Positions 1-64,000 of a stretch of DNA of 64,000 nucleotides are shown here, piece by piece. The translations under genes and the position numbers were made by a program. Source of the DNA: Desertivirga arenae (GTDB taxonomy: Bacteria > Bacteroidota > Bacteroidia > Sphingobacteriales > Sphingobacteriaceae); assembly GCF_017355785.1 (NCBI RefSeq), contig NZ_JAFEWE010000002.1, forward strand, positions 484,618 through 548,617, given 5' to 3'. How positions within the stretch are numbered: the first letter of the stretch is position 1; each line of letters starts with the position of its first letter. The notes under the pieces are model-generated. The model was not told where the DNA came from, did not search any database, and worked only from the letters and a program-made list of their open reading frames with translations.

Positions 1-256
1 CTAAGTCGGCCCCCATAACCGGTTGCAGTCTCTCCCATAAAAAAGGGACTCTGATCAAATTCAGTCCTTTCTTTTTAAAGTAATCCAGATCCGCCTCGCC
101 CGGATAAGTGTAATCTTTATTAAAGACACCTGGAATATTAGAACCAAAGTCGCCACCGGCAAGGTTAACTCCAAAGGGTTTGGATGCTGAATTTACCTGC
201 GCCTTGCTAATGGCAACAGATAGTAAGATCAATAGCGAACAAGTTATTTTTTTCAT
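1..256 (-). CDS. GH5-like glycoside hydrolase, N-terminal part (cut by window edge)
   Basis: The first 85 residues of a secreted enzyme are present; the rest lies beyond the left edge. It begins with a signal peptide (MKKITCSLLILLSVAISKAQ) and continues into FGVNLAGGDFG, then a segment with LDYFKKKGLNLIRVPFLWERLQP. An N-terminal GVNLAG followed by a lone strand ending in R-x-P-F-x-W is the usual start of GH5 cellulase/endoglucanase barrels. The catalytic glutamates are off the window, so the substrate cannot be judged. It is divergent from the apiosidase-like gene at 454, and a copy of the island's TAAAAAAGTATT motif lies 102 bases upstream of its ATG. Confidence 0.75.
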   Translation of the reverse strand, partial: MKKITCSLLILLSVAISKAQVNSASKPFGVNLAGGDFGSNIPGVFNKDYTYPGEADLDYFKKKGLNLIRVPFLWERLQPVMGADL

Positions 257-358
257 CCTTGAATGTGTGTAAGTAATTAAAAGGTATGCGGATCTTTACC
301 AGCTTGAAGATCCGGATGATTAGTTATTCAAAAGTAAAAGCTGCAGCGCGCTTTATAT

Positions 359-370
359 AATACTTTTTTA
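359..370 (-). promoter_or_regulatory. Shared TAAAAAAGTATT motif, copy 1
   Basis: An exact copy of the 12-base motif lies in the divergent gap between the GH5 gene (starts 256, minus) and the apiosidase-like gene (starts 454, plus). It is oriented with the GH5 gene and preceded by GGG on that strand. It probably is an operator or alternative promoter element, because four more exact copies precede minus-strand genes in this island. The binding factor is unknown. Confidence 0.6.
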
Positions 371-453
371 CCCGAAACTTATTTATAAACCGTATCCTCA
401 TTTATTTAAAAATCGCTCTTAGTACATTCGCTTCTACTAACGATGGATAAACC

Positions 454-1845
454 ATGAATAAAAAACACCTGCTATTTATTTGGCTTCTTCTAACACAGTA
501 CTGTAGTTATGGCCAGGCATTACGCATAAGTAACAATGGAAGATATATAGAGACAGAGGAGCACAAACCTTTTTTGTGGATCGGCGACACGGCCTGGGAA
601 TTGTTCCATAAGCTGAGGAAAGAAGAGGCATTTTACTTTTTAGAAAAGCGTAAAAAACAAGGATTTAACGTTATCCAAGCGGTTATCCTATCGGAAACAG
701 ACGGACTAAGAACCCCGAATGCTTATGGGCAACTGCCTTTTAAGGAACTGGATCCCACTCAACCAAATATCCCTTATTTTGAACTTATAGATGCTATTGT
801 AAACAAGGCGAAGTCTCTCGGAATTTACATGGTTATTTTACCCACGTGGGCGGATAAAGTACCGAACGACCGGCCAGGAAAAGGTCCTGTTATTTTCAAT
901 AATGAAAATGCTGCGGCTTATGGTAGTTTTTTAGCCCACAGGTATCCACAGAAGAACGTGATCTGGATGTTGGGCGGCGACCGGAACGTACAAAACCAGG
1001 AAGCTTTTGATATCTGGAAAGCAATGGCAGTAGCTTTAAGAAATGGCAATTCTACCGACCAGTTGATAACTTATCATCCCGCAGGGGAACAATCCTCTTC
1101 AAAGTGGTTTCAAAACGAAAACTGGATTGATTTCAACGTTTACCAGTCTGGCCATGCCCATCGTTTTATGCCTGTTTATCAATTGGCAAAAGCCGACTAT
1201 TTTAAGACCCCTGTAAAACCAAGCCTGGATGCAGAACCTGCATATGAAGATATCCCGGTTGAATTTTGGGCCTTTATGGATTTTACTAAAGAGAAAAGTG
1301 TTCCTGACGCTATTTTGGATAAGGATGGACTTCTGGTAAAGAAAGAGCATTTCAAAAAAGGTTTCTTTACCGACTATGATGTGCGGGTACATGCCTATTG
1401 GAACTTACTATCAGGGGCCTGCGGTTACACTTATGGACACAACTCGGTTTGGCAGATGTTCAGGAAGGGTGATACCCCTGTCATACCAACCTTGACGGAC
1501 TGGACTGGTGCCCTTGACCGATCGGGTGCGAATCAGATGAGACATCTGAAAAAGGTATTTACTAAATACGACTTTTCAAAGCTGGTACCTGATGAGGGAC
1601 TTATTTCCGGGCAGGGTGGAGATGACAGTACTTATATCGCGTCAGCAAGCGCGGCAGACGATTCCTACGCATTGGTCTATCTTGCCCTTGGTCAAGACGT
1701 TGTTGTAAAAAAAGGTGCAAAGCGCAGGGCCTGGTGGTTTGATCCCAGAACGGGAATAAAGTTCAGGGCCAAAGTCACGGGCAATGTCTTCACACCTCCT
1801 AGTTCAGGATTTGGTAATGATTGGTTACTTATCCTTGAGAAATAA
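454..1845 (+). CDS. Apiosidase-like (DUF4038/GH140-type) secreted glycosidase
   Basis: The 463-residue protein has a signal peptide (MNKKHLLFIWLLLTQYCSYG) and then the DUF4038 start RISNNGRYIETEEHKPFLWI with GDTAWELFHKL. This matches the (beta/alpha)8 domain of GH140 enzymes, which release apiose from rhamnogalacturonan II. Residues from about 375 to the end (YALVYLALGQDVVV, AWWFDPRTG) fit the C-terminal putative collagen-binding beta-sandwich usually attached to it. It acts in the periplasm or at the cell surface. It is the only plus-strand gene of the island and converges on the DUF3863-like gene with a 15-base gap. The family call is firm; apiose as the substrate is only inferred from family members. 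Confidence 0.8.
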   Translation: MNKKHLLFIWLLLTQYCSYGQALRISNNGRYIETEEHKPFLWIGDTAWELFHKLRKEEAFYFLEKRKKQGFNVIQAVILSETDGLRTPNAYGQLPFKELDPTQPNIPYFELIDAIVNKAKSLGIYMVILPTWADKVPNDRPGKGPVIFNNENAAAYGSFLAHRYPQKNVIWMLGGDRNVQNQEAFDIWKAMAVALRNGNSTDQLITYHPAGEQSSSKWFQNENWIDFNVYQSGHAHRFMPVYQLAKADYFKTPVKPSLDAEPAYEDIPVEFWAFMDFTKEKSVPDAILDKDGLLVKKEHFKKGFFTDYDVRVHAYWNLLSGACGYTYGHNSVWQMFRKGDTPVIPTLTDWTGALDRSGANQMRHLKKVFTKYDFSKLVPDEGLISGQGGDDSTYIASASAADDSYALVYLALGQDVVVKKGAKRRAWWFDPRTGIKFRAKVTGNVFTPPSSGFGNDWLLILEK

Positions 1846-1860
1846 AAGACAGGGAGGCAG

Positions 1861-3189
1861 CTAATGCTTATTCAATAGTCCCGGATAGTGCTTCTCTATG
1901 AGCTTTTTGTCATTTTCAGAAAGCTCTGAGAAGCTAAGCGGTTTATCCTGCTCCCTGGTTTGTTTCTGATTGATTTGCCCCAACAGGCTCCAGTTTCGCG
2001 TTAGTACCTGGGGCTCCTTTGCAGGCAGGTCGTATCTTGTAAAATCAATCACCTTAAAGGGCTCATTCTTTTGCCAGTCGCGAAGTAAGGCTAACCGAAA
2101 GTTCTTATTCATCAGCCATTTGATCTCCATGTTTCTGTCTGAACCACCGATGCCACTGCCCCTTTGAACGAACCTGTAATTAAAATCGTTGCTTTTATGT
2201 TCTTTTCTCCATTGAAGTCCAAACTCGCCCATGGTGATGAACTTCGTTTCGGGCCACCGTTCTTTCACCTGCTGAACCCAGGCAGTTAAGCCACTAACAG
2301 GAATATCCAGTGATACCTCCCAGTTGACGGTCACCCAGGCGAACCTGTTCAATTTATAGCCCTCATCGAAATGAATAGCCGTAGTATGCATCATTTCTTT
2401 CAAGCCGGTTTCTTCTCCAAACTTTCCCAGTGTTTCAATTGGGCCTACCCCAAGACGACTGTTAAACCCTTCTGCAAAGCCTTCCCTGCGTGCTGCCAGA
2501 AAATCCATGGTCCAACCGTCGAGATTAACGCAATCAATAAGATCAGACTTGCCCTGGGCTGGTTTACAGAAATGTTCGGTGGATGGATAATAGGGATAAA
2601 CTACTGAGCCTTCCCCATCCTGATTATCTATAGAATACTGGCTCCAGATATTGCCCTGACAAACATGAATATCCTCCTTCCCGGCCAGATACTTAAGATT
2701 AGCAGCAGCAAGGAAACCGGCTACCACACATTTAGGACGATATCCATTGCCAACGATCTCCGTCACTCGCGCTAATCCTTGGTGCAGATCTTTATTAACT
2801 TGTTCACGCGTGTTATAGGCATTGGAAAAGTAGGCCCCGGGAATAAATGTCACTTCATCACCAAACCGTTTGTTGTACGCCACTACAAGCTCTCTGATTT
2901 TTTTATAGTTAGCCGTTGAATCGTGCAGAGCGAGCCAGCTAAGGGCCCAGGTAATTCTTGCTCCAGGAAAGCCTTTTTGAATAGCATTTCTAAAGTTTAT
3001 AACGCGATCAGGAGTATGAAGAGATCTTTCATCTTCTCCAATATTCTGGGTTCGCCCTGCCTCGATCTGATTTACTCTTATAATAGCATTGAAGGTTAAA
3101 AACCGGTTGCCGGCTATAGTGGAAGGAGATTGAGCTTTAACAAGAAAAATGGGTAATAAAAGGAATAGGAACAGTGCAATCTTTTTCAT
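1861..3189 (-). CDS. Secreted DUF3863-like protein of unknown function
   Basis: The 442-residue protein has a signal peptide (MKKIALFLFLLLPIFLVKAQ) and begins its mature part with NRFLTFNAIIRVNQIE. That start and the length remind me of the DUF3863/DUF3864 proteins found in Bacteroidota, but I recognise this from memory only. Aromatic-rich stretches (ITWALSWLALHD, NIWSQYSIDN, LDGWTMDFLAARREGF) suggest a carbohydrate-active (beta/alpha) barrel. The activity is unknown. It lies 158 bases after the lipoprotein gene at 3348 on the same strand, without its own copy of the TAAAAAAGTATT motif, so it may be the last gene of the unit that starts with the PQQ dehydrogenase. Confidence 0.55.
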   Translation of the reverse strand: MKKIALFLFLLLPIFLVKAQSPSTIAGNRFLTFNAIIRVNQIEAGRTQNIGEDERSLHTPDRVINFRNAIQKGFPGARITWALSWLALHDSTANYKKIRELVVAYNKRFGDEVTFIPGAYFSNAYNTREQVNKDLHQGLARVTEIVGNGYRPKCVVAGFLAAANLKYLAGKEDIHVCQGNIWSQYSIDNQDGEGSVVYPYYPSTEHFCKPAQGKSDLIDCVNLDGWTMDFLAARREGFAEGFNSRLGVGPIETLGKFGEETGLKEMMHTTAIHFDEGYKLNRFAWVTVNWEVSLDIPVSGLTAWVQQVKERWPETKFITMGEFGLQWRKEHKSNDFNYRFVQRGSGIGGSDRNMEIKWLMNKNFRLALLRDWQKNEPFKVIDFTRYDLPAKEPQVLTRNWSLLGQINQKQTREQDKPLSFSELSENDKKLIEKHYPGLLNKH

Positions 3190-3347
3190 AAGAATGAGTT
3201 TTTTAATAGCAATAGATCTTTATATACTGATTGAGTTGCTCTAATAGAGGCACGCCCAGGTTCAATAAGAAGGATTGAAAATTAAGGAATGAGCCCTCTA
3301 TGGGAGAAGGCCCATCATAAACCAATTATATAGAAAATAAACCAATT

Positions 3348-4262
3348 TTACTGTTTATAGCTGCTTACAGCTTGTTCGTCGCCAATAGCCTCAGCTACTT
3401 TAGCAACGCCCTCCATATTTATCTTCAAGCCTTGTTCGGCATCAGGATGGGTTTCTTCGTTAATGATTCCGATAGGCCCTTTGTAGCCGCTATCCTTAAC
3501 CAGCTTCATCATCTTCGCTTCCTGGTCACCCTGCCCAACTGCCACTACTTTTGATGGATTGGTTCCTTTTAGTCCCATGAGGTTTACAGCATATAAGTAG
3601 GGTTTTATTTTAGGAAAGAACTGGGGGAAACGTTCTACCTGTTCTTCGGCATGATGGAAGTTATAAACGATTCCAATGTTCGGTAACTTCAGATGTTCGA
3701 TCACTGCCAGCTGATTCTCGGGTTCTCCATACCAGCCGCCATGATTATAAAGCGCTACTTTACATCCTATTTTAGCTGCTTCTGTAGCAATATACCTGAC
3801 AGGTTTGGCTATAGCTTTAATCTTCTCTTCCTGACTCATATTGCTGAGGTCAATCCCGCCAACCATGAACCAGATCTCTGTTTTCGCATTATTGCGTTTA
3901 AGTGCATCGAGGATCAATTTGATGTTGCCTTCCTTTTCAGGATCGGGGCCTGAATACAACCACCACGCCTGTAATTTAATGTTATGCTTCCTGAGCGTCT
4001 GGATCTCTTCATCAAAGGCCGTCACGTGCTTATCCCTCCAGTCATATGCCTCCATCGTTATGCCCAGCTTGTTAAGCATTTGCGCACGTTGTTCTGCATT
4101 TCGCTCTTTTACGTCAAAAGGTACAATGCACCAGGCAATAAGGTTATCTCTGGAATAAATGCTCCTTGAATTGGAGCGGGCTTTCCGGCCTGCAATACAG
4201 CCGGCAAATACTCCGGTGAGCAGGAGAAAGACTAATACGGGATGTAATTTATTCTTTAACAT
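3348..4262 (-). CDS. Lipoprotein with xylose-isomerase-like TIM barrel (sugar phosphate isomerase/epimerase family)
   Basis: The 304-residue protein starts with a lipoprotein signal ending in a lipobox (VFAGC, Cys21), so it is probably anchored in an envelope membrane. The mature part is a compact xylose-isomerase-like TIM barrel with the family's alternating strands (ITMEAYDWR, LQAWWLYSG, TEIWFMVGG, CKVALYNHGGW, IGIVYNFHHAEE, PIGIINEETHPD). The conserved acidic and His residues are those that bind a divalent metal in this fold. Known relatives are epimerases, isomerases and lyases acting on keto-sugars or inositols. It follows the PQQ dehydrogenase by 19 bases, so the two probably act on the same substrate outside the cytoplasm. 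The exact reaction is not known. Confidence 0.75.
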   Translation of the reverse strand: MLKNKLHPVLVFLLLTGVFAGCIAGRKARSNSRSIYSRDNLIAWCIVPFDVKERNAEQRAQMLNKLGITMEAYDWRDKHVTAFDEEIQTLRKHNIKLQAWWLYSGPDPEKEGNIKLILDALKRNNAKTEIWFMVGGIDLSNMSQEEKIKAIAKPVRYIATEAAKIGCKVALYNHGGWYGEPENQLAVIEHLKLPNIGIVYNFHHAEEQVERFPQFFPKIKPYLYAVNLMGLKGTNPSKVVAVGQGDQEAKMMKLVKDSGYKGPIGIINEETHPDAEQGLKINMEGVAKVAEAIGDEQAVSSYKQ

Positions 4263-4281
4263 GGTGTGTTTGATTTAACTG

Positions 4282-6414
4282 CTAGTCAGGCAATGCAAAA
4301 GCGACATAAGCATCTCCTGTTTTTCCTCCAAGCTTTCCGCCCCCGGTTGCTGCAATTACTACATATTGCTTACCCTCAACTGAATAGGTTGCAGGTGTAG
4401 CATATCCTCCGTATGGAAGCTTGGTTTCCCAAAGGATCTTGCCTGTTTTTTTATCGAAAGCCCTGAACTTTTCATCACGGGTTGCAGCAATAAATACTAA
4501 GCCTCCTTTTGTCACAATACTGCCGCCAAAATTCTCAGTTCCGGTTGTGGCCATGCCCTTCTTTTTAAGCTCCTCATATTCACCTAAGGGCACTTTCCAC
4601 TTTATCTTACCACTATTCAGGTCAAGTGCATTAAGCGTTCCCCAGGGAGGTGCAGTGGCAGGATAGCCGTCTGGGTCAAGGAACTTTTCATAACCAAGAG
4701 AACGGTATTCAGGTTTATTTTTTGCGACAACAGCGTTGGCATTTTCTTTATTGAGTAAGAAGTTGGTCAAATCAAGCAAGTCTTTCTCCTCGATCTGAGG
4801 GAAGGCAGGCATGGCATTTTTACCCTTCTTGACAATCTTCATCAGATCTTCCTGCTTATACTTTTGGTCAACCCTGGTAAGGTTAGGAATGCTTCCCTGC
4901 CCCTCACGGTTGGCACCGTGACAGCTGGGACATCCCATTTTTAGAAATACTGCTTTGCCGGGACTAAGCTTTGAGGCTTTTTCGCCCACTGGCATTTCGT
5001 TAATATCTTTCATCCGGATGTACCAGGCCAGCTCATTAGAGTTAACATACAAGACATTCTCTTTTTCATCATAAGAACCGCCACCCCATTCTGCACCACC
5101 GTGAATGCCATAGTAAAGTATTCCCTTTTTATTTGGAGGAATGAACCAGCCGGCGTCAGCTGAATTAAAAACCTTCTGGGCGTAAGCATGGGCTTCAGGG
5201 GTACGATTGGTAAGTTCATTTCCTCTGACCACTTGTCGTGCAAAAGGCTCTGGCCAGCTTACCCGTGGCTGGGTTGGATAGGCATATTCTCCGGGTAGGG
5301 TTGAGGCGGGAACAAGCACCTCTTCAACTTTTGACAGAACCTCTCCCGTGATCCTGTCAAAAAGAAGAGTATTCCCTGTTTTGGTAAGCTGTATCACCGC
5401 TTTCAGCTTTTTGCCCTTATGATTGATTGTTGCCAGAATGGGAGCAGCAGGGAGATCGAGGTCCCACAGATCGTGATGGATAGCCTGATAATGCCATTTA
5501 CGCTGACCCGTTTCTGCATCTAATGCCACTATACAGTTGCCATAGAGCTGCGCACCCTTATTGTCTGAGCGGTAAAAGTCGTCTTTAGGTTGGCCGGTGC
5601 AGAAGAATATCATTTTATTTTCCTCGTCTAATGTTATTCCGGACCAGGAGTTGACTCCCGCACCCTTTTTCCAAAAATCCTTATTGCCCCAGGTATCATA
5701 TCCAAACTCCTTGGGTTGTGGAATCGTATTGAATATCCATACCCGTCTTCCGGTCTTAACATCAAAAGCACTGACGTTAGATGGAGCGCCCCAGCTTAGT
5801 GCACCTGTTATCACCAGGTTGCCGCAGACGGTAGGAGATCCGGGTGATGTGATGGCCATCTCTGATTCAGGACGAACCAGATCCTCATTCAGGTCTACAC
5901 GGCCATTGTATCCGAAAGACTCCACCGGTTCGCCGGTATACATGTCTATCTGGTATAAATAATTGTTTGCCGTAAACAGGATACTTCCCCTCCCTCCCGA
6001 TTTCCAGTAGGCCAGTCCCCGGTTAATACCTCCCAGGCTTTCACCTTCTCTGGAAGGATTGAACCTCCACAACTCTTTTCCGTTTGTAGCATCGAGAGCA
6101 ATCACCTCGTGGGCCGGTGTAGTAACGTACATTGCTCCTCCGACAATGAGGGGATTACACTGTACATTACCGGCCATATTGCCTGAGTTATATACCCAGG
6201 CTACCTTTAGGTCTTTAACATTATCGGTATTGATCTCATCAAGCTCTGAATACTTGGTTTGTCCCGCATTTCCTCCCGCATGATCCCAGTCGACAGTCCT
6301 TTGGTAAAGCCTCCCTTTTACACATCCACTTAAAGCGATGATAAAAAGGCCCGCTGCAATAATGCGAGAGAAACCTTTAGAGGTTTGAAGATCAGGGTTA
6401 GTACTAATTCTCAT
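4282..6414 (-). CDS. PQQ-type beta-propeller dehydrogenase fused to cytochrome c, lipoprotein
   Basis: This 710-residue protein is a quinoprotein alcohol/sugar dehydrogenase-like eight-bladed propeller (VDWDHAGGN start; GSPTVCGNLVITGA; HHDLWDLDLPAAP; final GGSIVTKGGLVFIAATRDEK). An inserted c-type heme domain has MGCPSCHG, a CxxCH site near residue 495. A lipobox (IALSGC) near residue 30 predicts a lipoprotein. Relatives oxidise sugars or alcohols in the periplasm and pass electrons to the respiratory chain; glucose/quinate-type activity is a family guess. A longer reading frame begins with TTG at 6423, but the ATG at 6414 gives the better signal peptide. A copy of the shared motif sits 97 bases upstream. 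It heads a unit with the TIM-barrel lipoprotein. Confidence 0.85.
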   Translation of the reverse strand: MRISTNPDLQTSKGFSRIIAAGLFIIALSGCVKGRLYQRTVDWDHAGGNAGQTKYSELDEINTDNVKDLKVAWVYNSGNMAGNVQCNPLIVGGAMYVTTPAHEVIALDATNGKELWRFNPSREGESLGGINRGLAYWKSGGRGSILFTANNYLYQIDMYTGEPVESFGYNGRVDLNEDLVRPESEMAITSPGSPTVCGNLVITGALSWGAPSNVSAFDVKTGRRVWIFNTIPQPKEFGYDTWGNKDFWKKGAGVNSWSGITLDEENKMIFFCTGQPKDDFYRSDNKGAQLYGNCIVALDAETGQRKWHYQAIHHDLWDLDLPAAPILATINHKGKKLKAVIQLTKTGNTLLFDRITGEVLSKVEEVLVPASTLPGEYAYPTQPRVSWPEPFARQVVRGNELTNRTPEAHAYAQKVFNSADAGWFIPPNKKGILYYGIHGGAEWGGGSYDEKENVLYVNSNELAWYIRMKDINEMPVGEKASKLSPGKAVFLKMGCPSCHGANREGQGSIPNLTRVDQKYKQEDLMKIVKKGKNAMPAFPQIEEKDLLDLTNFLLNKENANAVVAKNKPEYRSLGYEKFLDPDGYPATAPPWGTLNALDLNSGKIKWKVPLGEYEELKKKGMATTGTENFGGSIVTKGGLVFIAATRDEKFRAFDKKTGKILWETKLPYGGYATPATYSVEGKQYVVIAATGGGKLGGKTGDAYVAFALPD

Positions 6415-6511
6415 AAAAGCCAATATGCCGCCTAAGCAAAGAAGGTTGTTAATAGCCTTCGTTTATCTAATGGTCAGTATCCAAAACTAGCTTTATTTCT
6501 ATCCCTAAAGC

Positions 6512-6523
6512 AATACTTTTTTA
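6512..6523 (-). promoter_or_regulatory. Shared TAAAAAAGTATT motif, copy 2
   Basis: An exact copy lies between the end of the MFS gene (6554) and the start of the PQQ dehydrogenase (6414), 97 bases upstream of the latter. It is preceded by GGC on the minus strand. Its position suggests that a new transcription unit starts here rather than reading on from the MFS gene. Confidence 0.6.
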
Positions 6524-6553
6524 GCCAAGGTTTGTAGGAAACAATCTTTTAAG

Positions 6554-7846
6554 CTACTCTAATACTAGTCCGACATCTTTTGAAACTACCTTTCCTGATG
6601 CTTTTCCTTTAAGCTTGAAATACAAAACGGTAAAGGCAATTATTAAAATTGCGGGCAGTACAGCAACATAGCGAAGGGTAGCAGCACCCGCTGCAAGTTT
6701 GATCTGAGCCCACTGGATGGCCAACACAGAACCCTCTGAAGCGTTTTTCAGCAATTCGGTGTCTGCTGCTCCACCAGCAGCGCTGCTGATCTGCTGTTCA
6801 TACACGATTCCAAAAAGAGGAAGCACAATAGATGTAGAAAGTAATCCAACGCCACCCATCACGGACATTCCTAGAGGCCCTGTTTTTGGTAATCGCTCTG
6901 ATACAAATCCGATCATTGTTGGCCAGAAAAAGCACACTCCCATGGCAAAGATGCCTGCTGCTGCAAAAGCTGAATACCCCTGGGCGATACTAAGCCATAA
7001 CAATCCGGCAAATGAAAACAATGCAGAGAAAAGTAGTAAACCTGTTGTTGACACCCTGTTTAGAATGAAGCCAGCGTTAGCCCTGCCAATGGTCATAATT
7101 CCGTTGATAAATACCAGTAAGAGTATGGATGGAACGCCAACCGTTGATAATAATTCTGCTATCCATTGGTTAGTACCTAGTTCTGTGGCTGCGGTAAGAA
7201 GCATGCAAAATATCATAAACAGGAATAGCGGACTTAAGCATGCCCGAAACATTTCCTTATCAGAAACGCCTTTGCTGACACGTTCAGACACTGGAAACCT
7301 TTGTCCGATGAACATTGCACCATAAATGAGAGTAGGCAAGACCATCACCAGCATTTGCACCTTCCAACCCGCATTTATTAACGTGAGCAAATAAGCTATC
7401 ACTCCTCCGATCACAATTCCTCCGGGAAACCAAATGTGCCAGTCGTTAATCTTTTTAGTCTTTTGCTCTGTATATAAACTGCTGACCATTGCATAACTAG
7501 CGGATTCTACAAACCCATTTCCAATTCCAACGAGCAATGTAGATGAAAACAGTGTAACGTAATTAGTTGAATAAATGGTTAAAACGATACCAATAAGGTG
7601 ACTGAAAAAAGCAATAGCAAACATCCTTCCCATTCCTATTTTATCGCAAACAGGCCCACCAACGAACATGGCAATGGTGAATCCCCAAAAGGCAGCTGAA
7701 GAAACCTCTCCGATTTCTTTCGGACTTAGGCCAAATTCGGCAGCAAGGGTTCCTAACAAATTTGCACGTATAGCAAAAGTGAGCGCCGTAACCACCAGCG
7801 CGATACTACTGGCAATAAATAATCTGTTCTTGTTAATTTCTTTCAT
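6554..7846 (-). CDS. MFS transporter, sugar-type
   Basis: The 430-residue protein has about twelve hydrophobic segments from residue 10 to 415 and the MFS loop motif GGPVCDKIGMGRMF between TM2 and TM3. It probably imports a sugar or sugar acid across the inner membrane. It is the last gene of the run isomerase, Gfo/Idh oxidoreductase, PhyH-like enzyme, MFS, and is separated from the PhyH-like gene by 142 bases containing a long hairpin. A transporter in this place suggests that the operon processes a compound taken up from the periplasm, perhaps the product of the glycosidases and PQQ dehydrogenase nearby. The substrate cannot be read from the sequence. Confidence 0.85.
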   Translation of the reverse strand: MKEINKNRLFIASSIALVVTALTFAIRANLLGTLAAEFGLSPKEIGEVSSAAFWGFTIAMFVGGPVCDKIGMGRMFAIAFFSHLIGIVLTIYSTNYVTLFSSTLLVGIGNGFVESASYAMVSSLYTEQKTKKINDWHIWFPGGIVIGGVIAYLLTLINAGWKVQMLVMVLPTLIYGAMFIGQRFPVSERVSKGVSDKEMFRACLSPLFLFMIFCMLLTAATELGTNQWIAELLSTVGVPSILLLVFINGIMTIGRANAGFILNRVSTTGLLLFSALFSFAGLLWLSIAQGYSAFAAAGIFAMGVCFFWPTMIGFVSERLPKTGPLGMSVMGGVGLLSTSIVLPLFGIVYEQQISSAAGGAADTELLKNASEGSVLAIQWAQIKLAAGAATLRYVAVLPAILIIAFTVLYFKLKGKASGKVVSKDVGLVLE

Positions 7847-7925
7847 AATTGATCTTTAGTTGAATATGGTTAGTTTGAAAAGGCAGAAGCGTGTATGAAA
7901 CAGGGAATATAGGAAAGAACAACAT

Positions 7926-7972
7926 CCTGTAACTGCTGAAGAAAGTAGGGCTTTTCTTATAGCGGTTACAGG
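7926..7972 (-). other. Long hairpin inside the sugar operon
   Basis: An imperfect inverted repeat has outer arms 7926-7937 and 7961-7972 (12 pairs including one G-U) and inner arms AAGAAA/TTTCTT (7939-7944, 7953-7958) around an 8-base loop. No T-run follows it on the minus strand, so it is not a classical terminator. It may stabilise or process the mRNA between the PhyH-like and MFS genes and so set their relative expression. Confidence 0.5.
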
Positions 7973-7988
7973 GTGTTTGCAAGATAGG

Positions 7989-8882
7989 CTATTGCAATGA
8001 AAATTCTTCAGGGAAATTATATTCCCTTTTCCAGGTTTCAGCCATGTCTGGATATTGCCTGCGACATTCCAGATATTCTTCCATCATTTTTTTCATGGTG
8101 GGACTGAGACGCTCGAGGTATTCGGGAGTAAGAAGCTCGGAGTTGAGAAGGTAAAAATGCCAGGTTGGAGGATAAGCCGCACTATGGTAGCCCATGTGTA
8201 AAGTACGTCGGGGAACTTTCATCTTTTCGGTAAAGCCACGATGGATGAGGTTATTATTATAGAGTACCGCCTGACCTGCTTTTAATTGAACAGGAACCCC
8301 TCCCGGCATTTCAACACCTACGGGAGCGTAATGCTTAGAGCCACCAAATGCCGCGTTTTCTGCTGCGTTATTAGGGCGATTATGACTTCCTGGAACGATC
8401 CATAAGGAGTTTTCTTCTACCAATGGAAGATTGATCTGCACGCTGTTATGGAAGCGCTCAGGAGAGAACAACCAATCCTCGATTTCATTCTGCGGGATCT
8501 GAATGACGTCGCGATGCCATCCGAGGGAATATTCTGTACCTACGTTTGCAGCCAGAATGGATGCATTGTTAACGATCAGGTTAGGACCGATCAGCTCTTC
8601 GACCGCCTTAAGGATCACCGGATGATGAAAGGCATGCAAAATAGGCTCTGTACCCGGCTTCGTCAACAAGTGGAAATAATACTGACGTGCCTCCTTAGCA
8701 AAATCAGAAATATTATCTCCGAGGTGCTGGAAGGAAGAACTCCGCTTCTCCGTACTTTCAGCTTTAATTTTAGGGCTGATCAATTCGTCCATGATCTCTC
8801 TGAACTCATCGATCTCCGGCTGGGTAAGCACATCAATAATTACATAGCCGTCCCTCAGGAACTTCTCTTTGTTTGATTCCAT
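7989..8882 (-). CDS. Phytanoyl-CoA dioxygenase (PhyH) family Fe(II)/2-oxoglutarate enzyme
   Basis: The 297-residue protein carries the facial triad of PhyH enzymes: HRD in LGWHRDVIQ, and the distal His in NNNLIHRGF, followed by RRTLHMGY whose Arg would hold 2-oxoglutarate. The fold start (KFLRDGYVIIDVLTQPEIDEFREI) is typical. Such proteins hydroxylate small molecules; those in sugar operons have no established substrate. Its ATG overlaps the end of the Gfo/Idh gene by 50 bases, so the two are very likely translated from one mRNA. It probably acts in the cytoplasm on the same metabolite as its neighbours. Confidence 0.85.
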   Translation of the reverse strand: MESNKEKFLRDGYVIIDVLTQPEIDEFREIMDELISPKIKAESTEKRSSSFQHLGDNISDFAKEARQYYFHLLTKPGTEPILHAFHHPVILKAVEELIGPNLIVNNASILAANVGTEYSLGWHRDVIQIPQNEIEDWLFSPERFHNSVQINLPLVEENSLWIVPGSHNRPNNAAENAAFGGSKHYAPVGVEMPGGVPVQLKAGQAVLYNNNLIHRGFTEKMKVPRRTLHMGYHSAAYPPTWHFYLLNSELLTPEYLERLSPTMKKMMEEYLECRRQYPDMAETWKREYNFPEEFSLQ

Positions 8883-10047
8883 TTTCTTCTCTATTAAGTG
8901 TTATTTGTTGTTTTGTTTCTGCAGAAGCGACTCCCGCCTCTAGTATTTCCAGTGTTTTCAGTCCGTCGTTGAAGTTTGGACTTATTGAGCCTTCTCCCTG
9001 CACTGCAATTAGAAAGTCAACTGCGGCGTGGATAAAGGAATGTTCATATCCGATGATATGACCAGGAGGCCACCAGCTTTTCACATAGGGATGGGAAGGC
9101 TCTGTGGCAAGGATTGTTCGAAAACCTTGCAGATCGCCTGAATCCTCATTAGAAAAATATTGCAGTTCATTCATCCGCTCCAGATCAAACGTGATGCTGC
9201 CTTTGCTTCCATAAATTTCAAAAGACAACTTATTTTTTCTGCCTGTGGCGAACCTGGTTGCTTCAAAAGATCCTACTGCTCCATTTTCGAATTGCACCAG
9301 CATTAATGCCGCATCTTCAACCGTTACTTCGCCCATTTCATCTCCCTTACTTTCTGCCTGAAGATTACCGGACGTTGATTCGTCGGCAATTGGTCTTTCC
9401 TTTATGAAGTTAGTTTGCAAGGAAGTGACAGAACTTATTTCACCCACAAGGAACCGGGCAAGATCAACGCAATGGGAGTTAAGGTCCCACTGGGGACCAG
9501 CCTGGGCCGTTTCTTTCTGCAATTGCCAGGTAAGTGGAAATTCAGGGTCTACGATCCAGTCCTGCTGGTAAGCAGAACGCCAATGAAAGATGCGTCCTAA
9601 ACGACCTTCTTCAATCATTCTCTTCGCTAAGGAAATTGCGGGAGTACGCCGATAATTGTGGTTTAAGTAGTGAACTACACCGTTATCCTCACAAACCCGT
9701 AGCATTTCCTCCGCCTGCCTGCTGGTCATTGCTAAGGGTTTTTCGCAAAAGATATGCTTGCCTTCCTTTGCAGCAGCGATAGCAATATCATAATGCAGAT
9801 GCTGAGGCAAGGCGATGTCTATGATATCGATATCCTGGCGGGCAATCAGCTTCCGCCAGTCTGTTTCTGTTTCCTGCCAGCCCCATTTATTTGCGAAGTC
9901 CTGCAGTGATTCCTGATGACGGCCGCAAGCAGCTTTAAGTACCGGCTGTGCTGGAACATCAAAAAATAAAGGTGCTTTGATCCATGCATTGCTATGGGCT
10001 CTGCCCATGAATTTGTAACCGACAATGCCTATGTTCAACTTATGCAT
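8833..10047 (-). CDS. Gfo/Idh/MocA family NAD(P)-dependent oxidoreductase
   Basis: The protein (404 residues from the ATG at 10047) opens with the Rossmann motif NIGIVGYKFMGRAHSNAW and has the family hallmark CEKPLAM near residue 95. A C-terminal alpha/beta domain (residues about 130-380) would bind the sugar. Family members oxidise or reduce sugars, inositols and derivatives, often at C3. A frame extension with TTG at 10065 exists, but the ATG at 10047, overlapping the previous stop by 8 bases (ATGCATAA), fits the Rossmann start better. It sits between a TIM-barrel isomerase and a PhyH-like dioxygenase, so a cytoplasmic multi-step sugar conversion is likely. The substrate is unknown. Confidence 0.88.
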   Translation of the reverse strand: MHKLNIGIVGYKFMGRAHSNAWIKAPLFFDVPAQPVLKAACGRHQESLQDFANKWGWQETETDWRKLIARQDIDIIDIALPQHLHYDIAIAAAKEGKHIFCEKPLAMTSRQAEEMLRVCEDNGVVHYLNHNYRRTPAISLAKRMIEEGRLGRIFHWRSAYQQDWIVDPEFPLTWQLQKETAQAGPQWDLNSHCVDLARFLVGEISSVTSLQTNFIKERPIADESTSGNLQAESKGDEMGEVTVEDAALMLVQFENGAVGSFEATRFATGRKNKLSFEIYGSKGSITFDLERMNELQYFSNEDSGDLQGFRTILATEPSHPYVKSWWPPGHIIGYEHSFIHAAVDFLIAVQGEGSISPNFNDGLKTLEILEAGVASAETKQQITLNREENGIKQREVPEGRLCNY

Positions 10048-10906
10048 AAGTAAGCCTGTCTGCAATTCCCCATAACACCTCTAAACTGCGCTTAACCACC
10101 AGCTCTTCCTGATTACCATATTCCGGATGAAGAAAATCGATCTCTACAGCTAAAAAGCCTTCGTAATTATGCTGATGGAGGATTTGAGCAAGACGGGCAT
10201 TATCAATAAGACCTTCGCCTGTTGGCACACAGGAAAAGAAATACCATTCATTTACAGGTACCCCTTTTACCGGGCGAAGATCTTTTATATGCGTTGCAAA
10301 AACATAAGGCGCCAGCTTCTCCATGGCTTGAATAGGATCGTCAAGAACCCGGAGAAAATTTCCGCTGTCGAAATTCACACCGAAATGGGAAGAGTTTACA
10401 TTGGTCACCAATTGCAGAATTTCGTCAGAATTGTAGTCAATATGATTTTCGACTGCGAGTTTGATGCCGTATTTCTCAGCAAATCTGGTGGCTTCAGCGA
10501 ACATCCGGCTTAACTTCTCCAATTGTGGCTGATGATCTTCAAAACGAAACTGGAGGCTGCTGCCGACAACACGCATTACCTTTGCTCCTATCTGATCAGC
10601 ATATTCAATATGCTCTATCATTTCTTCAAATGCCCGTTCATTCCTGCCTCCCTCTAGTCCGTCCGGATGCCCCCAGGCATATACCCTGTCCATTCCTGAC
10701 AGGTCGAGATGATGTTTTATACCTTCCAGGTATTCTTTATCAAATCGTGGAATGAAACATGATTCGAGAGAAACTCCCTCAATATTCAAATCATCGGCTT
10801 TTAATAAAAATTCTTCAAAAGAAAGCTCTTTCTCCGGCTTCTTCTGCCCGGGATACACTTCACCGAAAAGTCGATGAAAACAGTAGCTGTCAATTCCTAC
10901 TTTCAT
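10040..10906 (-). CDS. Sugar phosphate isomerase/epimerase-like TIM barrel protein
   Basis: The 288-residue protein is a xylose-isomerase-like TIM barrel of usual length and no signal peptide, so it is cytoplasmic, unlike the lipoprotein relative at 3348. Metal-binding strand ends are visible: IEGVSLES, KLAVENHIDYNSDE, HFGVNFDSGN, VFATHIKDLR and LAVEIDFLHPE. Relatives include hydroxypyruvate isomerase, tagatose/psicose epimerases and keto-sugar dehydratases. It is the first gene of the operon and a shared TAAAAAAGTATT motif lies 61 bases upstream. Its last bases overlap the Gfo/Idh start. Confidence 0.85.
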   Translation of the reverse strand: MKVGIDSYCFHRLFGEVYPGQKKPEKELSFEEFLLKADDLNIEGVSLESCFIPRFDKEYLEGIKHHLDLSGMDRVYAWGHPDGLEGGRNERAFEEMIEHIEYADQIGAKVMRVVGSSLQFRFEDHQPQLEKLSRMFAEATRFAEKYGIKLAVENHIDYNSDEILQLVTNVNSSHFGVNFDSGNFLRVLDDPIQAMEKLAPYVFATHIKDLRPVKGVPVNEWYFFSCVPTGEGLIDNARLAQILHQHNYEGFLAVEIDFLHPEYGNQEELVVKRSLEVLWGIADRLTYA

Positions 10907-10967
10907 GATGGCTTGTAAGTTTTATTGGTTACTCTTGTAAATCTCAGTGAATTAGCTTCATTTAAAT

Positions 10968-10979
10968 AATACTTTTTTA
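10968..10979 (-). promoter_or_regulatory. Shared TAAAAAAGTATT motif, copy 3
   Basis: An exact copy lies 61 bases upstream of the isomerase ATG that heads the four-gene sugar operon. It is preceded by GGC on the minus strand. The same 61-base distance is seen for copy 4, which argues for a fixed promoter geometry rather than chance. Confidence 0.65.
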
Positions 10980-11031
10980 GCCATAACTATTTAAATTCCA
11001 GCCTTTTTTACCTTTATTCAAAGGAGGTAAA

Positions 11032-11066
11032 AACAAAAAAGCCGCAGATCCTTACCTGCGGCTTTA
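11032..11066 (-). terminator. Intrinsic terminator of the GH5 gene
   Basis: Arms AAGCCGCAG (11039-11047) and CTGCGGCTT (11056-11064) form a 9-bp stem with an 8-base loop. On the minus strand it is followed by TTTTTTGTTTTT. It lies 21 bases after the stop codon of the GH5 gene at 11087. Confidence 0.85.
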
Positions 11067-11086
11067 AATTGTATGCAACTGAGCTT

Positions 11087-12184
11087 TTATTTATCGTATT
11101 TAAATTTTCCCTGGAAAACATCTCTGAAAAACTTGCCCTGACCGGTGGGCTCATAGTTCCAGTTTTCGATCATTTGAGGGATCCACTCGGGGTCGAACAC
11201 CCAAACCACCCAGGAAATTCCTTTTTTATTAAAGTAGTTAACGATAGACTTACCATAAACGCCGTCATCTTTCAGATTAACATCTTCATCGCCTTTCATA
11301 AAGCCCAACTCTGTTGCTACCACCGGATATTTATCAGCGACAAATCCGAAATCAAGTTCCCACTTAGGCTCTCTTGGCACGGCGCGCTTACCCGGATAGG
11401 GATGGGTAACATAAGCGATACCTTCACGGGCAATAGGATTTTCGCGAACTGGCGTAAGGTCGTATGCCCAATTGAAACCGGCAACAAGAGGAATAACGTT
11501 TTTATTATAAACAAAGACAAGGTCGATCAGCTTTTCCATCAATTGTTTCCATTCCTCCCAGCTTGCTGTACCGTATTGTCCTTCGTAGGTGGTGGGTTCA
11601 TTGAACAGCTCATAAAAGGCAACTGTGGGTACATCTTTATAATGCTCGGCAATCAATCTCCAAAAGTTGAAGGTTTCCTTCTTAGAAGTATTATGCATGT
11701 CCTGCGAAAAGATCTCCATTGGAAGATTACCAATGGCGTGCCAATCAATGATCACATAAATACCCAATTCCGAGCACCAGTTTACCGCTTCGTCAAGAAG
11801 TTTCACATATTCTACTACTCCGCGCTGATGGAAGGCTACGGGATGTACAGGAATGCGAATTACATTCGCGCCCCAGCTTTTTATAACCTCGAAGTGTTTT
11901 TTGTTCCAGTGACCATCCTTAACTAACTTGTCGGGATCCGAGATGGAAAGCCCTTTAAATACGATGATTTTACCACTTTCATCCACAAAGGTATTCCCCT
12001 TTACTTTGATATAACTCATCTTTTTGATGCCTTGTGGTAATTTGTAGGGATGGAGAACGTCTATATGCCACCAATCTTTTTTCACGGCATTGCTTTGAAG
12101 TCCGGGTTGGGCATTAGCTACTATTGTAAGACACAGTAATACAAGGGGAATCAGCTTTCTAATTTGGTTTATCATATTTGGCAT
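11087..12184 (-). CDS. GH5 family glycoside hydrolase (cellulase-like)
   Basis: The 365-residue protein has a signal peptide ending near VANAQ and a GH5 (beta/alpha)8 barrel. Visible landmarks are GLSISDPDKL, VIRIPVHP, VIIDWHAIG, the acid/base in YELFNEP, the aromatic THPYPG strand and the nucleophile in VATELGF. These are the two catalytic glutamates of clan GH-A. Substrate is probably a beta-glucan or beta-mannan, which the sequence alone does not decide. The ATG at 12184 is used; a second one at 12175 is possible. The gene stands alone between a terminator and a copy of the shared motif 61 bases upstream. Confidence 0.88.
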   Translation of the reverse strand: MPNMINQIRKLIPLVLLCLTIVANAQPGLQSNAVKKDWWHIDVLHPYKLPQGIKKMSYIKVKGNTFVDESGKIIVFKGLSISDPDKLVKDGHWNKKHFEVIKSWGANVIRIPVHPVAFHQRGVVEYVKLLDEAVNWCSELGIYVIIDWHAIGNLPMEIFSQDMHNTSKKETFNFWRLIAEHYKDVPTVAFYELFNEPTTYEGQYGTASWEEWKQLMEKLIDLVFVYNKNVIPLVAGFNWAYDLTPVRENPIAREGIAYVTHPYPGKRAVPREPKWELDFGFVADKYPVVATELGFMKGDEDVNLKDDGVYGKSIVNYFNKKGISWVVWVFDPEWIPQMIENWNYEPTGQGKFFRDVFQGKFKYDK

Positions 12185-12245
12185 TTTTGATATTCAAAGG
12201 AATAGAAATACCCTAGAAACAGACAGTATTTAATTGATTATTTGC

Positions 12246-12257
12246 AATACTTTTTTA
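12246..12257 (-). promoter_or_regulatory. Shared TAAAAAAGTATT motif, copy 4
   Basis: An exact copy lies 61 bases upstream of the GH5 ATG at 12184 and is preceded by GGA on the minus strand. Spacing to the start codon is the same as for copy 3. Confidence 0.65.
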
Positions 12258-12292
12258 TCCCTCATCTCGCCTGTATCGTAACTCTCTTTTTG

Positions 12293-13843
12293 TTATGGCC
12301 AGTCAATTACTTCAGAAACTATTTCTGCAAACAGCTCCCTTAGCCTATTTGAATTAAAATCAGAGGATTGCAATCCTAAAATACTTTGCGCAACTCTTCC
12401 CTTTCCATAGGGATAGGTCCACGCGGCGGGAATGCTTTTTCCGGAATGATTGTATTTAAAAGAGAAAAAGGTGGTTACCGGCATCTCACCTTGGAGCATC
12501 AATCCGTCATAAAGGTTCAATTGCAGCTTTTTGAATCGAGGCTTGTTTAAGCGCCCTTCAATAGTTACTGCCTCTCTTTTATTGCTATACTGGTCTGTCA
12601 CTATCTCCCGTCTGAAAATGGACCTGTATTCGGGCCAGCCTGCTGTGTTTATATCAGATGGACGACCAGAAGAAGGATAATGAAATACAAGAGAGATCAG
12701 CGCGCCGCCATTTTTTAAATAGTTCTCCAGAACCTCTTTCGAATACTTATTGATCCCGGAAGTGTCCTTACGGTTCAGGACAAGAAGATTATAGTCGCGA
12801 AGGTTGTATTGCCAGATATCATTAATATTAGAGCTTACATCTACCAAAATCCTTCTATCCGTTTCTAATGCCTTTTTCAGGTTGGCTGTATTAGATCCTT
12901 CTTTTACGATTCCCGGTTCTGTAATTAAAAGCGCTTTCAGTGTTTTATGATAAATATGACTGGTTACCTCTTCATCATTAAAAAATCTTGCCTCTACCCC
13001 CTTTTCAGGAATTTCAACTCCTGATGCCCAAGCGATACCATTAAGCATAAACTTTCGATAATCTCCATTTTCCCAATTCGAATAATAGTGATTCATAGTT
13101 GAACAAAAAGCCCTGCCTCCATCAGTCCTGTTTAAAGCCCATGCAACTACATTACCATTTTCTAATTCACTCCCCAATTGAGGGACAGACAGTAAAGGTC
13201 TAAAGTCTTCCAAGTGCTGAGAAAACCTCATATTATAATAGAATTCGTCTCTTATATTGAAAGGTCTAACTCCTCTATGTATGCTATGATTGGTATTGAG
13301 AAGCTTTATTTCTGCTTCTGTTTCTTTAAGAGCAGAATAAGGTTTTCTTTTACCCGTTGAGTCTTGCCAGTCGAAATACCCTCCTGCCCAATTTAGGAGG
13401 GTTTGGCCAAGAGGGTAAGTGGCAAAAGTGGAAAAATGTAACAAAGAGAGGCCGCAACCTCTTTTTATTTGCCTTTCCATCACCTTCATTCGATCGGGAG
13501 TAAAAAAAGGGACATCACCGAAATTGTAACCATCATTACCGTCGGAAGCAAAAAGAATGAGGTTTGCATCTTCAAGCGTCTTCTCGTCCTGGGGCCAGCC
13601 ATTCAGATGCACTTCTGTTTCTACAGCTCCGGCTACATTAGAATTATCGAGAAGGGTTTTAATAAGTCGCACCGTCTTGATGTATTCATGCGTTCCGGCG
13701 GGATGAGATTTCTCACCTGCAATTAATACGATCTTTCGCTTAGCATTAGATCCTGAAACTGCTGCTTCAGATACCTTTATCAATGGAAAGAACATTAGAA
13801 TGAGAAGCAGCACCTTCGTAAACCTTTCGATCATTTGCCTCAT
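12293..13843 (-). CDS. ThuA-like domain secreted protein
   Basis: The protein (516 residues from the ATG at 13843) has a signal peptide (ERFTKVLLLILMFFPL) and then a ThuA domain: KIVLIAGEKSHPAGTHEY, EVHLNGWP, NLILFASDGNDGYN, GCGLSLLHFSTF and AWALNRTDGGRAFCSTMNHY. ThuA domains resemble class I glutamine amidotransferases without the full triad and often occur in sugar operons. The C-terminal half (VDVSSNINDIWQYNLRDYNLLVLN, NGGALISLVFHYPSSG, GKGRVAQSILG) looks like a second flavodoxin/GATase-like fold. In-frame starts exist at GTG 13870 and at ATGs 13855, 13843 and 13834; I chose 13843 for signal-peptide shape, with low certainty. The reaction is unknown. Confidence 0.75.
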   Translation of the reverse strand: MRQMIERFTKVLLLILMFFPLIKVSEAAVSGSNAKRKIVLIAGEKSHPAGTHEYIKTVRLIKTLLDNSNVAGAVETEVHLNGWPQDEKTLEDANLILFASDGNDGYNFGDVPFFTPDRMKVMERQIKRGCGLSLLHFSTFATYPLGQTLLNWAGGYFDWQDSTGKRKPYSALKETEAEIKLLNTNHSIHRGVRPFNIRDEFYYNMRFSQHLEDFRPLLSVPQLGSELENGNVVAWALNRTDGGRAFCSTMNHYYSNWENGDYRKFMLNGIAWASGVEIPEKGVEARFFNDEEVTSHIYHKTLKALLITEPGIVKEGSNTANLKKALETDRRILVDVSSNINDIWQYNLRDYNLLVLNRKDTSGINKYSKEVLENYLKNGGALISLVFHYPSSGRPSDINTAGWPEYRSIFRREIVTDQYSNKREAVTIEGRLNKPRFKKLQLNLYDGLMLQGEMPVTTFFSFKYNHSGKSIPAAWTYPYGKGRVAQSILGLQSSDFNSNRLRELFAEIVSEVIDWP

Positions 13844-13907
13844 AAAGTAAATCATTAAAGCTTCTACCACCAGGATCCTAAAAACACCATTTTTTCAGTC
13901 TCAAACT

Positions 13908-13919
13908 AATACTTTTTTA
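13908..13919 (-). promoter_or_regulatory. Shared TAAAAAAGTATT motif, copy 5
   Basis: An exact copy lies between the efflux operon (ends 13939) and the ThuA-like gene. It is 64 bases upstream of the start chosen at 13843 and preceded by TGC on the minus strand. The downstream spacing is close to that of copies 3 and 4. Confidence 0.6.
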
Positions 13920-13938
13920 GCAGAATCAGATAGGATTT

Positions 13939-15384
13939 CTATTCCCAGCCCCCGCCTAAGGATCTGTAAAGATCGATAGTGGAAGCTAGTAGTTGCTGTT
14001 TAGTGCGTGTTAAAGACAACTCTGCCTCTACTATGCTTTTCTGGGCAGTAATTATCTCCAGATAGTTAGCATAACCCACCAGGAACAAGTCCTGGGAAAC
14101 CTCGGCGGCCTTGTTCAAAGCGTCAACCTCTTCCTGATTTACTTTAAGTTGTTGCTTCAGGTTCTGTGTTCCTTTTAATCTGGTTGTAACTTCCATGAAG
14201 GCGTTAAGTACCGTCTTCTGATAGTGCAGCAATTGCTGTTCAGCTTCGACAACTGTCCGTTGCATGTTTCGCCTTAAAATACCCTGATTGAAGATTGGGG
14301 CAGAAAGGCCTCCGAGCAGGCCATAGGCCAGGGAACCAGGCGTATTAAACAATGTAGCGGCTTTGAAAGAATTGTATCCCAGGTAGGGACTAAGCGTTAA
14401 AGAGGGATACATGGCTTTACGGGCAACGTTGATATCTAGTTTAAAAGCCCTTAATTCCAATTCTGCTTCCGCGATATCGGGTCGTCGAAGGAGCATCTCA
14501 GAGGGAAACCCTGCTGCTACCAAACCAGGAAGAGAAATTGAGGTAAGACTGCCAGCTCTTGCAATAGGCTGAGGGAAACGCCCCATGAGATAGTTTAATT
14601 GATTTTCGACTTCAATCTGATTTCTCTGCACCTGCAACTCCCTGCTTTGCGTGTTGAGTAGCTGGGCTTTAAATTGCTGTACCGCCAGCTCAGTGGCCTG
14701 TCCACCCTCTTTTTGAATTTCCATCATTTCCAAAGCCGTTCTTTGTAATTTGATATTTCTTCTTAAAACTTCAAGTTCAGTATCTAAGGCTACCAGTTCA
14801 TAATACATTTGAGCCACCTGGGATACTACTGCCGTAACAACAAACTGCCTGCCTTTTTCGGAAGCCAGGAAACGAACAAAGGCTGCCTTTTTCCGGCTTT
14901 TCATTTTACCCCAGACATCCAATTCCCAAAAACTCCTTAAACCCAGGAAATAATCGGGAACAGGGTCTGGTATCTTTTGCCCCGGATTTAAGTTCGGAGA
15001 AAGATTAGTATCATAATTACCTACACCATCTATGGTATAATCGCCATATTTTGTTAGTCCGGCTGATGCCTCGGCATTTACAGAGGGTAATACTGCTGCT
15101 TTTTGCATTTGAAGATTAACCCGGGCAACAGATACTCTTTTCAAAGCGATCCTTAAATCATAATTATTTTTAAGTGCTGTATCTATTACTGTTTTTAGGA
15201 GAGGGTCTGTGAAAAGCACTTTCCAATCCAGGTTGTGTTTTAGGGTGTCAGTTACTCCCTCAAACTGATGAGGAACCTGTTGAGTATTTGCAAGATTGGC
15301 TTTGGGTAAGGTCTTGCAACTTATTAAAACTGATATAATTAGGAAAAAAGGGCTTGCAATGGCCCATTTATAACTTGACTTCAT
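13939..15384 (-). CDS. Outer-membrane efflux channel, TolC/NodT-type lipoprotein
   Basis: The 481-residue protein has a lipoprotein signal (VLISC, Cys23) and the duplicated outer membrane efflux protein repeat. Typical landmarks are the NNYDLRIALKRVSVARVNLQMQKAAVLPSV start, FWELDVWGKMK, and RRPDIAEAELELRAFKLDINVARKAMYPSL in the second half. It forms the trimeric channel that crosses the outer membrane for the pump encoded just upstream. It lies 11 bases after the RND pump gene on the same strand, so it is the third gene of one operon. Confidence 0.92.
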   Translation of the reverse strand: MKSSYKWAIASPFFLIISVLISCKTLPKANLANTQQVPHQFEGVTDTLKHNLDWKVLFTDPLLKTVIDTALKNNYDLRIALKRVSVARVNLQMQKAAVLPSVNAEASAGLTKYGDYTIDGVGNYDTNLSPNLNPGQKIPDPVPDYFLGLRSFWELDVWGKMKSRKKAAFVRFLASEKGRQFVVTAVVSQVAQMYYELVALDTELEVLRRNIKLQRTALEMMEIQKEGGQATELAVQQFKAQLLNTQSRELQVQRNQIEVENQLNYLMGRFPQPIARAGSLTSISLPGLVAAGFPSEMLLRRPDIAEAELELRAFKLDINVARKAMYPSLTLSPYLGYNSFKAATLFNTPGSLAYGLLGGLSAPIFNQGILRRNMQRTVVEAEQQLLHYQKTVLNAFMEVTTRLKGTQNLKQQLKVNQEEVDALNKAAEVSQDLFLVGYANYLEIITAQKSIVEAELSLTRTKQQLLASTIDLYRSLGGGWE

Positions 15385-15395
15385 CTGGTGTTTCT

Positions 15396-18300
15396 TTATG
15401 AATAAATATCTTCCCTCAGTATTTCCACCTTCTCTTCCTCTTTGCTTTTTTTGTTTGAAGAGGATTCAGGCTTCTTTTTCTTCATTGACGCGAACAGGAC
15501 ATACAGTCCGGGAATGAGAATAACTCCGAAAAGAGTACCTATCAGCATTCCGCCTGCAGCGGCGGTACCAATGGACCGGTTCCCCATGGCGCCGGCACCG
15601 CTAGCGATACAAAGTGGGATCAAGCCTGCTATAAAAGCAAAAGAGGTCATAAGTATTGGTCTTAAGCGAGACAATGCACCTTCTTTTGCAGCTGCAAGCA
15701 CGGTTAATCCTTCCTTTTGTCGTTGAATAGCAAATTCGACGATCAGGATAGCATTCTTACCCAAAAGTCCGATAAGCATAACCAGGGCAACCTGCGCATA
15801 GATATTGTTTTCGAGTCCCAATAGTTTAAGAGAAAGGAAGGCTCCAAAGATCCCGGTTGGAAGAGACAGAATTACCGGTAAGGGAAGCAGGAAACTTTCA
15901 TATTGTGCCGCCAGCAAAAGGTAAACAAACACAAGGCAGATGGCAAAGATGTAAAGCGCCTGATCACCTGACAGTATCTGCTCGCGTGTCATACCTGACC
16001 ATTCGAAAGCAAAGCCTTTTGGCAGCTTCTCCTTCGCTACACGTTCTATTGCCTTAATAGCCTGACCGCTACTGTATCCGGGAGAGGCATCGCCGTTGAT
16101 CATTGCAGAAGTGTACATGTTATAGCGGGTTAGCTGCTCTGGACCAAATACCCTCTCCATTTTAATGAAGGTTGAGAAGGGAACCATTTCACCTTTATCA
16201 TTCTTTACCTGAAGGCGCAAAACATCATCAGGTTTTGTCCGGTATTCGGGACCAGCCTGTACCATTACCCTGTACATTTGCCCAAAACGGATAAAGTTTG
16301 AGGCATACTCGCTCCCCAGAAGGGTCTGCAGGGTGCTCATCGCCCTATCTACCGTTACACCTTTCTTTGCAGCCATATCGTAGTCTACATGGATGAGATA
16401 CTGCGGGAAGTTCGGATTGAAGCTACTGAATGCACTACCAATTTCGGGAGCTGCACGCAATGCGGCGATAAAATCATCTGTAACTTTTGCTGTCCGGTTG
16501 AGATCATCACTGCCTGAACGATCAAGCACCCTTAGTTCAAATCCGCTGGAATTACCAAATCCCGGCACTGTTGGAGGAGGAAAAAACTCGATAGAGGCAT
16601 CGGTAATATGACGGGTCTGTTCAGTCAGCTGTTTAATCACCTCTTCTACAGAAACGTCCCGCTCCTTCCAGGTTTTAAGATTGATCATTCCCATTCCGTA
16701 GGAAGCTCCTGCCACATCGTTCACCAAACTGAAACCGGCCAGGGTGGAAACAGATTCGACCGATTCGAAAGTTCGTGTAACTCGATCTATTTCGTCCAGC
16801 ACTTTTTCCGTTCTTTCTACTGTAGCCCCTGGCGGAGTTGTAACGTTGACGTAAATCATTCCCTGATCCTCGGTAGGAATAAATCCCGTAGGTAGTATGG
16901 AGTTGACACCCCAGGTGGCTACAAAAAAGAAGGCAAGTAACGCGAGAGTAACACCTTTTCTACCGGCAATCTTTGAAAGCAGAAGACCGTATCTTCCCGA
17001 CACCTTGTTGTACCCCCGGTTAAAGCCCTTAAAAAAACGCTGAACGAAATTACCTGATGACGCATGCTCATGAGAATTTCGAAGCATAATAGCGCAAAGA
17101 GCAGGGGTTAATGTCAAGGCATTAATACCAGAGATCACAATTGATATTGCCAGTGTTAGTGAGAACTGCCTGTAGAATACGCCGACTGGACCTGTCATAA
17201 AAGCGACCGGTACGAAAACGGCCGACATTACCAATGTGATAGCTACAATTGCCCCGGCAATTTCTTTCATAGCACCGATGGTAGCGTCGAGTGGCGACAA
17301 TGATGGATCCTCTTCCATTTTTGCATGCACTGCTTCCACCACAACAATCGCGTTGTCTACCACAATACCAATAGCCAGAACCAATGCAAACAGGGTAAGA
17401 AGATTGATAGAGAAACCCAGAGCATCCATTAAAAAGAAGGTTCCGATGAGAGCCACCGGTACAGCCAGGGCCGGAATTAAGGTAGAGCGAAAATCCTGAA
17501 GGAAAATATAGACGATAATAAATACGAGGATAAATGCCTCCAGAAGCGTTTTTAACACTTCACTAATGGAAGCATCCAGGAAACGGGAAACGTCGTAGCC
17601 CATATTGTAAGTCATGCCCGGAGGAAATGAGCTTTCCTGTAACTCTGCCATACGCTCCTTCACATTATTGATCACATCGCGGGCGTTTGAACCGGGCCTC
17701 TGTTTTAACATGATGGATGCAGAAGGTTGTCCGTTCGTTTTTGAAACCATTCCGTAACTAAGAGAACCAAAAGATACGTTGGCAACGTCCTTTAGCCGCA
17801 AAACAGTTCCATCACTATTAGCACGGATAACAATATCCTGATATTGTTCTGGTTTAAAGAATTTTCCTGTATATCTGAGAACGTACTGAAGCATATTAGG
17901 ATCCGAATCAGAACTGACACCTGTTTGGCCGGGAGCCGCTTCTACATTTTGATTTTTTATGGCCTGGATAACCTCTTCTGTTGAGACCCTATAAGCTTGA
18001 AGCTTATCGGGCTTTACCCATACCCGCATTGCATAGTCCCTTAGTCCCATTATTTCAGCAAAACCAACACCGTCTATACGTTTAAGCTCTTTAAGAATAT
18101 TTATATCGGCAAAGTTGTAGATGAACCGCTCGTCCATCTCCTTTTTATCGCTATAGATATTCAGGTAAAGCAACATACTGTTCACTTCCTTTTCGGTTGT
18201 TACGCCAGCTTTGATCACCTCTTCGGGAAGTTCATCTAAAATAGTTGTTACCCTGTTCTGAACGTTTACAGCAGCAACGTCGGGATCAGTACCCACCTTA

Positions 18301-18581
18301 AAAAAGACCTGGATTAAAGTAGTACCATTATTACTTGATACAGAAGACATATGAGTCATACCGGGTACTCCATTGATTGCCTTTTCAAGCGGAATAGCAA
18401 CGGTATTTGCACATACCTCTGCATTGGCTCCAGTGTATTTGGCCGTTACAGTTACCGAGGGTGGAACGATATCGGGGAATTGGGTTACGGGTAGTTTTAA
18501 GAGAGCTAAAGCTCCCAGCAACATAATAATTAATGAGATAACCAGCGACAGTATCGGTCGCCTTATAAAACCTTCAAACAT
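15396..18581 (-). CDS. RND efflux pump, HAE1 (AcrB-like) inner-membrane subunit
   Basis: The 1061-residue protein has full HAE1 length with twelve membrane helices. It starts MFEGFIRRPILSLVISLIIM and has the periplasmic porter domains between TM1-2 and TM7-8. The TM10 Lys is present in IGLLGKNAILIVEFA. In TM4 the usual Asp-Asp pair is Asp-Asn (GIVVDNAIVVVEAVHAKM, codons GAC AAC), so one of the two proton-relay acids is replaced. The pump would export drugs, bile-like compounds or dyes using proton motive force. It is the middle gene of an adaptor-pump-channel operon; the adaptor gene is 72 bases upstream and the channel gene 11 bases downstream. Confidence 0.94.
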   Translation of the reverse strand: MFEGFIRRPILSLVISLIIMLLGALALLKLPVTQFPDIVPPSVTVTAKYTGANAEVCANTVAIPLEKAINGVPGMTHMSSVSSNNGTTLIQVFFKVGTDPDVAAVNVQNRVTTILDELPEEVIKAGVTTEKEVNSMLLYLNIYSDKKEMDERFIYNFADINILKELKRIDGVGFAEIMGLRDYAMRVWVKPDKLQAYRVSTEEVIQAIKNQNVEAAPGQTGVSSDSDPNMLQYVLRYTGKFFKPEQYQDIVIRANSDGTVLRLKDVANVSFGSLSYGMVSKTNGQPSASIMLKQRPGSNARDVINNVKERMAELQESSFPPGMTYNMGYDVSRFLDASISEVLKTLLEAFILVFIIVYIFLQDFRSTLIPALAVPVALIGTFFLMDALGFSINLLTLFALVLAIGIVVDNAIVVVEAVHAKMEEDPSLSPLDATIGAMKEIAGAIVAITLVMSAVFVPVAFMTGPVGVFYRQFSLTLAISIVISGINALTLTPALCAIMLRNSHEHASSGNFVQRFFKGFNRGYNKVSGRYGLLLSKIAGRKGVTLALLAFFFVATWGVNSILPTGFIPTEDQGMIYVNVTTPPGATVERTEKVLDEIDRVTRTFESVESVSTLAGFSLVNDVAGASYGMGMINLKTWKERDVSVEEVIKQLTEQTRHITDASIEFFPPPTVPGFGNSSGFELRVLDRSGSDDLNRTAKVTDDFIAALRAAPEIGSAFSSFNPNFPQYLIHVDYDMAAKKGVTVDRAMSTLQTLLGSEYASNFIRFGQMYRVMVQAGPEYRTKPDDVLRLQVKNDKGEMVPFSTFIKMERVFGPEQLTRYNMYTSAMINGDASPGYSSGQAIKAIERVAKEKLPKGFAFEWSGMTREQILSGDQALYIFAICLVFVYLLLAAQYESFLLPLPVILSLPTGIFGAFLSLKLLGLENNIYAQVALVMLIGLLGKNAILIVEFAIQRQKEGLTVLAAAKEGALSRLRPILMTSFAFIAGLIPLCIASGAGAMGNRSIGTAAAGGMLIGTLFGVILIPGLYVLFASMKKKKPESSSNKKSKEEEKVEILREDIYS

Positions 18582-18653
18582 TTCCTTAAATTTTAGTCAA
18601 AAGAATTCATGTCCCCTTTAAAAAGAGGTTGTTAAATACCATAAGGGCATTAC

Positions 18654-19784
18654 TTAGTGACCGGCGATTAACAGACTGTCTATCGTCAGGATCTTCGGTT
18701 GTATACGGGTGCCATCCTTGATGTTTTGGATACCTTCATATACAATTCGATCCCCCTTTTTTATACCAGAATCAACAATGTAAAAGTCGTCGAATCTTTT
18801 TAGGGGGATAAATGGAGTCATTTTGACGGTATTATTGTTATCCACAATAAACAGGTAGTTCTTGTCCTGAATTTCAAGGACAGCTTTCTCTGGGATTATG
18901 ATTGCGTTACGAAGAATATTAGGTAGTCTCACTTTTCCGGAAGCGCCGTGTTTGAGAAGCTTATGTGTATTATTGAACCGGGCACGGAAAGCAATGGTAC
19001 CTGTATTCTCCTGAAACTCGCTCTCAGATGTTTCAATTTTACCTTCGCCAGGAAATAAGGTACCATCGGCCAGACTTAGCCCGACCTTGTGGAATTTACT
19101 TGAAGGGTCTGACTTAATTCCCCTGCTATAGCTCAGGTACTCATTTTCAGAAATATTGAAGTAGGCATAAACGGCGTTTAGGTCGGATACAGAAGTAAGC
19201 AAAGTTCCTTCTTCAACTAAACTCCCTGATTTTAAAGGCAATCTGTCAATCACCCCATTAAAAGGAGATCGTATATTGGTATAGGAGAGTCGTGCCTGAG
19301 CATGTACAAGTGATGCCTTTGCATCATCTACTTTAGCCTTCGACGCATTGTTCTTGGCGAAAGCCAGCTCCAGCGCCGAACGGGATAAAACGTTCTTATC
19401 CACAAGAAGCTTAACCCTTTGAAGATCCAGACTTGTTGCCTTAGCTTCGGCCAGGGCATTGTTTAAATTAGCTTCGGCGCTCTTAACGCCGGCATTTTGT
19501 TCTGTATTATTCAGGCTGAATAACAATTGGCCTTTCTTTACCTCTTGTCCTTCATCCACATATATTCGCTCTAAAAAGCCCGAGATCCGTGCTCTCAATT
19601 CGACATTCTTTACAGCCTGAATATCTGCGACATACTCCGAATACAGTGTGGTGTCTATAGTGGAAACCTGTACCACAGGGTATTCTGTTTTATTTTCTTT
19701 GTGTTGCGAACTTTTTTCCGAAGAGCAGGCAACTAAGTATAAATTAAGTACTATTAAAAATATTGATCTTAAATTTTTGTTCAT
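18654..19784 (-). CDS. RND efflux periplasmic adaptor (membrane fusion protein), AcrA-like lipoprotein
   Basis: The 376-residue protein has a lipobox (LVACS) and the barrel-sandwich/alpha-hairpin order of membrane fusion proteins. It shows VELRARISGFLERIYVDEGQEVKKGQLLF, then a coiled coil at about 90-150 (NAGVKSAEANLNNALAEAKA), and then LSYTNIRSPFNGVIDRL closing the lipoyl half-motifs. A beta-barrel and membrane-proximal domain follow (ENTGTIAFRARFNN, IIPEKAVLEIQDKNYLFIVD). It bridges the pump and the outer-membrane channel in the periplasm and is the first gene of that operon. Confidence 0.93.
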   Translation of the reverse strand: MNKNLRSIFLIVLNLYLVACSSEKSSQHKENKTEYPVVQVSTIDTTLYSEYVADIQAVKNVELRARISGFLERIYVDEGQEVKKGQLLFSLNNTEQNAGVKSAEANLNNALAEAKATSLDLQRVKLLVDKNVLSRSALELAFAKNNASKAKVDDAKASLVHAQARLSYTNIRSPFNGVIDRLPLKSGSLVEEGTLLTSVSDLNAVYAYFNISENEYLSYSRGIKSDPSSKFHKVGLSLADGTLFPGEGKIETSESEFQENTGTIAFRARFNNTHKLLKHGASGKVRLPNILRNAIIIPEKAVLEIQDKNYLFIVDNNNTVKMTPFIPLKRFDDFYIVDSGIKKGDRIVYEGIQNIKDGTRIQPKILTIDSLLIAGH

Positions 19785-19889
19785 GATGATTGTACAGTTA
19801 AAACCTTATCCTAGGGATAGACATAGCTAGCCAGGGACAAGACGACTAATTCGTAATTATCCTAATTTTTAAAAGCAAGGAAAGCTGAA

Positions 19890-20312
19890 TCAGAAGGGTT
19901 TTAACCTGAACAGGAAGCTATAGTAGCCGGGAAGAACCGTTAGCTTTGTTACTACAAGTTGCCTTGGAACGTCAAAGGTAGTAAGGGGCTGCAAAGAGTA
20001 GAAAACGAGACTATATACTTTGGCAACAAGATCTACATAAACATGGGATAAGAAATTGTAGAACTTGGAAAAGAGGCCACGTTGACAATGACGCTCGCTA
20101 AGAGGAACATCAGAGATCTCCCTCAATATGGTAATAACAAGGGTTGTACATTTTGCAGTTGCCGTCTTAAGCTTTACGTGCTTTGCTTTATTAACGAAAG
20201 CACCTATGGTTCTTGGAGACGGGTGACCTGTATAGGTGACCGTATTGATATAAAATATCAGAGTAATTAAGGCTAAGAGCCTTACAGATATATCCTTTAA
20301 TATCAATTTCAC
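19890..20312 (-). CDS. Small exported or membrane protein of unknown function
   Basis: This 140-residue reading frame starts with GTG and has a clear N-terminal hydrophobic segment (VRLLALITLIFYINTVT), so it is probably exported or membrane-anchored. The rest is basic with two Cys and a hydrophobic C-terminus (SFLFRLKPF). I do not recognise it. Codon use resembles its neighbours and no plausible competing gene covers the region, which favours a real gene. It lies 105 bases upstream of the efflux adaptor in the same direction and might be a leader gene of that operon. A random open frame remains possible. Confidence 0.45.
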   Translation of the reverse strand: MKLILKDISVRLLALITLIFYINTVTYTGHPSPRTIGAFVNKAKHVKLKTATAKCTTLVITILREISDVPLSERHCQRGLFSKFYNFLSHVYVDLVAKVYSLVFYSLQPLTTFDVPRQLVVTKLTVLPGYYSFLFRLKPF

Positions 20313-20447
20313 CTGGTGTGAGAGTATGTGTTAGTGTGTGCGTTGTGTTGGTGCGAAATTATAGGTTTTAATATTTTAAAGGATAGTATGTCACCGGAAC
20401 GTTACACAATTTAGCTAAGAGAGTTATAAAGAAGAAGGGTAAAAACA

Positions 20448-20474
20448 AAAAAGGCGCCTTTTTGGCGCCTTTTT
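20448..20474. terminator. Bidirectional intrinsic terminator after tRNA-Lys
   Basis: Arms AAAAAGGCGCC (20448-20458) and GGCGCCTTTTT (20464-20474) pair perfectly over 11 bp around a 5-base loop. On the minus strand it directly follows the tRNA-Lys gene at 20476 and runs into TTTTTTGTTTTT. The symmetric A and T runs let it work in both directions. Confidence 0.9.
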
Positions 20475-20475
20475 G

Positions 20476-20548
20476 TGATCCCGCTGGGATTCGAACCCAG
20501 GACCACTACATTAAAAGTGTAATGCTCTACCAGCTGAGCTACGGAATC
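20476..20548 (-). tRNA. tRNA-Lys (anticodon TTT), copy 1
   Basis: The 73-base gene folds into a normal cloverleaf. The acceptor arms are GATTCCG and CGGGATC, the anticodon stem TTACA/TGTAG surrounds the loop CTTTTAA, and GGTTCGAATCC forms the T-loop region. The discriminator is A and no CCA is encoded. It is identical to the copy at 20637 and has its own terminator, but I see no clear TAnnTTTG box in the 88 bases between the copies. Confidence 0.96.
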
Positions 20549-20589
20549 AATATTTTATTATCGATTGTATTATGTCTATTTTTAAAAAT

Positions 20590-20616
20590 AAAAGCCTCCT
20601 GTTTTAAGAGGCTTTT
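20590..20616 (-). terminator. Intrinsic terminator between the two tRNA-Lys genes
   Basis: Arms AAAAGCCTC (20590-20598) and GAGGCTTTT (20608-20616) form a 9-bp stem; on the minus strand TTTTATTTTT follows. It lies 20 bases after tRNA-Lys copy 2, so that gene probably has its own transcript. Confidence 0.8.
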
Positions 20617-20636
20617 ACTATTTTTGGATTTCTCCG

Positions 20637-20709
20637 TGATCCCGCTGGGATTCGAACCCAGGACCACTACATTAAAAGTGTAATGCTCTACCAGCTGAGC
20701 TACGGAATC
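20637..20709 (-). tRNA. tRNA-Lys (anticodon TTT), copy 2
   Basis: This 73-base gene is base-for-base the same as the copy at 20476, with anticodon TTT in the loop CTTTTAA and no encoded CCA. The duplicated block covers the tRNA and only one or two flanking bases, so the copies have diverged outside the mature gene. It has the best-defined promoter of the window upstream. Confidence 0.96.
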
Positions 20710-20750
20710 AACTTTTTTCGGAACGTTTAACCGTTTCGTTTAAAGTGATG

Positions 20751-20781
20751 CAAATGTACGGCTATTAAGCATTGCCTGCAA
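20751..20781 (-). promoter_or_regulatory. Bacteroidota-type promoter of tRNA-Lys copy 2
   Basis: The minus strand has TTG (20779-20781), a 20-base spacer and TACATTTG (20751-20758). This fits the minus-33 TTG / minus-7 TAnnTTTG promoter of the Bacteroidota housekeeping sigma factor. Transcription would start near 20747, about 38 bases before the tRNA. Confidence 0.75.
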
Positions 20782-21002
20782 GTACAATTTTCACTTTTTC
20801 AACTCCAGCCTCTTAAACTACTTATTTACAGCCAGAAAAATATTAAATAGTCTTTCTTAGCTATTTAAGAAATGATTTAAAACATAGTTTATACAGCAAA
20901 TGAGAAGGTTTTTATTAACAAACTATTAAAAAAGTACGTATTAATACCGAATTTTGAAACATTTTGAAAACCTCCTCACTTATACTTTAAGTAAATTGTT
21001 GT

Positions 21003-21320
21003 ATGGATCAGTCTGTTTTTCTGTTGGTAAAGGACCCGCATAATGCATGCAGGGATGTGATTAGACATAGGGATGGGGATTTACGCATTCATGTTTATTG
21101 TTTAGACGATACTGAATTTGAAGCGAACCCGGAGGAGTTGCAGTTCTATGGAACTGATAACGGAAAGCTACTTGTATTCGAGACCTCGCATTATAGCGGC
21201 GACGACCCTATATTGGTTATTGAAGCCATACGTTGGTATGCTGACTATATTGATAATCCTAAAATGGAAATATTAGCAGAAGATCCCAGAACTTCTGATG
21301 CAGACAATCTCTACCTTTAA
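21003..21320 (+). CDS. Small acidic protein of unknown function
   Basis: The 105-residue protein has no signal peptide or membrane segment and is acidic. It has a repetitive pattern of short strands (LRIHVYCLDDTEFEA, KLLVFETSHYSGDDPILVIEA) followed by a helix (IRWYADYIDNPKMEILAEDP), suggesting a small alpha/beta cytoplasmic fold. I do not recognise the family. It stands alone between tRNA-Lys and tRNA-Leu; an ATG is used and the frame is well kept. The 292 bases before it hold the tRNA-Lys promoter and a partial match to the island's motif (TAAAAAAGTA at 20927). Confidence 0.6.
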   Translation: MDQSVFLLVKDPHNACRDVIRHRDGDLRIHVYCLDDTEFEANPEELQFYGTDNGKLLVFETSHYSGDDPILVIEAIRWYADYIDNPKMEILAEDPRTSDADNLYL

Positions 21321-21367
21321 ATATTGAAAGAAATTTACTTTTTTCTCGGAAATTAAATTCTAGAGTA

Positions 21368-21375
21368 TATATTTG
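21368..21375 (+). promoter_or_regulatory. Minus-7 box of tRNA-Leu
   Basis: TATATTTG is an exact TAnnTTTG box ending 11 bases before the tRNA-Leu 5' end, so the leader would be short. No clear TTG is present at the minus-33 position. Confidence 0.55.
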
Positions 21376-21386
21376 CGGCTCGAAAT

Positions 21387-21469
21387 GCCCAGGTGGCGAA
21401 ATTGGTAGACGCACCATCTTGAGGGGGTGGCGCCTTATGGGCGTAGCGGTTCGAATCCGCTTCTGGGCA
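21387..21469 (+). tRNA. tRNA-Leu (anticodon GAG)
   Basis: The 83-base gene has acceptor arms GCCCAGG/TCTGGGC, a D-loop with TTGGTAGAC, and anticodon GAG in the loop TTGAGGG. It has a long class II variable arm (GCGCCTTATGGGCGT region) and T-loop GGTTCGAATCC. The discriminator is A and no CCA is encoded. It decodes CUC/CUU leucine codons. Confidence 0.96.
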
Positions 21470-21489
21470 CTCAATCTTCTTTGAATCTG

Positions 21490-22545
21490 CTAATCAGCAG
21501 ATTCAAAATCTCTGAAATCCTTAATTATTGCGGCGACTTTGTTTCCTATGCTAACTTTCACTGCTTCAGTAACAAGTGCTCTTAAACTCACACCCGCTTT
21601 TTCTATCAGGATCTCGTTATAAAACCCCTTAAAGAAAATATCTTTTACCATAAAGTCTCCTGTTCCATCTCGATCGATCTGGATATTTTCAGGAAAGATT
21701 GCAAGGGTTCCTCTAGCCTGAAGATTCAAAGCTTCTGCTTCTGTTTTTGACAGCACATTACAATCGCTAAGCAAACGTGCGGTGTACAAAGATGTTGGCT
21801 GATAATAGAGCTCTTTCGGATTACCCTGTTCTACCACTTCTCCCCTTCTCATTACGATCATTTTATCTGCCATAGAAAGGCCATCTGCTGGGTCATGAGA
21901 AACAATTACAACAGTGATTCCTAATTCCCTGGATAATCTACGTATATCTGCTCTTAAATGACTTTTTAATACCGTATCTACGTGACTGAAGGGTTCGTCC
22001 ATCAACAATACGGCTGGCTCCGTTACAATAGCCTTCGCAATAGCAACCCTTTGCTGCTCCCCTCCGCTCAGGTCAATCACCCTTTTCTGTGCAAGATGCG
22101 TTATTCGCATCAGAGACAGCATTTCCTGAGTTTTGGAGGACTTATAAGCTAGATTGGTGTTGGGCAACATGGAAGCTATGTTATCATACACTTTAGCATA
22201 GGAGTTTAAGCTGAAGTCTTGCGTGACCATTTTCATAGCGTCATGTCCAGGTATAAGCTTTTTCTCGGGGCCTCGCACTTGCTCGTGCCGGAAAAACACA
22301 AAACCACTTTCGGGCGACATAAGCCCGTAAACCAGTTTAAGAAGCGTACTTTTCCCACTGCCACTTTCGCCTACTATTACAACGATCTGCCCTTTATCGA
22401 CACTAAAACTAGCGGATTTAACACCGGAAAAGGGACTTTCTGTATATTGCTTATTTACAGCTTCTACGGTTAAAATACGGTCTTCGGGAATATCAGAAAG
22501 GGTGTAATTATATTCTTCTTCGGGGTTTTCGCAGGATATCTTCAT
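21490..22545 (-). CDS. Orphan ABC transporter ATP-binding protein with C-terminal TOBE-like region
   Basis: The 351-residue protein has all ABC ATPase motifs: Walker A GESGSGKST, Q-loop VTQDFSL, signature LSGGEQQR, Walker B VLLMDEP and switch VSHD. About 100 residues after the nucleotide-binding domain (LSDCNVLSKTEAEALNLQ, AIFPENIQI) resemble the regulatory region of Fbp/Pot/Mal-type ATPases. No permease or binding protein is adjacent, so its partner must be elsewhere. The ATG is preceded directly by T8 of a terminator-like hairpin, and a TAnnTTTG box lies just before the hairpin. Confidence 0.85.
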   Translation of the reverse strand: MKISCENPEEEYNYTLSDIPEDRILTVEAVNKQYTESPFSGVKSASFSVDKGQIVVIVGESGSGKSTLLKLVYGLMSPESGFVFFRHEQVRGPEKKLIPGHDAMKMVTQDFSLNSYAKVYDNIASMLPNTNLAYKSSKTQEMLSLMRITHLAQKRVIDLSGGEQQRVAIAKAIVTEPAVLLMDEPFSHVDTVLKSHLRADIRRLSRELGITVVIVSHDPADGLSMADKMIVMRRGEVVEQGNPKELYYQPTSLYTARLLSDCNVLSKTEAEALNLQARGTLAIFPENIQIDRDGTGDFMVKDIFFKGFYNEILIEKAGVSLRALVTEAVKVSIGNKVAAIIKDFRDFESAD

Positions 22546-22590
22546 AAAAAAAAGCCATGTTCAGATTCAGGAAGAGAATTTGAACATGGC
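22546..22590 (-). terminator. Terminator-like hairpin immediately before the ABC ATPase start
   Basis: On the minus strand the arms are GCCATGTTCAAATTC and GAATCTGAACATGGC, 15 pairs including one weak pair, around a 7-base loop. They are followed by TTTTTTTT and then directly by the ATG at 22545. It is a full intrinsic terminator by shape. It may end the sigma/OMP operon that stops 80 bases upstream, or act as a leader attenuator of the ATPase gene. Confidence 0.75.
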
Positions 22591-22591
22591 G

Positions 22592-22599
22592 CAAAGGTA
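22592..22599 (-). promoter_or_regulatory. Minus-7 box before the ABC ATPase hairpin
   Basis: TACCTTTG on the minus strand is an exact TAnnTTTG box whose start point would fall at the foot of the hairpin at 22590. No good TTG is visible at the minus-33 spacing. Confidence 0.5.
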
Positions 22600-22670
22600 A
22601 AACCTATTGATCTTAATCTAAGTCTTTGGATGAAATAAATAAGGCAGGATTTGAAAAGCTGACTTCCGGC

Positions 22671-23474
22671 TTAGAACCCAACTGTTAAACCGAAGTTTAG
22701 ATTTTTAAAGTCTTTGGGGCCTTGATTATCTGCGAAGACATCATTTGCATAATACTTTACAAAAAAGCCAACTCCGTTATACCCTGCCCTTGCAAAGGCA
22801 CCATAGCGGAAAGGATTGAAGTTAAAGTCGTCTTTATATTTCACTTTACCCATTTCCTTGCTTACCTGCTTGGTTTTTCCTGTTATCAGGAAGCCCACTT
22901 CTGGTCCGGCGACAAAATATACTTTGTTTCCTCTCCCATCATCTTTGGATCTGAACTGAAACGATAATGGGATACGAAGATAGTTGCTGGAAAAACGGTT
23001 CTTCTTGAAGTCGATCTCCTCTTCTTTGTATGAGATTTTAGGCTGATCAGGAAGGATAGTTATATCTCGTTTTAAACGGATATGGTTCCAATCAAGACCT
23101 GCTGCTAAATAGATCTTAAAATAGCTATTGAACCTGTATCCGGTTTGAAGGAATTCAAATCCAAAATTATTGGTCTTAAATTGCTTATTCTCAAGAAAGT
23201 TATTTTCATCAGAAAGTGTATAGCTTCCATGATCAAGGAATGTTGCCAGGCCCAGATCTATCCTTGAGAAGGTTAGCTGAAATGAAAATTTAGAAGATGT
23301 TTTCCTGGTTGTATCACCTTTGCTTTTCCCGATCTCCACACCAACCACTTTAATAGACTTCTTAGATTTCGGACTATCATTTACGGCTTTGGTCGAGTCA
23401 ACGGATAATGAATCCTGAGCCATAGAAGTTAAACTTCCTGCAGCCAATAACAGGGTAAATAAATAAGTTTTCAT
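22671..23474 (-). CDS. Outer-membrane beta-barrel protein of a sigma-factor operon
   Basis: The 267-residue protein starts at the ATG 23474 (a longer frame with TTG at 23510 overlaps the previous gene and lacks a good signal peptide). The signal peptide is MKTYLFTLLLAAGSLTSMAQ. After a short linker of Ser, Lys and Asp, alternating amphipathic strands end in NFGLTVGF, the terminal aromatic typical of outer-membrane barrels. It begins one base after the stop of the anti-sigma-like gene, so it is probably regulated by that pair. Its role is not known; porin or envelope-stress target are guesses. Confidence 0.75.
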   Translation of the reverse strand: MKTYLFTLLLAAGSLTSMAQDSLSVDSTKAVNDSPKSKKSIKVVGVEIGKSKGDTTRKTSSKFSFQLTFSRIDLGLATFLDHGSYTLSDENNFLENKQFKTNNFGFEFLQTGYRFNSYFKIYLAAGLDWNHIRLKRDITILPDQPKISYKEEEIDFKKNRFSSNYLRIPLSFQFRSKDDGRGNKVYFVAGPEVGFLITGKTKQVSKEMGKVKYKDDFNFNPFRYGAFARAGYNGVGFFVKYYANDVFADNQGPKDFKNLNFGLTVGF

Positions 23475-23475
23475 G

Positions 23476-24216
23476 TTAATTATTGCGTGTTCTGTACTGT
23501 AATACTCCAAGGTTTAAACCCGATATCTCTTCCCCTTCGTCATCCTTGGAGAATTCTATGATTTTATTTTTTCGTTTATCTACTTTACTTACTACAAAAT
23601 TTACCAGATCGCCCACCGACCGGATCTTATGTCTTGATCTATCCGATGTAGTATCATCTGGTAGAGAATGAAAAGCGAGCATAGTGGAGGATTTTGCCGC
23701 CGCAGAAAAAGCTTCATCAGACCGGCTTGGAATAGTTATATCAACAGGTTGGTCGTAACGTACACTTTCTTCGCTTGTTAATTGTGACGAGGCAATGGTG
23801 TTATCAGTCTCTTCTAATTCCTTAGTGCGGAATTCCTTTTCATTAAGCTTTACTTTACTTAAACCACTTTCAACACTGAGATCTTTAAGAGGCCTGGCGA
23901 TTGCAGGTTCTATTTCTGCAACTTCATAAACAGGGGCGTTTTTCGCAAGAGTTTTCTTAGGACTCAGATCTTGCTTTTCAGTTTTCACCTTGCTATACAG
24001 TTTCATATGCTGCTTCTCTGGGCCAAACAAAATCCCAGCTGTCAAAATTGCCACCATGCTAGCTGCTGCAACACTAAACCAGGGAAACGGCTTTTTTTCA
24101 GAAGCTGCAAGTTCTGCATCAATGTCGCTCCATATAAAAGCTGAGGGTTCCGGTTCAAAACCTTCGAACTTATCTTTAAACTGTTTATCAAATTCCTTAT
24201 CCGACATGGTTTGCAT
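23476..24216 (-). CDS. Anti-sigma-factor-like single-pass membrane protein
   Basis: The 246-residue protein has an N-terminal cytoplasmic region of about 45 residues (KEFDKQFKDKFEGFEPEPSAFIW), one membrane helix (FSVAAASMVAILTAGILFG) and a long charged, Ser/Thr-rich outer part. This is the usual shape of anti-sigma proteins paired with Bacteroidota ECF factors, though no zinc-type anti-sigma motif is visible. Its start overlaps the end of the sigma factor gene by 20 bases (ATG 24216) or 11 bases (ATG 24207). The role is inferred from shape and position. Confidence 0.65.
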   Translation of the reverse strand: MQTMSDKEFDKQFKDKFEGFEPEPSAFIWSDIDAELAASEKKPFPWFSVAAASMVAILTAGILFGPEKQHMKLYSKVKTEKQDLSPKKTLAKNAPVYEVAEIEPAIARPLKDLSVESGLSKVKLNEKEFRTKELEETDNTIASSQLTSEESVRYDQPVDITIPSRSDEAFSAAAKSSTMLAFHSLPDDTTSDRSRHKIRSVGDLVNFVVSKVDKRKNKIIEFSKDDEGEEISGLNLGVLQYRTRNN

Positions 24217-24766
24217 ATCTAATACCTTCCATTTTCATTAATTTCTCCTTCAAGATCGCCCTCGCTCTCGAAAGCTGCGATTTTGAAGCTCCTTCGGTTA
24301 TTCCTAATTGTTCCCCTATCTCTTTATGCGAATAACCTTCTATCGCGTACAAGTTGAACACCATCCTGTAACCAAAAGATAATTGCTGAATTAGTTTCAA
24401 CAAATCCTTTGTTTCGAGGGAGTTCAGATCAAAAGTTGTTTGTGGGGCATCGTAAACTTCATCCATATCCACTACATTTAATGACCTTTGGTTTTTCCTG
24501 TAAATTTCAATTGCGGTATTTACCATGATACGTCTTATCCAACCTTCAAAAGAGCCTTCTCCTCTGAACTCCGCTATCTTTTTAAACACTTTCACAAATC
24601 CCACCTGGAGCATATCCTCCGCTTCATAAGTATCTTTAGCATACCGCATACATACACCCAGCATTTTGGATGCAAGCAGTTTATATAATTGCTCCTGTGC
24701 CCGTCTGTCGTTTTTCTTCAGGGCCAAAAGCAAATCATCAACTGTCAACTTGCGGCTTAAATTCAT
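24197..24766 (-). CDS. RNA polymerase sigma-70 factor, ECF type
   Basis: The 189-residue protein has region 2 (EQLYKLLASKMLGVCMRYAK, EAEDMLQVGFVKVFKKIAEF, FEGWIRRIMVNTAIEIYRK) and region 4 (LIQQLSFGYRMVFNLYAIEG, HKEIGEQLGITEGASKSQLSRAR), without region 3. It directs RNA polymerase to a small set of promoters. It heads an operon with an anti-sigma-like membrane protein and an outer-membrane protein. The 54 bases before it separate it from the hypothetical outer-membrane gene at 24821. Confidence 0.9.
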   Translation of the reverse strand: MNLSRKLTVDDLLLALKKNDRRAQEQLYKLLASKMLGVCMRYAKDTYEAEDMLQVGFVKVFKKIAEFRGEGSFEGWIRRIMVNTAIEIYRKNQRSLNVVDMDEVYDAPQTTFDLNSLETKDLLKLIQQLSFGYRMVFNLYAIEGYSHKEIGEQLGITEGASKSQLSRARAILKEKLMKMEGIRYANHVG

Positions 24767-24820
24767 GTTGTTTATTGATTAGAGGATGAAAGGCGTTAAA
24801 TAGTTGCATCCCCTCAAAAA

Positions 24821-25945
24821 TTATTTCCGTTTAAAAAGCTTGAAGTCCTGCTTATAAACCAGAAATAATGAGTGCGAGAAATCCATTTTCTGACCAGCAC
24901 TCTTCAAATCGAATACAGGCTCTACCCTAAAGTCAAGGTAAAGGTTGGCTACAAGCTGCCTTTGATAAGTATACCTTAAAATCAGAAGCTTTCTGACATC
25001 CTCAGAGTATCCAGGATTATCGATCTGCTGAGATACAGATTGATAGATTGGCATTCCGGTAACGGAGATGTATTGGTTACCTTCCCAGTAAGAACTGGTT
25101 AAACTCCCGTACTTTGTGGCAAGGGAAGCGTTTATAAAAAGACCTCTTCCGTCCTGGAATATTGCCGTTTTGGTTGGCGAGAATTCAGCATAGGTGACAA
25201 AATAGTTTTCTGTCTTCAACTGCCTGACGAATCCCTTACGGTCTAGCTGAGCTTTAAATCCCAATGCGGTATTTGCGATAGTGCGCAGCGGATTAGGATC
25301 TGTGTCTATTTGCCCGCCCTGATGGAAAACAAGAAACTGGATTGGTAAAGAAAATTTAAACCCTTCCTTGCTATATATTCCAAAATCGGCAGAAGCTCCG
25401 GCAAAGATCTGTTCCTGAACAGGTGAATAGCGGTCTATCATTCTGTTCCAATTTACAAAAGCGTCCAGAAACAAATTTTTCTTGTTTATCACGACCTGAG
25501 TTCCGTATTCTATCGGAGCATTGATCTTTCGCTCTATATCGAAAACAGGTTCGATAAATCTGTGATGGATATTGCTTTCAAGGACACCAGTAATAAATGC
25601 TGTATTTTTATTTTGATATTTTATAGTAAAGAGAGGATAGGTTTTATTAATCCCATCTTTACCAAAGTCCTTTCTGACATGTATACCTGCACTAACCAGG
25701 AGCTTTGAGTTGGGATAATAAACTAAACGAGGCTCCAGCTGCGAGCCGAATAAAGTATAGCCATCCTGAAATTTATTGAAGTATTCGTAATTGCGCAGGA
25801 AGTTGAAGTTATATAAGCTAAGCTCCAGATTCCCGGTTCTCGAAGTATCAGGCTTGATCCTGTACTCCAAAGAATCGTTCTGTAACTGGGCATTTACCAG
25901 AAGATATTGAAGGATAATAATTAATGAGAGTAGCAGTTTCTTCAT
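24821..25945 (-). CDS. Putative outer-membrane beta-barrel protein, unknown function
   Basis: The 374-residue protein has a signal peptide (MKKLLLSLIIILQYLLVNAQ). It then has a series of about ten to fourteen alternating strands rich in Tyr, Phe and Asn, ending in SLFLVYKQDFKLFKRK. The pattern fits a porin-like barrel but I do not recognise the family. It follows hemJ by 33 bases on the same strand, so it may be the tail of the heme transcription unit, yet its function need not be related. Confidence 0.6.
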   Translation of the reverse strand: MKKLLLSLIIILQYLLVNAQLQNDSLEYRIKPDTSRTGNLELSLYNFNFLRNYEYFNKFQDGYTLFGSQLEPRLVYYPNSKLLVSAGIHVRKDFGKDGINKTYPLFTIKYQNKNTAFITGVLESNIHHRFIEPVFDIERKINAPIEYGTQVVINKKNLFLDAFVNWNRMIDRYSPVQEQIFAGASADFGIYSKEGFKFSLPIQFLVFHQGGQIDTDPNPLRTIANTALGFKAQLDRKGFVRQLKTENYFVTYAEFSPTKTAIFQDGRGLFINASLATKYGSLTSSYWEGNQYISVTGMPIYQSVSQQIDNPGYSEDVRKLLILRYTYQRQLVANLYLDFRVEPVFDLKSAGQKMDFSHSLFLVYKQDFKLFKRK

Positions 25946-25978
25946 AGATCTCCTGGGTTTTTGAATAGGGAATTGATG

Positions 25979-26533
25979 TTAAACTTTGTTTGAAGAATTT
26001 TTGAGGCGATAATACTTATAAATTTTCACAGCAGACATGATAACTACGATAAATACGAAGAGTCCGGCCAGTCCATATAACCAATCGATCGCTGTTTTTA
26101 GCACTACTGTAAACACGATCGCTACTAATAATATCGTTGCTCCTTCATTCCAGAAGCGTAGCTGTGTAGACGTCCAGCGAAAATCTCCTTCTTTTAATTG
26201 CCTGATAATGCGCTGGCAAATGAAGTGATATATTAAGAGGCCTGCTACAAAGCCTATTTTAACCAGCATCCAGTTCATTTGTAACAAGTAGGGATTAACT
26301 AGAATCATTCCTATTCCTGATGCTACTGTAAGCAGCATTGCAGGAACGGTAATGATGTTCCAAAGCTTACTTTCCATCACCTGAAACTGCTTCTGCAATA
26401 AAGCCCGCTCCTCCGCCGGCCGCTCATTTGCTTCTATGTGATAGACAAACAAACGGACGATATAAAAAAGTCCTGCCATCCAACTTACAACGAAGATGAT
26501 ATGGACAGACTTTATGTAGAGATAGTATTCCAT
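25979..26533 (-). CDS. hemJ: Protoporphyrinogen oxidase HemJ
   Basis: The 184-residue membrane protein matches HemJ in length and in its start, MEYYLYIKSVHIIFVVSWMA, with the conserved His at residue 11. A conserved Lys lies in MLVKIGF near residue 92. It has about four to five membrane helices. HemJ oxidises protoporphyrinogen IX to protoporphyrin IX in the inner membrane. Its place directly after hemE, at the end of the heme cluster, supports the call. Confidence 0.9.
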   Translation of the reverse strand: MEYYLYIKSVHIIFVVSWMAGLFYIVRLFVYHIEANERPAEERALLQKQFQVMESKLWNIITVPAMLLTVASGIGMILVNPYLLQMNWMLVKIGFVAGLLIYHFICQRIIRQLKEGDFRWTSTQLRFWNEGATILLVAIVFTVVLKTAIDWLYGLAGLFVFIVVIMSAVKIYKYYRLKNSSNKV

Positions 26534-26548
26534 GGAATAAACACTAAT

Positions 26549-27583
26549 CTATTTATACTCTTTAATTACATCCACTGCATACTTCACATTATCAAAAGGA
26601 ATATCAGGCATGATACCGTGACCAAGGTTAAAGATAAACCCATTCTCTCCCTTCATCCGTTCAAACAGTCTGTGAATCCTTTCTTTGATTACCTTTTTAT
26701 CTGCGTAAAGAATATGCGGATCAAAGTTTCCTTGCACTGCAATACCTTGAGGTAAGCGCTTCTTAATATCCAGCAAATCCGCATTCCAGTCGATCGAGAT
26801 AACGTCCGGTTTCGCTTCTGCCATCAAAGGGGCGAACACAGAGCTTCCCTTACAAAAAGAAATTACCGGGATGTCCTGACGGTTTAAACCCGCAATTATT
26901 TCAGAAATATAACGATGAGAAAACTCCTTGTAATCATCCCAGGATAAAGCCATTGCCCAGCTATCAAATACCTGCACCGCATTTACACCTGCTGCAATCT
27001 GCATATTAAGATAATCGGTAGTAACCTTTGCAATTTTTGAAAGTAATTGATGCGCCATTTCGGGTTCATTATGAAGCATCAGTTTGGTAAGCTTAAAATC
27101 TTTAGAAGACCCGCCTTCAACCAGATAGCTCATCACGGTAAAAGGAGCTCCTGCAAAACCAATTAAAGGGATTTTACCATTTAAGCGTTGCTGTATTACC
27201 TTAATAGCATCGGCAACATACTGAAGTTGTCCAAGACAATCTACATTGAGGTTATCAATATCAGCTTTAGTGCGAACTGGATTAGCGAACTTAGGTCCAA
27301 CGCCCTGGTTGAAACTAAGGTCTCCGCCCATTGCTTCTCCTGTTACCAGAATATCTGAGAAAAGGATTGCGGCATCAATATCAAGAAGATCCACCGGAAG
27401 CATAGTAACATCAGCAGCAATTTCGGGAGTTTTGCACATCTCCAGAAAACTGTATTTATTCTTGATCTCCCAATATTCTTTCATGAACCGGCCTGCCTGA
27501 CGCATCATCCAAACTGGAGGTCTTTCTGTTGGCTGTGATTGAGCGGCCCTTATAAAGAGCGAATCCTTCTGAGTATTTATCAC
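26549..27583 (-). CDS. hemE: Uroporphyrinogen decarboxylase
   Basis: The 344-residue protein has the HemE signature PVWMMRQAGRFMKEYW with the two Arg that hold the substrate, followed by AILFSDILV and GFAGAPFTVMSYLVEGG. The C-terminus carries FNLGHGIMPDIPFDNV. It removes four acetate carboxylates from uroporphyrinogen III to give coproporphyrinogen III in the cytoplasm. The start is GTG, overlapping the TPR gene stop (GTGA), so the two are translationally coupled. Confidence 0.95.
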   Translation of the reverse strand: MINTQKDSLFIRAAQSQPTERPPVWMMRQAGRFMKEYWEIKNKYSFLEMCKTPEIAADVTMLPVDLLDIDAAILFSDILVTGEAMGGDLSFNQGVGPKFANPVRTKADIDNLNVDCLGQLQYVADAIKVIQQRLNGKIPLIGFAGAPFTVMSYLVEGGSSKDFKLTKLMLHNEPEMAHQLLSKIAKVTTDYLNMQIAAGVNAVQVFDSWAMALSWDDYKEFSHRYISEIIAGLNRQDIPVISFCKGSSVFAPLMAEAKPDVISIDWNADLLDIKKRLPQGIAVQGNFDPHILYADKKVIKERIHRLFERMKGENGFIFNLGHGIMPDIPFDNVKYAVDVIKEYK

Positions 27584-28098
27584 TTTGATTTTCGTATTTC
27601 GTTTTCTATTTTTTCAACAATTCCCTGTACACGGGAACTGATCTTTAATTCTTTTGCTACATCAAGATAAGCCTGAGCCTTCTCGAACTCTCGCTTTTTA
27701 AGGTTCAGATTAGCCAGCTGAACAAGTACAATTCCCTTATCGTTTTCATTCCGAAGGGGGAAGCGGCTTGCAATTTGAAAATGAGTTTCGGCTTCCTGAA
27801 ATTTCTCATTCTGAAGATCTATATTCCCCAATATGAATTCATAATACCCTCTTCTGTTTCTTGCCAACTGGTCTGGGTTCTTCACCTCCTTTAGTAATTG
27901 CTCAGCCTTCCCATAGTCTTTGTTATGGTAAGCCCTGGCTGCTAAAGCAACTGTGCCCTGTCGGAAATGCGACCAGATGAGGTAAGCAATACCTAACCCT
28001 ACTAATGCAGAAACCTCATACGTTTTCTCGTACAAGGTCCATGCTAATAAAAGCAGAGCAACCGCGATAATCAACACGCGGGCTTTGGTTGTCATCAT
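27580..28098 (-). CDS. TPR-repeat membrane-anchored protein
   Basis: The 172-residue protein has two hydrophobic helices at the N-terminus (LIIAVALLLLAWTLY, VSALVGLGIAYLIWS). They are followed by about three tetratricopeptide-type repeats (AARAYHNKDYGKAEQLLKEV, LGNIDLQNEKFQEAETHFQI, LANLNLKKREFEKAQAYLDV). Such proteins serve as docking platforms; the partner is unknown. It sits between the response regulator (2-base gap) and hemE (4-base overlap), so it belongs to the heme transcription unit. A role resembling HemY, a TPR protein of heme clusters in Proteobacteria, is speculative. Confidence 0.75.
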   Translation of the reverse strand: MMTTKARVLIIAVALLLLAWTLYEKTYEVSALVGLGIAYLIWSHFRQGTVALAARAYHNKDYGKAEQLLKEVKNPDQLARNRRGYYEFILGNIDLQNEKFQEAETHFQIASRFPLRNENDKGIVLVQLANLNLKKREFEKAQAYLDVAKELKISSRVQGIVEKIENEIRKSK

Positions 28099-28100
28099 TA

Positions 28101-28805
28101 TTACTGGCTGTCGGTGAACTTGTATCCAACGCCTCTGATAGAATGGAAATACTTCGGATTTTTCTGATCAGGTTCGAAGTACTTTCTGAAAGTCAGGATG
28201 AAGTTGTCAATAGTACGGGTTGAAGGGTATACGTCGTAGTTCCATACTGTCTCAAGGATCTGCTCACGAGATACAGCTTCGTTCCTTCTTTCTATAAGAA
28301 GTTTTAACAGCATAGTTTCCTTTTTAGTGAGAGGAGTTACTGTACCGTCGTCATTTCTTAATTCGAAGGAATTGAAGTAAATAGTCTTGTCACCGATCTT
28401 ATAAGTATTTAATTCCTTCTTCTCTTCGCTAGACAAACTGCGTTTAACAAGATTGTGAACACGAAGGATCAGCTCTTCCAGGTTGAAAGGCTTAACAAGA
28501 TAATCGTCTGCTCCTTTTCTCAAACCTGCTACACGGTCTTCATTGGTGTTTTTTGCAGTAAGGAACATAATCGGGACTTCTGTATTTTCCAAACGGATTG
28601 TTTCTGCAACCTGGAAACCATCTATTTCAGGTAACATGACGTCAAGAATAATCAGATTGAATCTTTCTTCTTTAAATATCTTAAGGGCTTTTTTGCCATC
28701 AGTTGCTGTGGTAACTTTAAAGCCCTCTAGTTCAAGATTTAATTTTATAGCTTCAAGTAGATGATCTTCGTCTTCTACTAATAAAATACGTTGTTTAGTT
28801 GCCAT
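28101..28805 (-). CDS. OmpR-family response regulator
   Basis: The 234-residue protein has a receiver domain (ILLVEDEDHLLEAI; phospho-acceptor Asp in LIILDVMLPEIDG near residue 55; Lys in MFLTAKN). It also has a winged-helix DNA-binding domain (LTKKETMLLKLLIERR, VSREQILETVWNYDVYPSTR, HSIRGVGYKF). It overlaps the histidine kinase gene by 11 bases. The pair resembles the RprX/RprY-type systems of Bacteroidota. Embedded between hemL and hemE, it may control heme or redox genes, but that is inference from position. Confidence 0.92.
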   Translation of the reverse strand: MATKQRILLVEDEDHLLEAIKLNLELEGFKVTTATDGKKALKIFKEERFNLIILDVMLPEIDGFQVAETIRLENTEVPIMFLTAKNTNEDRVAGLRKGADDYLVKPFNLEELILRVHNLVKRSLSSEEKKELNTYKIGDKTIYFNSFELRNDDGTVTPLTKKETMLLKLLIERRNEAVSREQILETVWNYDVYPSTRTIDNFILTFRKYFEPDQKNPKYFHSIRGVGYKFTDSQ

Positions 28806-29670
28806 GTGAGTTAAAAGTTACTTCAAATATAGTTCCTGTAGGCTTATTGTTTTTAACCTTAATGTAAGCTTTGTGCTTCTCAAGCACTTGTTTTACAATA
28901 TAAAGACCTAAACCGGTTCCTTTCGTCTTTCTGGTCTCTTCACTGCCTACACGATAAAACTTGTCGAAAATAAGGGATTTCTCCTGATCGCTTATTCCAA
29001 TACCTTTATCCTCTACTGCAAAATGTATAATATTGTTTTTGTTGCACAATTTCACCTTTACTTCTGCACATGCAGGCGAGTATTTAACTGCGTTTTCAAC
29101 GAGATTAGAAACTACCAGCGTCAAGGCAAATTTATCTCCGGTCAGCTTTATTCCTTTTTCCAGCTCACAGGATATGATCTGACTGCTGCAGGAATGGATC
29201 TGCAGACGATTAGCAACCTTTTCTATTACATCTGAAAAATCAAACTCCTCTTTTGGAAAGGAATAAGAATGATTCTCTATACGGGTGGCTAATAGCATGT
29301 TCTCTACCAGGTCATCTAATCGCTCAATATCCTTTAAAGAATTGTTTAGAAAGCTGTTGATCTGCTGACGATCGAGCTCCCTTTTAAGGATTGTTTGTAT
29401 ATAAAGTTTAATTGAAGCCAGAGGAGATTTTAGTTCGTGCGTAACTGAAAGAAGGAAGTTCTTCTGTTGTTCATGAAGATTGCGTTCCTTCTTCAGCGTC
29501 CTCTGGAGGTAATAAGCACCGGTAAAGAAGATGAGAAGAAAAATAGCACCCTCTCCCATGATCATTCCCTTACGCTCAGGCTGAACAGAAACCAGCAGGT
29601 AGGCCCACCAAATGATCTCTGACAGGACATAGATCGCAAGCGCATAAAATATTACGAGCGGTTTCCGCAT
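28795..29670 (-). CDS. Sensor histidine kinase
   Basis: The protein (291 residues from the ATG at 29670) has two membrane helices separated by a very short external loop (VSVQPERKGM). This suggests it senses a signal in the membrane or cytoplasm rather than a periplasmic ligand. The H-box is VTHELKSPLASIKLYI with His near residue 79; then come the N-box (LVENAVKYSP), G1 (VEDKGIGIS) and G2 (GTGLGLYIV). A GTG at 29700 overlaps the hemL stop (TAGTG) and would add 10 residues; I prefer the ATG because the first helix follows at once. Confidence 0.9.
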   Translation of the reverse strand: MRKPLVIFYALAIYVLSEIIWWAYLLVSVQPERKGMIMGEGAIFLLIFFTGAYYLQRTLKKERNLHEQQKNFLLSVTHELKSPLASIKLYIQTILKRELDRQQINSFLNNSLKDIERLDDLVENMLLATRIENHSYSFPKEEFDFSDVIEKVANRLQIHSCSSQIISCELEKGIKLTGDKFALTLVVSNLVENAVKYSPACAEVKVKLCNKNNIIHFAVEDKGIGISDQEKSLIFDKFYRVGSEETRKTKGTGLGLYIVKQVLEKHKAYIKVKNNKPTGTIFEVTFNSHGN

Positions 29671-29699
29671 ATACCTGAGGTTGGAAGTTTTGTAAGGCA

Positions 29700-31091
29700 C
29701 TATTCTTCTTTGGGGTTTTTAGGTGAAGTTCTGAAAACAATATCAAGAGATTCTATAATAGCACGCTTTGCTTTTTCGAGCTCCACTTTTGTATGAGCTG
29801 CAGATACAAAACCAACTTCATATCCTGAAGGTCCAAGATAAATACCTCTGTTTAAAAGCTCCCTATGCAGGATCTTGAATTTTTCCATACTGCTGGGGTC
29901 TATATCTTCCGCCGATTTAATTTCTTTATCTGTGAAAGCGAACCAGAAGATTGAACCAATGGAGAATACTTTAAACTTATAGTTTCGTGTACTGGCAAAA
30001 CGTCTAATGGATTCGACAAAATCCTGCGCCTTGTTATTCAAATCTTTATAAAAGCCAAATCTTAGGAGCTCCGTTAGCTGAGCAATGCCAGCTGCCATAG
30101 CAACTGGGTTCCCAGACAAAGTACCGGCTTGATAAACTGACCCTTCCGGAGAAATATTGCTCATTATTTCCGCCGAAGCGCCATAGCAACCAACTGGAAG
30201 TCCGCCACCTATAATTTTACCATAAGTGATAATATCCGGTTTTACTTCATAGTGTCTTGCAGCTCCCTCGAAACCGAGCCTAAATCCTGTAATCACCTCA
30301 TCAAAGATCAAAAGGCTCTTATTCTGGGTAGTGATTGCTCTTAGGAACTGAACGAAATCTATGTCCTGCATTAAAAGTCCGTTATTAGCAGGAACGCCTT
30401 CTATAATGATCGCAGCGATCTGATCAGGAAACTGACGAAATGCTTCTTCAACAGCATTTCTATCATTTAATGGGATAACGATCGTCTCGTCGGCGAAAGA
30501 TTTCGGAACTCCCGCTGAAGATGTTTCTCCAAAAGTTACCAGTCCTGAACCAGCCTTAACCAGCAGAGAATCGACGTGGCCGTGATAGCAGCCTTCAAAC
30601 TTTAATATTTTATCGCGTTTGGTATATCCTCTTGCTAAGCGAATAGCAGACATTACCGCCTCAGTTCCTGAGCTAACGAACCGTATCTTTTCGATGAGCT
30701 TATTGTTCTTCAGAATAAGCTGTGCAAGTTCATTTTCAATTGCAGTCGGAGCACCGAAACTCATACCCTTCTGCATCACTTCCGAAACCTTCTCACGGAT
30801 CTTCGGGCTATTATGACCAAGGATCAAGGGTCCCCAGGAACAGCAGAAATCAATGAATTGATTCCCGTCAGCATCCCAAACAAAAGGGCCATCTCCTTTC
30901 TCAATAAATAATGGAGTACCATATACAGAACGAAAAGCCCTGACAGGAGAATTAACGCCTCCTGGAAAATAAGTTTTTGCTTCTTCGTACAGTTCCGCTG
31001 ATTTTTCGCGGGAAATATCAGGCTTTCCTGTTGTAGATACAGGCTTGCCATCATCTTCGGAGCTAAACATTTTTTTGAGAGAGTCGAGCAT
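29700..31091 (-). CDS. hemL: Glutamate-1-semialdehyde 2,1-aminomutase
   Basis: The 463-residue protein has the HemL hallmarks: SAELYEEAKTYFPGGVNSPV, the PLP site LIFDEVITGFRLGFEGAA with the Lys in YGKIIGGGLPVG near residue 290, and YQAGTLSGNPVAMAAG. It converts glutamate-1-semialdehyde to 5-aminolevulinate in the C5 pathway. It is about 30 residues longer than usual because of an N-terminal extension (SLKKMFSSEDDGKPVSTT) and a C-terminal tail; the role of these is unclear. It lies between hemB and the histidine kinase gene. Confidence 0.95.
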   Translation of the reverse strand: MLDSLKKMFSSEDDGKPVSTTGKPDISREKSAELYEEAKTYFPGGVNSPVRAFRSVYGTPLFIEKGDGPFVWDADGNQFIDFCCSWGPLILGHNSPKIREKVSEVMQKGMSFGAPTAIENELAQLILKNNKLIEKIRFVSSGTEAVMSAIRLARGYTKRDKILKFEGCYHGHVDSLLVKAGSGLVTFGETSSAGVPKSFADETIVIPLNDRNAVEEAFRQFPDQIAAIIIEGVPANNGLLMQDIDFVQFLRAITTQNKSLLIFDEVITGFRLGFEGAARHYEVKPDIITYGKIIGGGLPVGCYGASAEIMSNISPEGSVYQAGTLSGNPVAMAAGIAQLTELLRFGFYKDLNNKAQDFVESIRRFASTRNYKFKVFSIGSIFWFAFTDKEIKSAEDIDPSSMEKFKILHRELLNRGIYLGPSGYEVGFVSAAHTKVELEKAKRAIIESLDIVFRTSPKNPKEE

Positions 31092-31194
31092 CTTTTTGAG
31101 CTTAAAAGTTAAAGGAGAAAGGTTAAAGCTATACTATCGTTTTAACGCAAAGTCCTTATTATAACATCTATTTTATGGTTAGCAGATTGAAACA

Positions 31195-31226
31195 AGAGAG
31201 GAAAACCTTTCACCTTTTACCTCTCT
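31195..31226 (-). terminator. Weak hairpin after hemB
   Basis: Arms AGAGAGG (31195-31201) and CCTCTCT (31220-31226) form a 7-bp stem with an 18-base loop, 15 bases after the hemB stop. Only TTGTTT follows on the minus strand, so termination would be partial at best. Confidence 0.35.
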
Positions 31227-31240
31227 CCTTTACACCTCCC

Positions 31241-32251
31241 CTACATCCAATTATTCTTTAAAATATCTTTTATATGATAAGTGTTAATAACACTGGCACC
31301 AGCCCTTGCGAAAGCATACATAGTTTCCATTACCACCTTCTGTTCATCGATCCAACCTCGTTCTGCTGCTGCCTTGATCATAGAATACTCTGCTGAAACA
31401 TTATAGACCGCTATCGGAGTATTAGTACTTTGCTTCAACCTGTTAATAATATCAAGATATGCAAGTCCAGGTTTTACCATCAACACATCAGCACCTTGCT
31501 CTTCATCAAGTAAAGCTTCCTTTAAGGCCTCGGTTGGATTACGAAAATCCATTTGATAAGATTTCCTGTCCCCTTTTCCCGGAGCACAATCAGCTGCCTC
31601 TCTGAAAGGGCCGTAGTAGGCTGAGGCAAATTTAGTTGCATGGGCCATGATTGCTGTATTCACCTGACCATTTGCATCAAGTAATTCTCTGATTGCAGCA
31701 ACCCGGTTATCCATCATGTCTGAAGGAGCAAGCATATCTGCACCAGCATTAGCATGAGCTAAAGACATCTTTGCAATAACCTCTACTGTTTGATCATTCT
31801 GAACGTAGTCGTTATGTAATATTCCGCAATGTCCATGGGTGGTATAAGAACATACACAAACATCAGTAACTATATAAAGGTCGTCCCCGAATTGCTTCTT
31901 TAACTCTTTTACAGTAGAAACAACAAGTGAGTCTTCCGAATATGCAGTATGTGCATCTTCACTTTTCTCTTCACCTACCCCAAAAAGCATTATTTTATTT
32001 AGGCCAAGGTTCAGCCCATCTTCAACATCCTTTACAAGAGTATCAATAGAATAGTGGTTTATTCCAGGCATTGCCTCTATTGGCTTCACCAAATTATTAC
32101 CCGGAACAACGAAATAAGGGTAGACGAACATATCCCTGGAAAGCTTCGTCTCCGCAACCATCTCTCTTACTATGGGTGTTTTGCGTAATCTTCTTGGTCG
32201 TATACCCCCTGCCCCCTTAAAGGGAGTGTGAGCAAAGTGGCTATCTTTCAT
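31241..32251 (-). CDS. hemB: Porphobilinogen synthase (delta-aminolevulinate dehydratase)
   Basis: The 336-residue protein has the three-Cys zinc site in DVCVCSYTTHGHCG, so it belongs to the zinc-dependent group. It also has the two Schiff-base Lys, in HATKFASAYYGPFREA and MVKPGLAYLDI. It condenses two 5-aminolevulinate molecules to porphobilinogen. It lies downstream of hemCD after a 181-base gap that contains an 8-bp inverted repeat (32263-32270 and 32293-32300). Confidence 0.95.
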   Translation of the reverse strand: MKDSHFAHTPFKGAGGIRPRRLRKTPIVREMVAETKLSRDMFVYPYFVVPGNNLVKPIEAMPGINHYSIDTLVKDVEDGLNLGLNKIMLFGVGEEKSEDAHTAYSEDSLVVSTVKELKKQFGDDLYIVTDVCVCSYTTHGHCGILHNDYVQNDQTVEVIAKMSLAHANAGADMLAPSDMMDNRVAAIRELLDANGQVNTAIMAHATKFASAYYGPFREAADCAPGKGDRKSYQMDFRNPTEALKEALLDEEQGADVLMVKPGLAYLDIINRLKQSTNTPIAVYNVSAEYSMIKAAAERGWIDEQKVVMETMYAFARAGASVINTYHIKDILKNNWM

Positions 32252-32432
32252 AGTTTTATATGTCCTTCAGGCTATTTCAGCTTCCTTGCCTTCTGAAGGA
32301 GACATGGCTGCTGAACTTTGTTTACTTTAATCAGTTTTTACTTTTGCCGCTTGGCTTAAGCCCTTATTATAGTTTTTTATTGGACAGCATGCATAAGCAG
32401 ACCTCCTTCTTCCCATGAGATCAAGGCCTATT

Positions 32433-34013
32433 TTACAAAGCAAATACTGCTTCCGCCAGTCCCATTTCGTCAGGGGAATAAGGCAGTGAATATTTAACGC
32501 CCATTTCATCAAATTTCTTGCCCGTTGAGCGGCCAATGCAAATAACTTTCTGACCTGGCTCCAAAAGGTTGTCTTTGAAATAAGCTTCTACATTTGAGGG
32601 ACTGGTAAAGATGAGTACTTCCGCCATCGTCGACTCTACCTGTTCTTCTTCAACAGTTTCGTAAACCGGCAGATCAATCACTTTACTTGATGCTGTCATT
32701 GCCTGCTGAACCGTTCTCAGTGAATCTTTTGCTCCCGGAAATAATACTGTAGCACCATCAGCTACCTGGGCAAATTGTACTGCGATGTCGGCGGTATCAA
32801 TACCTTCCTCTTCTCCATTAAAGTCTGGTACCCGTCCAAAACGACGAAGGGTTTCTTCAGAAGCTCTTCCGATAACTCCGAATTTCGTCTTTTTAACTAT
32901 CTCTGGAGATAATTTAAAGAAGTATTCAATAGCATTTTTGCTGCTAAAGAATATCCAATCAACATGTCTGAGAATGTAAGGATCTAATTTATTAATGATG
33001 GGAAATGTTCTTATCAAAGACTTTCCTTCTAATTCTATGCTATGTTTACTAAGAGCTTTCCTTAAATAACTGGATTCAGGAAGATCCCTTGTAATAAAAA
33101 CTGACGATGGAAATTTTCGATCAGTTGCGAATTTTGCAACGATCTTCTCAGCAAGTCCCACCGTTGACTCAGCTTCGATAAAATGCCGGTCGGGGAAATC
33201 CTCGTCCGTCTCGGCCTTTGAGGTCCAAACCTGAAATCTATTATTCTCTTTACGACAATAACAACCAAGGGGCATATGGCAGCCGCCATTGAAAAGGTTG
33301 AGCACTTTACGTTCTACCGCAATTTGCTCAGCAATTTCAGAGTTATGAATAACCTGTAACTTATCAAAAAGCTCCTGGTCATTTTCACGAATTTGAATTG
33401 CTAACACTCCCTGGGCAGGTGCTGGTACAAATTCCATTGGCTCCAGCTCTTCCACATAAAACTCACTAAGATCTATTCCTAAACGCTCCACCCCAGCCTT
33501 AGCGATCATTATTGCATCATAATCCTCATCACGTAGTTTTTGTATACGTGTAGGAACATTTCCTCTTAGACTTTCTACTTCAAGATCTGGACGGAGGGCT
33601 AATAACTGAGCTTTGCGACGGTTCGATGATGTTCCAACCATACCGCCAAACTTCACTGAAAGCTTCTGCTTTACATCGACACAATCTTTAAGGATTAAAA
33701 GAAGTTCTGCGGGATCCTCTCTCTCTGAAACAGCTGCGATAATTAAGCCCGGAGGATTTTGTGTAGGAAGGTCTTTGTGGGAATGCACGGCAAGATCAAT
33801 AGATCCATTAAGGAGACTTTCTTCCAACTCTTTGGTGAAAAAACCTTTTCCTTGAAGTTTATCTAACCTTAGATTAAGGATACTATCCCCTTGCGTTTTT
33901 ATGATTTTAAGTTCAGCATCTAATCCTGCTTTAGCTAATTGATCTTTAACATAGTTAGCCTGCCACAGAGCAAGATCGCTTCCCCGTGTACCAATAATTA
34001 CTTTTCTATTCAC
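32433..34013 (-). CDS. hemCD: Fused hydroxymethylbilane synthase / uroporphyrinogen-III synthase
   Basis: The 526-residue protein joins two enzymes. Residues 1 to about 305 are HemC: IIGTRGSDLALWQANYV, LDKLQGKGFFTKELEESLL, and the dipyrromethane-binding Cys in FNGGCHMPLGC. Residues from about 310 to the end are HemD-like (VFITRDLPESSYLRKAL, WIFFSSKNAIEYFF, VGVIG-like KFGVIGRAS, VLIFTSPSNVEAYF). The product makes hydroxymethylbilane and closes it to uroporphyrinogen III, so fusion could pass on the unstable intermediate directly. Such fusions are known in Bacteroidota. It follows hemA by 63 bases. Confidence 0.93.
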   Translation of the reverse strand: MNRKVIIGTRGSDLALWQANYVKDQLAKAGLDAELKIIKTQGDSILNLRLDKLQGKGFFTKELEESLLNGSIDLAVHSHKDLPTQNPPGLIIAAVSEREDPAELLLILKDCVDVKQKLSVKFGGMVGTSSNRRKAQLLALRPDLEVESLRGNVPTRIQKLRDEDYDAIMIAKAGVERLGIDLSEFYVEELEPMEFVPAPAQGVLAIQIRENDQELFDKLQVIHNSEIAEQIAVERKVLNLFNGGCHMPLGCYCRKENNRFQVWTSKAETDEDFPDRHFIEAESTVGLAEKIVAKFATDRKFPSSVFITRDLPESSYLRKALSKHSIELEGKSLIRTFPIINKLDPYILRHVDWIFFSSKNAIEYFFKLSPEIVKKTKFGVIGRASEETLRRFGRVPDFNGEEEGIDTADIAVQFAQVADGATVLFPGAKDSLRTVQQAMTASSKVIDLPVYETVEEEQVESTMAEVLIFTSPSNVEAYFKDNLLEPGQKVICIGRSTGKKFDEMGVKYSLPYSPDEMGLAEAVFAL

Positions 34014-34076
34014 TGTGAAATTTTAGCCTTTGACTGCAAAAATAATACTAATATCCTTGCTTTTTAGCGAATTGTA

Positions 34077-35303
34077 TTAAGTATGATTAACAAGTATCTC
34101 TTTAGCCATTACCATTGGTACGCTGATATACTTCTTTTCCATATAATTAATGATCTTTTCGAGCACCTCACGTGAGTTGGTATCTAATTGCTCTATATCC
34201 TCAGCAAACACTGAATTAACTGCTACGTTGCGAATTTCCTTGATCTTAATAGGCACCTCGCGCATGGCAAGCTCAACTCTGCGTTGTTTAAGCAATGGCT
34301 TAAACTCTTCAATATTTTGCTCGATGATCATCTCCGCGTGAACCAATTCCTGGTAACGTTCCTGCATATTCTTATTTGCAATCTCCTGAAGACTACGTAC
34401 TTCAATGAAATTTACAGGATTATTTTCTATCACATCCGGACTTGTATCATTTGGAATGGCAAGATCTACAATAACTTTTTTATCCGTTTCGCCATTTAAC
34501 AAGCTTAGATAAACATCATTAGTTAAAATCGGATCTACTGCACTGGTGCAAGTTATGATCACATCAAACCCTTCCTTATAAGAGGTTAGTTCTTCCAGAC
34601 TGTAAGCTACTCCATTCAGATCTTTCGCTAACTCCTGTGCTTTTGATAAAGTACGATTAAAAACAGCGAAGTTGGAATATTTATGTTTCTGGAGGTATTT
34701 AGAGATATTTTTGTTGGTTTCGCCGGCGCCGATAATAAGTATGCGGGAATTGGAGCACATTTTTAATTCGTGTAGTTTGCGATAAGCGAGTGAAACTACC
34801 GAAACAGGGTTTTTAGATATCTTTGTTTGAGTATAAACCTCCTTTGCGGCCTTAACCACCTGATTCATAACCAGACGAAGATAGTCGCCAGTGAAGCCTG
34901 CTTGCCTGCAGGTATCGTAGCACTTTCTTACCTGTGCTAAGATCTCCTTCTCCCCAACTACAAGACTCTCCAGGGAACAGGAAATCCGAAGCAAATGTCT
35001 CAGGGCTTCAATATCCTGATATACAAATGCTTTACTAACAAATTCATCAACATGTTCTAAAGGAATACAAAATTGGAAAGAAAGAAGGAAATCTTTAACA
35101 AAAGCAGGCGTTATCTCATCGCAGGAAGAGAAAACGAACTCCACGCGATTACAGGTGCCTATGTAAAAGATCTCTTCTATATCAAACTTCTCTTTAACAG
35201 CTTTCAACCTGTCAGCCAGCGTCTGATTACAGATTACTAATTTCCCCAACTCCTTTAAATCTATCCGCTGGTGTGTGAATGCTAAAACTTTTAAGTGTTT
35301 CAA
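34077..35303 (-). CDS. hemA: Glutamyl-tRNA reductase
   Basis: The protein has the catalytic Cys in IGTCNRVEF, the Ser/Cys and tRNA-reading regions (LLRISCSLESLVVGEKEILAQV) and the NADPH site RILIIGAGETNKNI. It makes glutamate-1-semialdehyde from Glu-tRNA and opens the C5 heme pathway. No ATG is available near the start. The frame allows TTG at 35336 or TTG at 35303; I choose 35303 (protein starting KHLKVLAFTHQRIDLKELG, about 408 residues). It matches the usual start of the family, and the upstream TTG is part of a TAnnTTTG promoter box. The rare start may limit synthesis. Confidence 0.93.
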   Translation of the reverse strand: MKHLKVLAFTHQRIDLKELGKLVICNQTLADRLKAVKEKFDIEEIFYIGTCNRVEFVFSSCDEITPAFVKDFLLSFQFCIPLEHVDEFVSKAFVYQDIEALRHLLRISCSLESLVVGEKEILAQVRKCYDTCRQAGFTGDYLRLVMNQVVKAAKEVYTQTKISKNPVSVVSLAYRKLHELKMCSNSRILIIGAGETNKNISKYLQKHKYSNFAVFNRTLSKAQELAKDLNGVAYSLEELTSYKEGFDVIITCTSAVDPILTNDVYLSLLNGETDKKVIVDLAIPNDTSPDVIENNPVNFIEVRSLQEIANKNMQERYQELVHAEMIIEQNIEEFKPLLKQRRVELAMREVPIKIKEIRNVAVNSVFAEDIEQLDTNSREVLEKIINYMEKKYISVPMVMAKEILVNHT

Positions 35304-35333
35304 CGCTTGATATCTCTTTTGTAAAACCGATAA

Positions 35334-35341
35334 CAAAAGTA
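35334..35341 (-). promoter_or_regulatory. Minus-7 box of hemA
   Basis: TACTTTTG on the minus strand is an exact TAnnTTTG box ending 30 bases before the TTG start at 35303. The minus-33 region is not clear. If used, it rules out the upstream TTG as start codon. Confidence 0.45.
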
Positions 35342-35839
35342 GACAATGGCCTATATAGGGCTGTCATGTCTTTGTCAAACAGCCGTATTTAGACAGTTTT
35401 TAAATTATCATATGACATAACCTCAATTATTTCCTTACGTTCTTCGGGCTTTGTGAAGGCTTCATTTGCTTTTTAGTAAGGAAAATAATTTTAAAAAGCC
35501 CACACATGCTTTCCGGGTTTGCCGGAGATTCTATGTTAAGTTGCTTTTAACCTACTACGGCAAATACGGGTTTATTAGTAAAAGAATGCCCGGAGAAGAA
35601 AATTAAAAGATTTTAGTAAAATAATTTTTGTCTGATAAGTTTAAAAAACAAAAACAAACTGCAGATGTATTGAAGGGATAATTAAAATAAGCAAAGAGAG
35701 ACCTATTTTTTTATAGGAGGAAGAAATATTCTGTATAACCAGGAATATCCTCGTGGATAAAAAAGTAATTCAAAAATTATCCTAAAAAATAATTTTTTAT
35801 TTTATTTGAGGATTAAAGGAGCTAGAATGCGTTTGTAGA
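35342..35839. other. 500-base divergent intergenic region with interleaved inverted repeats
   Basis: No credible gene is present between hemA and marR. The region holds TTTCCTTAC (35430-35438) paired with GTAAGGAAA (35476-35484), and GGGCTTT (35446-35452) paired with AAAGCCC (35495-35501). Their order gives a pseudoknot topology. Further pairs are TTTGCCG (35518-35524) with CGGCAAA (35558-35564), and TCCGGG (35512-35517) with CCCGGA (35589-35594). The part after 35600 is very AT-rich and contains TAAAAAAGTA at 35758. A structured RNA or a double regulatory region is possible. Confidence 0.4.
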
Positions 35840-36298
35840 ATGAAGAAAGACCTTATTACCTTACAGGCAGAAGATAGAGTAGAAGATGCACCAGGATTTC
35901 TTCTATGGCAGATCGAAATGTGCTGGCAAAGGGTAGCTAACCAAACTCTTTCAAATTTTGACCTTACATACACTCAATTTATTGTGTTGAAGATCAGTGA
36001 CTATTTGAATGGGACCAACCAGATTGTTTACCAACACCAGGTAGCAAAATTTTCAAGGATCGACCGTATGATGACTTCGCGGATTCTGGCGAGCCTCGAG
36101 AAAAAGAACTTTATAGAAAGGGAAAAACTTACAGGAGATGCACGGGCTAAACTGGTGATACTGACTAAAAAAGGAAAAGAAATACTAGCAAGTTCACAGG
36201 AAGCCCTGACCGAATCTGAAAATGCTTTTTTTAAACAGGGGGAAGAAAACTTTGTTAAATTTATGCAGAGTATCTTATCCAACTGCGGAAACCTCTAA
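35840..36298 (+). CDS. MarR-family transcriptional regulator
   Basis: The 152-residue protein has the MarR winged helix-turn-helix: LTYTQFIVLKISDYLNGTN, VAKFSRIDRMMTSRILASLE, and the wing IEREKLTGDARAKLVILTKKG. It probably is a dimeric repressor that responds to a small phenolic or lipid ligand. Its stop and the hydrolase start share bases (TAATG), so the two are coupled and the hydrolase is the likely functional partner. Confidence 0.88.
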   Translation: MKKDLITLQAEDRVEDAPGFLLWQIEMCWQRVANQTLSNFDLTYTQFIVLKISDYLNGTNQIVYQHQVAKFSRIDRMMTSRILASLEKKNFIEREKLTGDARAKLVILTKKGKEILASSQEALTESENAFFKQGEENFVKFMQSILSNCGNL

Positions 36299-37119
36299 TG
36301 GAAACTCTTAAGATTGAAGGATCTTCTTCAAGACCAATTCCTATTGATTTTTACCCGGCCGATCAGGCTCAGGCCCCACTTGTTATCTTTGTCCATGGCT
36401 TTAAAGGCTTCAAGGACTGGGGTACACATCATTTAATTGCTGATTTTTTTAACAGGCAGGGCTTTAGCTTCCTGAAGTTCAATTTCTCACATAATGGAAT
36501 GACGCAAGACCAGAAAGAGTTGTTTGATGATCTGCCTGCTTTCGGAGCAAATACTTTCTCCAGGGAACTTTTTGATCTCGATGAAGTTCTTACGTTCTCA
36601 CTAAGCGGAGAAGCATTTTCCTCACCTAAAAAAATCTTCCTTATCGGACATAGTCGAGGTGGCGGGATCTCTATTATCCAGACGGCTGAGGATCCACGTA
36701 TTAGTAAACTCGCGACCTGGGCCTCTGTTAGCCGATTCAATAATCTTTGGAAGCCTGAACAGGAAAAGGAATGGAAAAAAAACGGGGTCATCTACACTTC
36801 AAATTCCCGCACTAAACAAGAGATGCCATTGAACCTTACTCTTTTAGAAGACTTTGAACAACATTCTGAGAAATTAAATATCTCAAATGCTGCATCCTCA
36901 ATTAAACAACCCTGGTTAATTATTCACGGAGATAACGATACAGGAGTAGCGGTAGAACAAGCCCAGGAGTTACACAGACAGAATACAAAAAGCATTTTAA
37001 AAATAATACCAAATGGTGATCACGTTTTTGGAGCGCGTCATCCCTGGAAAGAAGAAACCTTACCTCCTATTCTAAGCGAAGTTTGTAAAACAACTGCAGC
37101 TTTCTTTTCTGCTCCTTAA
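36298..37119 (+). CDS. Alpha/beta hydrolase
   Basis: The 273-residue protein has an alpha/beta-hydrolase fold with the oxyanion region FVHGFKGFKDWGTH, nucleophile elbow GHSRGG (Ser near residue 120), an Asp in HGDNDTGV and the His in GDHVFGARH. It is cytoplasmic, without a signal peptide. Substrate could be an ester or peptide-like compound; nothing in the sequence decides. It is translationally coupled to the MarR regulator. Confidence 0.85.
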   Translation: METLKIEGSSSRPIPIDFYPADQAQAPLVIFVHGFKGFKDWGTHHLIADFFNRQGFSFLKFNFSHNGMTQDQKELFDDLPAFGANTFSRELFDLDEVLTFSLSGEAFSSPKKIFLIGHSRGGGISIIQTAEDPRISKLATWASVSRFNNLWKPEQEKEWKKNGVIYTSNSRTKQEMPLNLTLLEDFEQHSEKLNISNAASSIKQPWLIIHGDNDTGVAVEQAQELHRQNTKSILKIIPNGDHVFGARHPWKEETLPPILSEVCKTTAAFFSAP

Positions 37120-37219
37120 ACATCAAAAACTCAACATTAGCCTTTTGCTGATTTGTATTTAAAACTTTTATATTAGGACCATCCATAAACCTAAGCATAA
37201 ATAAAAGGTTTAATAATAT

Positions 37220-37771
37220 ATGAAGCAGGTAGAAGATTCAGAAATACTTGAAAAGTTTGCAAACGAACGAACTAAAAATGAAGCTTTTAACCTTCTATTG
37301 AACAAGTACCAGCAAAAAATATATTGGCATGTACGAAGGCTGGTGATAGATCATGATGACGCAGATGACCTTGTGCAGGACATTTTTGTGAAGGTTTGGA
37401 AGTACCTGGGGAATTTCAGGAACGACTCTCAGCTGTATACCTGGCTATACCGGATTGCTACCAATGAGTGTATAACTTTCCTTAACAAGAAAAAGCAAAA
37501 GAACAACGTCTCACTAGACGATGTATCCTATGACCTTGCTGATAAATTGGAAGAAAGCAACTATTTTAACGGAGATAAAATACAGCGGAAGCTTCAGCAG
37601 GCTTTGTTAACTTTGCCTGAAAAACAAAGGCTTGTTTTCAACATGAAATATTACGACGATCTGAAATACGATGAGATCTCTGAAATAACCGGTACCAGTG
37701 TTGGGGCATTAAAAGCCTCCTTCCACCTGGCTGTAAAAAAAATAGAAAGTTTTTTATTAAACACAGATTAA
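37220..37771 (+). CDS. RNA polymerase sigma-70 factor, ECF type (second)
   Basis: The 183-residue protein has region 2 (LLLNKYQQKIYWHVRRLVID, DADDLVQDIFVKVWKYLGNF, YTWLYRIATNECITFLNKKK) and region 4 (LLTLPEKQRLVFNMKYYDDL, YDEISEITGTSVGALKASFH). It heads a three-gene plus-strand unit with the repeat-containing membrane protein (34-base gap) and a Spy-like exported protein (11-base gap). This arrangement suggests an envelope-stress response. Confidence 0.9.
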   Translation: MKQVEDSEILEKFANERTKNEAFNLLLNKYQQKIYWHVRRLVIDHDDADDLVQDIFVKVWKYLGNFRNDSQLYTWLYRIATNECITFLNKKKQKNNVSLDDVSYDLADKLEESNYFNGDKIQRKLQQALLTLPEKQRLVFNMKYYDDLKYDEISEITGTSVGALKASFHLAVKKIESFLLNTD

Positions 37772-37805
37772 ACCATTCGTATTAAAAGCTATCAGTAATA
37801 GTATC

Positions 37806-38540
37806 ATGGATTTGAATAACATAAACGAAGATTGGAAAAAGGAGGCCCCAATTCTTGCAGCTATGGAAGCCGCAAATCCATTCACTGTTCCCGACAATTA
37901 TTTTACTGATTCTCAGGAACAAATATCTGCAAGACTTGCTATTGAAAGCCTTACGGGTGGAATGAAAGATGGGGCGTTTGCTGTTCCTGAGGGTTATTTT
38001 GATAATTTGAATGAACAGATCATTGCAAGGCTGAAGTTGGAAGAGCATGCAGAAGATGGTACAGAAAATGGATTTACTCTTCCGGAGGGATATTTTGATG
38101 AATTGAGCGGTAATATTTACTCTCGTATTTTATTGGATGAGATCCCGGGTTTGAAAGACAATTCTTACACTATTCCTGATAACTATTTTGAAAGTTTACA
38201 AGGACGTATTTTGGCTAAAACTACCGAGGCTTCGGAAGAAAAAACAGCTAAGATAAGAAGGCTATCAGTACCTTGGTTACAGTACGCAGCGGCTGCTTGT
38301 GTAACTGTAATGATAGGAACAGGGATTTTTTTAAACTATAGCAAGAAACAGGACTCAGATATAAATTCAGCTTTATCAAAAGTGCCGGATCAGGAGATTG
38401 TGCATTACCTGGAGGTAAACAGTACAACGGGAGATGGGGAAGTAATTGCAGAACATCTTTTACAAACAGGTAAACAACCGGACATTAATTCGGAGTTCTC
38501 TGATCAGGAGATTGAGCAGTATCTGGAGACTTCATTATAA
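37806..38540 (+). CDS. Anti-sigma-like membrane protein with four cytoplasmic repeats
   Basis: The 244-residue protein has four copies of a motif of about 20 residues on a roughly 32-residue period. They lie near residues 25-44, 57-76, 89-108 and 119-138; the pattern is F-x-[VLI]-P-[DE]-[NG]-Y-F-[DE]-x-L-x-x-x-I-x-x-R. One membrane helix follows at about 158-177 (LQYAAAACVTVMIGTGIFLN). The outer part has two shorter copies of DQEI-x-x-YLE (195-203 and 233-241). By position after a sigma factor and by shape it probably is the anti-sigma factor, with the repeats as docking units. I do not recognise a named family. Confidence 0.65.
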   Translation: MDLNNINEDWKKEAPILAAMEAANPFTVPDNYFTDSQEQISARLAIESLTGGMKDGAFAVPEGYFDNLNEQIIARLKLEEHAEDGTENGFTLPEGYFDELSGNIYSRILLDEIPGLKDNSYTIPDNYFESLQGRILAKTTEASEEKTAKIRRLSVPWLQYAAAACVTVMIGTGIFLNYSKKQDSDINSALSKVPDQEIVHYLEVNSTTGDGEVIAEHLLQTGKQPDINSEFSDQEIEQYLETSL

Positions 38541-38551
38541 AACAGACATTC

Positions 38552-38965
38552 ATGAAAAATCATATTTTCAAATTACTTCTATTATTAACATTTTTACTAC
38601 CTTCTTTGTATTCCTCAGCCCAACCTGGACAAGGTCAGCTGGAATCTGTGAAAGCGGAATACCTTACAAGAAGACTTAACTTAAGTCCTGAGGAAGCACA
38701 AAAATTCTGGCCTGTTTACCGTAATTATCAAAAAGATCTACATAAGATTATGATGGAAAGGCGCAAAGCCAGACAAGAGCAAAAGAAGTCGGGCGAGCAA
38801 GTGGATGAACTTGAATTTGAAGCAGACATTCTGGAGGTAAGAAAACGTTACAGAAAAGAGTTTTCGGAAGTCCTGCCGGCACAAAAGGTAAATCTTTTAT
38901 ATCAGGCAGAGAACGATTTCAGACAGCAGTTAATTAAAGAATTGGGCGAAAGACGTAAACAATAA
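38552..38965 (+). CDS. Spy/CpxP-like periplasmic protein
   Basis: The 137-residue protein has a signal peptide (FKLLLLLTFLLPSLYSSAQ) and a highly charged all-helical mature part. It contains LNLSPEEAQKFWPVYRNYQK, close to the LTxxQ repeats of Spy/CpxP periplasmic chaperones, and a long Lys/Arg/Glu coiled-coil segment. It is the last gene of the sigma factor unit and is followed by a strong terminator. It may sense or buffer misfolded envelope proteins; this is inference. Confidence 0.75.
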   Translation: MKNHIFKLLLLLTFLLPSLYSSAQPGQGQLESVKAEYLTRRLNLSPEEAQKFWPVYRNYQKDLHKIMMERRKARQEQKKSGEQVDELEFEADILEVRKRYRKEFSEVLPAQKVNLLYQAENDFRQQLIKELGERRKQ

Positions 38966-39008
38966 TTTAGATAACAGATACTTAGTTTTAGTTTTTCTTA
39001 TTAATCCG

Positions 39009-39035
39009 GCCCCTGCAACATCAGGGGCTTTTTTA
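39009..39035 (+). terminator. Intrinsic terminator of the sigma/Spy-like unit
   Basis: Arms GCCCCTG (39009-39015) and CAGGGGC (39022-39028) form a 7-bp stem with loop CAACAT, followed by TTTTTTA. It lies 44 bases after the Spy-like gene. Confidence 0.88.
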
Positions 39036-39136
39036 TTTTCAATATTTCTCTGATGCCTTATTTGTATTAAGCTCCATTTTTTAAAAATGTAGACAAGGAT
39101 TTTCATTAACCTGTCTGTTAAACCTTCGTAAATGTC

Positions 39137-39144
39137 TAAGTTTG
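39137..39144 (+). promoter_or_regulatory. Minus-7 box directly before the aminotransferase ATG
   Basis: TAAGTTTG is an exact TAnnTTTG box that ends only 4 bases before the ATG at 39149. Transcription from it would start at or next to the start codon, giving a leaderless mRNA. The minus-33 region is not clear. Confidence 0.4.
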
Positions 39145-39148
39145 TTGA

Positions 39149-40324
39149 ATGTTAAGCTTAAGACAACTATTTCTTTTAAATAATGCTCAAACTTCTTCCA
39201 CCCCGCGTTTATTAGAAATCGAGAGAGCTGAAGGCATATATATGTACGGACCAGATGGGAAGGAATATGTCGATCTTGTTTCAGGTTTCGCTGTAAGCAA
39301 TGTCGGTCATCGCCATCCTAAAGTTGTCCAGGCAATAAAGGACCAGGTTGACAAATACATGCACCTTGCTGTCTACGGCGAATATATTCAAACTCCACAA
39401 GTTAAGCTCGCAGAAAAATTGGTATCGGTACTACCTTCTTCATTAAACTCCGTGTACTTTGTTAACTCAGGAGCCGAAGCAACTGAGGGTGCACTGAAAC
39501 TAGCTAAACGCTTTACGGGTCGTAGTAAAATATTATCATGTCATAATGCTTACCATGGAAGTACACATGGAGCGCTAAGCGTTATGGGCAATGAATATTA
39601 CAAAGCGGCCTACCGGCCCTTGTTGCCAGGAATAGGTTTTATGCATTTTAATAATGTAAAAGAACTAGATTTGATTGACACTGATACAGCTGCCGTTATT
39701 ATTGAATCGATACAGGGTGAAGCAGGGGTTATTGTACCGGACCATGATTATTTGCAAAAATTAAGGATCAAATGTACGGAAACAGGAACCCTTTTGATCA
39801 TGGATGAAATCCAGACAGGCTTTGGAAGGACTGGGAAACTTTTTGCATTCGAGCATTTTGGCATTATCCCCGATATACTTTTACTTGCTAAGGGAATTGG
39901 AGGAGGCATGCCTCTGGGAGCATTTGTGGCGGGCAGAGACATTATGGATAGCTTAAAAGATAATCCTATTCTTGGCCATATTACTACGTTCGGAGGGCAT
40001 CCGGTTACCTGTGCAGCAGGCCTGGCGACCTTAGAGGCAATACTCGATGAGAACATGATGGACGATGTTGCTGAAAAAGAAGCGCTCTTTCGAAAGTTGC
40101 TACAACATTACAAAATAAGAGAAGTAAGGGGAAAGGGTTTAATGCTTTGTATTCAATTGGATAGTTTTGCCCAAGTGGAAGCAACAAGTAAAGCCTGTGT
40201 TGAAAATGGGGTTATTATAGATTGGTTCCTGCACTGTGAGACAGCTCTCCGTATAGCGCCTCCCTTAACTATAACATTTGAGGAAATAGAAAAATGTTGC
40301 GAGATAATCAAAAAGGTTTTATAA
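39149..40324 (+). CDS. Class III PLP-dependent aminotransferase (acetylornithine/ornithine-type)
   Basis: The 391-residue protein has class III landmarks: YVDLVSGFAVSNVGHRHPKV, VYFVNSGAEATEGALKLAKR, the Asp in LLIMDEIQTGFGRTGKLFAF, the PLP Lys in LLAKGIGGGMPLGAF and ITTFGGHPVTCAAG. It transfers an amino group from an omega-amino compound such as acetylornithine, ornithine or 4-aminobutyrate. No arginine genes are adjacent, so I leave the symbol blank. It stands alone between a terminator and a 187-base AT-rich gap. Confidence 0.88.
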   Translation: MLSLRQLFLLNNAQTSSTPRLLEIERAEGIYMYGPDGKEYVDLVSGFAVSNVGHRHPKVVQAIKDQVDKYMHLAVYGEYIQTPQVKLAEKLVSVLPSSLNSVYFVNSGAEATEGALKLAKRFTGRSKILSCHNAYHGSTHGALSVMGNEYYKAAYRPLLPGIGFMHFNNVKELDLIDTDTAAVIIESIQGEAGVIVPDHDYLQKLRIKCTETGTLLIMDEIQTGFGRTGKLFAFEHFGIIPDILLLAKGIGGGMPLGAFVAGRDIMDSLKDNPILGHITTFGGHPVTCAAGLATLEAILDENMMDDVAEKEALFRKLLQHYKIREVRGKGLMLCIQLDSFAQVEATSKACVENGVIIDWFLHCETALRIAPPLTITFEEIEKCCEIIKKVL

Positions 40325-40511
40325 GAAAAAGGACAAATCAGGATCTAAAAAAGAACAAACAGCAAATAAAATAAGCCTAAAACTTATTTTTACCATTCAA
40401 CCCCATCTAAACATAGCTACTTATTACACTTTTTTCAATTTATTTAAATAAAATTTAAGTAAGTCATATTTTTTTTATCATATATTTACCTAAACGCTAA
40501 ATTAAATATAG

Positions 40512-41960
40512 ATGAGCTTGAATTTTTTAGATAATTACATTCCTGAACAGAATACTTGGGACGAAATGTTCAGTCAGGAACATCAGGTAAGATCTCCTTA
40601 TAAAAAAATAATAGAGTATTTATCTAACGAATCAGCCGAAGACCTCCACAAAAAAGAGGAATTAGCAAAGCGACTATTCATGAGTCAGGGGATCACTTTT
40701 ACCGTTTATAATAGCGGTGAAGGTATAGAAAAGATTTTCCCTTTTGATATCATTCCACGTATCCTTACAGCAGAAGACTGGACTTTTATTGAAAAAGGGA
40801 TAAAGCAGCGTTTAAAAGCTTTAAATATTTTCCTCAAGGATATTTACAGCAATATGTTTATAGTCAAAGACGGGATCATTCCGATCGACATGATTTACTC
40901 CTGCCCTCACTATCTGCGGGAGATGTACAATGTTTCCGTACCTCATGATATTTATGTTCATATCGCCGGAATTGATCTTATTAGGGATTATGACGGCACC
41001 TTCTACGTTCTTGAAGATAATTTGAGAACTCCCTCGGGCGTAAGTTATATGCTTGAGAACAGGGAAATAACAAAGCGTTTGTTCCCCGATCTACTTCCTC
41101 AATGTAAGGTCAGAAGTGTAACAGAGTATCCAGGTATACTTTACAAAAATCTTATGGCCTTATCTCCAAGGCAAATTTCCAACCCAACGATAGTACTTTT
41201 AAGTCCCGGAATCTATAACTCCGCCTATTTTGAGCATACTACCCTTGCCCGATTGATGGGAGTGGAATTAGTGGAAGGTAAAGATCTCTTGGTGGATAAT
41301 CATAAAGTTTATATGAAAACTACCAATGGGAGACAACAGGTAGATGTGATTTACAGACGTGTAGACGACGAATATCTGGATCCCCTGGTGTTCAATCCCG
41401 AAAGCGTTCTAGGGGTTGCAGGCTTAATGAGTGCCTATAGGAAAGGAAATGTAGTGATTGTAAATGCAGTGGGGAATGGAGTTGCAGACGACAAGGCGAT
41501 ATATTCCTATGTTCCTCAGATGATCAAGTACTACCTTAATGAGGAGCCCCTGTTAAAGAACGTACCTACTTATCAGCTTGATAATCCTGAACACCTAAAC
41601 CATGTATTTGGTAATATTAACCAAATGGTTATTAAAAAGACTAATGGCAGTGGTGGATACGGAATGTTAATGGGATATAACGCAACTGATATTGAAGTAG
41701 AAAACTATAAAGCCGAGGTATTAAAAGACCCCCGTCAATTTATTGCCCAGCCCACTATAAGCCTTTCTGCAGCCCCTTGCTATTTGAACAAACAACTACA
41801 CCCCAGAAGGATAGACCTTCGCCCTTTTGCTTTATGCGGACCAAACGGAATAGAGATTGTACCGGGCGGATTAACCCGGGTAGCACTAAAAGAAGGTTCG
41901 TTAGTAGTAAATAGTTCGCAGGGTGGTGGAAGCAAAGATACCTGGGTACTTGCATCATAA
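40512..41960 (+). CDS. Circularly permuted ATP-grasp protein (CP_ATPgrasp type 2)
   Basis: The 482-residue protein matches the circularly permuted ATP-grasp family often named DUF404/DUF407. It has FFPFDIIPR-like PFDIIPRILTAEDW, IAGIDLIRDYDGTFYVLEDN, RTPSGVSYMLENRE, and the C-terminal VIKKTNGSGGYGMLMG with RRIDLRPFALCG. ATP-grasp enzymes join a carboxylate to an amine, so it probably makes a peptide-like amide bond. It is followed at 12 bases by an alpha-E protein and then a transglutaminase-like protein, a conserved trio of unknown product. It is cytoplasmic. Confidence 0.9.
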   Translation: MSLNFLDNYIPEQNTWDEMFSQEHQVRSPYKKIIEYLSNESAEDLHKKEELAKRLFMSQGITFTVYNSGEGIEKIFPFDIIPRILTAEDWTFIEKGIKQRLKALNIFLKDIYSNMFIVKDGIIPIDMIYSCPHYLREMYNVSVPHDIYVHIAGIDLIRDYDGTFYVLEDNLRTPSGVSYMLENREITKRLFPDLLPQCKVRSVTEYPGILYKNLMALSPRQISNPTIVLLSPGIYNSAYFEHTTLARLMGVELVEGKDLLVDNHKVYMKTTNGRQQVDVIYRRVDDEYLDPLVFNPESVLGVAGLMSAYRKGNVVIVNAVGNGVADDKAIYSYVPQMIKYYLNEEPLLKNVPTYQLDNPEHLNHVFGNINQMVIKKTNGSGGYGMLMGYNATDIEVENYKAEVLKDPRQFIAQPTISLSAAPCYLNKQLHPRRIDLRPFALCGPNGIEIVPGGLTRVALKEGSLVVNSSQGGGSKDTWVLAS

Positions 41961-41972
41961 AATCAAACACAC

Positions 41973-42908
41973 ATGTTAAGCAGGGTTGCAGCAAATTTAT
42001 ATTGGTTAAGTCGCTATGTCGAGCGTAGCGACGGTATTTTACGGATGCTTAAAATCTATTATGCATCCTCGCAGGACTCAATTTCAGAGTTTTCCTGGAA
42101 ACCTATTATCAAGATCTATACAGGATTAGAGAAACAGTATATCCAGCATATGGAATTCAACAGCCGCGAAGTGCTGTTATACCTGATTGCTGGTAAAGAG
42201 AATGCTAATTCTGTCACTAATATTATAACCCTTGCAAGAGAGAATGCAAGAAGTGTTCAGGATCACATTACCAAAGATCTATGGCAGTGTTTGAACGAAT
42301 ATTACCATCTTGTAAAAGATCCGCGACTTATTGCAGCTCTACGCAAAGACGATCCTATTTCGGCCCTTGATATTTTGATAAAACAAGTAATGCTCTACTA
42401 TGGAACAGCTGAAGTAACAATGGAACGCGGCGAAGGAAGGAGCTTTATGAATATAGGAAAATATCTGGAACGTAGTATTCAAAGTATTGATATCCTGGAT
42501 AGTAAATTTGGAACAATTGATCATAATCCGGACTTATTAACAGATACAACTTATTGGAAGCACTTGCTGCTGTCTATAGGCGGCCATGAGCTCTATTTAA
42601 AGACCTACCGTCAGGGATTTGAAGCGGAGAACGTTTTGGAGATGGTAGTTCTGAATAATGACTTTCCGCGATCAGTTGTTTATTCAGTTGGGCATATTAA
42701 CCGTTACTTTGAGCGACTGAAGAACGAAAATACTATTTCAAACGTTAAAGAGCTATCTTTTTTGATAGGCAGATTGCACAGCCGGATTAGGTATAGTACT
42801 ATCGAAACTATTCAGGAGGAAGGGCTTCATAATTTTCTTTTCTCCATTAAAAAAGACCTCTACTCGATAGGGAATTCGGTAAACGAACAATATTTCGGAT
42901 ATTCGTAA
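41973..42908 (+). CDS. Alpha-E domain protein (DUF403)
   Basis: The 311-residue all-helical protein starts MLSRVAANLYWLSRYVERSD, the hallmark of the alpha-E family, and has the internal TMERGEGRSFMNIGKYLERS repeat of the same ER pattern. Family members always travel with circularly permuted ATP-grasp proteins and transglutaminase-like proteases. The function is not known; a helper in amide ligation or a peptide carrier has been suggested. It lies 12 bases after the ATP-grasp gene and 10 bases before the transglutaminase gene. Confidence 0.9.
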   Translation: MLSRVAANLYWLSRYVERSDGILRMLKIYYASSQDSISEFSWKPIIKIYTGLEKQYIQHMEFNSREVLLYLIAGKENANSVTNIITLARENARSVQDHITKDLWQCLNEYYHLVKDPRLIAALRKDDPISALDILIKQVMLYYGTAEVTMERGEGRSFMNIGKYLERSIQSIDILDSKFGTIDHNPDLLTDTTYWKHLLLSIGGHELYLKTYRQGFEAENVLEMVVLNNDFPRSVVYSVGHINRYFERLKNENTISNVKELSFLIGRLHSRIRYSTIETIQEEGLHNFLFSIKKDLYSIGNSVNEQYFGYS

Positions 42909-42918
42909 GTAACAAAAC

Positions 42919-43878
42919 ATGCCAAAATTTAAAATCAAGCATACTACGAAGTATACCTACAAAACTCCGGTCAGAGACAGTGCGAATCAGATCGTTCTCT
43001 TCCCTGTCAATGATGAGTACCAGGAAGTCTTGAAACACGAACTAAAGATCAGTGGAGAGCCACCTGTAGAAGTATATAAAGATTATTATGGAAACGAAGT
43101 AGGCACCTTTACTCATTGTGAGCCGCACTCTGAATTACTAATCATGTCCAAGCTACAGGTTGTGACCGTTCCCCGTCCCTTGCCTTTGGATGATATCTTT
43201 GCAAACGAACAATGGGAGTTGCTTGATAAGATAAAGCACAATATTCCTTATGTGGATTATCTCAAGCAAGAACATTTTGAGGGATTAGGGGAACTGAAAG
43301 AAATTGCAAGCTACGGAAATACTTCTCAGGAGACTCCTTTTGACGTTGCTAAACGTTTTAATCAGTACGTGTTTGAAAACTTCAAATATATTCCGGGTAT
43401 CACTACAGTAGAAACTACCCTGGATCAAATCTGGAAACTTAGAGCAGGCGTTTGTCAGGACTTTGCGCATATCCTGCTGGTAATGCTTCGTCTTAGAAGT
43501 ATTCCTGCCCGGTATGTAAGTGGCTATATTTGCCCGCATAAGAATGGAATGAGAGGAGAAGGAGCTACCCATGCATGGGCAGAAGCTTATATCCCCAATT
43601 ATGGGTGGTTGGGTTTTGATCCTACAAACAACTGTGTTGCAAATGAAACGCATGTGCGCCTGGCAGTTGGCAGAAATTTCCCAGACTGTACTCCGGTAAA
43701 GGGTGTTTATAAAGGTGGGGCAGAACATAAGCTTGAAGTTCGTGTAACGGTATCTTATGGAAACGAAGAAGAAGAAAAAGAACCTGAAGCAATTCCTGTA
43801 GCAATAACTACAGGTACATTTCCTATTAACAGCTTCCAGCAGCACCTGGAAATGATGCAACAACAGCAGCAACAATAG
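42919..43878 (+). CDS. Transglutaminase-like cysteine peptidase
   Basis: The 319-residue protein has the bacterial transglutaminase N-terminal domain (KFKIKHTTKYTYKTPVRDSA) and a transglutaminase core with the catalytic triad. The Cys is in RAGVCQDFAHI (about residue 177), the His in THAWAEAYI (about 217) and the Asp in LGFDPTNN (about 233). In this family the fold usually works as a peptidase or amide hydrolase. It ends in a Gln-rich tail (EMMQQQQQQ) encoded by CAA/CAG repeats. It closes the ATP-grasp/alpha-E operon, so it may trim or crosslink the product of the ligase. Confidence 0.9.
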   Translation: MPKFKIKHTTKYTYKTPVRDSANQIVLFPVNDEYQEVLKHELKISGEPPVEVYKDYYGNEVGTFTHCEPHSELLIMSKLQVVTVPRPLPLDDIFANEQWELLDKIKHNIPYVDYLKQEHFEGLGELKEIASYGNTSQETPFDVAKRFNQYVFENFKYIPGITTVETTLDQIWKLRAGVCQDFAHILLVMLRLRSIPARYVSGYICPHKNGMRGEGATHAWAEAYIPNYGWLGFDPTNNCVANETHVRLAVGRNFPDCTPVKGVYKGGAEHKLEVRVTVSYGNEEEEKEPEAIPVAITTGTFPINSFQQHLEMMQQQQQQ

Positions 43879-44183
43879 AAATTCCAATAAGGTTATTTGA
43901 GGAGCCGCTGCAAATATTTGTATCAGCTCTTCAAATTGCATATCGCTTAGAATCCTTCAAGGGTTCTTTCTGGGTTTAGTTCTGCGCCCCCTCCAAGCAT
44001 CCTGAACTAGCTTTAATTTATACTCTTGCCTTACTCGCAACTTAACTTTTTGTACTTAGCCCAGGATTAGCTTGTTCATCAAAATATTTCTTATAACTTA
44101 GCTTTATACTAACCATATTAAGGTACTTGTTTATTGTTTATTTTACCTGAACCTAGTTAATAAAAACACCTGCTCGCTCCGTT
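43879..44183. other. 305-base intergenic region, no gene seen
   Basis: I see no credible gene, tRNA or intrinsic terminator here. A 10-base palindrome CAAATATTTG lies near 43911, flanked by imperfect GAGC/GCTC arms, and could form a small hairpin after the transglutaminase gene. The part before 44184 is AT-rich and should hold the promoter of the adenylate-forming enzyme, but no exact TAnnTTTG box is present. Confidence 0.5.
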
Positions 44184-45584
44184 ATGAATTTTTTCGAAAC
44201 CATTTATACAACTTTAAAAAACGATCAGGCTAAGACTTTTATTTACTGGACTTACGGAAGCAGTACGGGGAAGTCGCTGCTTGAAAAAATCTCAGGAATT
44301 AAAACACTTCTTTCATGCAGCAGAACAAATTCCACACATGAAGTCCTGATTGCTACCCAGGTTGGAGAGGATCTTATATCAGCTATATTAGCCGCTATGA
44401 GTCTTGGAGCAATTCCAGTTCTTCCTCCTGCTGGAAACTCACCTTTGCAACTGCTAAAGCTTATTAGAAGACGTAAGATCCGGAGAATCATCGTTAGCCG
44501 CGCTTCGTTCAGCTTGCGACTAGCTGCTTTTTTCACTTCCTTTAAAATTATTGAACTTGCCAAGGCGAAAAGAGGTTCTGTGAATTTCTCACTAAAAACA
44601 CTCCTCCCTCACCATATAGGTTTGATCACTCATACTTCAGGTTCAACAGGAAGGCCAAAAGCTATATATAGAAGTCACAAAGTCTTACTTGCCCAACACG
44701 AGGTTTTAAAACAATGCTTCCCTCCTTTTGAAGCCCAAGTTGATTTTCCCTTATTCCCAAATATCTTACTTCATAACTTATCTTCTGGTACAGTCAGCCT
44801 CCTGCCTGAAATTAAAAACTTTGACCTCGGACTTTTAGAGGAAGGCGAGATCGTTCAACAATTACAAAAAAAGAGGCCTCATACTTTAACTGGAAACGTC
44901 TATTACTTCAAAAAGCTTTTAAAGTATTTTTCTACGCGCAAAATAACAATCAATGGAGTCAGAGCCTTAGGGATTGGAGGTTCCCCGGTACCTGAAATTT
45001 TGATAAAAGAGCTAAAAGAATTTTTTCCTCAGACTGAGATCTATATAATCTATGGTTCGTCTGAAGCAGAACCAATTGCAATACGAAGGTGCGAAGAAGC
45101 AATAAAAGATCTCACTTACGGCTATTGTGTCGGGAATGCGGCACCAGGGGTTGAAATTGAAATTGATAAAACCAGCTCTCTGCTTATTTCAGACACAGAA
45201 ACGGTTCACGTTGGAGAAATAAAGGTTAAGGGTAAACATGTGGCTACTGCAGGCGAATGGTTAAAGACGGGTGACTGGGGATATATCAAAAACGATCTCC
45301 TTTATCTTACTGCCAGGTCTGGCAATGAAAGAATTCATAACGGTCTACAACACTATCAGATTGAACAGGTCTTGTCTAATGTTGATGATGTTGAAATGGC
45401 AGCTGCAATAATAGTTCCGGATGGGGTAGAAGTATTTTACACAGGCCGAGCAGAGGAAACGATTTTAAGGGAAGCTTTGACCATAAATTTCCCTGGGGCC
45501 AATATTAAGAAAACCAGTAAGATTAAAAACTTACCTGTAGACACCCGTCACCGCTCTAAAGTTCTTTACGAAAAACTAAAATAA
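44184..45584 (+). CDS. AMP-binding (ANL superfamily) acyl-adenylate-forming enzyme
   Basis: The 466-residue protein has the phosphate loop HTSGSTGRPKA (near residue 150), the A5-like IYIIYGSSEAEP and the A7-like WLKTGDWGYI. It therefore activates a carboxylic acid as an acyl-AMP. The C-terminal domain is short and the total length is below most CoA ligases (about 500-550). The usual Lys-containing A10 motif is not obvious, though Lys-rich residues end the protein (HRSKVLYEKLK). Substrate is unknown; relatives include fatty-acid ligases and the beta-lactone synthetase OleC. It stands alone. Confidence 0.82.
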   Translation: MNFFETIYTTLKNDQAKTFIYWTYGSSTGKSLLEKISGIKTLLSCSRTNSTHEVLIATQVGEDLISAILAAMSLGAIPVLPPAGNSPLQLLKLIRRRKIRRIIVSRASFSLRLAAFFTSFKIIELAKAKRGSVNFSLKTLLPHHIGLITHTSGSTGRPKAIYRSHKVLLAQHEVLKQCFPPFEAQVDFPLFPNILLHNLSSGTVSLLPEIKNFDLGLLEEGEIVQQLQKKRPHTLTGNVYYFKKLLKYFSTRKITINGVRALGIGGSPVPEILIKELKEFFPQTEIYIIYGSSEAEPIAIRRCEEAIKDLTYGYCVGNAAPGVEIEIDKTSSLLISDTETVHVGEIKVKGKHVATAGEWLKTGDWGYIKNDLLYLTARSGNERIHNGLQHYQIEQVLSNVDDVEMAAAIIVPDGVEVFYTGRAEETILREALTINFPGANIKKTSKIKNLPVDTRHRSKVLYEKLK

Positions 45585-45667
45585 ATACGGTCCATTTTCG
45601 CGTTCTCTGTTCCCCGGTAAAATCAGGCACATTACTTGCTTCAATAGCTAGTAACATTCTACCTATT

Positions 45668-45874
45668 ATGTCTGAAAGAGAAAAAATAAAGCAAGAACTT
45701 CCCGGAGAGTTAAAAAACAAAGCGGGAGCAAGCGCTGAGGAATTTATTACTAACCACGCTAATGGCAATGGAATAAATCCTAATCCCACCGAGGATGGCA
45801 ACTCGCCAGAGTGGGAGAAAGGCACAAAAGAAAACGAAGAGTATAAATCAGATGCACTCGATAATCAACCTTAG
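45668..45874 (+). CDS. Very small hydrophilic protein, unknown function
   Basis: The 68-residue protein is made almost only of Glu, Lys, Asn, Gly and Pro (KNKAGASAEEFITNHANGNG, EWEKGTKENEEY) and is predicted to be disordered. It has an ATG and ends 6 bases before the next tiny gene of the same type. I do not recognise it. Such small disordered proteins are common in Sphingobacteriaceae but have no assigned role. Confidence 0.55.
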   Translation: MSEREKIKQELPGELKNKAGASAEEFITNHANGNGINPNPTEDGNSPEWEKGTKENEEYKSDALDNQP

Positions 45875-45880
45875 AAAAAC

Positions 45881-46108
45881 ATGTCAGTAAACGCTTATGA
45901 AGATCAGGAGCAAGGCTCTGCATCTTCAAATCAACCATCCGGAATTGAAGGAAATCCCGAATCAAAAGAAGGTAAAGTTTCTTATGGAGGCACTTCTGAA
46001 GAAGAACATGAACAGCAAAAAAAGGAAAATGAAGGTTTTCCTGCAGGAAGTTATAATGAAAGCAGTGAAGGTGGCGAGAATAATATTCTTGACGAGGAAG
46101 CCCCTTGA
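45881..46108 (+). CDS. Very small acidic, probably disordered protein
   Basis: The 75-residue protein is rich in Glu, Ser, Gly and Asn (QEQGSASSNQPSGIEGNPES, HEQQKKENEGFPAGSY) and lacks hydrophobic core residues. It directly follows a similar small protein at a 6-base distance, so both are probably on one mRNA. Function is unknown; stress or hydration-related roles are only guesses. It converges on the desaturase gene, from which a terminator separates it. Confidence 0.55.
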   Translation: MSVNAYEDQEQGSASSNQPSGIEGNPESKEGKVSYGGTSEEEHEQQKKENEGFPAGSYNESSEGGENNILDEEAP

Positions 46109-46120
46109 AAAGCTAATTAA

Positions 46121-46150
46121 AACAAAAAAGGGAGCTTTAAACACTCCCTT
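46121..46150 (-). terminator. Intrinsic terminator of the acyl-ACP desaturase gene
   Basis: Arms AAGGGAG (46128-46134) and CTCCCTT (46144-46150) form a 7-bp stem. On the minus strand TTTTTTGTTTT follows, 10 bases after the desaturase stop codon. Confidence 0.8.
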
Positions 46151-46160
46151 CTCTTATATT

Positions 46161-47144
46161 CTACATAGCATGGATCCAGCTGAACTGATAATCAGCCGAA
46201 TTAGCCTTCATTCTTTCTGCTATCCTCGTTAAACGTGCGGGTAGTTTCATGATATAATCACGAGCCTTTTCACCAGCATCGTTCAAATCAGTGATATTTT
46301 CAATCTTCCACTCCTTTATTAGGTCCTGCAAGATCTCTACGTAATCCAGCGCAGTATAAACGCCTAAACGTTGAGCTGCATCAGCAAAATGTTCAAAGGC
46401 ACTTCCAGCCTTCTGTCCTATTTCTCGAAGGAAATGGGCCGGCATCACGATCTTTTTACGCATCATGTCTTCAAAAGCGATCATTGCTTCACTTTGATCA
46501 ACTGTAAACACCTGAGTAATAAAATCCATGTATGCTTTGGCGTGCCTTGCCTCATCGCCAGCAATCACACCACACATTTTCGAAAGTAACCCATCACCGC
46601 TCTTCTTGGCAAGAGAAGCAACTCTGCGGTGCGATATATTGGTAGCCAGCTCCTGAAAACTGGTATAAATAAAGTTTCTGTAGGGATCTCTGTCAGTTCC
46701 GATATCAAACCCATCAGCAATTAAATACTGAGTGGAAATTTCCATCTTGCGCATATCAACACGACCAGAGAGATAAAGATATTTATTTAACAGATCTCCA
46801 TGGCGGTTCTCTTCAGCCGTCCAATGGCGCAACCACTTCATCCATCCGCCTTCTTCATCATTGGAAACTCCTTCAACTGTGGCTAACCACGACTCATAAG
46901 TCGGTAAGGCTTCTTCAGTAATGGTATCTCCAATTAAAACAGCAAATAGATCGTATGGCAATGCTTTGGCTCTTTCCTGCAATTCCTTTACTTCTTGAAA
47001 AAAGTCTTCCTTACTAGCATCAGGAAGGTAATCGGTAGGTTGCCAAATTGTATCAATCGGTTTAAGATACGTATGCATATTATCGAGCATATATTTCTCA
47101 ATATGCTTCATTACTTCTCTGCGTGCTCCGTAACTTATATTCAT
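46161..47144 (-). CDS. Acyl-ACP desaturase (diiron, stearoyl-ACP delta-9 type)
   Basis: The 327-residue protein has both diiron motifs of soluble acyl-ACP desaturases, WTAEENRHGDLL and IAGDEARHAKAY, and the first-helix Glu in LPTYESWLATVEGVS. It introduces a double bond into acyl-ACP and so sets membrane fluidity; oxygen and an electron donor are needed. It is cytoplasmic and about the usual length. It has its own terminator and a TATATTTG box 17 bases before the ATG. Confidence 0.92.
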   Translation of the reverse strand: MNISYGARREVMKHIEKYMLDNMHTYLKPIDTIWQPTDYLPDASKEDFFQEVKELQERAKALPYDLFAVLIGDTITEEALPTYESWLATVEGVSNDEEGGWMKWLRHWTAEENRHGDLLNKYLYLSGRVDMRKMEISTQYLIADGFDIGTDRDPYRNFIYTSFQELATNISHRRVASLAKKSGDGLLSKMCGVIAGDEARHAKAYMDFITQVFTVDQSEAMIAFEDMMRKKIVMPAHFLREIGQKAGSAFEHFADAAQRLGVYTALDYVEILQDLIKEWKIENITDLNDAGEKARDYIMKLPARLTRIAERMKANSADYQFSWIHAM

Positions 47145-47161
47145 CTTACTAATTAAAAGGC

Positions 47162-47169
47162 CAAATATA
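47162..47169 (-). promoter_or_regulatory. Minus-7 box of the acyl-ACP desaturase
   Basis: TATATTTG on the minus strand is an exact TAnnTTTG box ending 17 bases before the ATG at 47144. No good TTG is visible at the expected minus-33 distance. Confidence 0.5.
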
Positions 47170-47423
47170 TAATTATTTTGTTAGGAAATGACGTTCATCA
47201 TTCCATTATAGCTTGAACTCACAAGTTAACAAAATTTAGGCTCTAAGGTTCAAAAACTATGCCCTTCATTCTAAAAAACGCAGGTTATCAGCAATATAAA
47301 TAACAGGAAAATTTATAAAACTGGGATGAGCTTATTTTAGTTACTCAGGAAAAGGAGCACCAGAGGATACTCGAAAGAAATATCTTAAGTGTGTTATATT
47401 TATAGACCCAAAGAATTAAGACC

Positions 47424-47651
47424 ATGGAATTCCCCTTATTAGAGAATAGAAATTCTACTGAGTATTTCAGTGAAGAGAAGGAAATAAAAGATAACGAGAC
47501 TTCACCTAAATCATCTTATCCAAATGGTGACGAGGAAGATGATGAACCTGAAGAGGATAATGATTACGAGGAAACGTACGGAGATCTTGAGGATGGTCAT
47601 AATGATCTGAACGATCAGGAATCAGACCAGGGTGTGGCCAATCTTGAATAG
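47424..47651 (+). CDS. Very small strongly acidic protein, unknown function
   Basis: The 75-residue protein is dominated by Asp and Glu (GDEEDDEPEEDNDYEETYGD) and is surely disordered. It has an ATG and a stop 12 bases before the convergent MBL hydrolase gene. It resembles the two small acidic genes at 45.7-46.1 kb in composition, though not in exact sequence. I do not recognise a family. Confidence 0.5.
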   Translation: MEFPLLENRNSTEYFSEEKEIKDNETSPKSSYPNGDEEDDEPEEDNDYEETYGDLEDGHNDLNDQESDQGVANLE

Positions 47652-47663
47652 CTATTCAGGCGG

Positions 47664-48425
47664 CTACAAGTCAAGGACTAGTCCATCATAAGCTAGTTCA
47701 ATTGACTCAGGTAATTCCAGCATGATCTCCTGGTGTTTGCCCAACCTGTGACTCATATGAGTGAAATAGGTCTTTTCTGCCTTTACCTCACTAGCAAAGT
47801 GTATTGCCTCGTCAAGTGTAAAGTGCGAGATGTGCTTTTCTTTCTGAAGTGCATTTACCACTACTATCTTGGAGCCTCTGACTTTATCCATCTCTTCTTC
47901 TGATATTGTTTTTGCATCTGTAATGTATGAAAAGTCGCCAATGCGAAATCCAAATACAGGTAATTTATAATGCATCACCTCTATAGGAAGAACCTCAATA
48001 CCCTCCACCGTAAAGGCCGTATTTCTGATCTCATTTAAATTAATTAAAGGAACTCCGGGATATTTAACAGAAGCGAAAGCATAATAAAATTCTCTAATTA
48101 AACTTTCCTGCACACGCTTGTGCGCATACACTTCCATCGCCTGCTGTTGAAAATAATTAAAAGCCCGAACGTCATCGAGACCTGCTATATGATCCTTATG
48201 TTCATGTGTAAATAGAATAGCATCCAGGCGTTTCACGCCCGCCCTTAACATCTGGTATCTAAAATCCGGTCCGCTGTCAATTACAATTACCTTATCCCCT
48301 ATTTCAATTAATACAGATACGCGAAGGCGTTTGTCTTTTGAGTCAGCAGATGTACAAACGGCACAATCGCATCCGATAACAGGTACTCCCTGCGATGTGC
48401 CAGTTCCTAAAAACGTTATTTTCAC
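47664..48425 (-). CDS. MBL-fold metallo-hydrolase (PhnP-like)
   Basis: The 253-residue protein has the metallo-beta-lactamase site FTHEHKDHIAGLDD (HxHxDH), further metal ligands in VIDSGPDFR and SYITDAKT, and a Cys pair near the start (VIGCDCAVC) as in PhnP-type enzymes. PhnP relatives cleave cyclic phosphodiesters. The start is GTG, overlapping the upstream gene stop (GTGA), so the two are coupled. The true substrate is unknown. Confidence 0.88.
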   Translation of the reverse strand: MKITFLGTGTSQGVPVIGCDCAVCTSADSKDKRLRVSVLIEIGDKVIVIDSGPDFRYQMLRAGVKRLDAILFTHEHKDHIAGLDDVRAFNYFQQQAMEVYAHKRVQESLIREFYYAFASVKYPGVPLINLNEIRNTAFTVEGIEVLPIEVMHYKLPVFGFRIGDFSYITDAKTISEEEMDKVRGSKIVVVNALQKEKHISHFTLDEAIHFASEVKAEKTYFTHMSHRLGKHQEIMLELPESIELAYDGLVLDL

Positions 48426-48697
48426 AATTGTAAGGTAGTTTGTTTTAGTGAAGCAAGAAACGCAATCTGTTTCTCGTCTAACAAACTCTCATCCACCTGA
48501 ATTTGTTGGAGCAATGTTATCAGAGAAAGGATTTTGCTTTCAATTGTCGAAAACTTATTTACGACCACCACCCTGCTGCTTTCTATTACGCAAGCACCAG
48601 TTTTAAAACTACCTTTCTCATAACGTACCTTATAGTCTAAAGCCTTCAGCAGAAGTTCCAGTTTTTCTAGTGTATACTGTGTATATGTAAGGGCCAT
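48422..48697 (-). CDS. Conserved small protein of unknown function
   Basis: The 91-residue protein has a helix-strand pattern (LEKLELLLKALDYKVRYEKG, CVIESSRVVVVNKFSTIESK, LITLLQQIQVDESLL). I recall small proteins of this kind encoded before PhnP-like hydrolases in Bacteroidota, but I know no function. It is coupled to the MBL gene by a 4-base overlap. A TATTTTTG box ends 4 bases before its ATG. Confidence 0.65.
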   Translation of the reverse strand: MALTYTQYTLEKLELLLKALDYKVRYEKGSFKTGACVIESSRVVVVNKFSTIESKILSLITLLQQIQVDESLLDEKQIAFLASLKQTTLQL

Positions 48698-48701
48698 TCC
48701 T

Positions 48702-48709
48702 CAAAAATA
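48702..48709 (-). promoter_or_regulatory. Minus-7 box directly before the small gene at 48697
   Basis: TATTTTTG on the minus strand is an exact TAnnTTTG box that ends 4 bases before the ATG. Transcription would start next to the start codon, giving a leaderless mRNA for this gene and the MBL hydrolase. Confidence 0.4.
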
Positions 48710-48792
48710 AAAATAAAGGTTTATATAAAGGCTGTTAAAATAAAACCTCTATGAACGGAAGGTAAATAGGGCCAAAATAATCTGGAGACCAG

Positions 48793-48822
48793 AAAAAAAA
48801 GCGATAGTCTCCTACCGCTTTT
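48793..48822 (-). terminator. Intrinsic terminator of the ftsK-lolA unit
   Basis: Arms AAAAGCGATAG (48797-48807) and CTACCGCTTTT (48812-48822) form an 11-bp stem with one mismatch and loop TCTC. Eight T follow on the minus strand. It lies 19 bases after the lolA stop codon. Confidence 0.85.
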
Positions 48823-48841
48823 ACAATATCTAAAGGTCCGC

Positions 48842-49492
48842 TTACCGAAGGTCTTCAACGCTCACCCCCGGGTATTTTTTAGCATCAAAGGCGAAAGTAG
48901 ATTCCGGCACTTTTACATTTGGAGAAAAAGCCTTCATGGCATAAGTGTATTTATTCCCGTTTTTATCGAAAATAATAGCATTACTTATCTGTTTAGTGGC
49001 TTTATCAATATTTAACCGCACTTTAAAGAAAGATCTTTTCGTATCAACAGGAGAAAGATCAATCACATGCTGGACCTTTCCACCAACTTTCGTATCTCCG
49101 GTGTAAAGGTACTTGAAGCCCTTTTCGTAAATAGTGAAGATCTTTGCAGGATTAATTGCATTCGGACTATTATCAACATCGTTTACCTGAACTTCCTTCT
49201 CATTCTTAAGGTAGGTCCACTGAGTCTTACCGTCACTGATAAGGTCTTGTCCCTTCATCACTACTTTATATTTATTTGACTTGGCCTTTGCATAGAGAGT
49301 ACCTGCTTGGGTTTCCTTTATCTTGGCTTGAGGGTTATCAAGAGTAAATGTAAAATCGGTTTTTATAACGTCGTAAGACCTGTATTTCTTGCTTACTTCA
49401 TTTAATATTTGTTTAGCCTTTGCATCTGTTTGTGCTAATACGTTTACCACAGATCCAAAAACAACAAAAGCACTAAGAATGTATTTTTTCAT
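48842..49492 (-). CDS. lolA: LolA-like outer-membrane lipoprotein carrier
   Basis: The 216-residue protein has a signal peptide (ILSAFVVFGSVVNVLAQ) and the LolA fold: ILNEVSKKYRSYDVIKTDFT, AGTLYAKAKSNKYKVVMKGQ, ISDGKTQWTYLKNEKEVQVN and NPAKIFTIYEKGFKYLYTG. It probably carries lipoproteins through the periplasm from LolCDE to the outer membrane. It lies 19 bases after ftsK on the same strand, an order known from several Bacteroidota. Confidence 0.88.
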   Translation of the reverse strand: MKKYILSAFVVFGSVVNVLAQTDAKAKQILNEVSKKYRSYDVIKTDFTFTLDNPQAKIKETQAGTLYAKAKSNKYKVVMKGQDLISDGKTQWTYLKNEKEVQVNDVDNSPNAINPAKIFTIYEKGFKYLYTGDTKVGGKVQHVIDLSPVDTKRSFFKVRLNIDKATKQISNAIIFDKNGNKYTYAMKAFSPNVKVPESTFAFDAKKYPGVSVEDLR

Positions 49493-49511
49493 TTCGTTTT
49501 ATGTGTGTTTC

Positions 49512-52313
49512 TTATTTATTCAAATTGTCTAAAAACTGTTCCAATGCATAATCATCCGGAATTAACACCTCTCTCGCTTTGCTACCTTCGAAAGGCCCTA
49601 CAACTCCCGCAGCCTCCAGTTGATCGATCAGCCTGCCTGCCCGGTTATACCCTAACTTCAACTTGCGCTGAATTAAGGAAGTGGATCCCTGCTGATGCAT
49701 AACTATCAACCGGGCAGCGTCCTCAAACAGAGGATCGCGATCGCTTGGATCAAAATCCTTAACACTTCCACCCTCGCCGTTCTCGTCAATATACTCAGGT
49801 AACATCCAGGCAGATGAATATCCTCTTTGCCCTCCTATATACTCAGAAATACGCTCTACCTCAGGAGTATCAACAAAAGCACATTGAAGGCGTATAAGAT
49901 CATTACCGGTAGAAAAAAGCATATCTCCCCTACCTATCAGCTGGTCGGCACCACCACTATCAAGGATAGTTCTTGAGTCAATCTTAGAAAGAACCCGAAA
50001 GGCCAGCCTTGCAGGAAAGTTGGCCTTAATTGTGCCGGTGATGATATTTACAGATGGACGTTGAGTAGCAATAACAAGGTGGATCCCTACGGCACGTGCT
50101 AACTGTGCTAAACGCGCAATGGGAGTTTCTACCTCTTTACCTGCTGTCATCATCAAATCTGCAAACTCGTCAACTACCAGCACTATAAAAGGTAAGAACC
50201 TGTGACCCTCCTCAGGGTTTAATCGGCGGTTGACAAATTTGTTATTATACTCTTTTAAATTCCTTACCTGCCCGTTTTTCAACAGATCATAACGCTGATC
50301 CATTTCTATACACAGTGAATTAAGAGTATTTATTACTTTCTTAGTATCAGTAATGATAGCATCTTCTTCTCCCGGAAGTTTAGCCAGGAAATGCCTTTCA
50401 ATGTTCCTGAATAAAGTCAACTCTACTTTCTTCGGATCCACCAGCACAAACTTCAGTTCCGAAGGGTGCTTTTTGTAAAGAAGAGATACCAGGATCGAAT
50501 TAATACCTACTGATTTACCCTGACCAGTAGCCCCTGCTACAAGCAAGTGTGGCATTTTTGCAAGGTCGGCTACAAAAACTTCGTTGGATATTGTTTTGCC
50601 AAGAGCAAGCGGAAGGTCCATCCCAGCATTCTGAAATTTATCTGTAGCCAGAACAGAACGCATTGCTACCATCTCGGGATGTGAATTTGGAACCTCAATA
50701 CCAATAGTTCCTTTACCTGGCATTGGGGCAATGATACGGATGCCTAAGGCTGCAAGACTTAAAGCGATATCATCTTCAAGGTTCTTGATCTTAGAGATAC
50801 GGACACCTGGCGCAGGAACGATTTCATACAAAGTAACCGTAGGACCGATAGTTGCCTTAATCTTATCAATTTCAATATTGTAATGATTAAGTGTCTCTAC
50901 GATCTTATTTTTATTGGCTTCAAGTTCCTCCGCATTAACATTGATCTTGTTAGTTCCATAGTTTTCTAAAAGATCAAGATTAGGGTATTTATAAGAAGCA
51001 AGGTCCAGCTTGGGATCATACTGTCCAAACTGCTCAACTAAGGTTTTTGCTGTTACTTCCTCTGCTATGGGTTCAATTTCAAGCTCAAGTTCCTGATCAG
51101 GTACAATCGTTTCCAAAACTAATTCAGTTTCTTTCTCAGCAACTGGTGGTTCAATGGCTTTTTCGAAAGAAAGTTCTTGTTCGTAAGCTGGCGACTCTTC
51201 CTCTGGAATGTGATTTATCTCCAGATCTCTCACCTCATTTTTAGGAAGATTGAAAGCTACCGGCGGTACGGCAGCGCTCGCTCCAAGGGCAGATGCTGCA
51301 CCTGCTCCAATTACAGTTTCAAAAACCGGCGGTTTTGGAACAACGAATTCTGGCTCTTTCTCTGGCTCCAGGATCACAGGTGGTGCTATCCTTTCCTGCC
51401 GTAGCGGTTCTCTGTTAACTGGCCTTTGGAGGTCCTCAACCTGAGCTTCCTGGTGTATTATGCGATTGCCCTTAACCGCAAATTCCACTGGCTCGGTCCT
51501 GAAGTCGTCCTCGTTCTCAATGTCATGCTCATCATCACCATCTTCCAGCTCATTATCCTCATTAAAGGGAATTACGGTCTGACCAGATTTCTTCTCTCTC
51601 TTTGGAATCTTAAAGTCAATGTTATAAGCTATGATCAGGGCAGATAATCCAGCAAAAGCCAAAATACCAGCCGTTCCTGTATTTCCAATTTGAGCTTGTA
51701 ATAAGCGATTGGACCAGAAGCCAAACTCTCCCTCCAAAAAATGAGGATATTCTGAAAGAAACCCATGAAAGAAGGCCAGACTAAGTGAAGTGAATATTAG
51801 CAGGAAAAAAGAATAACCAAGCGTTTTAGATATAGAGGCTAGTTTAACTTTAAACAAAAGGCGGTATCCTATAATAAAAAATACACCGATAAATACGAAA
51901 GAAGCTACTCCGAACCATTCGTAAATAAATTGATGAGACAGCAAGGCCCCGAACTTCCCGAGCCAGTTTTCCACCTGCGGATTAATGACTCCGGCGCGCT
52001 GTAGCTCCTCTACGGGTTTAAAAAGATTATCCCAACCTCCATTGGCATCAATTACGAAACTTTGATCATCTTCCCAGGTAAATAAATACGAGGTAAATGC
52101 CACCAGAAAGTAAAGCGACAATATCAGGAAAAACAAGCCTGTTATTTTGTAGAGTCTGCCATAGTCAATATTTATTGATGGCAAGATGTCTCTCCTCTCC
52201 TTTTCTTTCTCTCTCTCTCTCTCTTTAACGATACGCTCCCGGAAGGACGGTTTCGCCGCTCCCTGCTCATCTCTAAAAGTATTTGACCTAAACTGATTTC
52301 CTTTAACCGGCAT
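49512..52313 (-). CDS. ftsK: FtsK/SpoIIIE DNA translocase
   Basis: The 933-residue protein has four to five N-terminal membrane helices (residues about 50-230) and a long acidic/Pro linker (about 230-420). The RecA-like motor has Walker A VAGATGQGKSVGIN near residue 597 and Walker B FIVLVVDEFADLMM. A C-terminal gamma winged helix follows (QQGSTSLIQRKLKLGYNRAG). It pumps chromosome dimers to dif sites at the division septum. An unusual Arg/Glu/Lys tract (residues 26-41, VKERERE) is encoded by a (CT)8 run. A TATATTTG box lies 24 bases before the ATG. Confidence 0.95.
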   Translation of the reverse strand: MPVKGNQFRSNTFRDEQGAAKPSFRERIVKEREREKEKERRDILPSINIDYGRLYKITGLFFLILSLYFLVAFTSYLFTWEDDQSFVIDANGGWDNLFKPVEELQRAGVINPQVENWLGKFGALLSHQFIYEWFGVASFVFIGVFFIIGYRLLFKVKLASISKTLGYSFFLLIFTSLSLAFFHGFLSEYPHFLEGEFGFWSNRLLQAQIGNTGTAGILAFAGLSALIIAYNIDFKIPKREKKSGQTVIPFNEDNELEDGDDEHDIENEDDFRTEPVEFAVKGNRIIHQEAQVEDLQRPVNREPLRQERIAPPVILEPEKEPEFVVPKPPVFETVIGAGAASALGASAAVPPVAFNLPKNEVRDLEINHIPEEESPAYEQELSFEKAIEPPVAEKETELVLETIVPDQELELEIEPIAEEVTAKTLVEQFGQYDPKLDLASYKYPNLDLLENYGTNKINVNAEELEANKNKIVETLNHYNIEIDKIKATIGPTVTLYEIVPAPGVRISKIKNLEDDIALSLAALGIRIIAPMPGKGTIGIEVPNSHPEMVAMRSVLATDKFQNAGMDLPLALGKTISNEVFVADLAKMPHLLVAGATGQGKSVGINSILVSLLYKKHPSELKFVLVDPKKVELTLFRNIERHFLAKLPGEEDAIITDTKKVINTLNSLCIEMDQRYDLLKNGQVRNLKEYNNKFVNRRLNPEEGHRFLPFIVLVVDEFADLMMTAGKEVETPIARLAQLARAVGIHLVIATQRPSVNIITGTIKANFPARLAFRVLSKIDSRTILDSGGADQLIGRGDMLFSTGNDLIRLQCAFVDTPEVERISEYIGGQRGYSSAWMLPEYIDENGEGGSVKDFDPSDRDPLFEDAARLIVMHQQGSTSLIQRKLKLGYNRAGRLIDQLEAAGVVGPFEGSKAREVLIPDDYALEQFLDNLNK
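52209..52224. repeat. (CT)8 dinucleotide run in the ftsK coding region
   Basis: Eight CT units on the plus strand encode Arg-Glu repeats on the minus strand. Runs of this kind can slip during replication; a change of one unit would shift the frame early in FtsK. Confidence 0.85.
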
Positions 52314-52337
52314 GAATTATCGACGGGTTTGAACAGA

Positions 52338-52345
52338 CAAATATA
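52338..52345 (-). promoter_or_regulatory. Minus-7 box of ftsK
   Basis: TATATTTG on the minus strand is an exact TAnnTTTG box ending 24 bases before the ftsK ATG at 52313. Confidence 0.5.
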
Positions 52346-52437
52346 AGGCTATTATATTGCGTACCTGAAATTAGATTTTTATTAAAGCTACAAATTTACT
52401 TGTAAAACCTTTTTCCTTTTTACTATTATTGCTCTAG

Positions 52438-53091
52438 ATGAGTTATATAGAGCTAATTGAAGAGTATATTCAGGCTGGGAACACTGCGGCATTAAATGAT
52501 CTGCTCAGCACCTATCCAAATTTGTCAACCGCTAAAACTAGTTTTAACGCTTCGCCTTTAATGCTTTCCTGCTATTATAAAAAACCAAAGGTGACAGCTC
52601 TTCTATTGAACTATATTAAAGATCTAACCATTTTCGAAGCTTCGGCCGTTGGAAAATTTGATAGTGTAGCAAATATCATTTATCACCGTCCGGATCTTAT
52701 GAATACATTTTCGGATGATGGGTATACGCCTTTAGGATTAGCATGTTATTTTGAGAAGGAAGACGTTGCCCGGTATTTGCTGTTGAAAGGCGCCGACCCA
52801 AACATACCTTCCCGCAATGGATATAATGTCTACCCTATTAACTCAGCAGTGGCAGCAAATAATGGAGATATTACTAAGATATTACTGGAGGCAGGGGCGG
52901 AAGTTAATGTGGCACAATCATCTGGAGTAACTCCTCTTCATTCTGCTGCACATCATGGAAATATCGAGATCCTCGTCCTTTTGCTTGAAGCAGGAGCAGA
53001 TGTTACAGCAAAAACCGGTAGAGGAAAAACAGCTTCAGAAGTTGCAGCGGCAAGTGGGCATGTTGCAATCTCAAGGATACTGAGCGTCTAA
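52438..53091 (+). CDS. Ankyrin-repeat protein
   Basis: The 217-residue protein consists of about five to six ankyrin repeats with TPLxxA-type turns (GYTPLGLACYFEKEDVARYL, YPINSAVAANNGDITKILLE, GVTPLHSAAHHGNIEILVLL) and has no signal peptide. It probably binds another protein in the cytoplasm. TATTATTG, one base off the TAnnTTTG box, lies 6 bases before the ATG, with TTG 21 bases before it. Its end overlaps the convergent PspC-like gene by 4 bases. Confidence 0.88.
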   Translation: MSYIELIEEYIQAGNTAALNDLLSTYPNLSTAKTSFNASPLMLSCYYKKPKVTALLLNYIKDLTIFEASAVGKFDSVANIIYHRPDLMNTFSDDGYTPLGLACYFEKEDVARYLLLKGADPNIPSRNGYNVYPINSAVAANNGDITKILLEAGAEVNVAQSSGVTPLHSAAHHGNIEILVLLLEAGADVTAKTGRGKTASEVAAASGHVAISRILSV

Positions 53092-53309
53092 AAATCCCAG
53101 ATCCTGGTACGAATTCGCTTCATGTACGTTTTGATACCAAGAACGAAAGCTGCTAAAAAATAAAATATTAAAGGGAATCCTACCGCAAGAAACGACGAGT
53201 AGATGAAAAAAAGCCTGATTTTAGAAATAGACATATTGAAACGTTGTCCCAAATAAGTGGAAACGCCAAAGGATCGTCTTTCAAAATATTCCAGAATACG
53301 CTGTATCAT
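53088..53309 (-). CDS. PspC-domain small membrane protein
   Basis: The 73-residue protein has the PspC pattern: a short N-terminal helix (RRSFGVSTYLGQRFNMSISK), a charged turn, then one to two membrane helices (IRLFFIYSSFLAVGFPLIFYFLAAF) and a basic tail. PspC proteins sense inner-membrane stress. It lies 1 base after the DUF2851 gene, so the two are probably cotranscribed. The length is at the short end for the family. Confidence 0.75.
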   Translation of the reverse strand: MIQRILEYFERRSFGVSTYLGQRFNMSISKIRLFFIYSSFLAVGFPLIFYFLAAFVLGIKTYMKRIRTRIWDF

Positions 53310-53310
53310 A

Positions 53311-54591
53311 TCAGGTTACCTTTAAGATTTTTGCTCCAACCGCACAATTTAAGCATTTTTTTTGATCGCAATAGTTTTTCTTCAACTGCAACAATCCTTG
53401 TGACCTAAGCGCATTTATAGGTAGCACACCTATTTGCTTAAACCGTGCAACAATATGATTTGTTTCGGCGGGAATACTTTCTAAAAAACTTATTGCTCTG
53501 TCTGCTATTTTCGAATTACCCATATTTCGTCCATAAGCAAACAGGGTGATAACGACAGTATTCAGTATTATATTGTAAATCGCTTCATCCCCGAGATTAA
53601 AAGCTACCTTCTCTACCTTTTTGCCGAATCTGTAATGGGTTTTCCAATACTCATTAACAGGAAGATCTTTGAAGAGTTTAATAGCCTCCTTTACCTCGCT
53701 CAACTCTAAAATTTTCGAAAAAAGATGACTGGACTTTACAATAAGAGCTGCAAATTGTGCCAGCCTTAGAGTGGGGAAATTTTGTGGGCGAAGCCTAAGA
53801 AATTTCCATAGATGCTGATCGATGGCCTTCAACCTAAACTTCTTCTGAAGGAACAGGTATTCAAGTTTTAAGGTTTTAGAATACGTGTCTTCTGCCATTT
53901 CAAGAAAACCGGATTGCCCGAAAACAAGAGCTTCAATTTGAAAAGGACTACTCTTATGTTTTGATAAAATTTGCTGAGGAAGCGATTTGGCAAGGAGTTC
54001 GAATGGAAGTGAATTCGTTTTAAAACCGAAGTTCCGGGCCAGGAGTATATAAAAAGTATCGTCCCAATTCCCTCTATGCTCTTTCAATAAGGAAAACACA
54101 GCTGTAGTTTTTTCTTCAAGGCGTTCTACCGATAGGCGTAATAGCCAGTTCTCAACCTGAAATTCGTCTACATTAAATAGTAATTGTTCGCATGGGATCC
54201 ATGACAAATTTTCCATAAGATCTTTATATCTAAGCTGAAGCCCCGGCGCAATCAGGTCCTTTAACTCTAAGGTAAGGATGCGACTACCATCGTTGCGAAA
54301 AACGGGCTTATCATCCTCATACACCACATGTAAAATCACGTTATTATAGGCCTTATCTTCTCCGTGACTATGTCTGTGCCAATCTGAAGAACGAAGATGT
54401 ATTTCTACGTTGCCAACCCAGGTCGTGTTTCCGGTACGGATCTTCGCATTTTCGAAATCGGCCCCCGAGTCCTTATTGTGCAAACCTGTTGCCAGGATTG
54501 CAATTTTCTGCCCTGTTGTTAATTGTAGATCTTGTTGAGGAAACAGCCTGTATTTCCAAAGAAAATGGAGAAAGTCTTCCTTAAAGGTCAT
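53311..54591 (-). CDS. DUF2851 family protein
   Basis: The 426-residue protein matches DUF2851, a family mostly restricted to Bacteroidota. It starts MTFKEDFLHFLWKYRLF and has GQKIAILATGLHNKDSGADF, TWVGNVEIHLRSSDWHRHSH and NNVILHVVYEDD. The C-terminus has a Cys cluster (CDQKKCLNCAVG). The N-terminal block looks like a restriction-endonuclease-type core (D-G-ADFENAKI and EIHLRSSDW), so nuclease activity is conceivable but unproven. Confidence 0.85.
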   Translation of the reverse strand: MTFKEDFLHFLWKYRLFPQQDLQLTTGQKIAILATGLHNKDSGADFENAKIRTGNTTWVGNVEIHLRSSDWHRHSHGEDKAYNNVILHVVYEDDKPVFRNDGSRILTLELKDLIAPGLQLRYKDLMENLSWIPCEQLLFNVDEFQVENWLLRLSVERLEEKTTAVFSLLKEHRGNWDDTFYILLARNFGFKTNSLPFELLAKSLPQQILSKHKSSPFQIEALVFGQSGFLEMAEDTYSKTLKLEYLFLQKKFRLKAIDQHLWKFLRLRPQNFPTLRLAQFAALIVKSSHLFSKILELSEVKEAIKLFKDLPVNEYWKTHYRFGKKVEKVAFNLGDEAIYNIILNTVVITLFAYGRNMGNSKIADRAISFLESIPAETNHIVARFKQIGVLPINALRSQGLLQLKKNYCDQKKCLNCAVGAKILKVT

Positions 54592-54873
54592 GAGTAGTTT
54601 AGGATTGATTCTCAGTAAAGTTATCGGAAAATTTTTTAATTTGAGGACTGAAGAAATGGAAAAATAAATGGTATTTTAAACTACCATTCAAAGGTAAATA
54701 GGCCCTGATTTCCTGGATATCAAATCAGGCTTAATATATACGAGTTTATACCAGGCCTGTATTTGGTTTATTAAACATAGACTTGGTATAGACTCTGTAT
54801 TCTTTTCTTCCAACAAAAGGTACAGAATAGTAATCTGCTGATGGAAGACGATATTACTTACAATGTTTAAGGA
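54592..54873. other. Intergenic region with nested inverted repeats
   Basis: This 282-base stretch has no gene. AATGGTA (54667-54673) pairs with TACCATT (54682-54688). TATACCA (54747-54753) pairs with TGGTATA (54784-54790) and encloses the palindrome GTTTATTAAAC. The pattern could form a branched RNA or cruciform. It probably also contains the terminator of pyrF and the promoter of the DUF2851 gene. Confidence 0.35.
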
Positions 54874-55701
54874 TTAAAAAATGCGTTTTAATGCTTCGGC
54901 CATTTCCTGTTGCACCTTTAGCGCTTCTGCCCTTGCAGCTTCCGCAAAATCTTCTCCTGTTGATGCATAAATAATAGCGCGGGAGGAGTTAACAAGCAGA
55001 CCGCAATCTCTATTCATTCCGTATTGGCAAACTTCCTGCAAGCTTCCTCCCTGCGCACCTACTCCCGGAACAAGCAAAAAATTGTCAGGAGCGTGCTTCC
55101 TGATTTCAAGGAACTTTTCTCCGCGGGTTGCACCTACCACATACATTAATTTATCAGCATCTGCCCAAGTAGAAGATGTTTTTATTACCTTTTCAAAAAG
55201 CTGCTCATTATCTGTATCCATGAGATTCTGAAAATTTGCACTGCCGCTATTTGATGTAAGCGCTAACAGGATAACCCATTTATCATCAAAATTAAGGAAT
55301 GGCATTACCGAATCAGAGCCCATGTAAGGTGCCACGGTTATCGAATCAAAGCTCATACCCGAGGCTTTTTCATTGAAGAAGGCTTGCGCATACATTTCAG
55401 AAGTATTTCCGATATCACCGCGCTTTGCATCAGCTATACTGAAAGTGTCCTTTGGAAGATATTCCCAGGTTTTAATCAGGCTCTCCCAACCTTTAATTCC
55501 ACGGCTTTCATAAAAAGCAGTGTTGATTTTATAAGAAACGCAAAGATCTTTCGTTACATCTATGAGCCGTCGGTTAAATTCATATATCGGGTCTTCAAAA
55601 TCAAGTAAGTGTTTTGGGATCTTGTTAATATCAGTATCTAATCCCACACATAAGAAGGATTGTTTTTTCCTGATTTGATCAATAAGCTCTTGTCGTTTCA
55701 T
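54874..55701 (-). CDS. pyrF: Orotidine 5'-phosphate decarboxylase (type 2)
   Basis: The 275-residue protein has the longer type 2 layout: [20 protein letters not shown], the catalytic cluster [19 protein letters not shown] (Asp and Lys of DAKRGD), [15 protein letters not shown] and [16 protein letters not shown]. It makes UMP, the last step of pyrimidine synthesis. It is a single gene with a 227-base gap to the divergent rho gene. Confidence 0.95.
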
Positions 55702-55928
55702 AATTTCAGATCAAAGTAAATGAAAAACCTTTACGCAGATAAAAACTTTTTTTAAATTTTGTTATTATCAAATTAATACAGTAGAATTGTAGCGTTATCT
55801 CAATTTTATCTTCCAATCCGGAAGGGAAAAATCACTGGAAATTTCGTCTAATCATTTTGCGAATTCTTTTCCCTTGGGATGCTGATAAATTCTTACTGAT
55901 AAAAAATCCAAAATAATATTTCAAATAA

Positions 55929-57587
55929 ATGGGAGAAATTATTGAATTGAACGATAAGCTTGTTTCTGAGCTTCGTGAGATTGCAAAAACCTATGGTATT
56001 GCGGAGGCCGACTCATTACGCAAACAAGAACTAATTACCAAAATTAAAGAACAACGCGAGCTTATTGCAGCTGCACGTGACGATTCTCCTGAAAGTTCAC
56101 CTGCTGAAACAGCAGCTCCGGCAGAGGAAGAAGCTAAGCCTAAGAAACGTGCTCGTTCAGTAAAACCGAAGGTAGACGCTGTTGAATCAGCGCCTGGTGA
56201 AAGCCCAAAAGAAAACACCTTATTTGATGCTCCTGCAGAAGAGGCTCCAGCCGCACCTGCAGTTGTTGAAGAACCAGCGGCTGAAGAAGTTAAACAAGAA
56301 GCGCCTCCGGTTAGGGAACGCGTTCGGATTGAAAGAAGAATAGTAACTCCTGCCGGTAACGGAAGCGTAAATAATGGCTATTCACGTTCTCAGGAAAGAG
56401 ATAATCGTGCTTCTGAATACAATTCTTCTGCTCAGTCTTCCGCTGCTCAACCTCCTGCAACAAATCTTGATTTCGATAATGTAATCGTTAATGAAGGAGT
56501 TCTGGAGATCATGCCTGACGGCTATGGTTTCCTTAGATCATCTGATTACAATTACCTTACATCTCCTGACGACATATATGTTTCCCAGTCTCAGATTAAA
56601 TTATTTGGTCTTAAGACAGGAGACACTGTACGTGGAAGTATCCGTCCTCCTAAAGAAGGTGAAAAGTATTTCCCTCTTGTAAGAGTTGAAGCGATTAATG
56701 GACGTGTACCTGCTGAAGTTAGAGACCGCGTACCTTTTGATTACTTAACTCCGCTGTTCCCGACTGAACGACTTAACTTGTTTGCTGAAACAGGCACTCA
56801 GTCAACCAGGATCATGGACTTATTTACACCGATAGGTAAAGGCCAACGTGGATTGATCGTAGCTCAACCTAAGACAGGTAAAACAATGTTATTGAAGGAT
56901 GTTGCTAACGCAATTGCGAAGAATCATCCGGAAGTGTACCTGATTATATTGCTTATTGACGAAAGGCCTGAAGAGGTTACCGATATGGCGAGAAGCGTAC
57001 GGGCTGAAGTTGTTTCATCTACATTTGATGAGCCTGCAGAGCGTCACGTAAAAATTGCAAATATCGTTTTGGAAAAAGCAAAACGGATGGTAGAATGTGG
57101 TCATGACGTAGTTATCCTTCTTGACTCAATCACACGCCTGGCACGTGCATACAATACAGTTGCTCCTGCTTCCGGTAAGATCCTTTCAGGTGGTGTTGAT
57201 GCAAACGCATTACACAAACCAAAACGTTTCTTCGGTGCGGCAAGAAATATAGAAGACGGTGGCTCTTTAACAATTCTAGCAACAGCTCTTATTGATACTG
57301 GATCTAAAATGGACGAGGTTATCTTTGAAGAGTTTAAAGGAACTGGTAACATGGAGCTTCAGTTGGATAGAAAATTATCTAACAAACGAATCTTCCCTGC
57401 TATTGACCTTACTGCATCCAGCACCCGTCGTGATGATCTTCTTCACGATAGAGAAACACTTCAAAGAATCTGGATCCTTAGAAATCACCTTGCCGACATG
57501 AATTCTCAGGAAGCAATGGAGTTCTTATTGGGACAAATGAGAGGTACTAAGAGCAATGAAGAGTTCTTAGTTTCAATGAACAGTTAA
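55929..57587 (+). CDS. rho: Transcription termination factor Rho with long inserted linker
   Basis: The 552-residue protein has a Rho N-terminal helix bundle (residues 1-45) and a linker of about 135 residues rich in Ala, Glu, Pro and Lys. The RNA-binding cold-shock domain ([20 protein letters not shown]) lies at about 190-260. The ATPase has Walker [12 protein letters not shown] near residue 315, [18 protein letters not shown] and the R-loop [16 protein letters not shown]. coli Rho has 419 residues; the extra linker is usual in Bacteroidota and may bind RNA or drive condensate formation. It ends transcription by RNA-guided helicase action. Confidence 0.96.
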
Positions 57588-57605
57588 TAAGCTAAATACA
57601 AAAGT

Positions 57606-57645
57606 AATATAAGGGTACAGTCGTAAAAACTTGTACCCTTATATT
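57606..57645 (+). terminator. 14-bp hairpin between rho and pssA overlapping a promoter box
   Basis: Arms AATATAAGGGTACA (57606-57619) and TGTACCCTTATATT (57632-57645) match perfectly. Only TTTGC follows, so it is a poor intrinsic terminator. The right arm shares bases with TATATTTG (57640-57647), an exact minus-7 box pointing to pssA. It may protect the end of the rho mRNA and at the same time control the pssA promoter. Confidence 0.6.
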
Positions 57646-57647
57646 TG
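57640..57647 (+). promoter_or_regulatory. Minus-7 box of pssA
   Basis: TATATTTG is an exact TAnnTTTG box; the start point near 57652 leaves about 19 bases before the ATG at 57671. This argues against the earlier ATG at 57650. Confidence 0.5.
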
Positions 57648-57670
57648 CTATGTACATTTATGCTAGAAAC

Positions 57671-58393
57671 ATGAAAAAACATATACCTAATGCCATTACC
57701 TGCTTAAACCTGCTAAGTGGCTGCTTAGGGATAGTTTTCGCCTTTAACTCTTCATTAATTGTTAAAGGATATGAAAACTTAAGTTACGCAGCTTATGCCA
57801 TCCTAGCTGCAGCAATCTTTGACTTTCTTGATGGTGCAGTGGCCCGTCTTCTTAAGGCCTACTCCGATATTGGCAAAGAACTGGATTCTCTGGCAGATAT
57901 GGTTAGTTTTGGAGTTTTACCCTCTGTTATCGTTTACCAATTATTTTTAAAGGGAGAACAGATTGAAGGAGTAAGCAATTACATAAGTTATTCTGCTTTT
58001 CTCATTGCAATATTTTCAGCTTTGCGACTTGCAAAATTCAATGTTGATGTTAGACAGAGCGAAAACTTCATTGGTCTGCCAACACCCGCTAATGCAATGC
58101 TGATTGGTTCGCTGCCATTGATTATTGCACATTCAAGTCCGTTTTGGAAAGCTTATATTTTAAATCCTTTTTTTCTTTTTATTTTCAGTCTTGGTATGAG
58201 TCTGTCCCTGGTGATGGAACTTCCGCTTATATCCCTGAAATTTAAAAATTTGGATTTTAAGGAGAACATGCTGCGCTATATTCTGATCCTCTCATCGATC
58301 TTCGCGATCCTTGTATTCAAATTTGCAGCAGTACCTATAATTATTTTCCTCTATATCATTCTCTCAATAATACAATTCAGAGTGATCAGGTAG
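57671..58393 (+). CDS. pssA: CDP-diacylglycerol-serine O-phosphatidyltransferase
   Basis: The 240-residue membrane protein has the CDP-alcohol phosphotransferase motif in FDFLDGAVARLLKAYSDIGK followed by ELDSLADMVSF (D-G-x2-A-R, G-x3-D-x3-D) and about seven helices. It makes phosphatidylserine, the precursor of phosphatidylethanolamine. I start it at MKKHIPNAITCLNLLSG (57671); an ATG at 57650 would lie inside the presumed transcription start region. Confidence 0.93.
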   Translation: MKKHIPNAITCLNLLSGCLGIVFAFNSSLIVKGYENLSYAAYAILAAAIFDFLDGAVARLLKAYSDIGKELDSLADMVSFGVLPSVIVYQLFLKGEQIEGVSNYISYSAFLIAIFSALRLAKFNVDVRQSENFIGLPTPANAMLIGSLPLIIAHSSPFWKAYILNPFFLFIFSLGMSLSLVMELPLISLKFKNLDFKENMLRYILILSSIFAILVFKFAAVPIIIFLYIILSIIQFRVIR

Positions 58394-58459
58394 AAGTATT
58401 AGAAAGGAAAGAGAATCCTTTCTAATTGTATTGCGATAAAGTTCTGTAGAAATTATAAA

Positions 58460-58495
58460 GGAATTAAAGGCGATTACAGTTTCGCCTCTAATTCC
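58460..58495 (-). terminator. Hairpin at the end of the Hpt gene, with the stop codon in its loop
   Basis: On the minus strand the arms GGAATTAGAGGCGA and TCGCCTTTAATTCC (58482-58495 and 58460-58473) pair over 14 bases with one G-U. The loop AACTGTAA contains the Hpt stop codon. TTTATAATTT follows, a moderate T-run. It probably ends the folK-Hpt unit. Confidence 0.7.
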
Positions 58496-58851
58496 TTCTT
58501 GATCTTATTAAGATTGTCGTAAAGATCCTCACATCTTGCATTGATGTTGGCAAACATTCCTGGAATTTCAGAAACATTGTCGTCTGAACGTGCCTTACGC
58601 TCAATATCAGCCATTATGTCTTTTGCTTCTTCAATACCCATAAAAGCAAGTGTCGGCTTAATTTTGTGTGCTACATCTCCTACAGATTTCCAATCCTGAT
58701 TGGCAATAGCTTCAGATAGTTGATCAAAGTAAAGCGGGGTTTGCTCAATAAAAATATCGATCATTTCTATCATGAACTCTTCGCTTCCTCCGGCGATATC
58801 GCTCAGATAGGTCATGTCAATTTCAAAACCCTTATTGTTTCCTTCAGCCAT
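58474..58851 (-). CDS. Hpt-domain phosphotransfer protein
   Basis: The 125-residue protein has the Hpt helix bundle with the phospho-acceptor His in WKSVGDVAHKIKPTLAFMG and the IEEAKDIMADIERKA helix. It relays phosphate between a hybrid kinase and a response regulator; neither is encoded nearby. It lies 6 bases after folK, probably in one transcript. The 3' end forms a terminator arm. Confidence 0.88.
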   Translation of the reverse strand: MAEGNNKGFEIDMTYLSDIAGGSEEFMIEMIDIFIEQTPLYFDQLSEAIANQDWKSVGDVAHKIKPTLAFMGIEEAKDIMADIERKARSDDNVSEIPGMFANINARCEDLYDNLNKIKKELEAKL

Positions 58852-58857
58852 TATTAT

Positions 58858-59343
58858 TTAAAATTTAATTTTTTGTACGTACAGTTCGTCACTAAGTTCC
58901 AAAGCTATAGATTTTATTGATTTTTTTAACAAAGGATGAATAAAGTCAGGTGCAATCTCTAACATTGGCTCTACTGCAAACCTTCTGACATGAAAAAAAG
59001 GATGGGGAACCTTTAAATCCAATTCATCAATAACTTCGTCTGAATAGAAAAGAATGTCTATATCTATCACTCTCGATCCCCATTTCTCAATTCTTTCCCT
59101 TCCCAGGATTTTCTCTATCTCCAGCGCTGATCTCAAAACATCCTTGGCACTATGCTCCGTTACTAAAGCTAACACTTGATTAAGGTATTCAGGTTGTGCA
59201 TCTACTCCCCATGGAGCTGTTTCATATAAAGAAGATCCTTGCTTTATTGCACCAACCTTCTGGATCAGGAGCTCAGTCGCTTCATGCAGGTACTGCTCGC
59301 GATTTCCCATATTACTCCCCAGTAATAAATAAACTTCCTGCAT
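58858..59343 (-). CDS. folK: 2-amino-4-hydroxy-6-hydroxymethyldihydropteridine diphosphokinase
   Basis: The 161-residue protein has the HPPK signature: VYLLLGSNMGNREQYL, SSLYETAPWGVDAQPEYLNQ, and WGSRVIDIDILFYSDEVI followed by LKVPHPFFHVRRFAVEPM. It transfers pyrophosphate from ATP to the pterin in folate synthesis. It is divergent from sppA with an 87-base gap. Confidence 0.95.
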   Translation of the reverse strand: MQEVYLLLGSNMGNREQYLHEATELLIQKVGAIKQGSSLYETAPWGVDAQPEYLNQVLALVTEHSAKDVLRSALEIEKILGRERIEKWGSRVIDIDILFYSDEVIDELDLKVPHPFFHVRRFAVEPMLEIAPDFIHPLLKKSIKSIALELSDELYVQKIKF

Positions 59344-59430
59344 GAACCTTATATCTTATATATGTGTTGTAACGTTTCAAAGATATCTATATCTAACGTA
59401 TACTTGCACAAATAATTAAGCTCAGCGCGG

Positions 59431-61194
59431 ATGAAAAGTTTTTTTAAAATGGCATTTGCCTCTATGGTTGGAATGCTATTTTCCTTCTTTGCAATATTGC
59501 TAATCTTTATTTTAGTTGTAATGGCTGTTGCATCTAAAACGGATGAAGAAGTGGAGGTTAAGGCCAACTCGGTTTTACACATTCCCTTAGATTATCCGGT
59601 GGTTGAACGCGGACACGATGATCCATTCAGTAAATTAGACATAAATGCGTTTGGAAAAAGTAAAAGCGTAGGATTAAATGATGTCTTAGCAGCAATCAGG
59701 AGAGCGAAAACTGATGATAATATTAAAGGTATTTACCTTGACCTAAGCAGTCTTCAAGCCGGATATGCCACGCTTGAAGAAATAAGGAACGAGCTTTTGA
59801 ATTTCAAAAGGTCAAAGAAATTTATTCTGGCCTATAGCGAGGTGTATACAAAGAACAGCTACTATCTGGCTTCTGTAGCTGACAAAGTTTATTTAAATCC
59901 AGAAGGCATTGTGGAGTTCACGGGCTTTAGTTCCCAGCTAATGTTCTTCAAAGGGTCCCTGGAAAAACTCGGAATAGAGCCGCAGATTATCAAGGTAGGC
60001 ACTTACAAAAGTGCAGTTGAGCCCTTTATACTTGATCGGATGAGCGACCCAAACCGTCAGCAAGTAACTTCTTTCCTCGGTTCTCTGTATGATCACTATC
60101 TAAGCTTAATAGCAACAGCTAGAAAAATTCAGAAAGACTCTTTATTTGCGATAGCTGATCAGTTAAAAGTAAGAAGCCCTAAAGACGCTGTAGCTTTCAA
60201 ACTGGTAGATGCATTGCGTTATAAAGACGAAGTTCTTGATGAGTTGAAATCAAGAAGCGGAATTGAAAAAGACAAGGATGTAAAATCAGTTACTCTAACT
60301 GACTATATAAAAAATAATGAAACTGAAGACGGAGATTATAACACCAGAATTGCTATAGTATATGCTTCAGGAGAGATCACTGGAGGAGAAGGAAATGACG
60401 AAACGATAGGTTCTGAAAAAATTTCCAAAGCAATCCGCAAAGCCCGTATGGATGATAAGGTGAAGGCACTGGTCTTACGCGTTAATTCACCGGGGGGAAG
60501 TGCTCTTGCCTCCGATGTAATATGGCGGGAGGTTGTGCTAACCAAGAAAGTAAAGCCGGTAGTTGTTTCGATGGGAGATCTTGCTGCATCAGGGGGCTAC
60601 TACATTTCCTGCGCGGCTGATTCAATATTTGCTCAGCCTAATACAATTACAGGTTCAATCGGCGTTTTTGGAATCATACCTAATATGCAAAACTTCTTCA
60701 ACAATAAGCTGGGCATTACGTTCGACGGAGTTAAAACTGGTACCCATGCCGACCTTGGCACCATTACCAGACCGCTTACACCTGAAGAGAAGCTGATCAT
60801 CCAAAACGAAGTGAACCGCATCTACGACTCCTTTACAAAACGTGTTGCTGAGGGACGAAAGAAAACACAACAATATGTAAATGAGATTGGTCAGGGACGA
60901 GTATGGAGTGGTTCTGAAGCACTAAAAATTGGATTGATTGATAGACTTGGCAACATTGATGACGCAGTACGATCTGCTGCAAAAATGGCAAAAGTTACAG
61001 ATTACAGGATTGTTTCTTACCCGGTGCAAAAAGAAGGACTTAGTGCATTGTTCGACAAATCAGGTGATAAATTGCGTGTTTACTTCGCAAAAAAAGAGCT
61101 TGGAGATCAATATGAATATTACGAAAAGCTCAAGGCTGCAGTGAATTTAAAAGGTATCCAAACAAGGATGCCATTTGATATAAGTCTTCAATAG
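59431..61194 (+). CDS. sppA: Signal peptide peptidase SppA, long (67K) type
   Basis: The 587-residue protein has one N-terminal membrane helix (FASMVGMLFSFFAILLIFIL) and two peptidase S49 repeats. The catalytic Lys is in KVGTYKSAVEPF of the first repeat (near 195) and the Ser in MGDLAASGGYYIS of the second (near 386), as in the tandem E. coli enzyme. VLRVNSPGGSAL lines the active site. It degrades cleaved signal peptides in the inner membrane. A strong terminator follows at 9 bases. Confidence 0.95.
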   Translation: MKSFFKMAFASMVGMLFSFFAILLIFILVVMAVASKTDEEVEVKANSVLHIPLDYPVVERGHDDPFSKLDINAFGKSKSVGLNDVLAAIRRAKTDDNIKGIYLDLSSLQAGYATLEEIRNELLNFKRSKKFILAYSEVYTKNSYYLASVADKVYLNPEGIVEFTGFSSQLMFFKGSLEKLGIEPQIIKVGTYKSAVEPFILDRMSDPNRQQVTSFLGSLYDHYLSLIATARKIQKDSLFAIADQLKVRSPKDAVAFKLVDALRYKDEVLDELKSRSGIEKDKDVKSVTLTDYIKNNETEDGDYNTRIAIVYASGEITGGEGNDETIGSEKISKAIRKARMDDKVKALVLRVNSPGGSALASDVIWREVVLTKKVKPVVVSMGDLAASGGYYISCAADSIFAQPNTITGSIGVFGIIPNMQNFFNNKLGITFDGVKTGTHADLGTITRPLTPEEKLIIQNEVNRIYDSFTKRVAEGRKKTQQYVNEIGQGRVWSGSEALKIGLIDRLGNIDDAVRSAAKMAKVTDYRIVSYPVQKEGLSALFDKSGDKLRVYFAKKELGDQYEYYEKLKAAVNLKGIQTRMPFDISLQ

Positions 61195-61203
61195 ACCTTA
61201 CAT

Positions 61204-61235
61204 AAAAAGCCCGGTTGGTCAGGATCGGGCTTTTT
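61204..61235. terminator. Bidirectional terminator between sppA and the AI-2E family gene
   Basis: Arms AAAAAGCCCG (61204-61213) and CGGGCTTTTT (61226-61235) form a 10-bp stem with a 12-base loop. The A and T runs serve both convergent genes; the last bases overlap the stop codon of the minus-strand gene. Confidence 0.9.
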
Positions 61236-62337
61236 ACTTGTCATCAGAAGATTCTCCGGCATTCTTGGCCTTATTACTAAAGATTCCTTTTATCTTATCC
61301 ACCCAGGGCTTAGTAGGAGCCTTTTTCTTCTCCTCCCCTATTAAATACCCATAGGGTTTCAGTTCTTCAATATTGTCACAAACTATTTTAAGCATTCCTA
61401 AAAGAGGAATAGCCACGACCAGGCCGGCAACACCCCAAACCAACTCGCCAACAACTAATGCTATTATGGTGAACAAGGGGTTAATATTTACTTCCGCACC
61501 CACAACTAAGGGCTCGATAATGTAGCTCTGGACAAATTGCACTACAAAATAAGTTAGGATAACGCCTACTACCAATCCCGCTCCGCCCCCCTGGGTTACA
61601 GCCATCAACACGGTTAAAGCAGTACCTGTCAGGTTTCCTACGAACGGAATGATCTCCAGGATACCGCAAAGGATTGCAAAGAAAATAGCATTCTTAATTC
61701 CTGCGATTGAAAAGCCGATACCGTACAGGATCCATAGCATGATGATCATCATAGTGAGACCGGAAAGATACTTATAAGAAACAAGGGTAGTATCATGTAC
61801 AATCTTCTCCGTCATCTCTTTCCTATTCTCAGGCACAACTTTAAGAAGGAATTTCTTTAGATGATTTCGGGATATGAGGAATATAAAAATATAGACAACT
61901 ACCAGGATAAAATCCACAGCAAGGCCTAACGTGTTTGAAACCACTTTACCCATACTTCCTCCTGACGATCCTGAGGACTGCAATAACTTTTTCTGCTCCT
62001 GTTCCGTTATCCCTAATTTGGAATGAATGAATTCCTGCAACTGATGGATTAGGTCCGAGACCTTCCCCTGCATTTGAGAAAAGTCTTTTGCAATGTCCGA
62101 CATTTGCCAGATCAATAAGGCTACAATTCCGGCGAGAACGCCTGCTAAGACCAGAAGACCAAAGATGGCAGAAACTGGCCTGCTAAAGCCCCTGCCCTCA
62201 ATACGCTTGCACAGCGGTAACAATAGCATGGCAATAATAGCCGCCAGGGTAAAAGGGAACAAAAACGGCTTCGCATAATAAAGTCCCGCAAAAATTAAAG
62301 AGAATAAGAGAAGTACTTTAACCGCCTTGTTTAACAT
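61234..62337 (-). CDS. AI-2E family permease
   Basis: The 367-residue protein has about eight membrane helices arranged as in the AI-2E/UPF0118 family. Landmarks are FLFPFTLAAIIAMLLLPL, the central FILVVVYIFIFLISR and the end motif NPLFTIIALVVGELVWG with GLVVAIPLLGMLKIV. Members transport autoinducer-2 or ions such as sodium; function here is open. A charged tail (KKKAPTKPWVDKIKGIFSNK) follows. Confidence 0.88.
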   Translation of the reverse strand: MLNKAVKVLLLFSLIFAGLYYAKPFLFPFTLAAIIAMLLLPLCKRIEGRGFSRPVSAIFGLLVLAGVLAGIVALLIWQMSDIAKDFSQMQGKVSDLIHQLQEFIHSKLGITEQEQKKLLQSSGSSGGSMGKVVSNTLGLAVDFILVVVYIFIFLISRNHLKKFLLKVVPENRKEMTEKIVHDTTLVSYKYLSGLTMMIIMLWILYGIGFSIAGIKNAIFFAILCGILEIIPFVGNLTGTALTVLMAVTQGGGAGLVVGVILTYFVVQFVQSYIIEPLVVGAEVNINPLFTIIALVVGELVWGVAGLVVAIPLLGMLKIVCDNIEELKPYGYLIGEEKKKAPTKPWVDKIKGIFSNKAKNAGESSDDK

Positions 62338-62422
62338 GCTTTAGATTTATATAAGTGTGAATTATTCTCAGAACACTAAAAGAAGATGAGATGTTTTTTG
62401 AGGGGAGATTGAGGGATATATG

Positions 62423-62430
62423 TATTTTTG
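62423..62430 (+). promoter_or_regulatory. Minus-7 box directly before the polX-like ATG
   Basis: TATTTTTG is an exact TAnnTTTG box ending 5 bases before the ATG at 62436. A TTTG at 62397-62400 lies 22 bases upstream and could be the minus-33 element. Transcription would start at or close to the start codon. Confidence 0.45.
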
Positions 62431-62435
62431 AATCG

Positions 62436-64000
62436 ATGGAAAATAAAAGCATAGCGAGAACCCTCAGATTGTTCAGTCAACTAATGGAACTTCATGAAGA
62501 AAATCCATTTAAGGTAAAATCGCTGGCTACAGCTGCTTTCAAGGTAGATAAACTTCCCTTCTCTATAGCAAAGAAGAGTCCTGAGGAAATCGAGAAAATA
62601 GATGGATTAGGAAAAAGCACCGCCGCAAAGGTAATCGAACTACTTCAGACCGGAGCTATTCAGGAGATGGCCGATTTAATCAAGGAAACGCCTGCAGGTG
62701 TGGTTGAAATAATGGGCATTAAGGGAGTCGGGCCGAAAAAAGTTCTTGTGATCTGGAAAGATCTTGGAATAGAGAGTATTGGAGAGCTTTACTATGCTTG
62801 TAATGAAAATCGGCTGATCGAGGCTAAAGGCTTTGGATTAAAAACCCAGGAAGAGATCCGCAAGGCAATTGAGTTTAAGGTGGCAAGTAATGGCCGGTAT
62901 CTGTACGCCCAAGTAGAAGAAGTTGCCGAGTTATTAATAAAAGAAGCGACCGGACTTGCTGGAGGCATTCAGGTGTCTTTTGTGGGAGATTTCCGGAGAA
63001 GATGTGAAATCATTGATGGACTAGACTTTCTGATAGGCTGCCAAGATGCTTCGGGAATTATTTCCGACTTAAAGGAGATCCCTTATCTGAACGTCCTTGC
63101 AGAAAGTCCAGAAAAACTTGAAACAGAGCACGAAACGGGAATAAAAGCTTTATTTAATTTTTGCTCCCCTGACACCTTTAGCTATAACCTTGCTTTTCTA
63201 ACAGGGGCTGAAGGCCATAATAAAGAACTGCAAAACAGACTGGAAATTGGCGATAAAAGTTTTGAAACGGAGGAGCAACTGTATGCCCAAGCTGGTCTTC
63301 CTTTTATCGAGCCCGAACTAAGAGAAGGCCTATTTGAATTTGACCTGGCAGCAGCTGGAAGAATGCCGGAACTGGTGGAATGGAAAGATCTGAAAGGAAG
63401 TCTTCACAATCATAGTACCTGGAGCGACGGAGTACATACACTGGAGGAAATGGCTCTTTTTTGCAGGGACGAACTTAAACTGGAATACCTCGGGATATCA
63501 GATCACTCTAAGTCTGCTTTCTATGCTAAAGGCTTAACCGAGGAACGTGTGATAGCTCAGCATGAAGAAATAGACAAACTAAATCTTGAGATTGAAAATT
63601 TTAGAATATTTAAGGGTATTGAATCTGATATATTATTCGACGGCTCTTTAGATTATTCTGATGAGATTTTAGCCCGCTTTGATTTTGTTGTTGCATCGAT
63701 CCACTCCGTTTTCAAAATGAGTGAAGAAAAAGCTACCAGCCGTTTAGTTAAAGCGATCGAAAATCCATTTACCACTATACTTGGTCACCCTACGGGTAGG
63801 ATGTTATTAACGCGAAATGGGTATCCCATCGACTATAAAAAGGTCATAGATGCTTGCGCTGCTAATGGAGTTATCATTGAAATAAATTCTAACCCTCTCC
63901 GTCTCGACCTCGACTGGCGTTGGCATCAATACGCTCTCGAAAAAGGAGTAGAACTTTCGATAAATCCTGATGCCCATAGTAAGAAAGGATTTTACGATAC
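62436..64000 (+). CDS. polX: PolX-like DNA polymerase X / PHP protein (cut by window edge)
   Basis: The visible 521 residues begin with the 8-kDa-like helix-hairpin-helix domain (ARTLRLFSQLMELHEENPFK, EIEKIDGLGKSTAAKVIELL, IMGIKGVGPKKVLVIWKDLG). A nucleotidyltransferase-like region follows, and then a PHP phosphoesterase domain with SLHNHSTWSDG, LGISDHSKS, ASIHSVF, LGHPTGR and INPDAHSKK. PolX proteins fill gaps in base excision repair. Here the polymerase metal motif reads GDFRRRCEIIDGLDFL; the first Asp of the usual DxD seems to be Gly. The protein may keep the PHP nuclease but lack polymerase activity. The C-terminus lies beyond the window. Confidence 0.85.
   Translation, partial: MENKSIARTLRLFSQLMELHEENPFKVKSLATAAFKVDKLPFSIAKKSPEEIEKIDGLGKSTAAKVIELLQTGAIQEMADLIKETPAGVVEIMGIKGVGPKKVLVIWKDLGIESIGELYYACNENRLIEAKGFGLKTQEEIRKAIEFKVASNGRYLYAQVEEVAELLIKEATGLAGGIQVSFVGDFRRRCEIIDGLDFLIGCQDASGIISDLKEIPYLNVLAESPEKLETEHETGIKALFNFCSPDTFSYNLAFLTGAEGHNKELQNRLEIGDKSFETEEQLYAQAGLPFIEPELREGLFEFDLAAAGRMPELVEWKDLKGSLHNHSTWSDGVHTLEEMALFCRDELKLEYLGISDHSKSAFYAKGLTEERVIAQHEEIDKLNLEIENFRIFKGIESDILFDGSLDYSDEILARFDFVVASIHSVFKMSEEKATSRLVKAIENPFTTILGHPTGRMLLTRNGYPIDYKKVIDACAANGVIIEINSNPLRLDLDWRWHQYALEKGVELSINPDAHSKKGFYD

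What the first reader, a model, noticed from the sequence alone, without database searches (positions are those of the whole stretch)
359..13919. Exact 12-base motif shared by five transcription units of the carbohydrate island
TAAAAAAGTATT occurs exactly at 359-370, 6512-6523, 10968-10979, 12246-12257 and 13908-13919, always on the minus strand and always upstream of a minus-strand gene. Four of five copies are preceded by GG plus one base. Two copies lie exactly 61 bases before the ATG, a third 64 bases before the start I chose. The motif links a GH5 gene, the PQQ dehydrogenase unit, the isomerase-Gfo/Idh-PhyH-MFS operon, a second GH5 gene and the ThuA-like gene. It is not a palindrome, so it is more likely an alternative sigma-factor or AraC/response-regulator site than a LacI-type operator. 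I know no described regulator for it.
Basis: seen in the sequence. Interest (0 to 1): 0.8.

Follow-up and report, generated by a model that had tools for sequence, protein, structure and literature searches.

The report
AraC-type sites in a sugar island
The repeated 12-base motif is most likely the promoter-side half of a binding site for an AraC-family regulator encoded just outside the window, and the same regulator-plus-site pair recurs in many related bacteria, often beside mannan-type sugar genes, so it marks a conventional sugar regulon for which no description was found.

Summary
All five exact copies exist (0.08 expected). Two more lie just upstream of the window, so seven of the genome's 14 exact 12-mers fall in one 31-kb island, on one strand, each ahead of a gene of that strand. 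The longer GNTAAAAAAGTATTR hits only those seven places in 6.19 Mb.

The island encodes an AraC-family protein about 16 kb outside the window, transcribed away from the first motif-bearing gene. In Sphingobacteriaceae 52 of 59 examined loci of its relatives carry the motif within 1.3 kb of araC (scrambled consensus: mean 1.3, max 8), often ahead of SSF, GH130 or SusC genes. The motif sits 21-23 bases before a TAnnTTTG -7 box (40 of 52; other bins 0-4), lacks a -33 TTTG in 51 of 52, and has a weaker direct repeat 21 bp upstream (z 4.7; 5.8 in a second set). That is AraC-operator architecture at an activator-dependent promoter. It recurs outside the family.

So the regulon idea and the AraC option are supported; the alternative-sigma option is not. 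New member of a known kind. Binding, inducer and exact polysaccharide are inferred.

The parts
329..393 (-). Promoter of the GH5 gene that runs out of the window: core motif 359-370, GN at 371-372, -7 box TACTTTTG 329-336 (gap 22), predicted distal half-site 379-393
   Evidence: distal half-site placed by the 21-bp offset only
1..256 (-). 5' part of the GH5 (Cellulase, PF00150) gene driven by the first copy; the whole gene is C23:483857-484873
6482..6546 (-). Promoter of the PQQ-dehydrogenase unit: core 6512-6523, -7 box TAGTTTTG 6482-6489 (gap 22), predicted distal half-site 6532-6546
   Evidence: distal half-site by offset only
4282..6414 (-). PQQ-dependent dehydrogenase with cytochrome c domain (start taken as the ATG 97 bases after the motif)
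3348..4262 (-). Xylose-isomerase-like TIM barrel protein, same unit by spacing
1861..3189 (-). DUF3863/DUF3864 protein, probably same unit (about 160-base gap)
10938..11002 (-). Promoter of the isomerase-Gfo/Idh-PhyH-MFS operon: core 10968-10979, -7-like box GAGATTTA 10938-10945 (gap 22), predicted distal half-site 10988-11002
   Evidence: sites before the orthologous gene in G002 and G145; distal half-site by offset only
6554..10906 (-). Operon by spacing: isomerase 10040-10906, Gfo/Idh (best NCBIfam match levoglucosan dehydrogenase, below its cut-off) 8833-10065, PhyH 7989-8882, MFS 6554-7846
12216..12280 (-). Promoter of the second GH5 gene of the window: core 12246-12257, weak -7-like box TCTGTTTC 12216-12223 (gap 22), predicted distal half-site 12266-12280
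   Evidence: site before the orthologous gene in G145, its box three mismatches off; distal half-site by offset only
11087..12184 (-). GH5 (Cellulase, PF00150) gene
13879..13942 (-). Promoter of the ThuA-like gene: core 13908-13919, weak -7-like box TGTTTTTA 13879-13886 (gap 21), predicted distal half-site 13928-13942
   Evidence: distal half-site by offset only
12293..13843 (-). ThuA-like gene (start taken as the ATG 64 bases after the motif, one of several possible)

Best explanation
The motif is the promoter-proximal half-site of a direct-repeat operator bound by an AraC-family regulator encoded at C23:468018-468893 (window -16599 to -15724), inside the same island. The operator is GnTAAAAWAGTATTR, with a degenerate copy 21 bp (two helix turns) upstream, and lies 21-23 bases upstream of a TAnnTTTG-type -7 box, where it takes the place of the -33 element. 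A dimer on the two half-sites would recruit RNA polymerase with the primary sigma factor to promoters that are weak without it. The inducer is probably a disaccharide imported by the SSF symporter and cleaved by the GH130 phosphorylase, such as mannosyl-glucose or mannobiose. Seven promoters in 31 kb would thus be switched on together: SSF-GH130, SusC/SusD with esterases, a GH5 and GH78, two further GH5 genes, the PQQ-dehydrogenase unit, the isomerase-Gfo/Idh-PhyH-MFS operon and ThuA. Shown by computation: the sites, their fixed promoter geometry, the direct repeat in relatives, and the linkage of site and araC over many genomes. Inferred: binding, activation rather than repression, operon limits, inducer, and the polysaccharide (a beta-(gluco)mannan type).
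For: Seven island copies and no other place in the genome for GNTAAAAAAGTATTR. 52 of 59 loci have the 15-mer (<=1 mismatch) within 1.3 kb of araC; 30 scrambles mean 1.27, max 8. -7 box at gap 21-23 in 40 of 52 sites, other bins 0-4; all 7 own sites at <=2 mismatches, other bins 0-3. -33 TTTG in 1 of 52. Half-site repeat at -21: z 4.74, 5 of 3000 column permutations as high there and 21 of 3000 at any offset; in 37 sites from 63 loci that I classed by record title as outside the family, z 5.83, 0 and 3 of 3000. Site plus box in 33 of 60 AraC-positive genomes against 6 of 91 others (p 3e-11), while the reversed pattern shows no such link (14 of 60, 30 of 91); 36 of 41 sites in positive genomes lie within 25 kb of araC. 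Outside the family 8 of 15 loci against 0-2 for scrambles; named loci, in and out of the family, 42 of 80 against 0-1. Sites stand before the same genes (SSF, SusC, GH5, isomerase operon) in relatives G002, G110 or G145.
Against: No binding or expression data. Seven of 59 family loci and 38 of 80 named loci lack a site under the rules used. In the seven own sites the -21 repeat is weak: only the third-best offset. Five of seven own -7 boxes are two mismatches off. In the family as a whole the composite pattern (47 hits) is no commoner than its reversed control (about 50 by my count of the table), perhaps because the reversed pattern resembles ATGAAAAAA gene starts; only position separates them. 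The same-genus genome G001 has no AraC relative at 1e-60 yet two hits of GNTAAAAAAGTATTR, and two of five in G002 lie outside its island. In this genome the GH26 genes and an epimerase of the classical mannan set lie elsewhere (C12), beside a 43%-identical AraC paralogue and without the motif.
Confidence: 0.87

Rival explanations
1. The motif is the -35 element of an ECF or other alternative sigma factor, and the spaced downstream box its -10 element.
For: Fixed distance to the downstream box; TTTG at -33 in only 1 of 52; in the own genome five of seven boxes depart from TAnnTTTG by two bases.
Against: In relatives the downstream box is the TAnnTTTG of the Bacteroides primary sigma factor (one passage of PMC10620806). 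A second, weaker copy of the motif lies 21 bp upstream. The motif travels with araC; no sigma or anti-sigma family was hit among the 30 ORFs of the region that I scanned with Pfam (not all ORFs were scanned).
Confidence: 0.04
2. The same sites are bound by the AraC protein but act mainly as a repressor, or as both repressor and activator.
For: Some loci carry two sites 74-79 bases apart (L105, L106, L112, L113, L127, L147), which could loop DNA.
Against: Position next to the -7 box in place of a -33 element fits a class II activator. An AraC regulator of a Zobellia carrageenan locus is a positive regulator (PMC5698469 passages).
Confidence: 0.06
3. Another regulator, for example a hybrid two-component system encoded elsewhere, binds the motif; the linkage to araC is by shared gene neighbourhood only.
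For: Beta-mannan loci of Bacteroides ovatus and Muricauda have a hybrid two-component regulator (PMC5217682 and PMC9860051 passages), and such regulators have AraC-type DNA-binding domains (PMC3878776 passages).
Against: The site persists beside this araC where the neighbouring genes differ (SSF-GH130, or SusC/SusD), and no site with up to two mismatches lies within 1.5 kb of the AraC paralogue that keeps SSF and GH130 neighbours.
Confidence: 0.06
4. Chance similarity of A-rich upstream DNA.
For: The 12-mer is A-rich and occurs seven more times in the genome; its reversed control occurs 10 times.
Against: 0.08 expected in the window; fixed promoter geometry; conservation beside araC in other genomes.
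Confidence: 0.01

Closest known systems
AraC-type hybrid two-component (HTCS) regulons of Bacteroides thetaiotaomicron (PMC3878776; passages and section 9 seen)
   Same: AraC-type DNA-binding domain; predicted operators are direct repeats with an average 21 bp between sites; control of polysaccharide loci.
   Different: The protein here is 291 aa with no sensor kinase or receiver found; I did not compare the motifs letter by letter, as that paper's logos are in figures. Its Table 2 of 11 further regulators lists RhaR as the only AraC-family one and a GntR protein (ManR) for mannose.
AraC-type regulator FG28_RS02325 of the Muricauda sp. MAR_2010_75 beta-mannan locus (PMC9860051; passages seen)
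   Same: AraC protein in a locus with GH26, GH130, epimerase, symporter and SusC/D that responds to beta-mannans.
   Different: No operator is given in the passages seen; orthology of that protein was not tested. A relative in the marine Leeuwenhoekiella polynyae was found (L289, 50% identity, site with one mismatch and perfect box).
E. coli AraC/RhaS-type activators
   Same: RhaS is the best NCBIfam match that spans nearly the whole protein (AryK scores higher, on the DNA-binding part only). Direct-repeat half-sites next to the core promoter: recalled.
   Different: Match is far below the RhaS cut-off (69.3 against 288 bits); other motif and sigma factor.
CgrA (ZGAL_3159), carrageenan locus of Zobellia galactanivorans (PMC5698469; passages seen)
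   Same: AraC-family protein in a polysaccharide locus; its deletion shows a positive regulator.
   Different: Other substrate; no operator in the passages seen.

Membership tests
AraC/XylS family regulon (regulator and operator) | Regulator with C-terminal AraC helix-turn-helix domain | tested here: met
   HTH_18 2.4e-23 and HTH_AraC 1.2e-13 in the island protein; both in 17 of 17 aligned relatives
AraC/XylS family regulon (regulator and operator) | N-terminal cupin-like ligand-binding domain | tested here: inconclusive
   AraC_binding found in 6 of 17 relatives (best 1.2e-4) at E up to 1, not in the island protein itself; RhaS model aligned over residues 23-284
AraC/XylS family regulon (regulator and operator) | Operator of two direct-repeat half-sites about 21 bp apart | tested here: met
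   Best offset -21 in 52 family sites (z 4.74) and in 37 other sites (z 5.83); in the seven own sites only the third-best offset
AraC/XylS family regulon (regulator and operator) | Site abuts or overlaps the -35 (-33) region of target promoters | tested here: met
   21-23 bases from the -7 box in 40 of 52 sites; TTTG at -33 distance in 1 of 52
AraC/XylS family regulon (regulator and operator) | Ligand-dependent binding and activation | not testable with these tools
   needs gel shift and expression data
[quoted passage not shown]
   291-aa protein; at E up to 0.001 Pfam finds only the two helix-turn-helix models
ECF sigma regulon | Own -35/-10 pair in place of a TAnnTTTG box | tested here: not met
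   TAnnTTTG box (<=1 mismatch) at fixed distance in 40 of 52 family sites, 2 of 7 own sites perfect
ECF sigma regulon | Linked sigma/anti-sigma genes | tested here: inconclusive
   none among 30 scanned ORFs; not all ORFs of the region were scanned
LacI-type operator | Palindromic site | tested here: not met
   The core is not its own reverse complement and the repeat found is direct
Beta-mannan utilisation locus | GH130 phosphorylase, symporter, SusC/SusD, endo-acting GH, esterases | tested here: met
   GH130, SSF, SusD, GH5 enzymes, SASA and GDSL families in the island by Pfam; SusC by sequence inspection. Activities not tested.
Beta-mannan utilisation locus | GH26 mannanases and a 2-epimerase in the locus (typical, not obligatory) | tested here: not met
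   In this genome GH26 lies only at C12, epimerase-family genes at C12 and C2; both are in the araC locus of the relative G080

The most novel reading that the evidence does not exclude
One AraC protein and one nearly invariant operator-promoter module (GnTAAAAWAGTATTR, about 22 bases, TAnnTTTG) has governed beta-mannan-type loci across the Bacteroidota since before their main families split, and in the Desertivirga group it has captured an oxidative side path (PQQ dehydrogenase, levoglucosan-dehydrogenase-like Gfo/Idh protein, xylose-isomerase-like proteins, PhyH, ThuA): the PQQ unit changes operon between species yet stays behind the same kind of site, which points to an undescribed oxidative or 3-keto branch of glucomannan breakdown.
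Probability: 0.35. Interest if true: 0.65.

Novelty: new member of a known kind. Interest (0 to 1): 0.5.

Why it matters
It proposes an operator for an AraC regulator that recurs in Bacteroidota, often beside mannan-type genes, so that regulon membership can be read from sequence. It also ties oxidoreductases of unknown role (PQQ dehydrogenase, Gfo/Idh, PhyH) and ThuA to a polysaccharide island. No description of the motif or of this regulator's operator turned up in nine literature searches of the held library; subscription papers and databases such as RegPrecise were not searched.

Tried and rejected
Alternative sigma factor, LacI operator, hybrid two-component regulator and chance were each considered and rejected or downgraded, as set out under the rivals.

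Results that did not favour my reading: the reversed composite pattern has about as many hits (about 50, by my count of the table) as the true pattern (47) in 151 genomes, so raw counts prove nothing and only the link to araC does. GNTAAAAAAGTATTR is found in 111 of 151 family genomes, so in other genomes it is often background. Near-matches elsewhere in the own genome: 54 besides the seven; only the 23 with loci were inspected; 1 of 23 (L172) has a box with at most two mismatches. Searching the motif letters in papers gave 23 papers; the 20 listed were judged unrelated from title and start of abstract.

Rows dropped: of 66 AraC matches, 60 were fetched; the own locus and five others (in G016, G028, G072, G084, G141) were not. 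The 59 used as family loci leave out the own paralogue (L149); several come from one genome (G003, G015, G088 and G104 give more than one). The 52 sites used for geometry are the best site of 54 loci that had one by the 12-mer rule, less two poor ones (L136, L144).

The promoter scan, structure prediction and fold search were not used. In one search the label GH merges GH130 and one GH5 reference, so no GH130 count is cited from it. The named loci overlap in part with the family loci (L225, L237 and L272 have the contig lengths of G002, G142 and G101); therefore used only the 63 loci whose record titles I judged not Sphingobacteriaceae. Two of these are titled Planctomycetota and Anaerolineaceae (L294, L295), probably misbinned contigs; L295 is among the 37.
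Full report
Observation. The whole genome (6.19 Mb, 43 contigs; the window is contig 23, 484618-548617) holds 14 exact copies; the reversed word occurs 10 times. Seven of the 14 lie in one 31-kb stretch of contig 23 (467901-498536), all on the minus strand, each ahead of a minus-strand gene; two of these seven are just upstream of the window. Each of the other seven lacks the G two bases before the core, the purine after it, or both. Asking for both, GNTAAAAAAGTATTR, leaves the seven island sites and nothing else in the genome, control 0. This longer pattern was fitted to the island sites, so the independent tests are those in other genomes below.

The island. Pfam scans of 30 ORFs of the region and inspection give, along the minus strand from the far end: ThuA; GH5; isomerase-Gfo/Idh-PhyH-MFS; PQQ dehydrogenase-isomerase-DUF3863; GH5; a symporter; SusC-SusD-surface glycan binding protein-GDSL-GH5-SASA-GH78; SSF symporter-GH130. 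SusC and the symporter before it were named by sequence inspection, not scanned. A GH140-like gene lies on the plus strand. A 291-aa AraC-family protein lies at C23:468018-468893, transcribed away from SSF, with the first motif copy between them. On the other side of ThuA follow RND efflux genes without a copy.

Linkage with araC. In 151 genomes of the family 60, the own one included, have a relative of this AraC at E <= 1e-60. I fetched up to 20 kb around 60 of the 66 matches, one of them the 43%-identical paralogue of the own genome. With the consensus GNTAAAAWAGTATTR, which was drawn from these loci, 52 of 59 have a site (<=1 mismatch) within 1.3 kb of the middle of araC; 30 scrambled versions gave a mean of 1.27, max 8. 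The paralogue, left out of the 59, has no site with up to two mismatches within 1.5 kb, although it sits beside SSF and GH130 genes 81% and 79% identical to those of the island. The composite of site plus -7 box was found in 33 of 60 AraC-positive and 6 of 91 other genomes (Fisher p 3e-11); the reversed pattern shows no such link (14 of 60 and 30 of 91, p 0.27), although its total is similar. Of 41 composite sites in positive genomes 36 lie within 25 kb of araC.

Promoter geometry. In 40 of 52 family sites a TAnnTTTG box with at most one mismatch lies 21-23 bases after the core; the other 19 three-base bins hold 0-4. In the seven own sites all seven have a box with at most two mismatches in that bin (two perfect, five with two), other bins 0-3 of 7. 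TTTG/TAnnTTTG is the -33/-7 consensus of the Bacteroides primary sigma factor (one passage of PMC10620806). A TTTG at the -33 distance is present in 1 of 52 sites: the motif occupies that place. Sliding the motif's own matrix along the flanks gives one outstanding second position, 21 bases upstream: z 4.74, reached by 5 of 3000 column-permuted matrices at that offset and by 21 of 3000 at any offset. In 37 sites from 63 loci that I classed by title as outside the family, scored with the family matrix, -21 is again first with z 5.83, reached by 0 of 3000 (3 at any offset). In the seven own sites -21 is only the third-best offset, so the distal half-site is weak here. Direct repeats with an average of 21 bp between sites are what was predicted for the AraC-type hybrid regulators of B. 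thetaiotaomicron (PMC3878776, passages); that AraC itself is like this is recalled.

Reach. A class-wide search found the protein in 24 of 395 genomes at E <= 1e-75; of 15 loci outside the family 8 have a site with at most one mismatch (30 scrambles: 0-2). Within 1.5 kb of araC 42 of 80 have site and box with at most one mismatch each; 20 scrambles gave 0-1. The other 38 do not; 10 of them pass a looser rule of two mismatches in all. The window's genus is taken as Desertivirga because the contig of locus L225 has the length of contig 20 of the same-genus genome G002 (inference).

Function. Around araC in relatives SSF, GH130 and SusC genes recur, and in G080 (L099) two GH26 genes and a 2-epimerase that best matches cellobiose 2-epimerase, below its cut-off: the set of a beta-mannan pathway. 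A Muricauda beta-mannan locus has an expressed AraC-type regulator too (PMC9860051 passages). In this genome GH26 and one epimerase-family gene are at a second locus on contig 12 beside the AraC paralogue, so for the island itself a beta-(gluco)mannan-type substrate is likely (GH130, GH5, esterases) but not proven. The same genes carry sites in relatives: SSF in G002, G110 and G145; SusC in G002 (about 2 kb upstream), G110 and G145; the GH5 beside the GH140-like gene in G002 (one mismatch), G110 and G145; the isomerase operon in G002 and G145; the second GH5 in G145 (weak box). The PQQ unit follows GH130 behind the SSF site in G110 and G145, follows MFS in the isomerase operon in G002, and has its own site in the window: it changes operon but stays in the regulon. 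No equivalent of the ThuA site was seen in the stretches fetched.

Verdict. The regulon is real by comparative evidence, its regulator is very probably the AraC protein of the island, and the mechanism is most likely ordinary class II activation at promoters lacking a -33 element. Binding, direction of control, inducer and substrate remain to be shown. New member of a known kind; no description was found in nine searches of the held papers.

Noticed in passing
window 329-336 and 10938-10945; L005, L006, L090-L093, L305-L309: The -7 boxes differ by gene: the GH5 gene beside the GH140-like gene has a full TAnnTTTG in the own genome and in G002, G065, G110 and G145, while 9 of 11 SSF, SusC and isomerase promoters of the own genome, G002, G110 and G145 have a (G/C)AnnTTTA form. 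This may set basal expression of one enzyme against strict induction of the rest.
   Followed up: partly
L090-L148, 33-52 bases after the core motif: Many family promoters share AACCA/ACCAA just after the -7 box: 17 of 52 start it 38-52 bases after the core, with more at 33-37; four other 15-base bins hold 0-3. Possibly the start of the transcript.
   Followed up: partly
L149 (G000:C12:332978-352977): A second SSF-GH130-epimerase-GH26 locus in the same genome has an AraC paralogue only 43% identical, with differences in what I recall as the recognition helices, and no copy of the motif near it.
   Followed up: partly
L105, L106, L112, L113, L127, L147: Some araC loci carry two sites 74-79 bases apart, about seven helix turns.
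   Followed up: no
window 454-1845: An apiosidase-like (GH140-like) gene on the plus strand diverges from the GH5 promoter at 359; the same divergent pair is found in G110, G145, G002 and G065, but no exact copy of the motif in the window lies on the plus strand.
   Followed up: no
window 13939-19784: An RND efflux set (OEP, ACR_tran, HlyD families) directly follows the island without a copy of the motif.
   Followed up: no
L295, L294: Relatives of the AraC protein on contigs titled Anaerolineaceae and Planctomycetota; L295 has a one-mismatch site with a perfect box. Misbinned Bacteroidota contigs or transfer.
   Followed up: no
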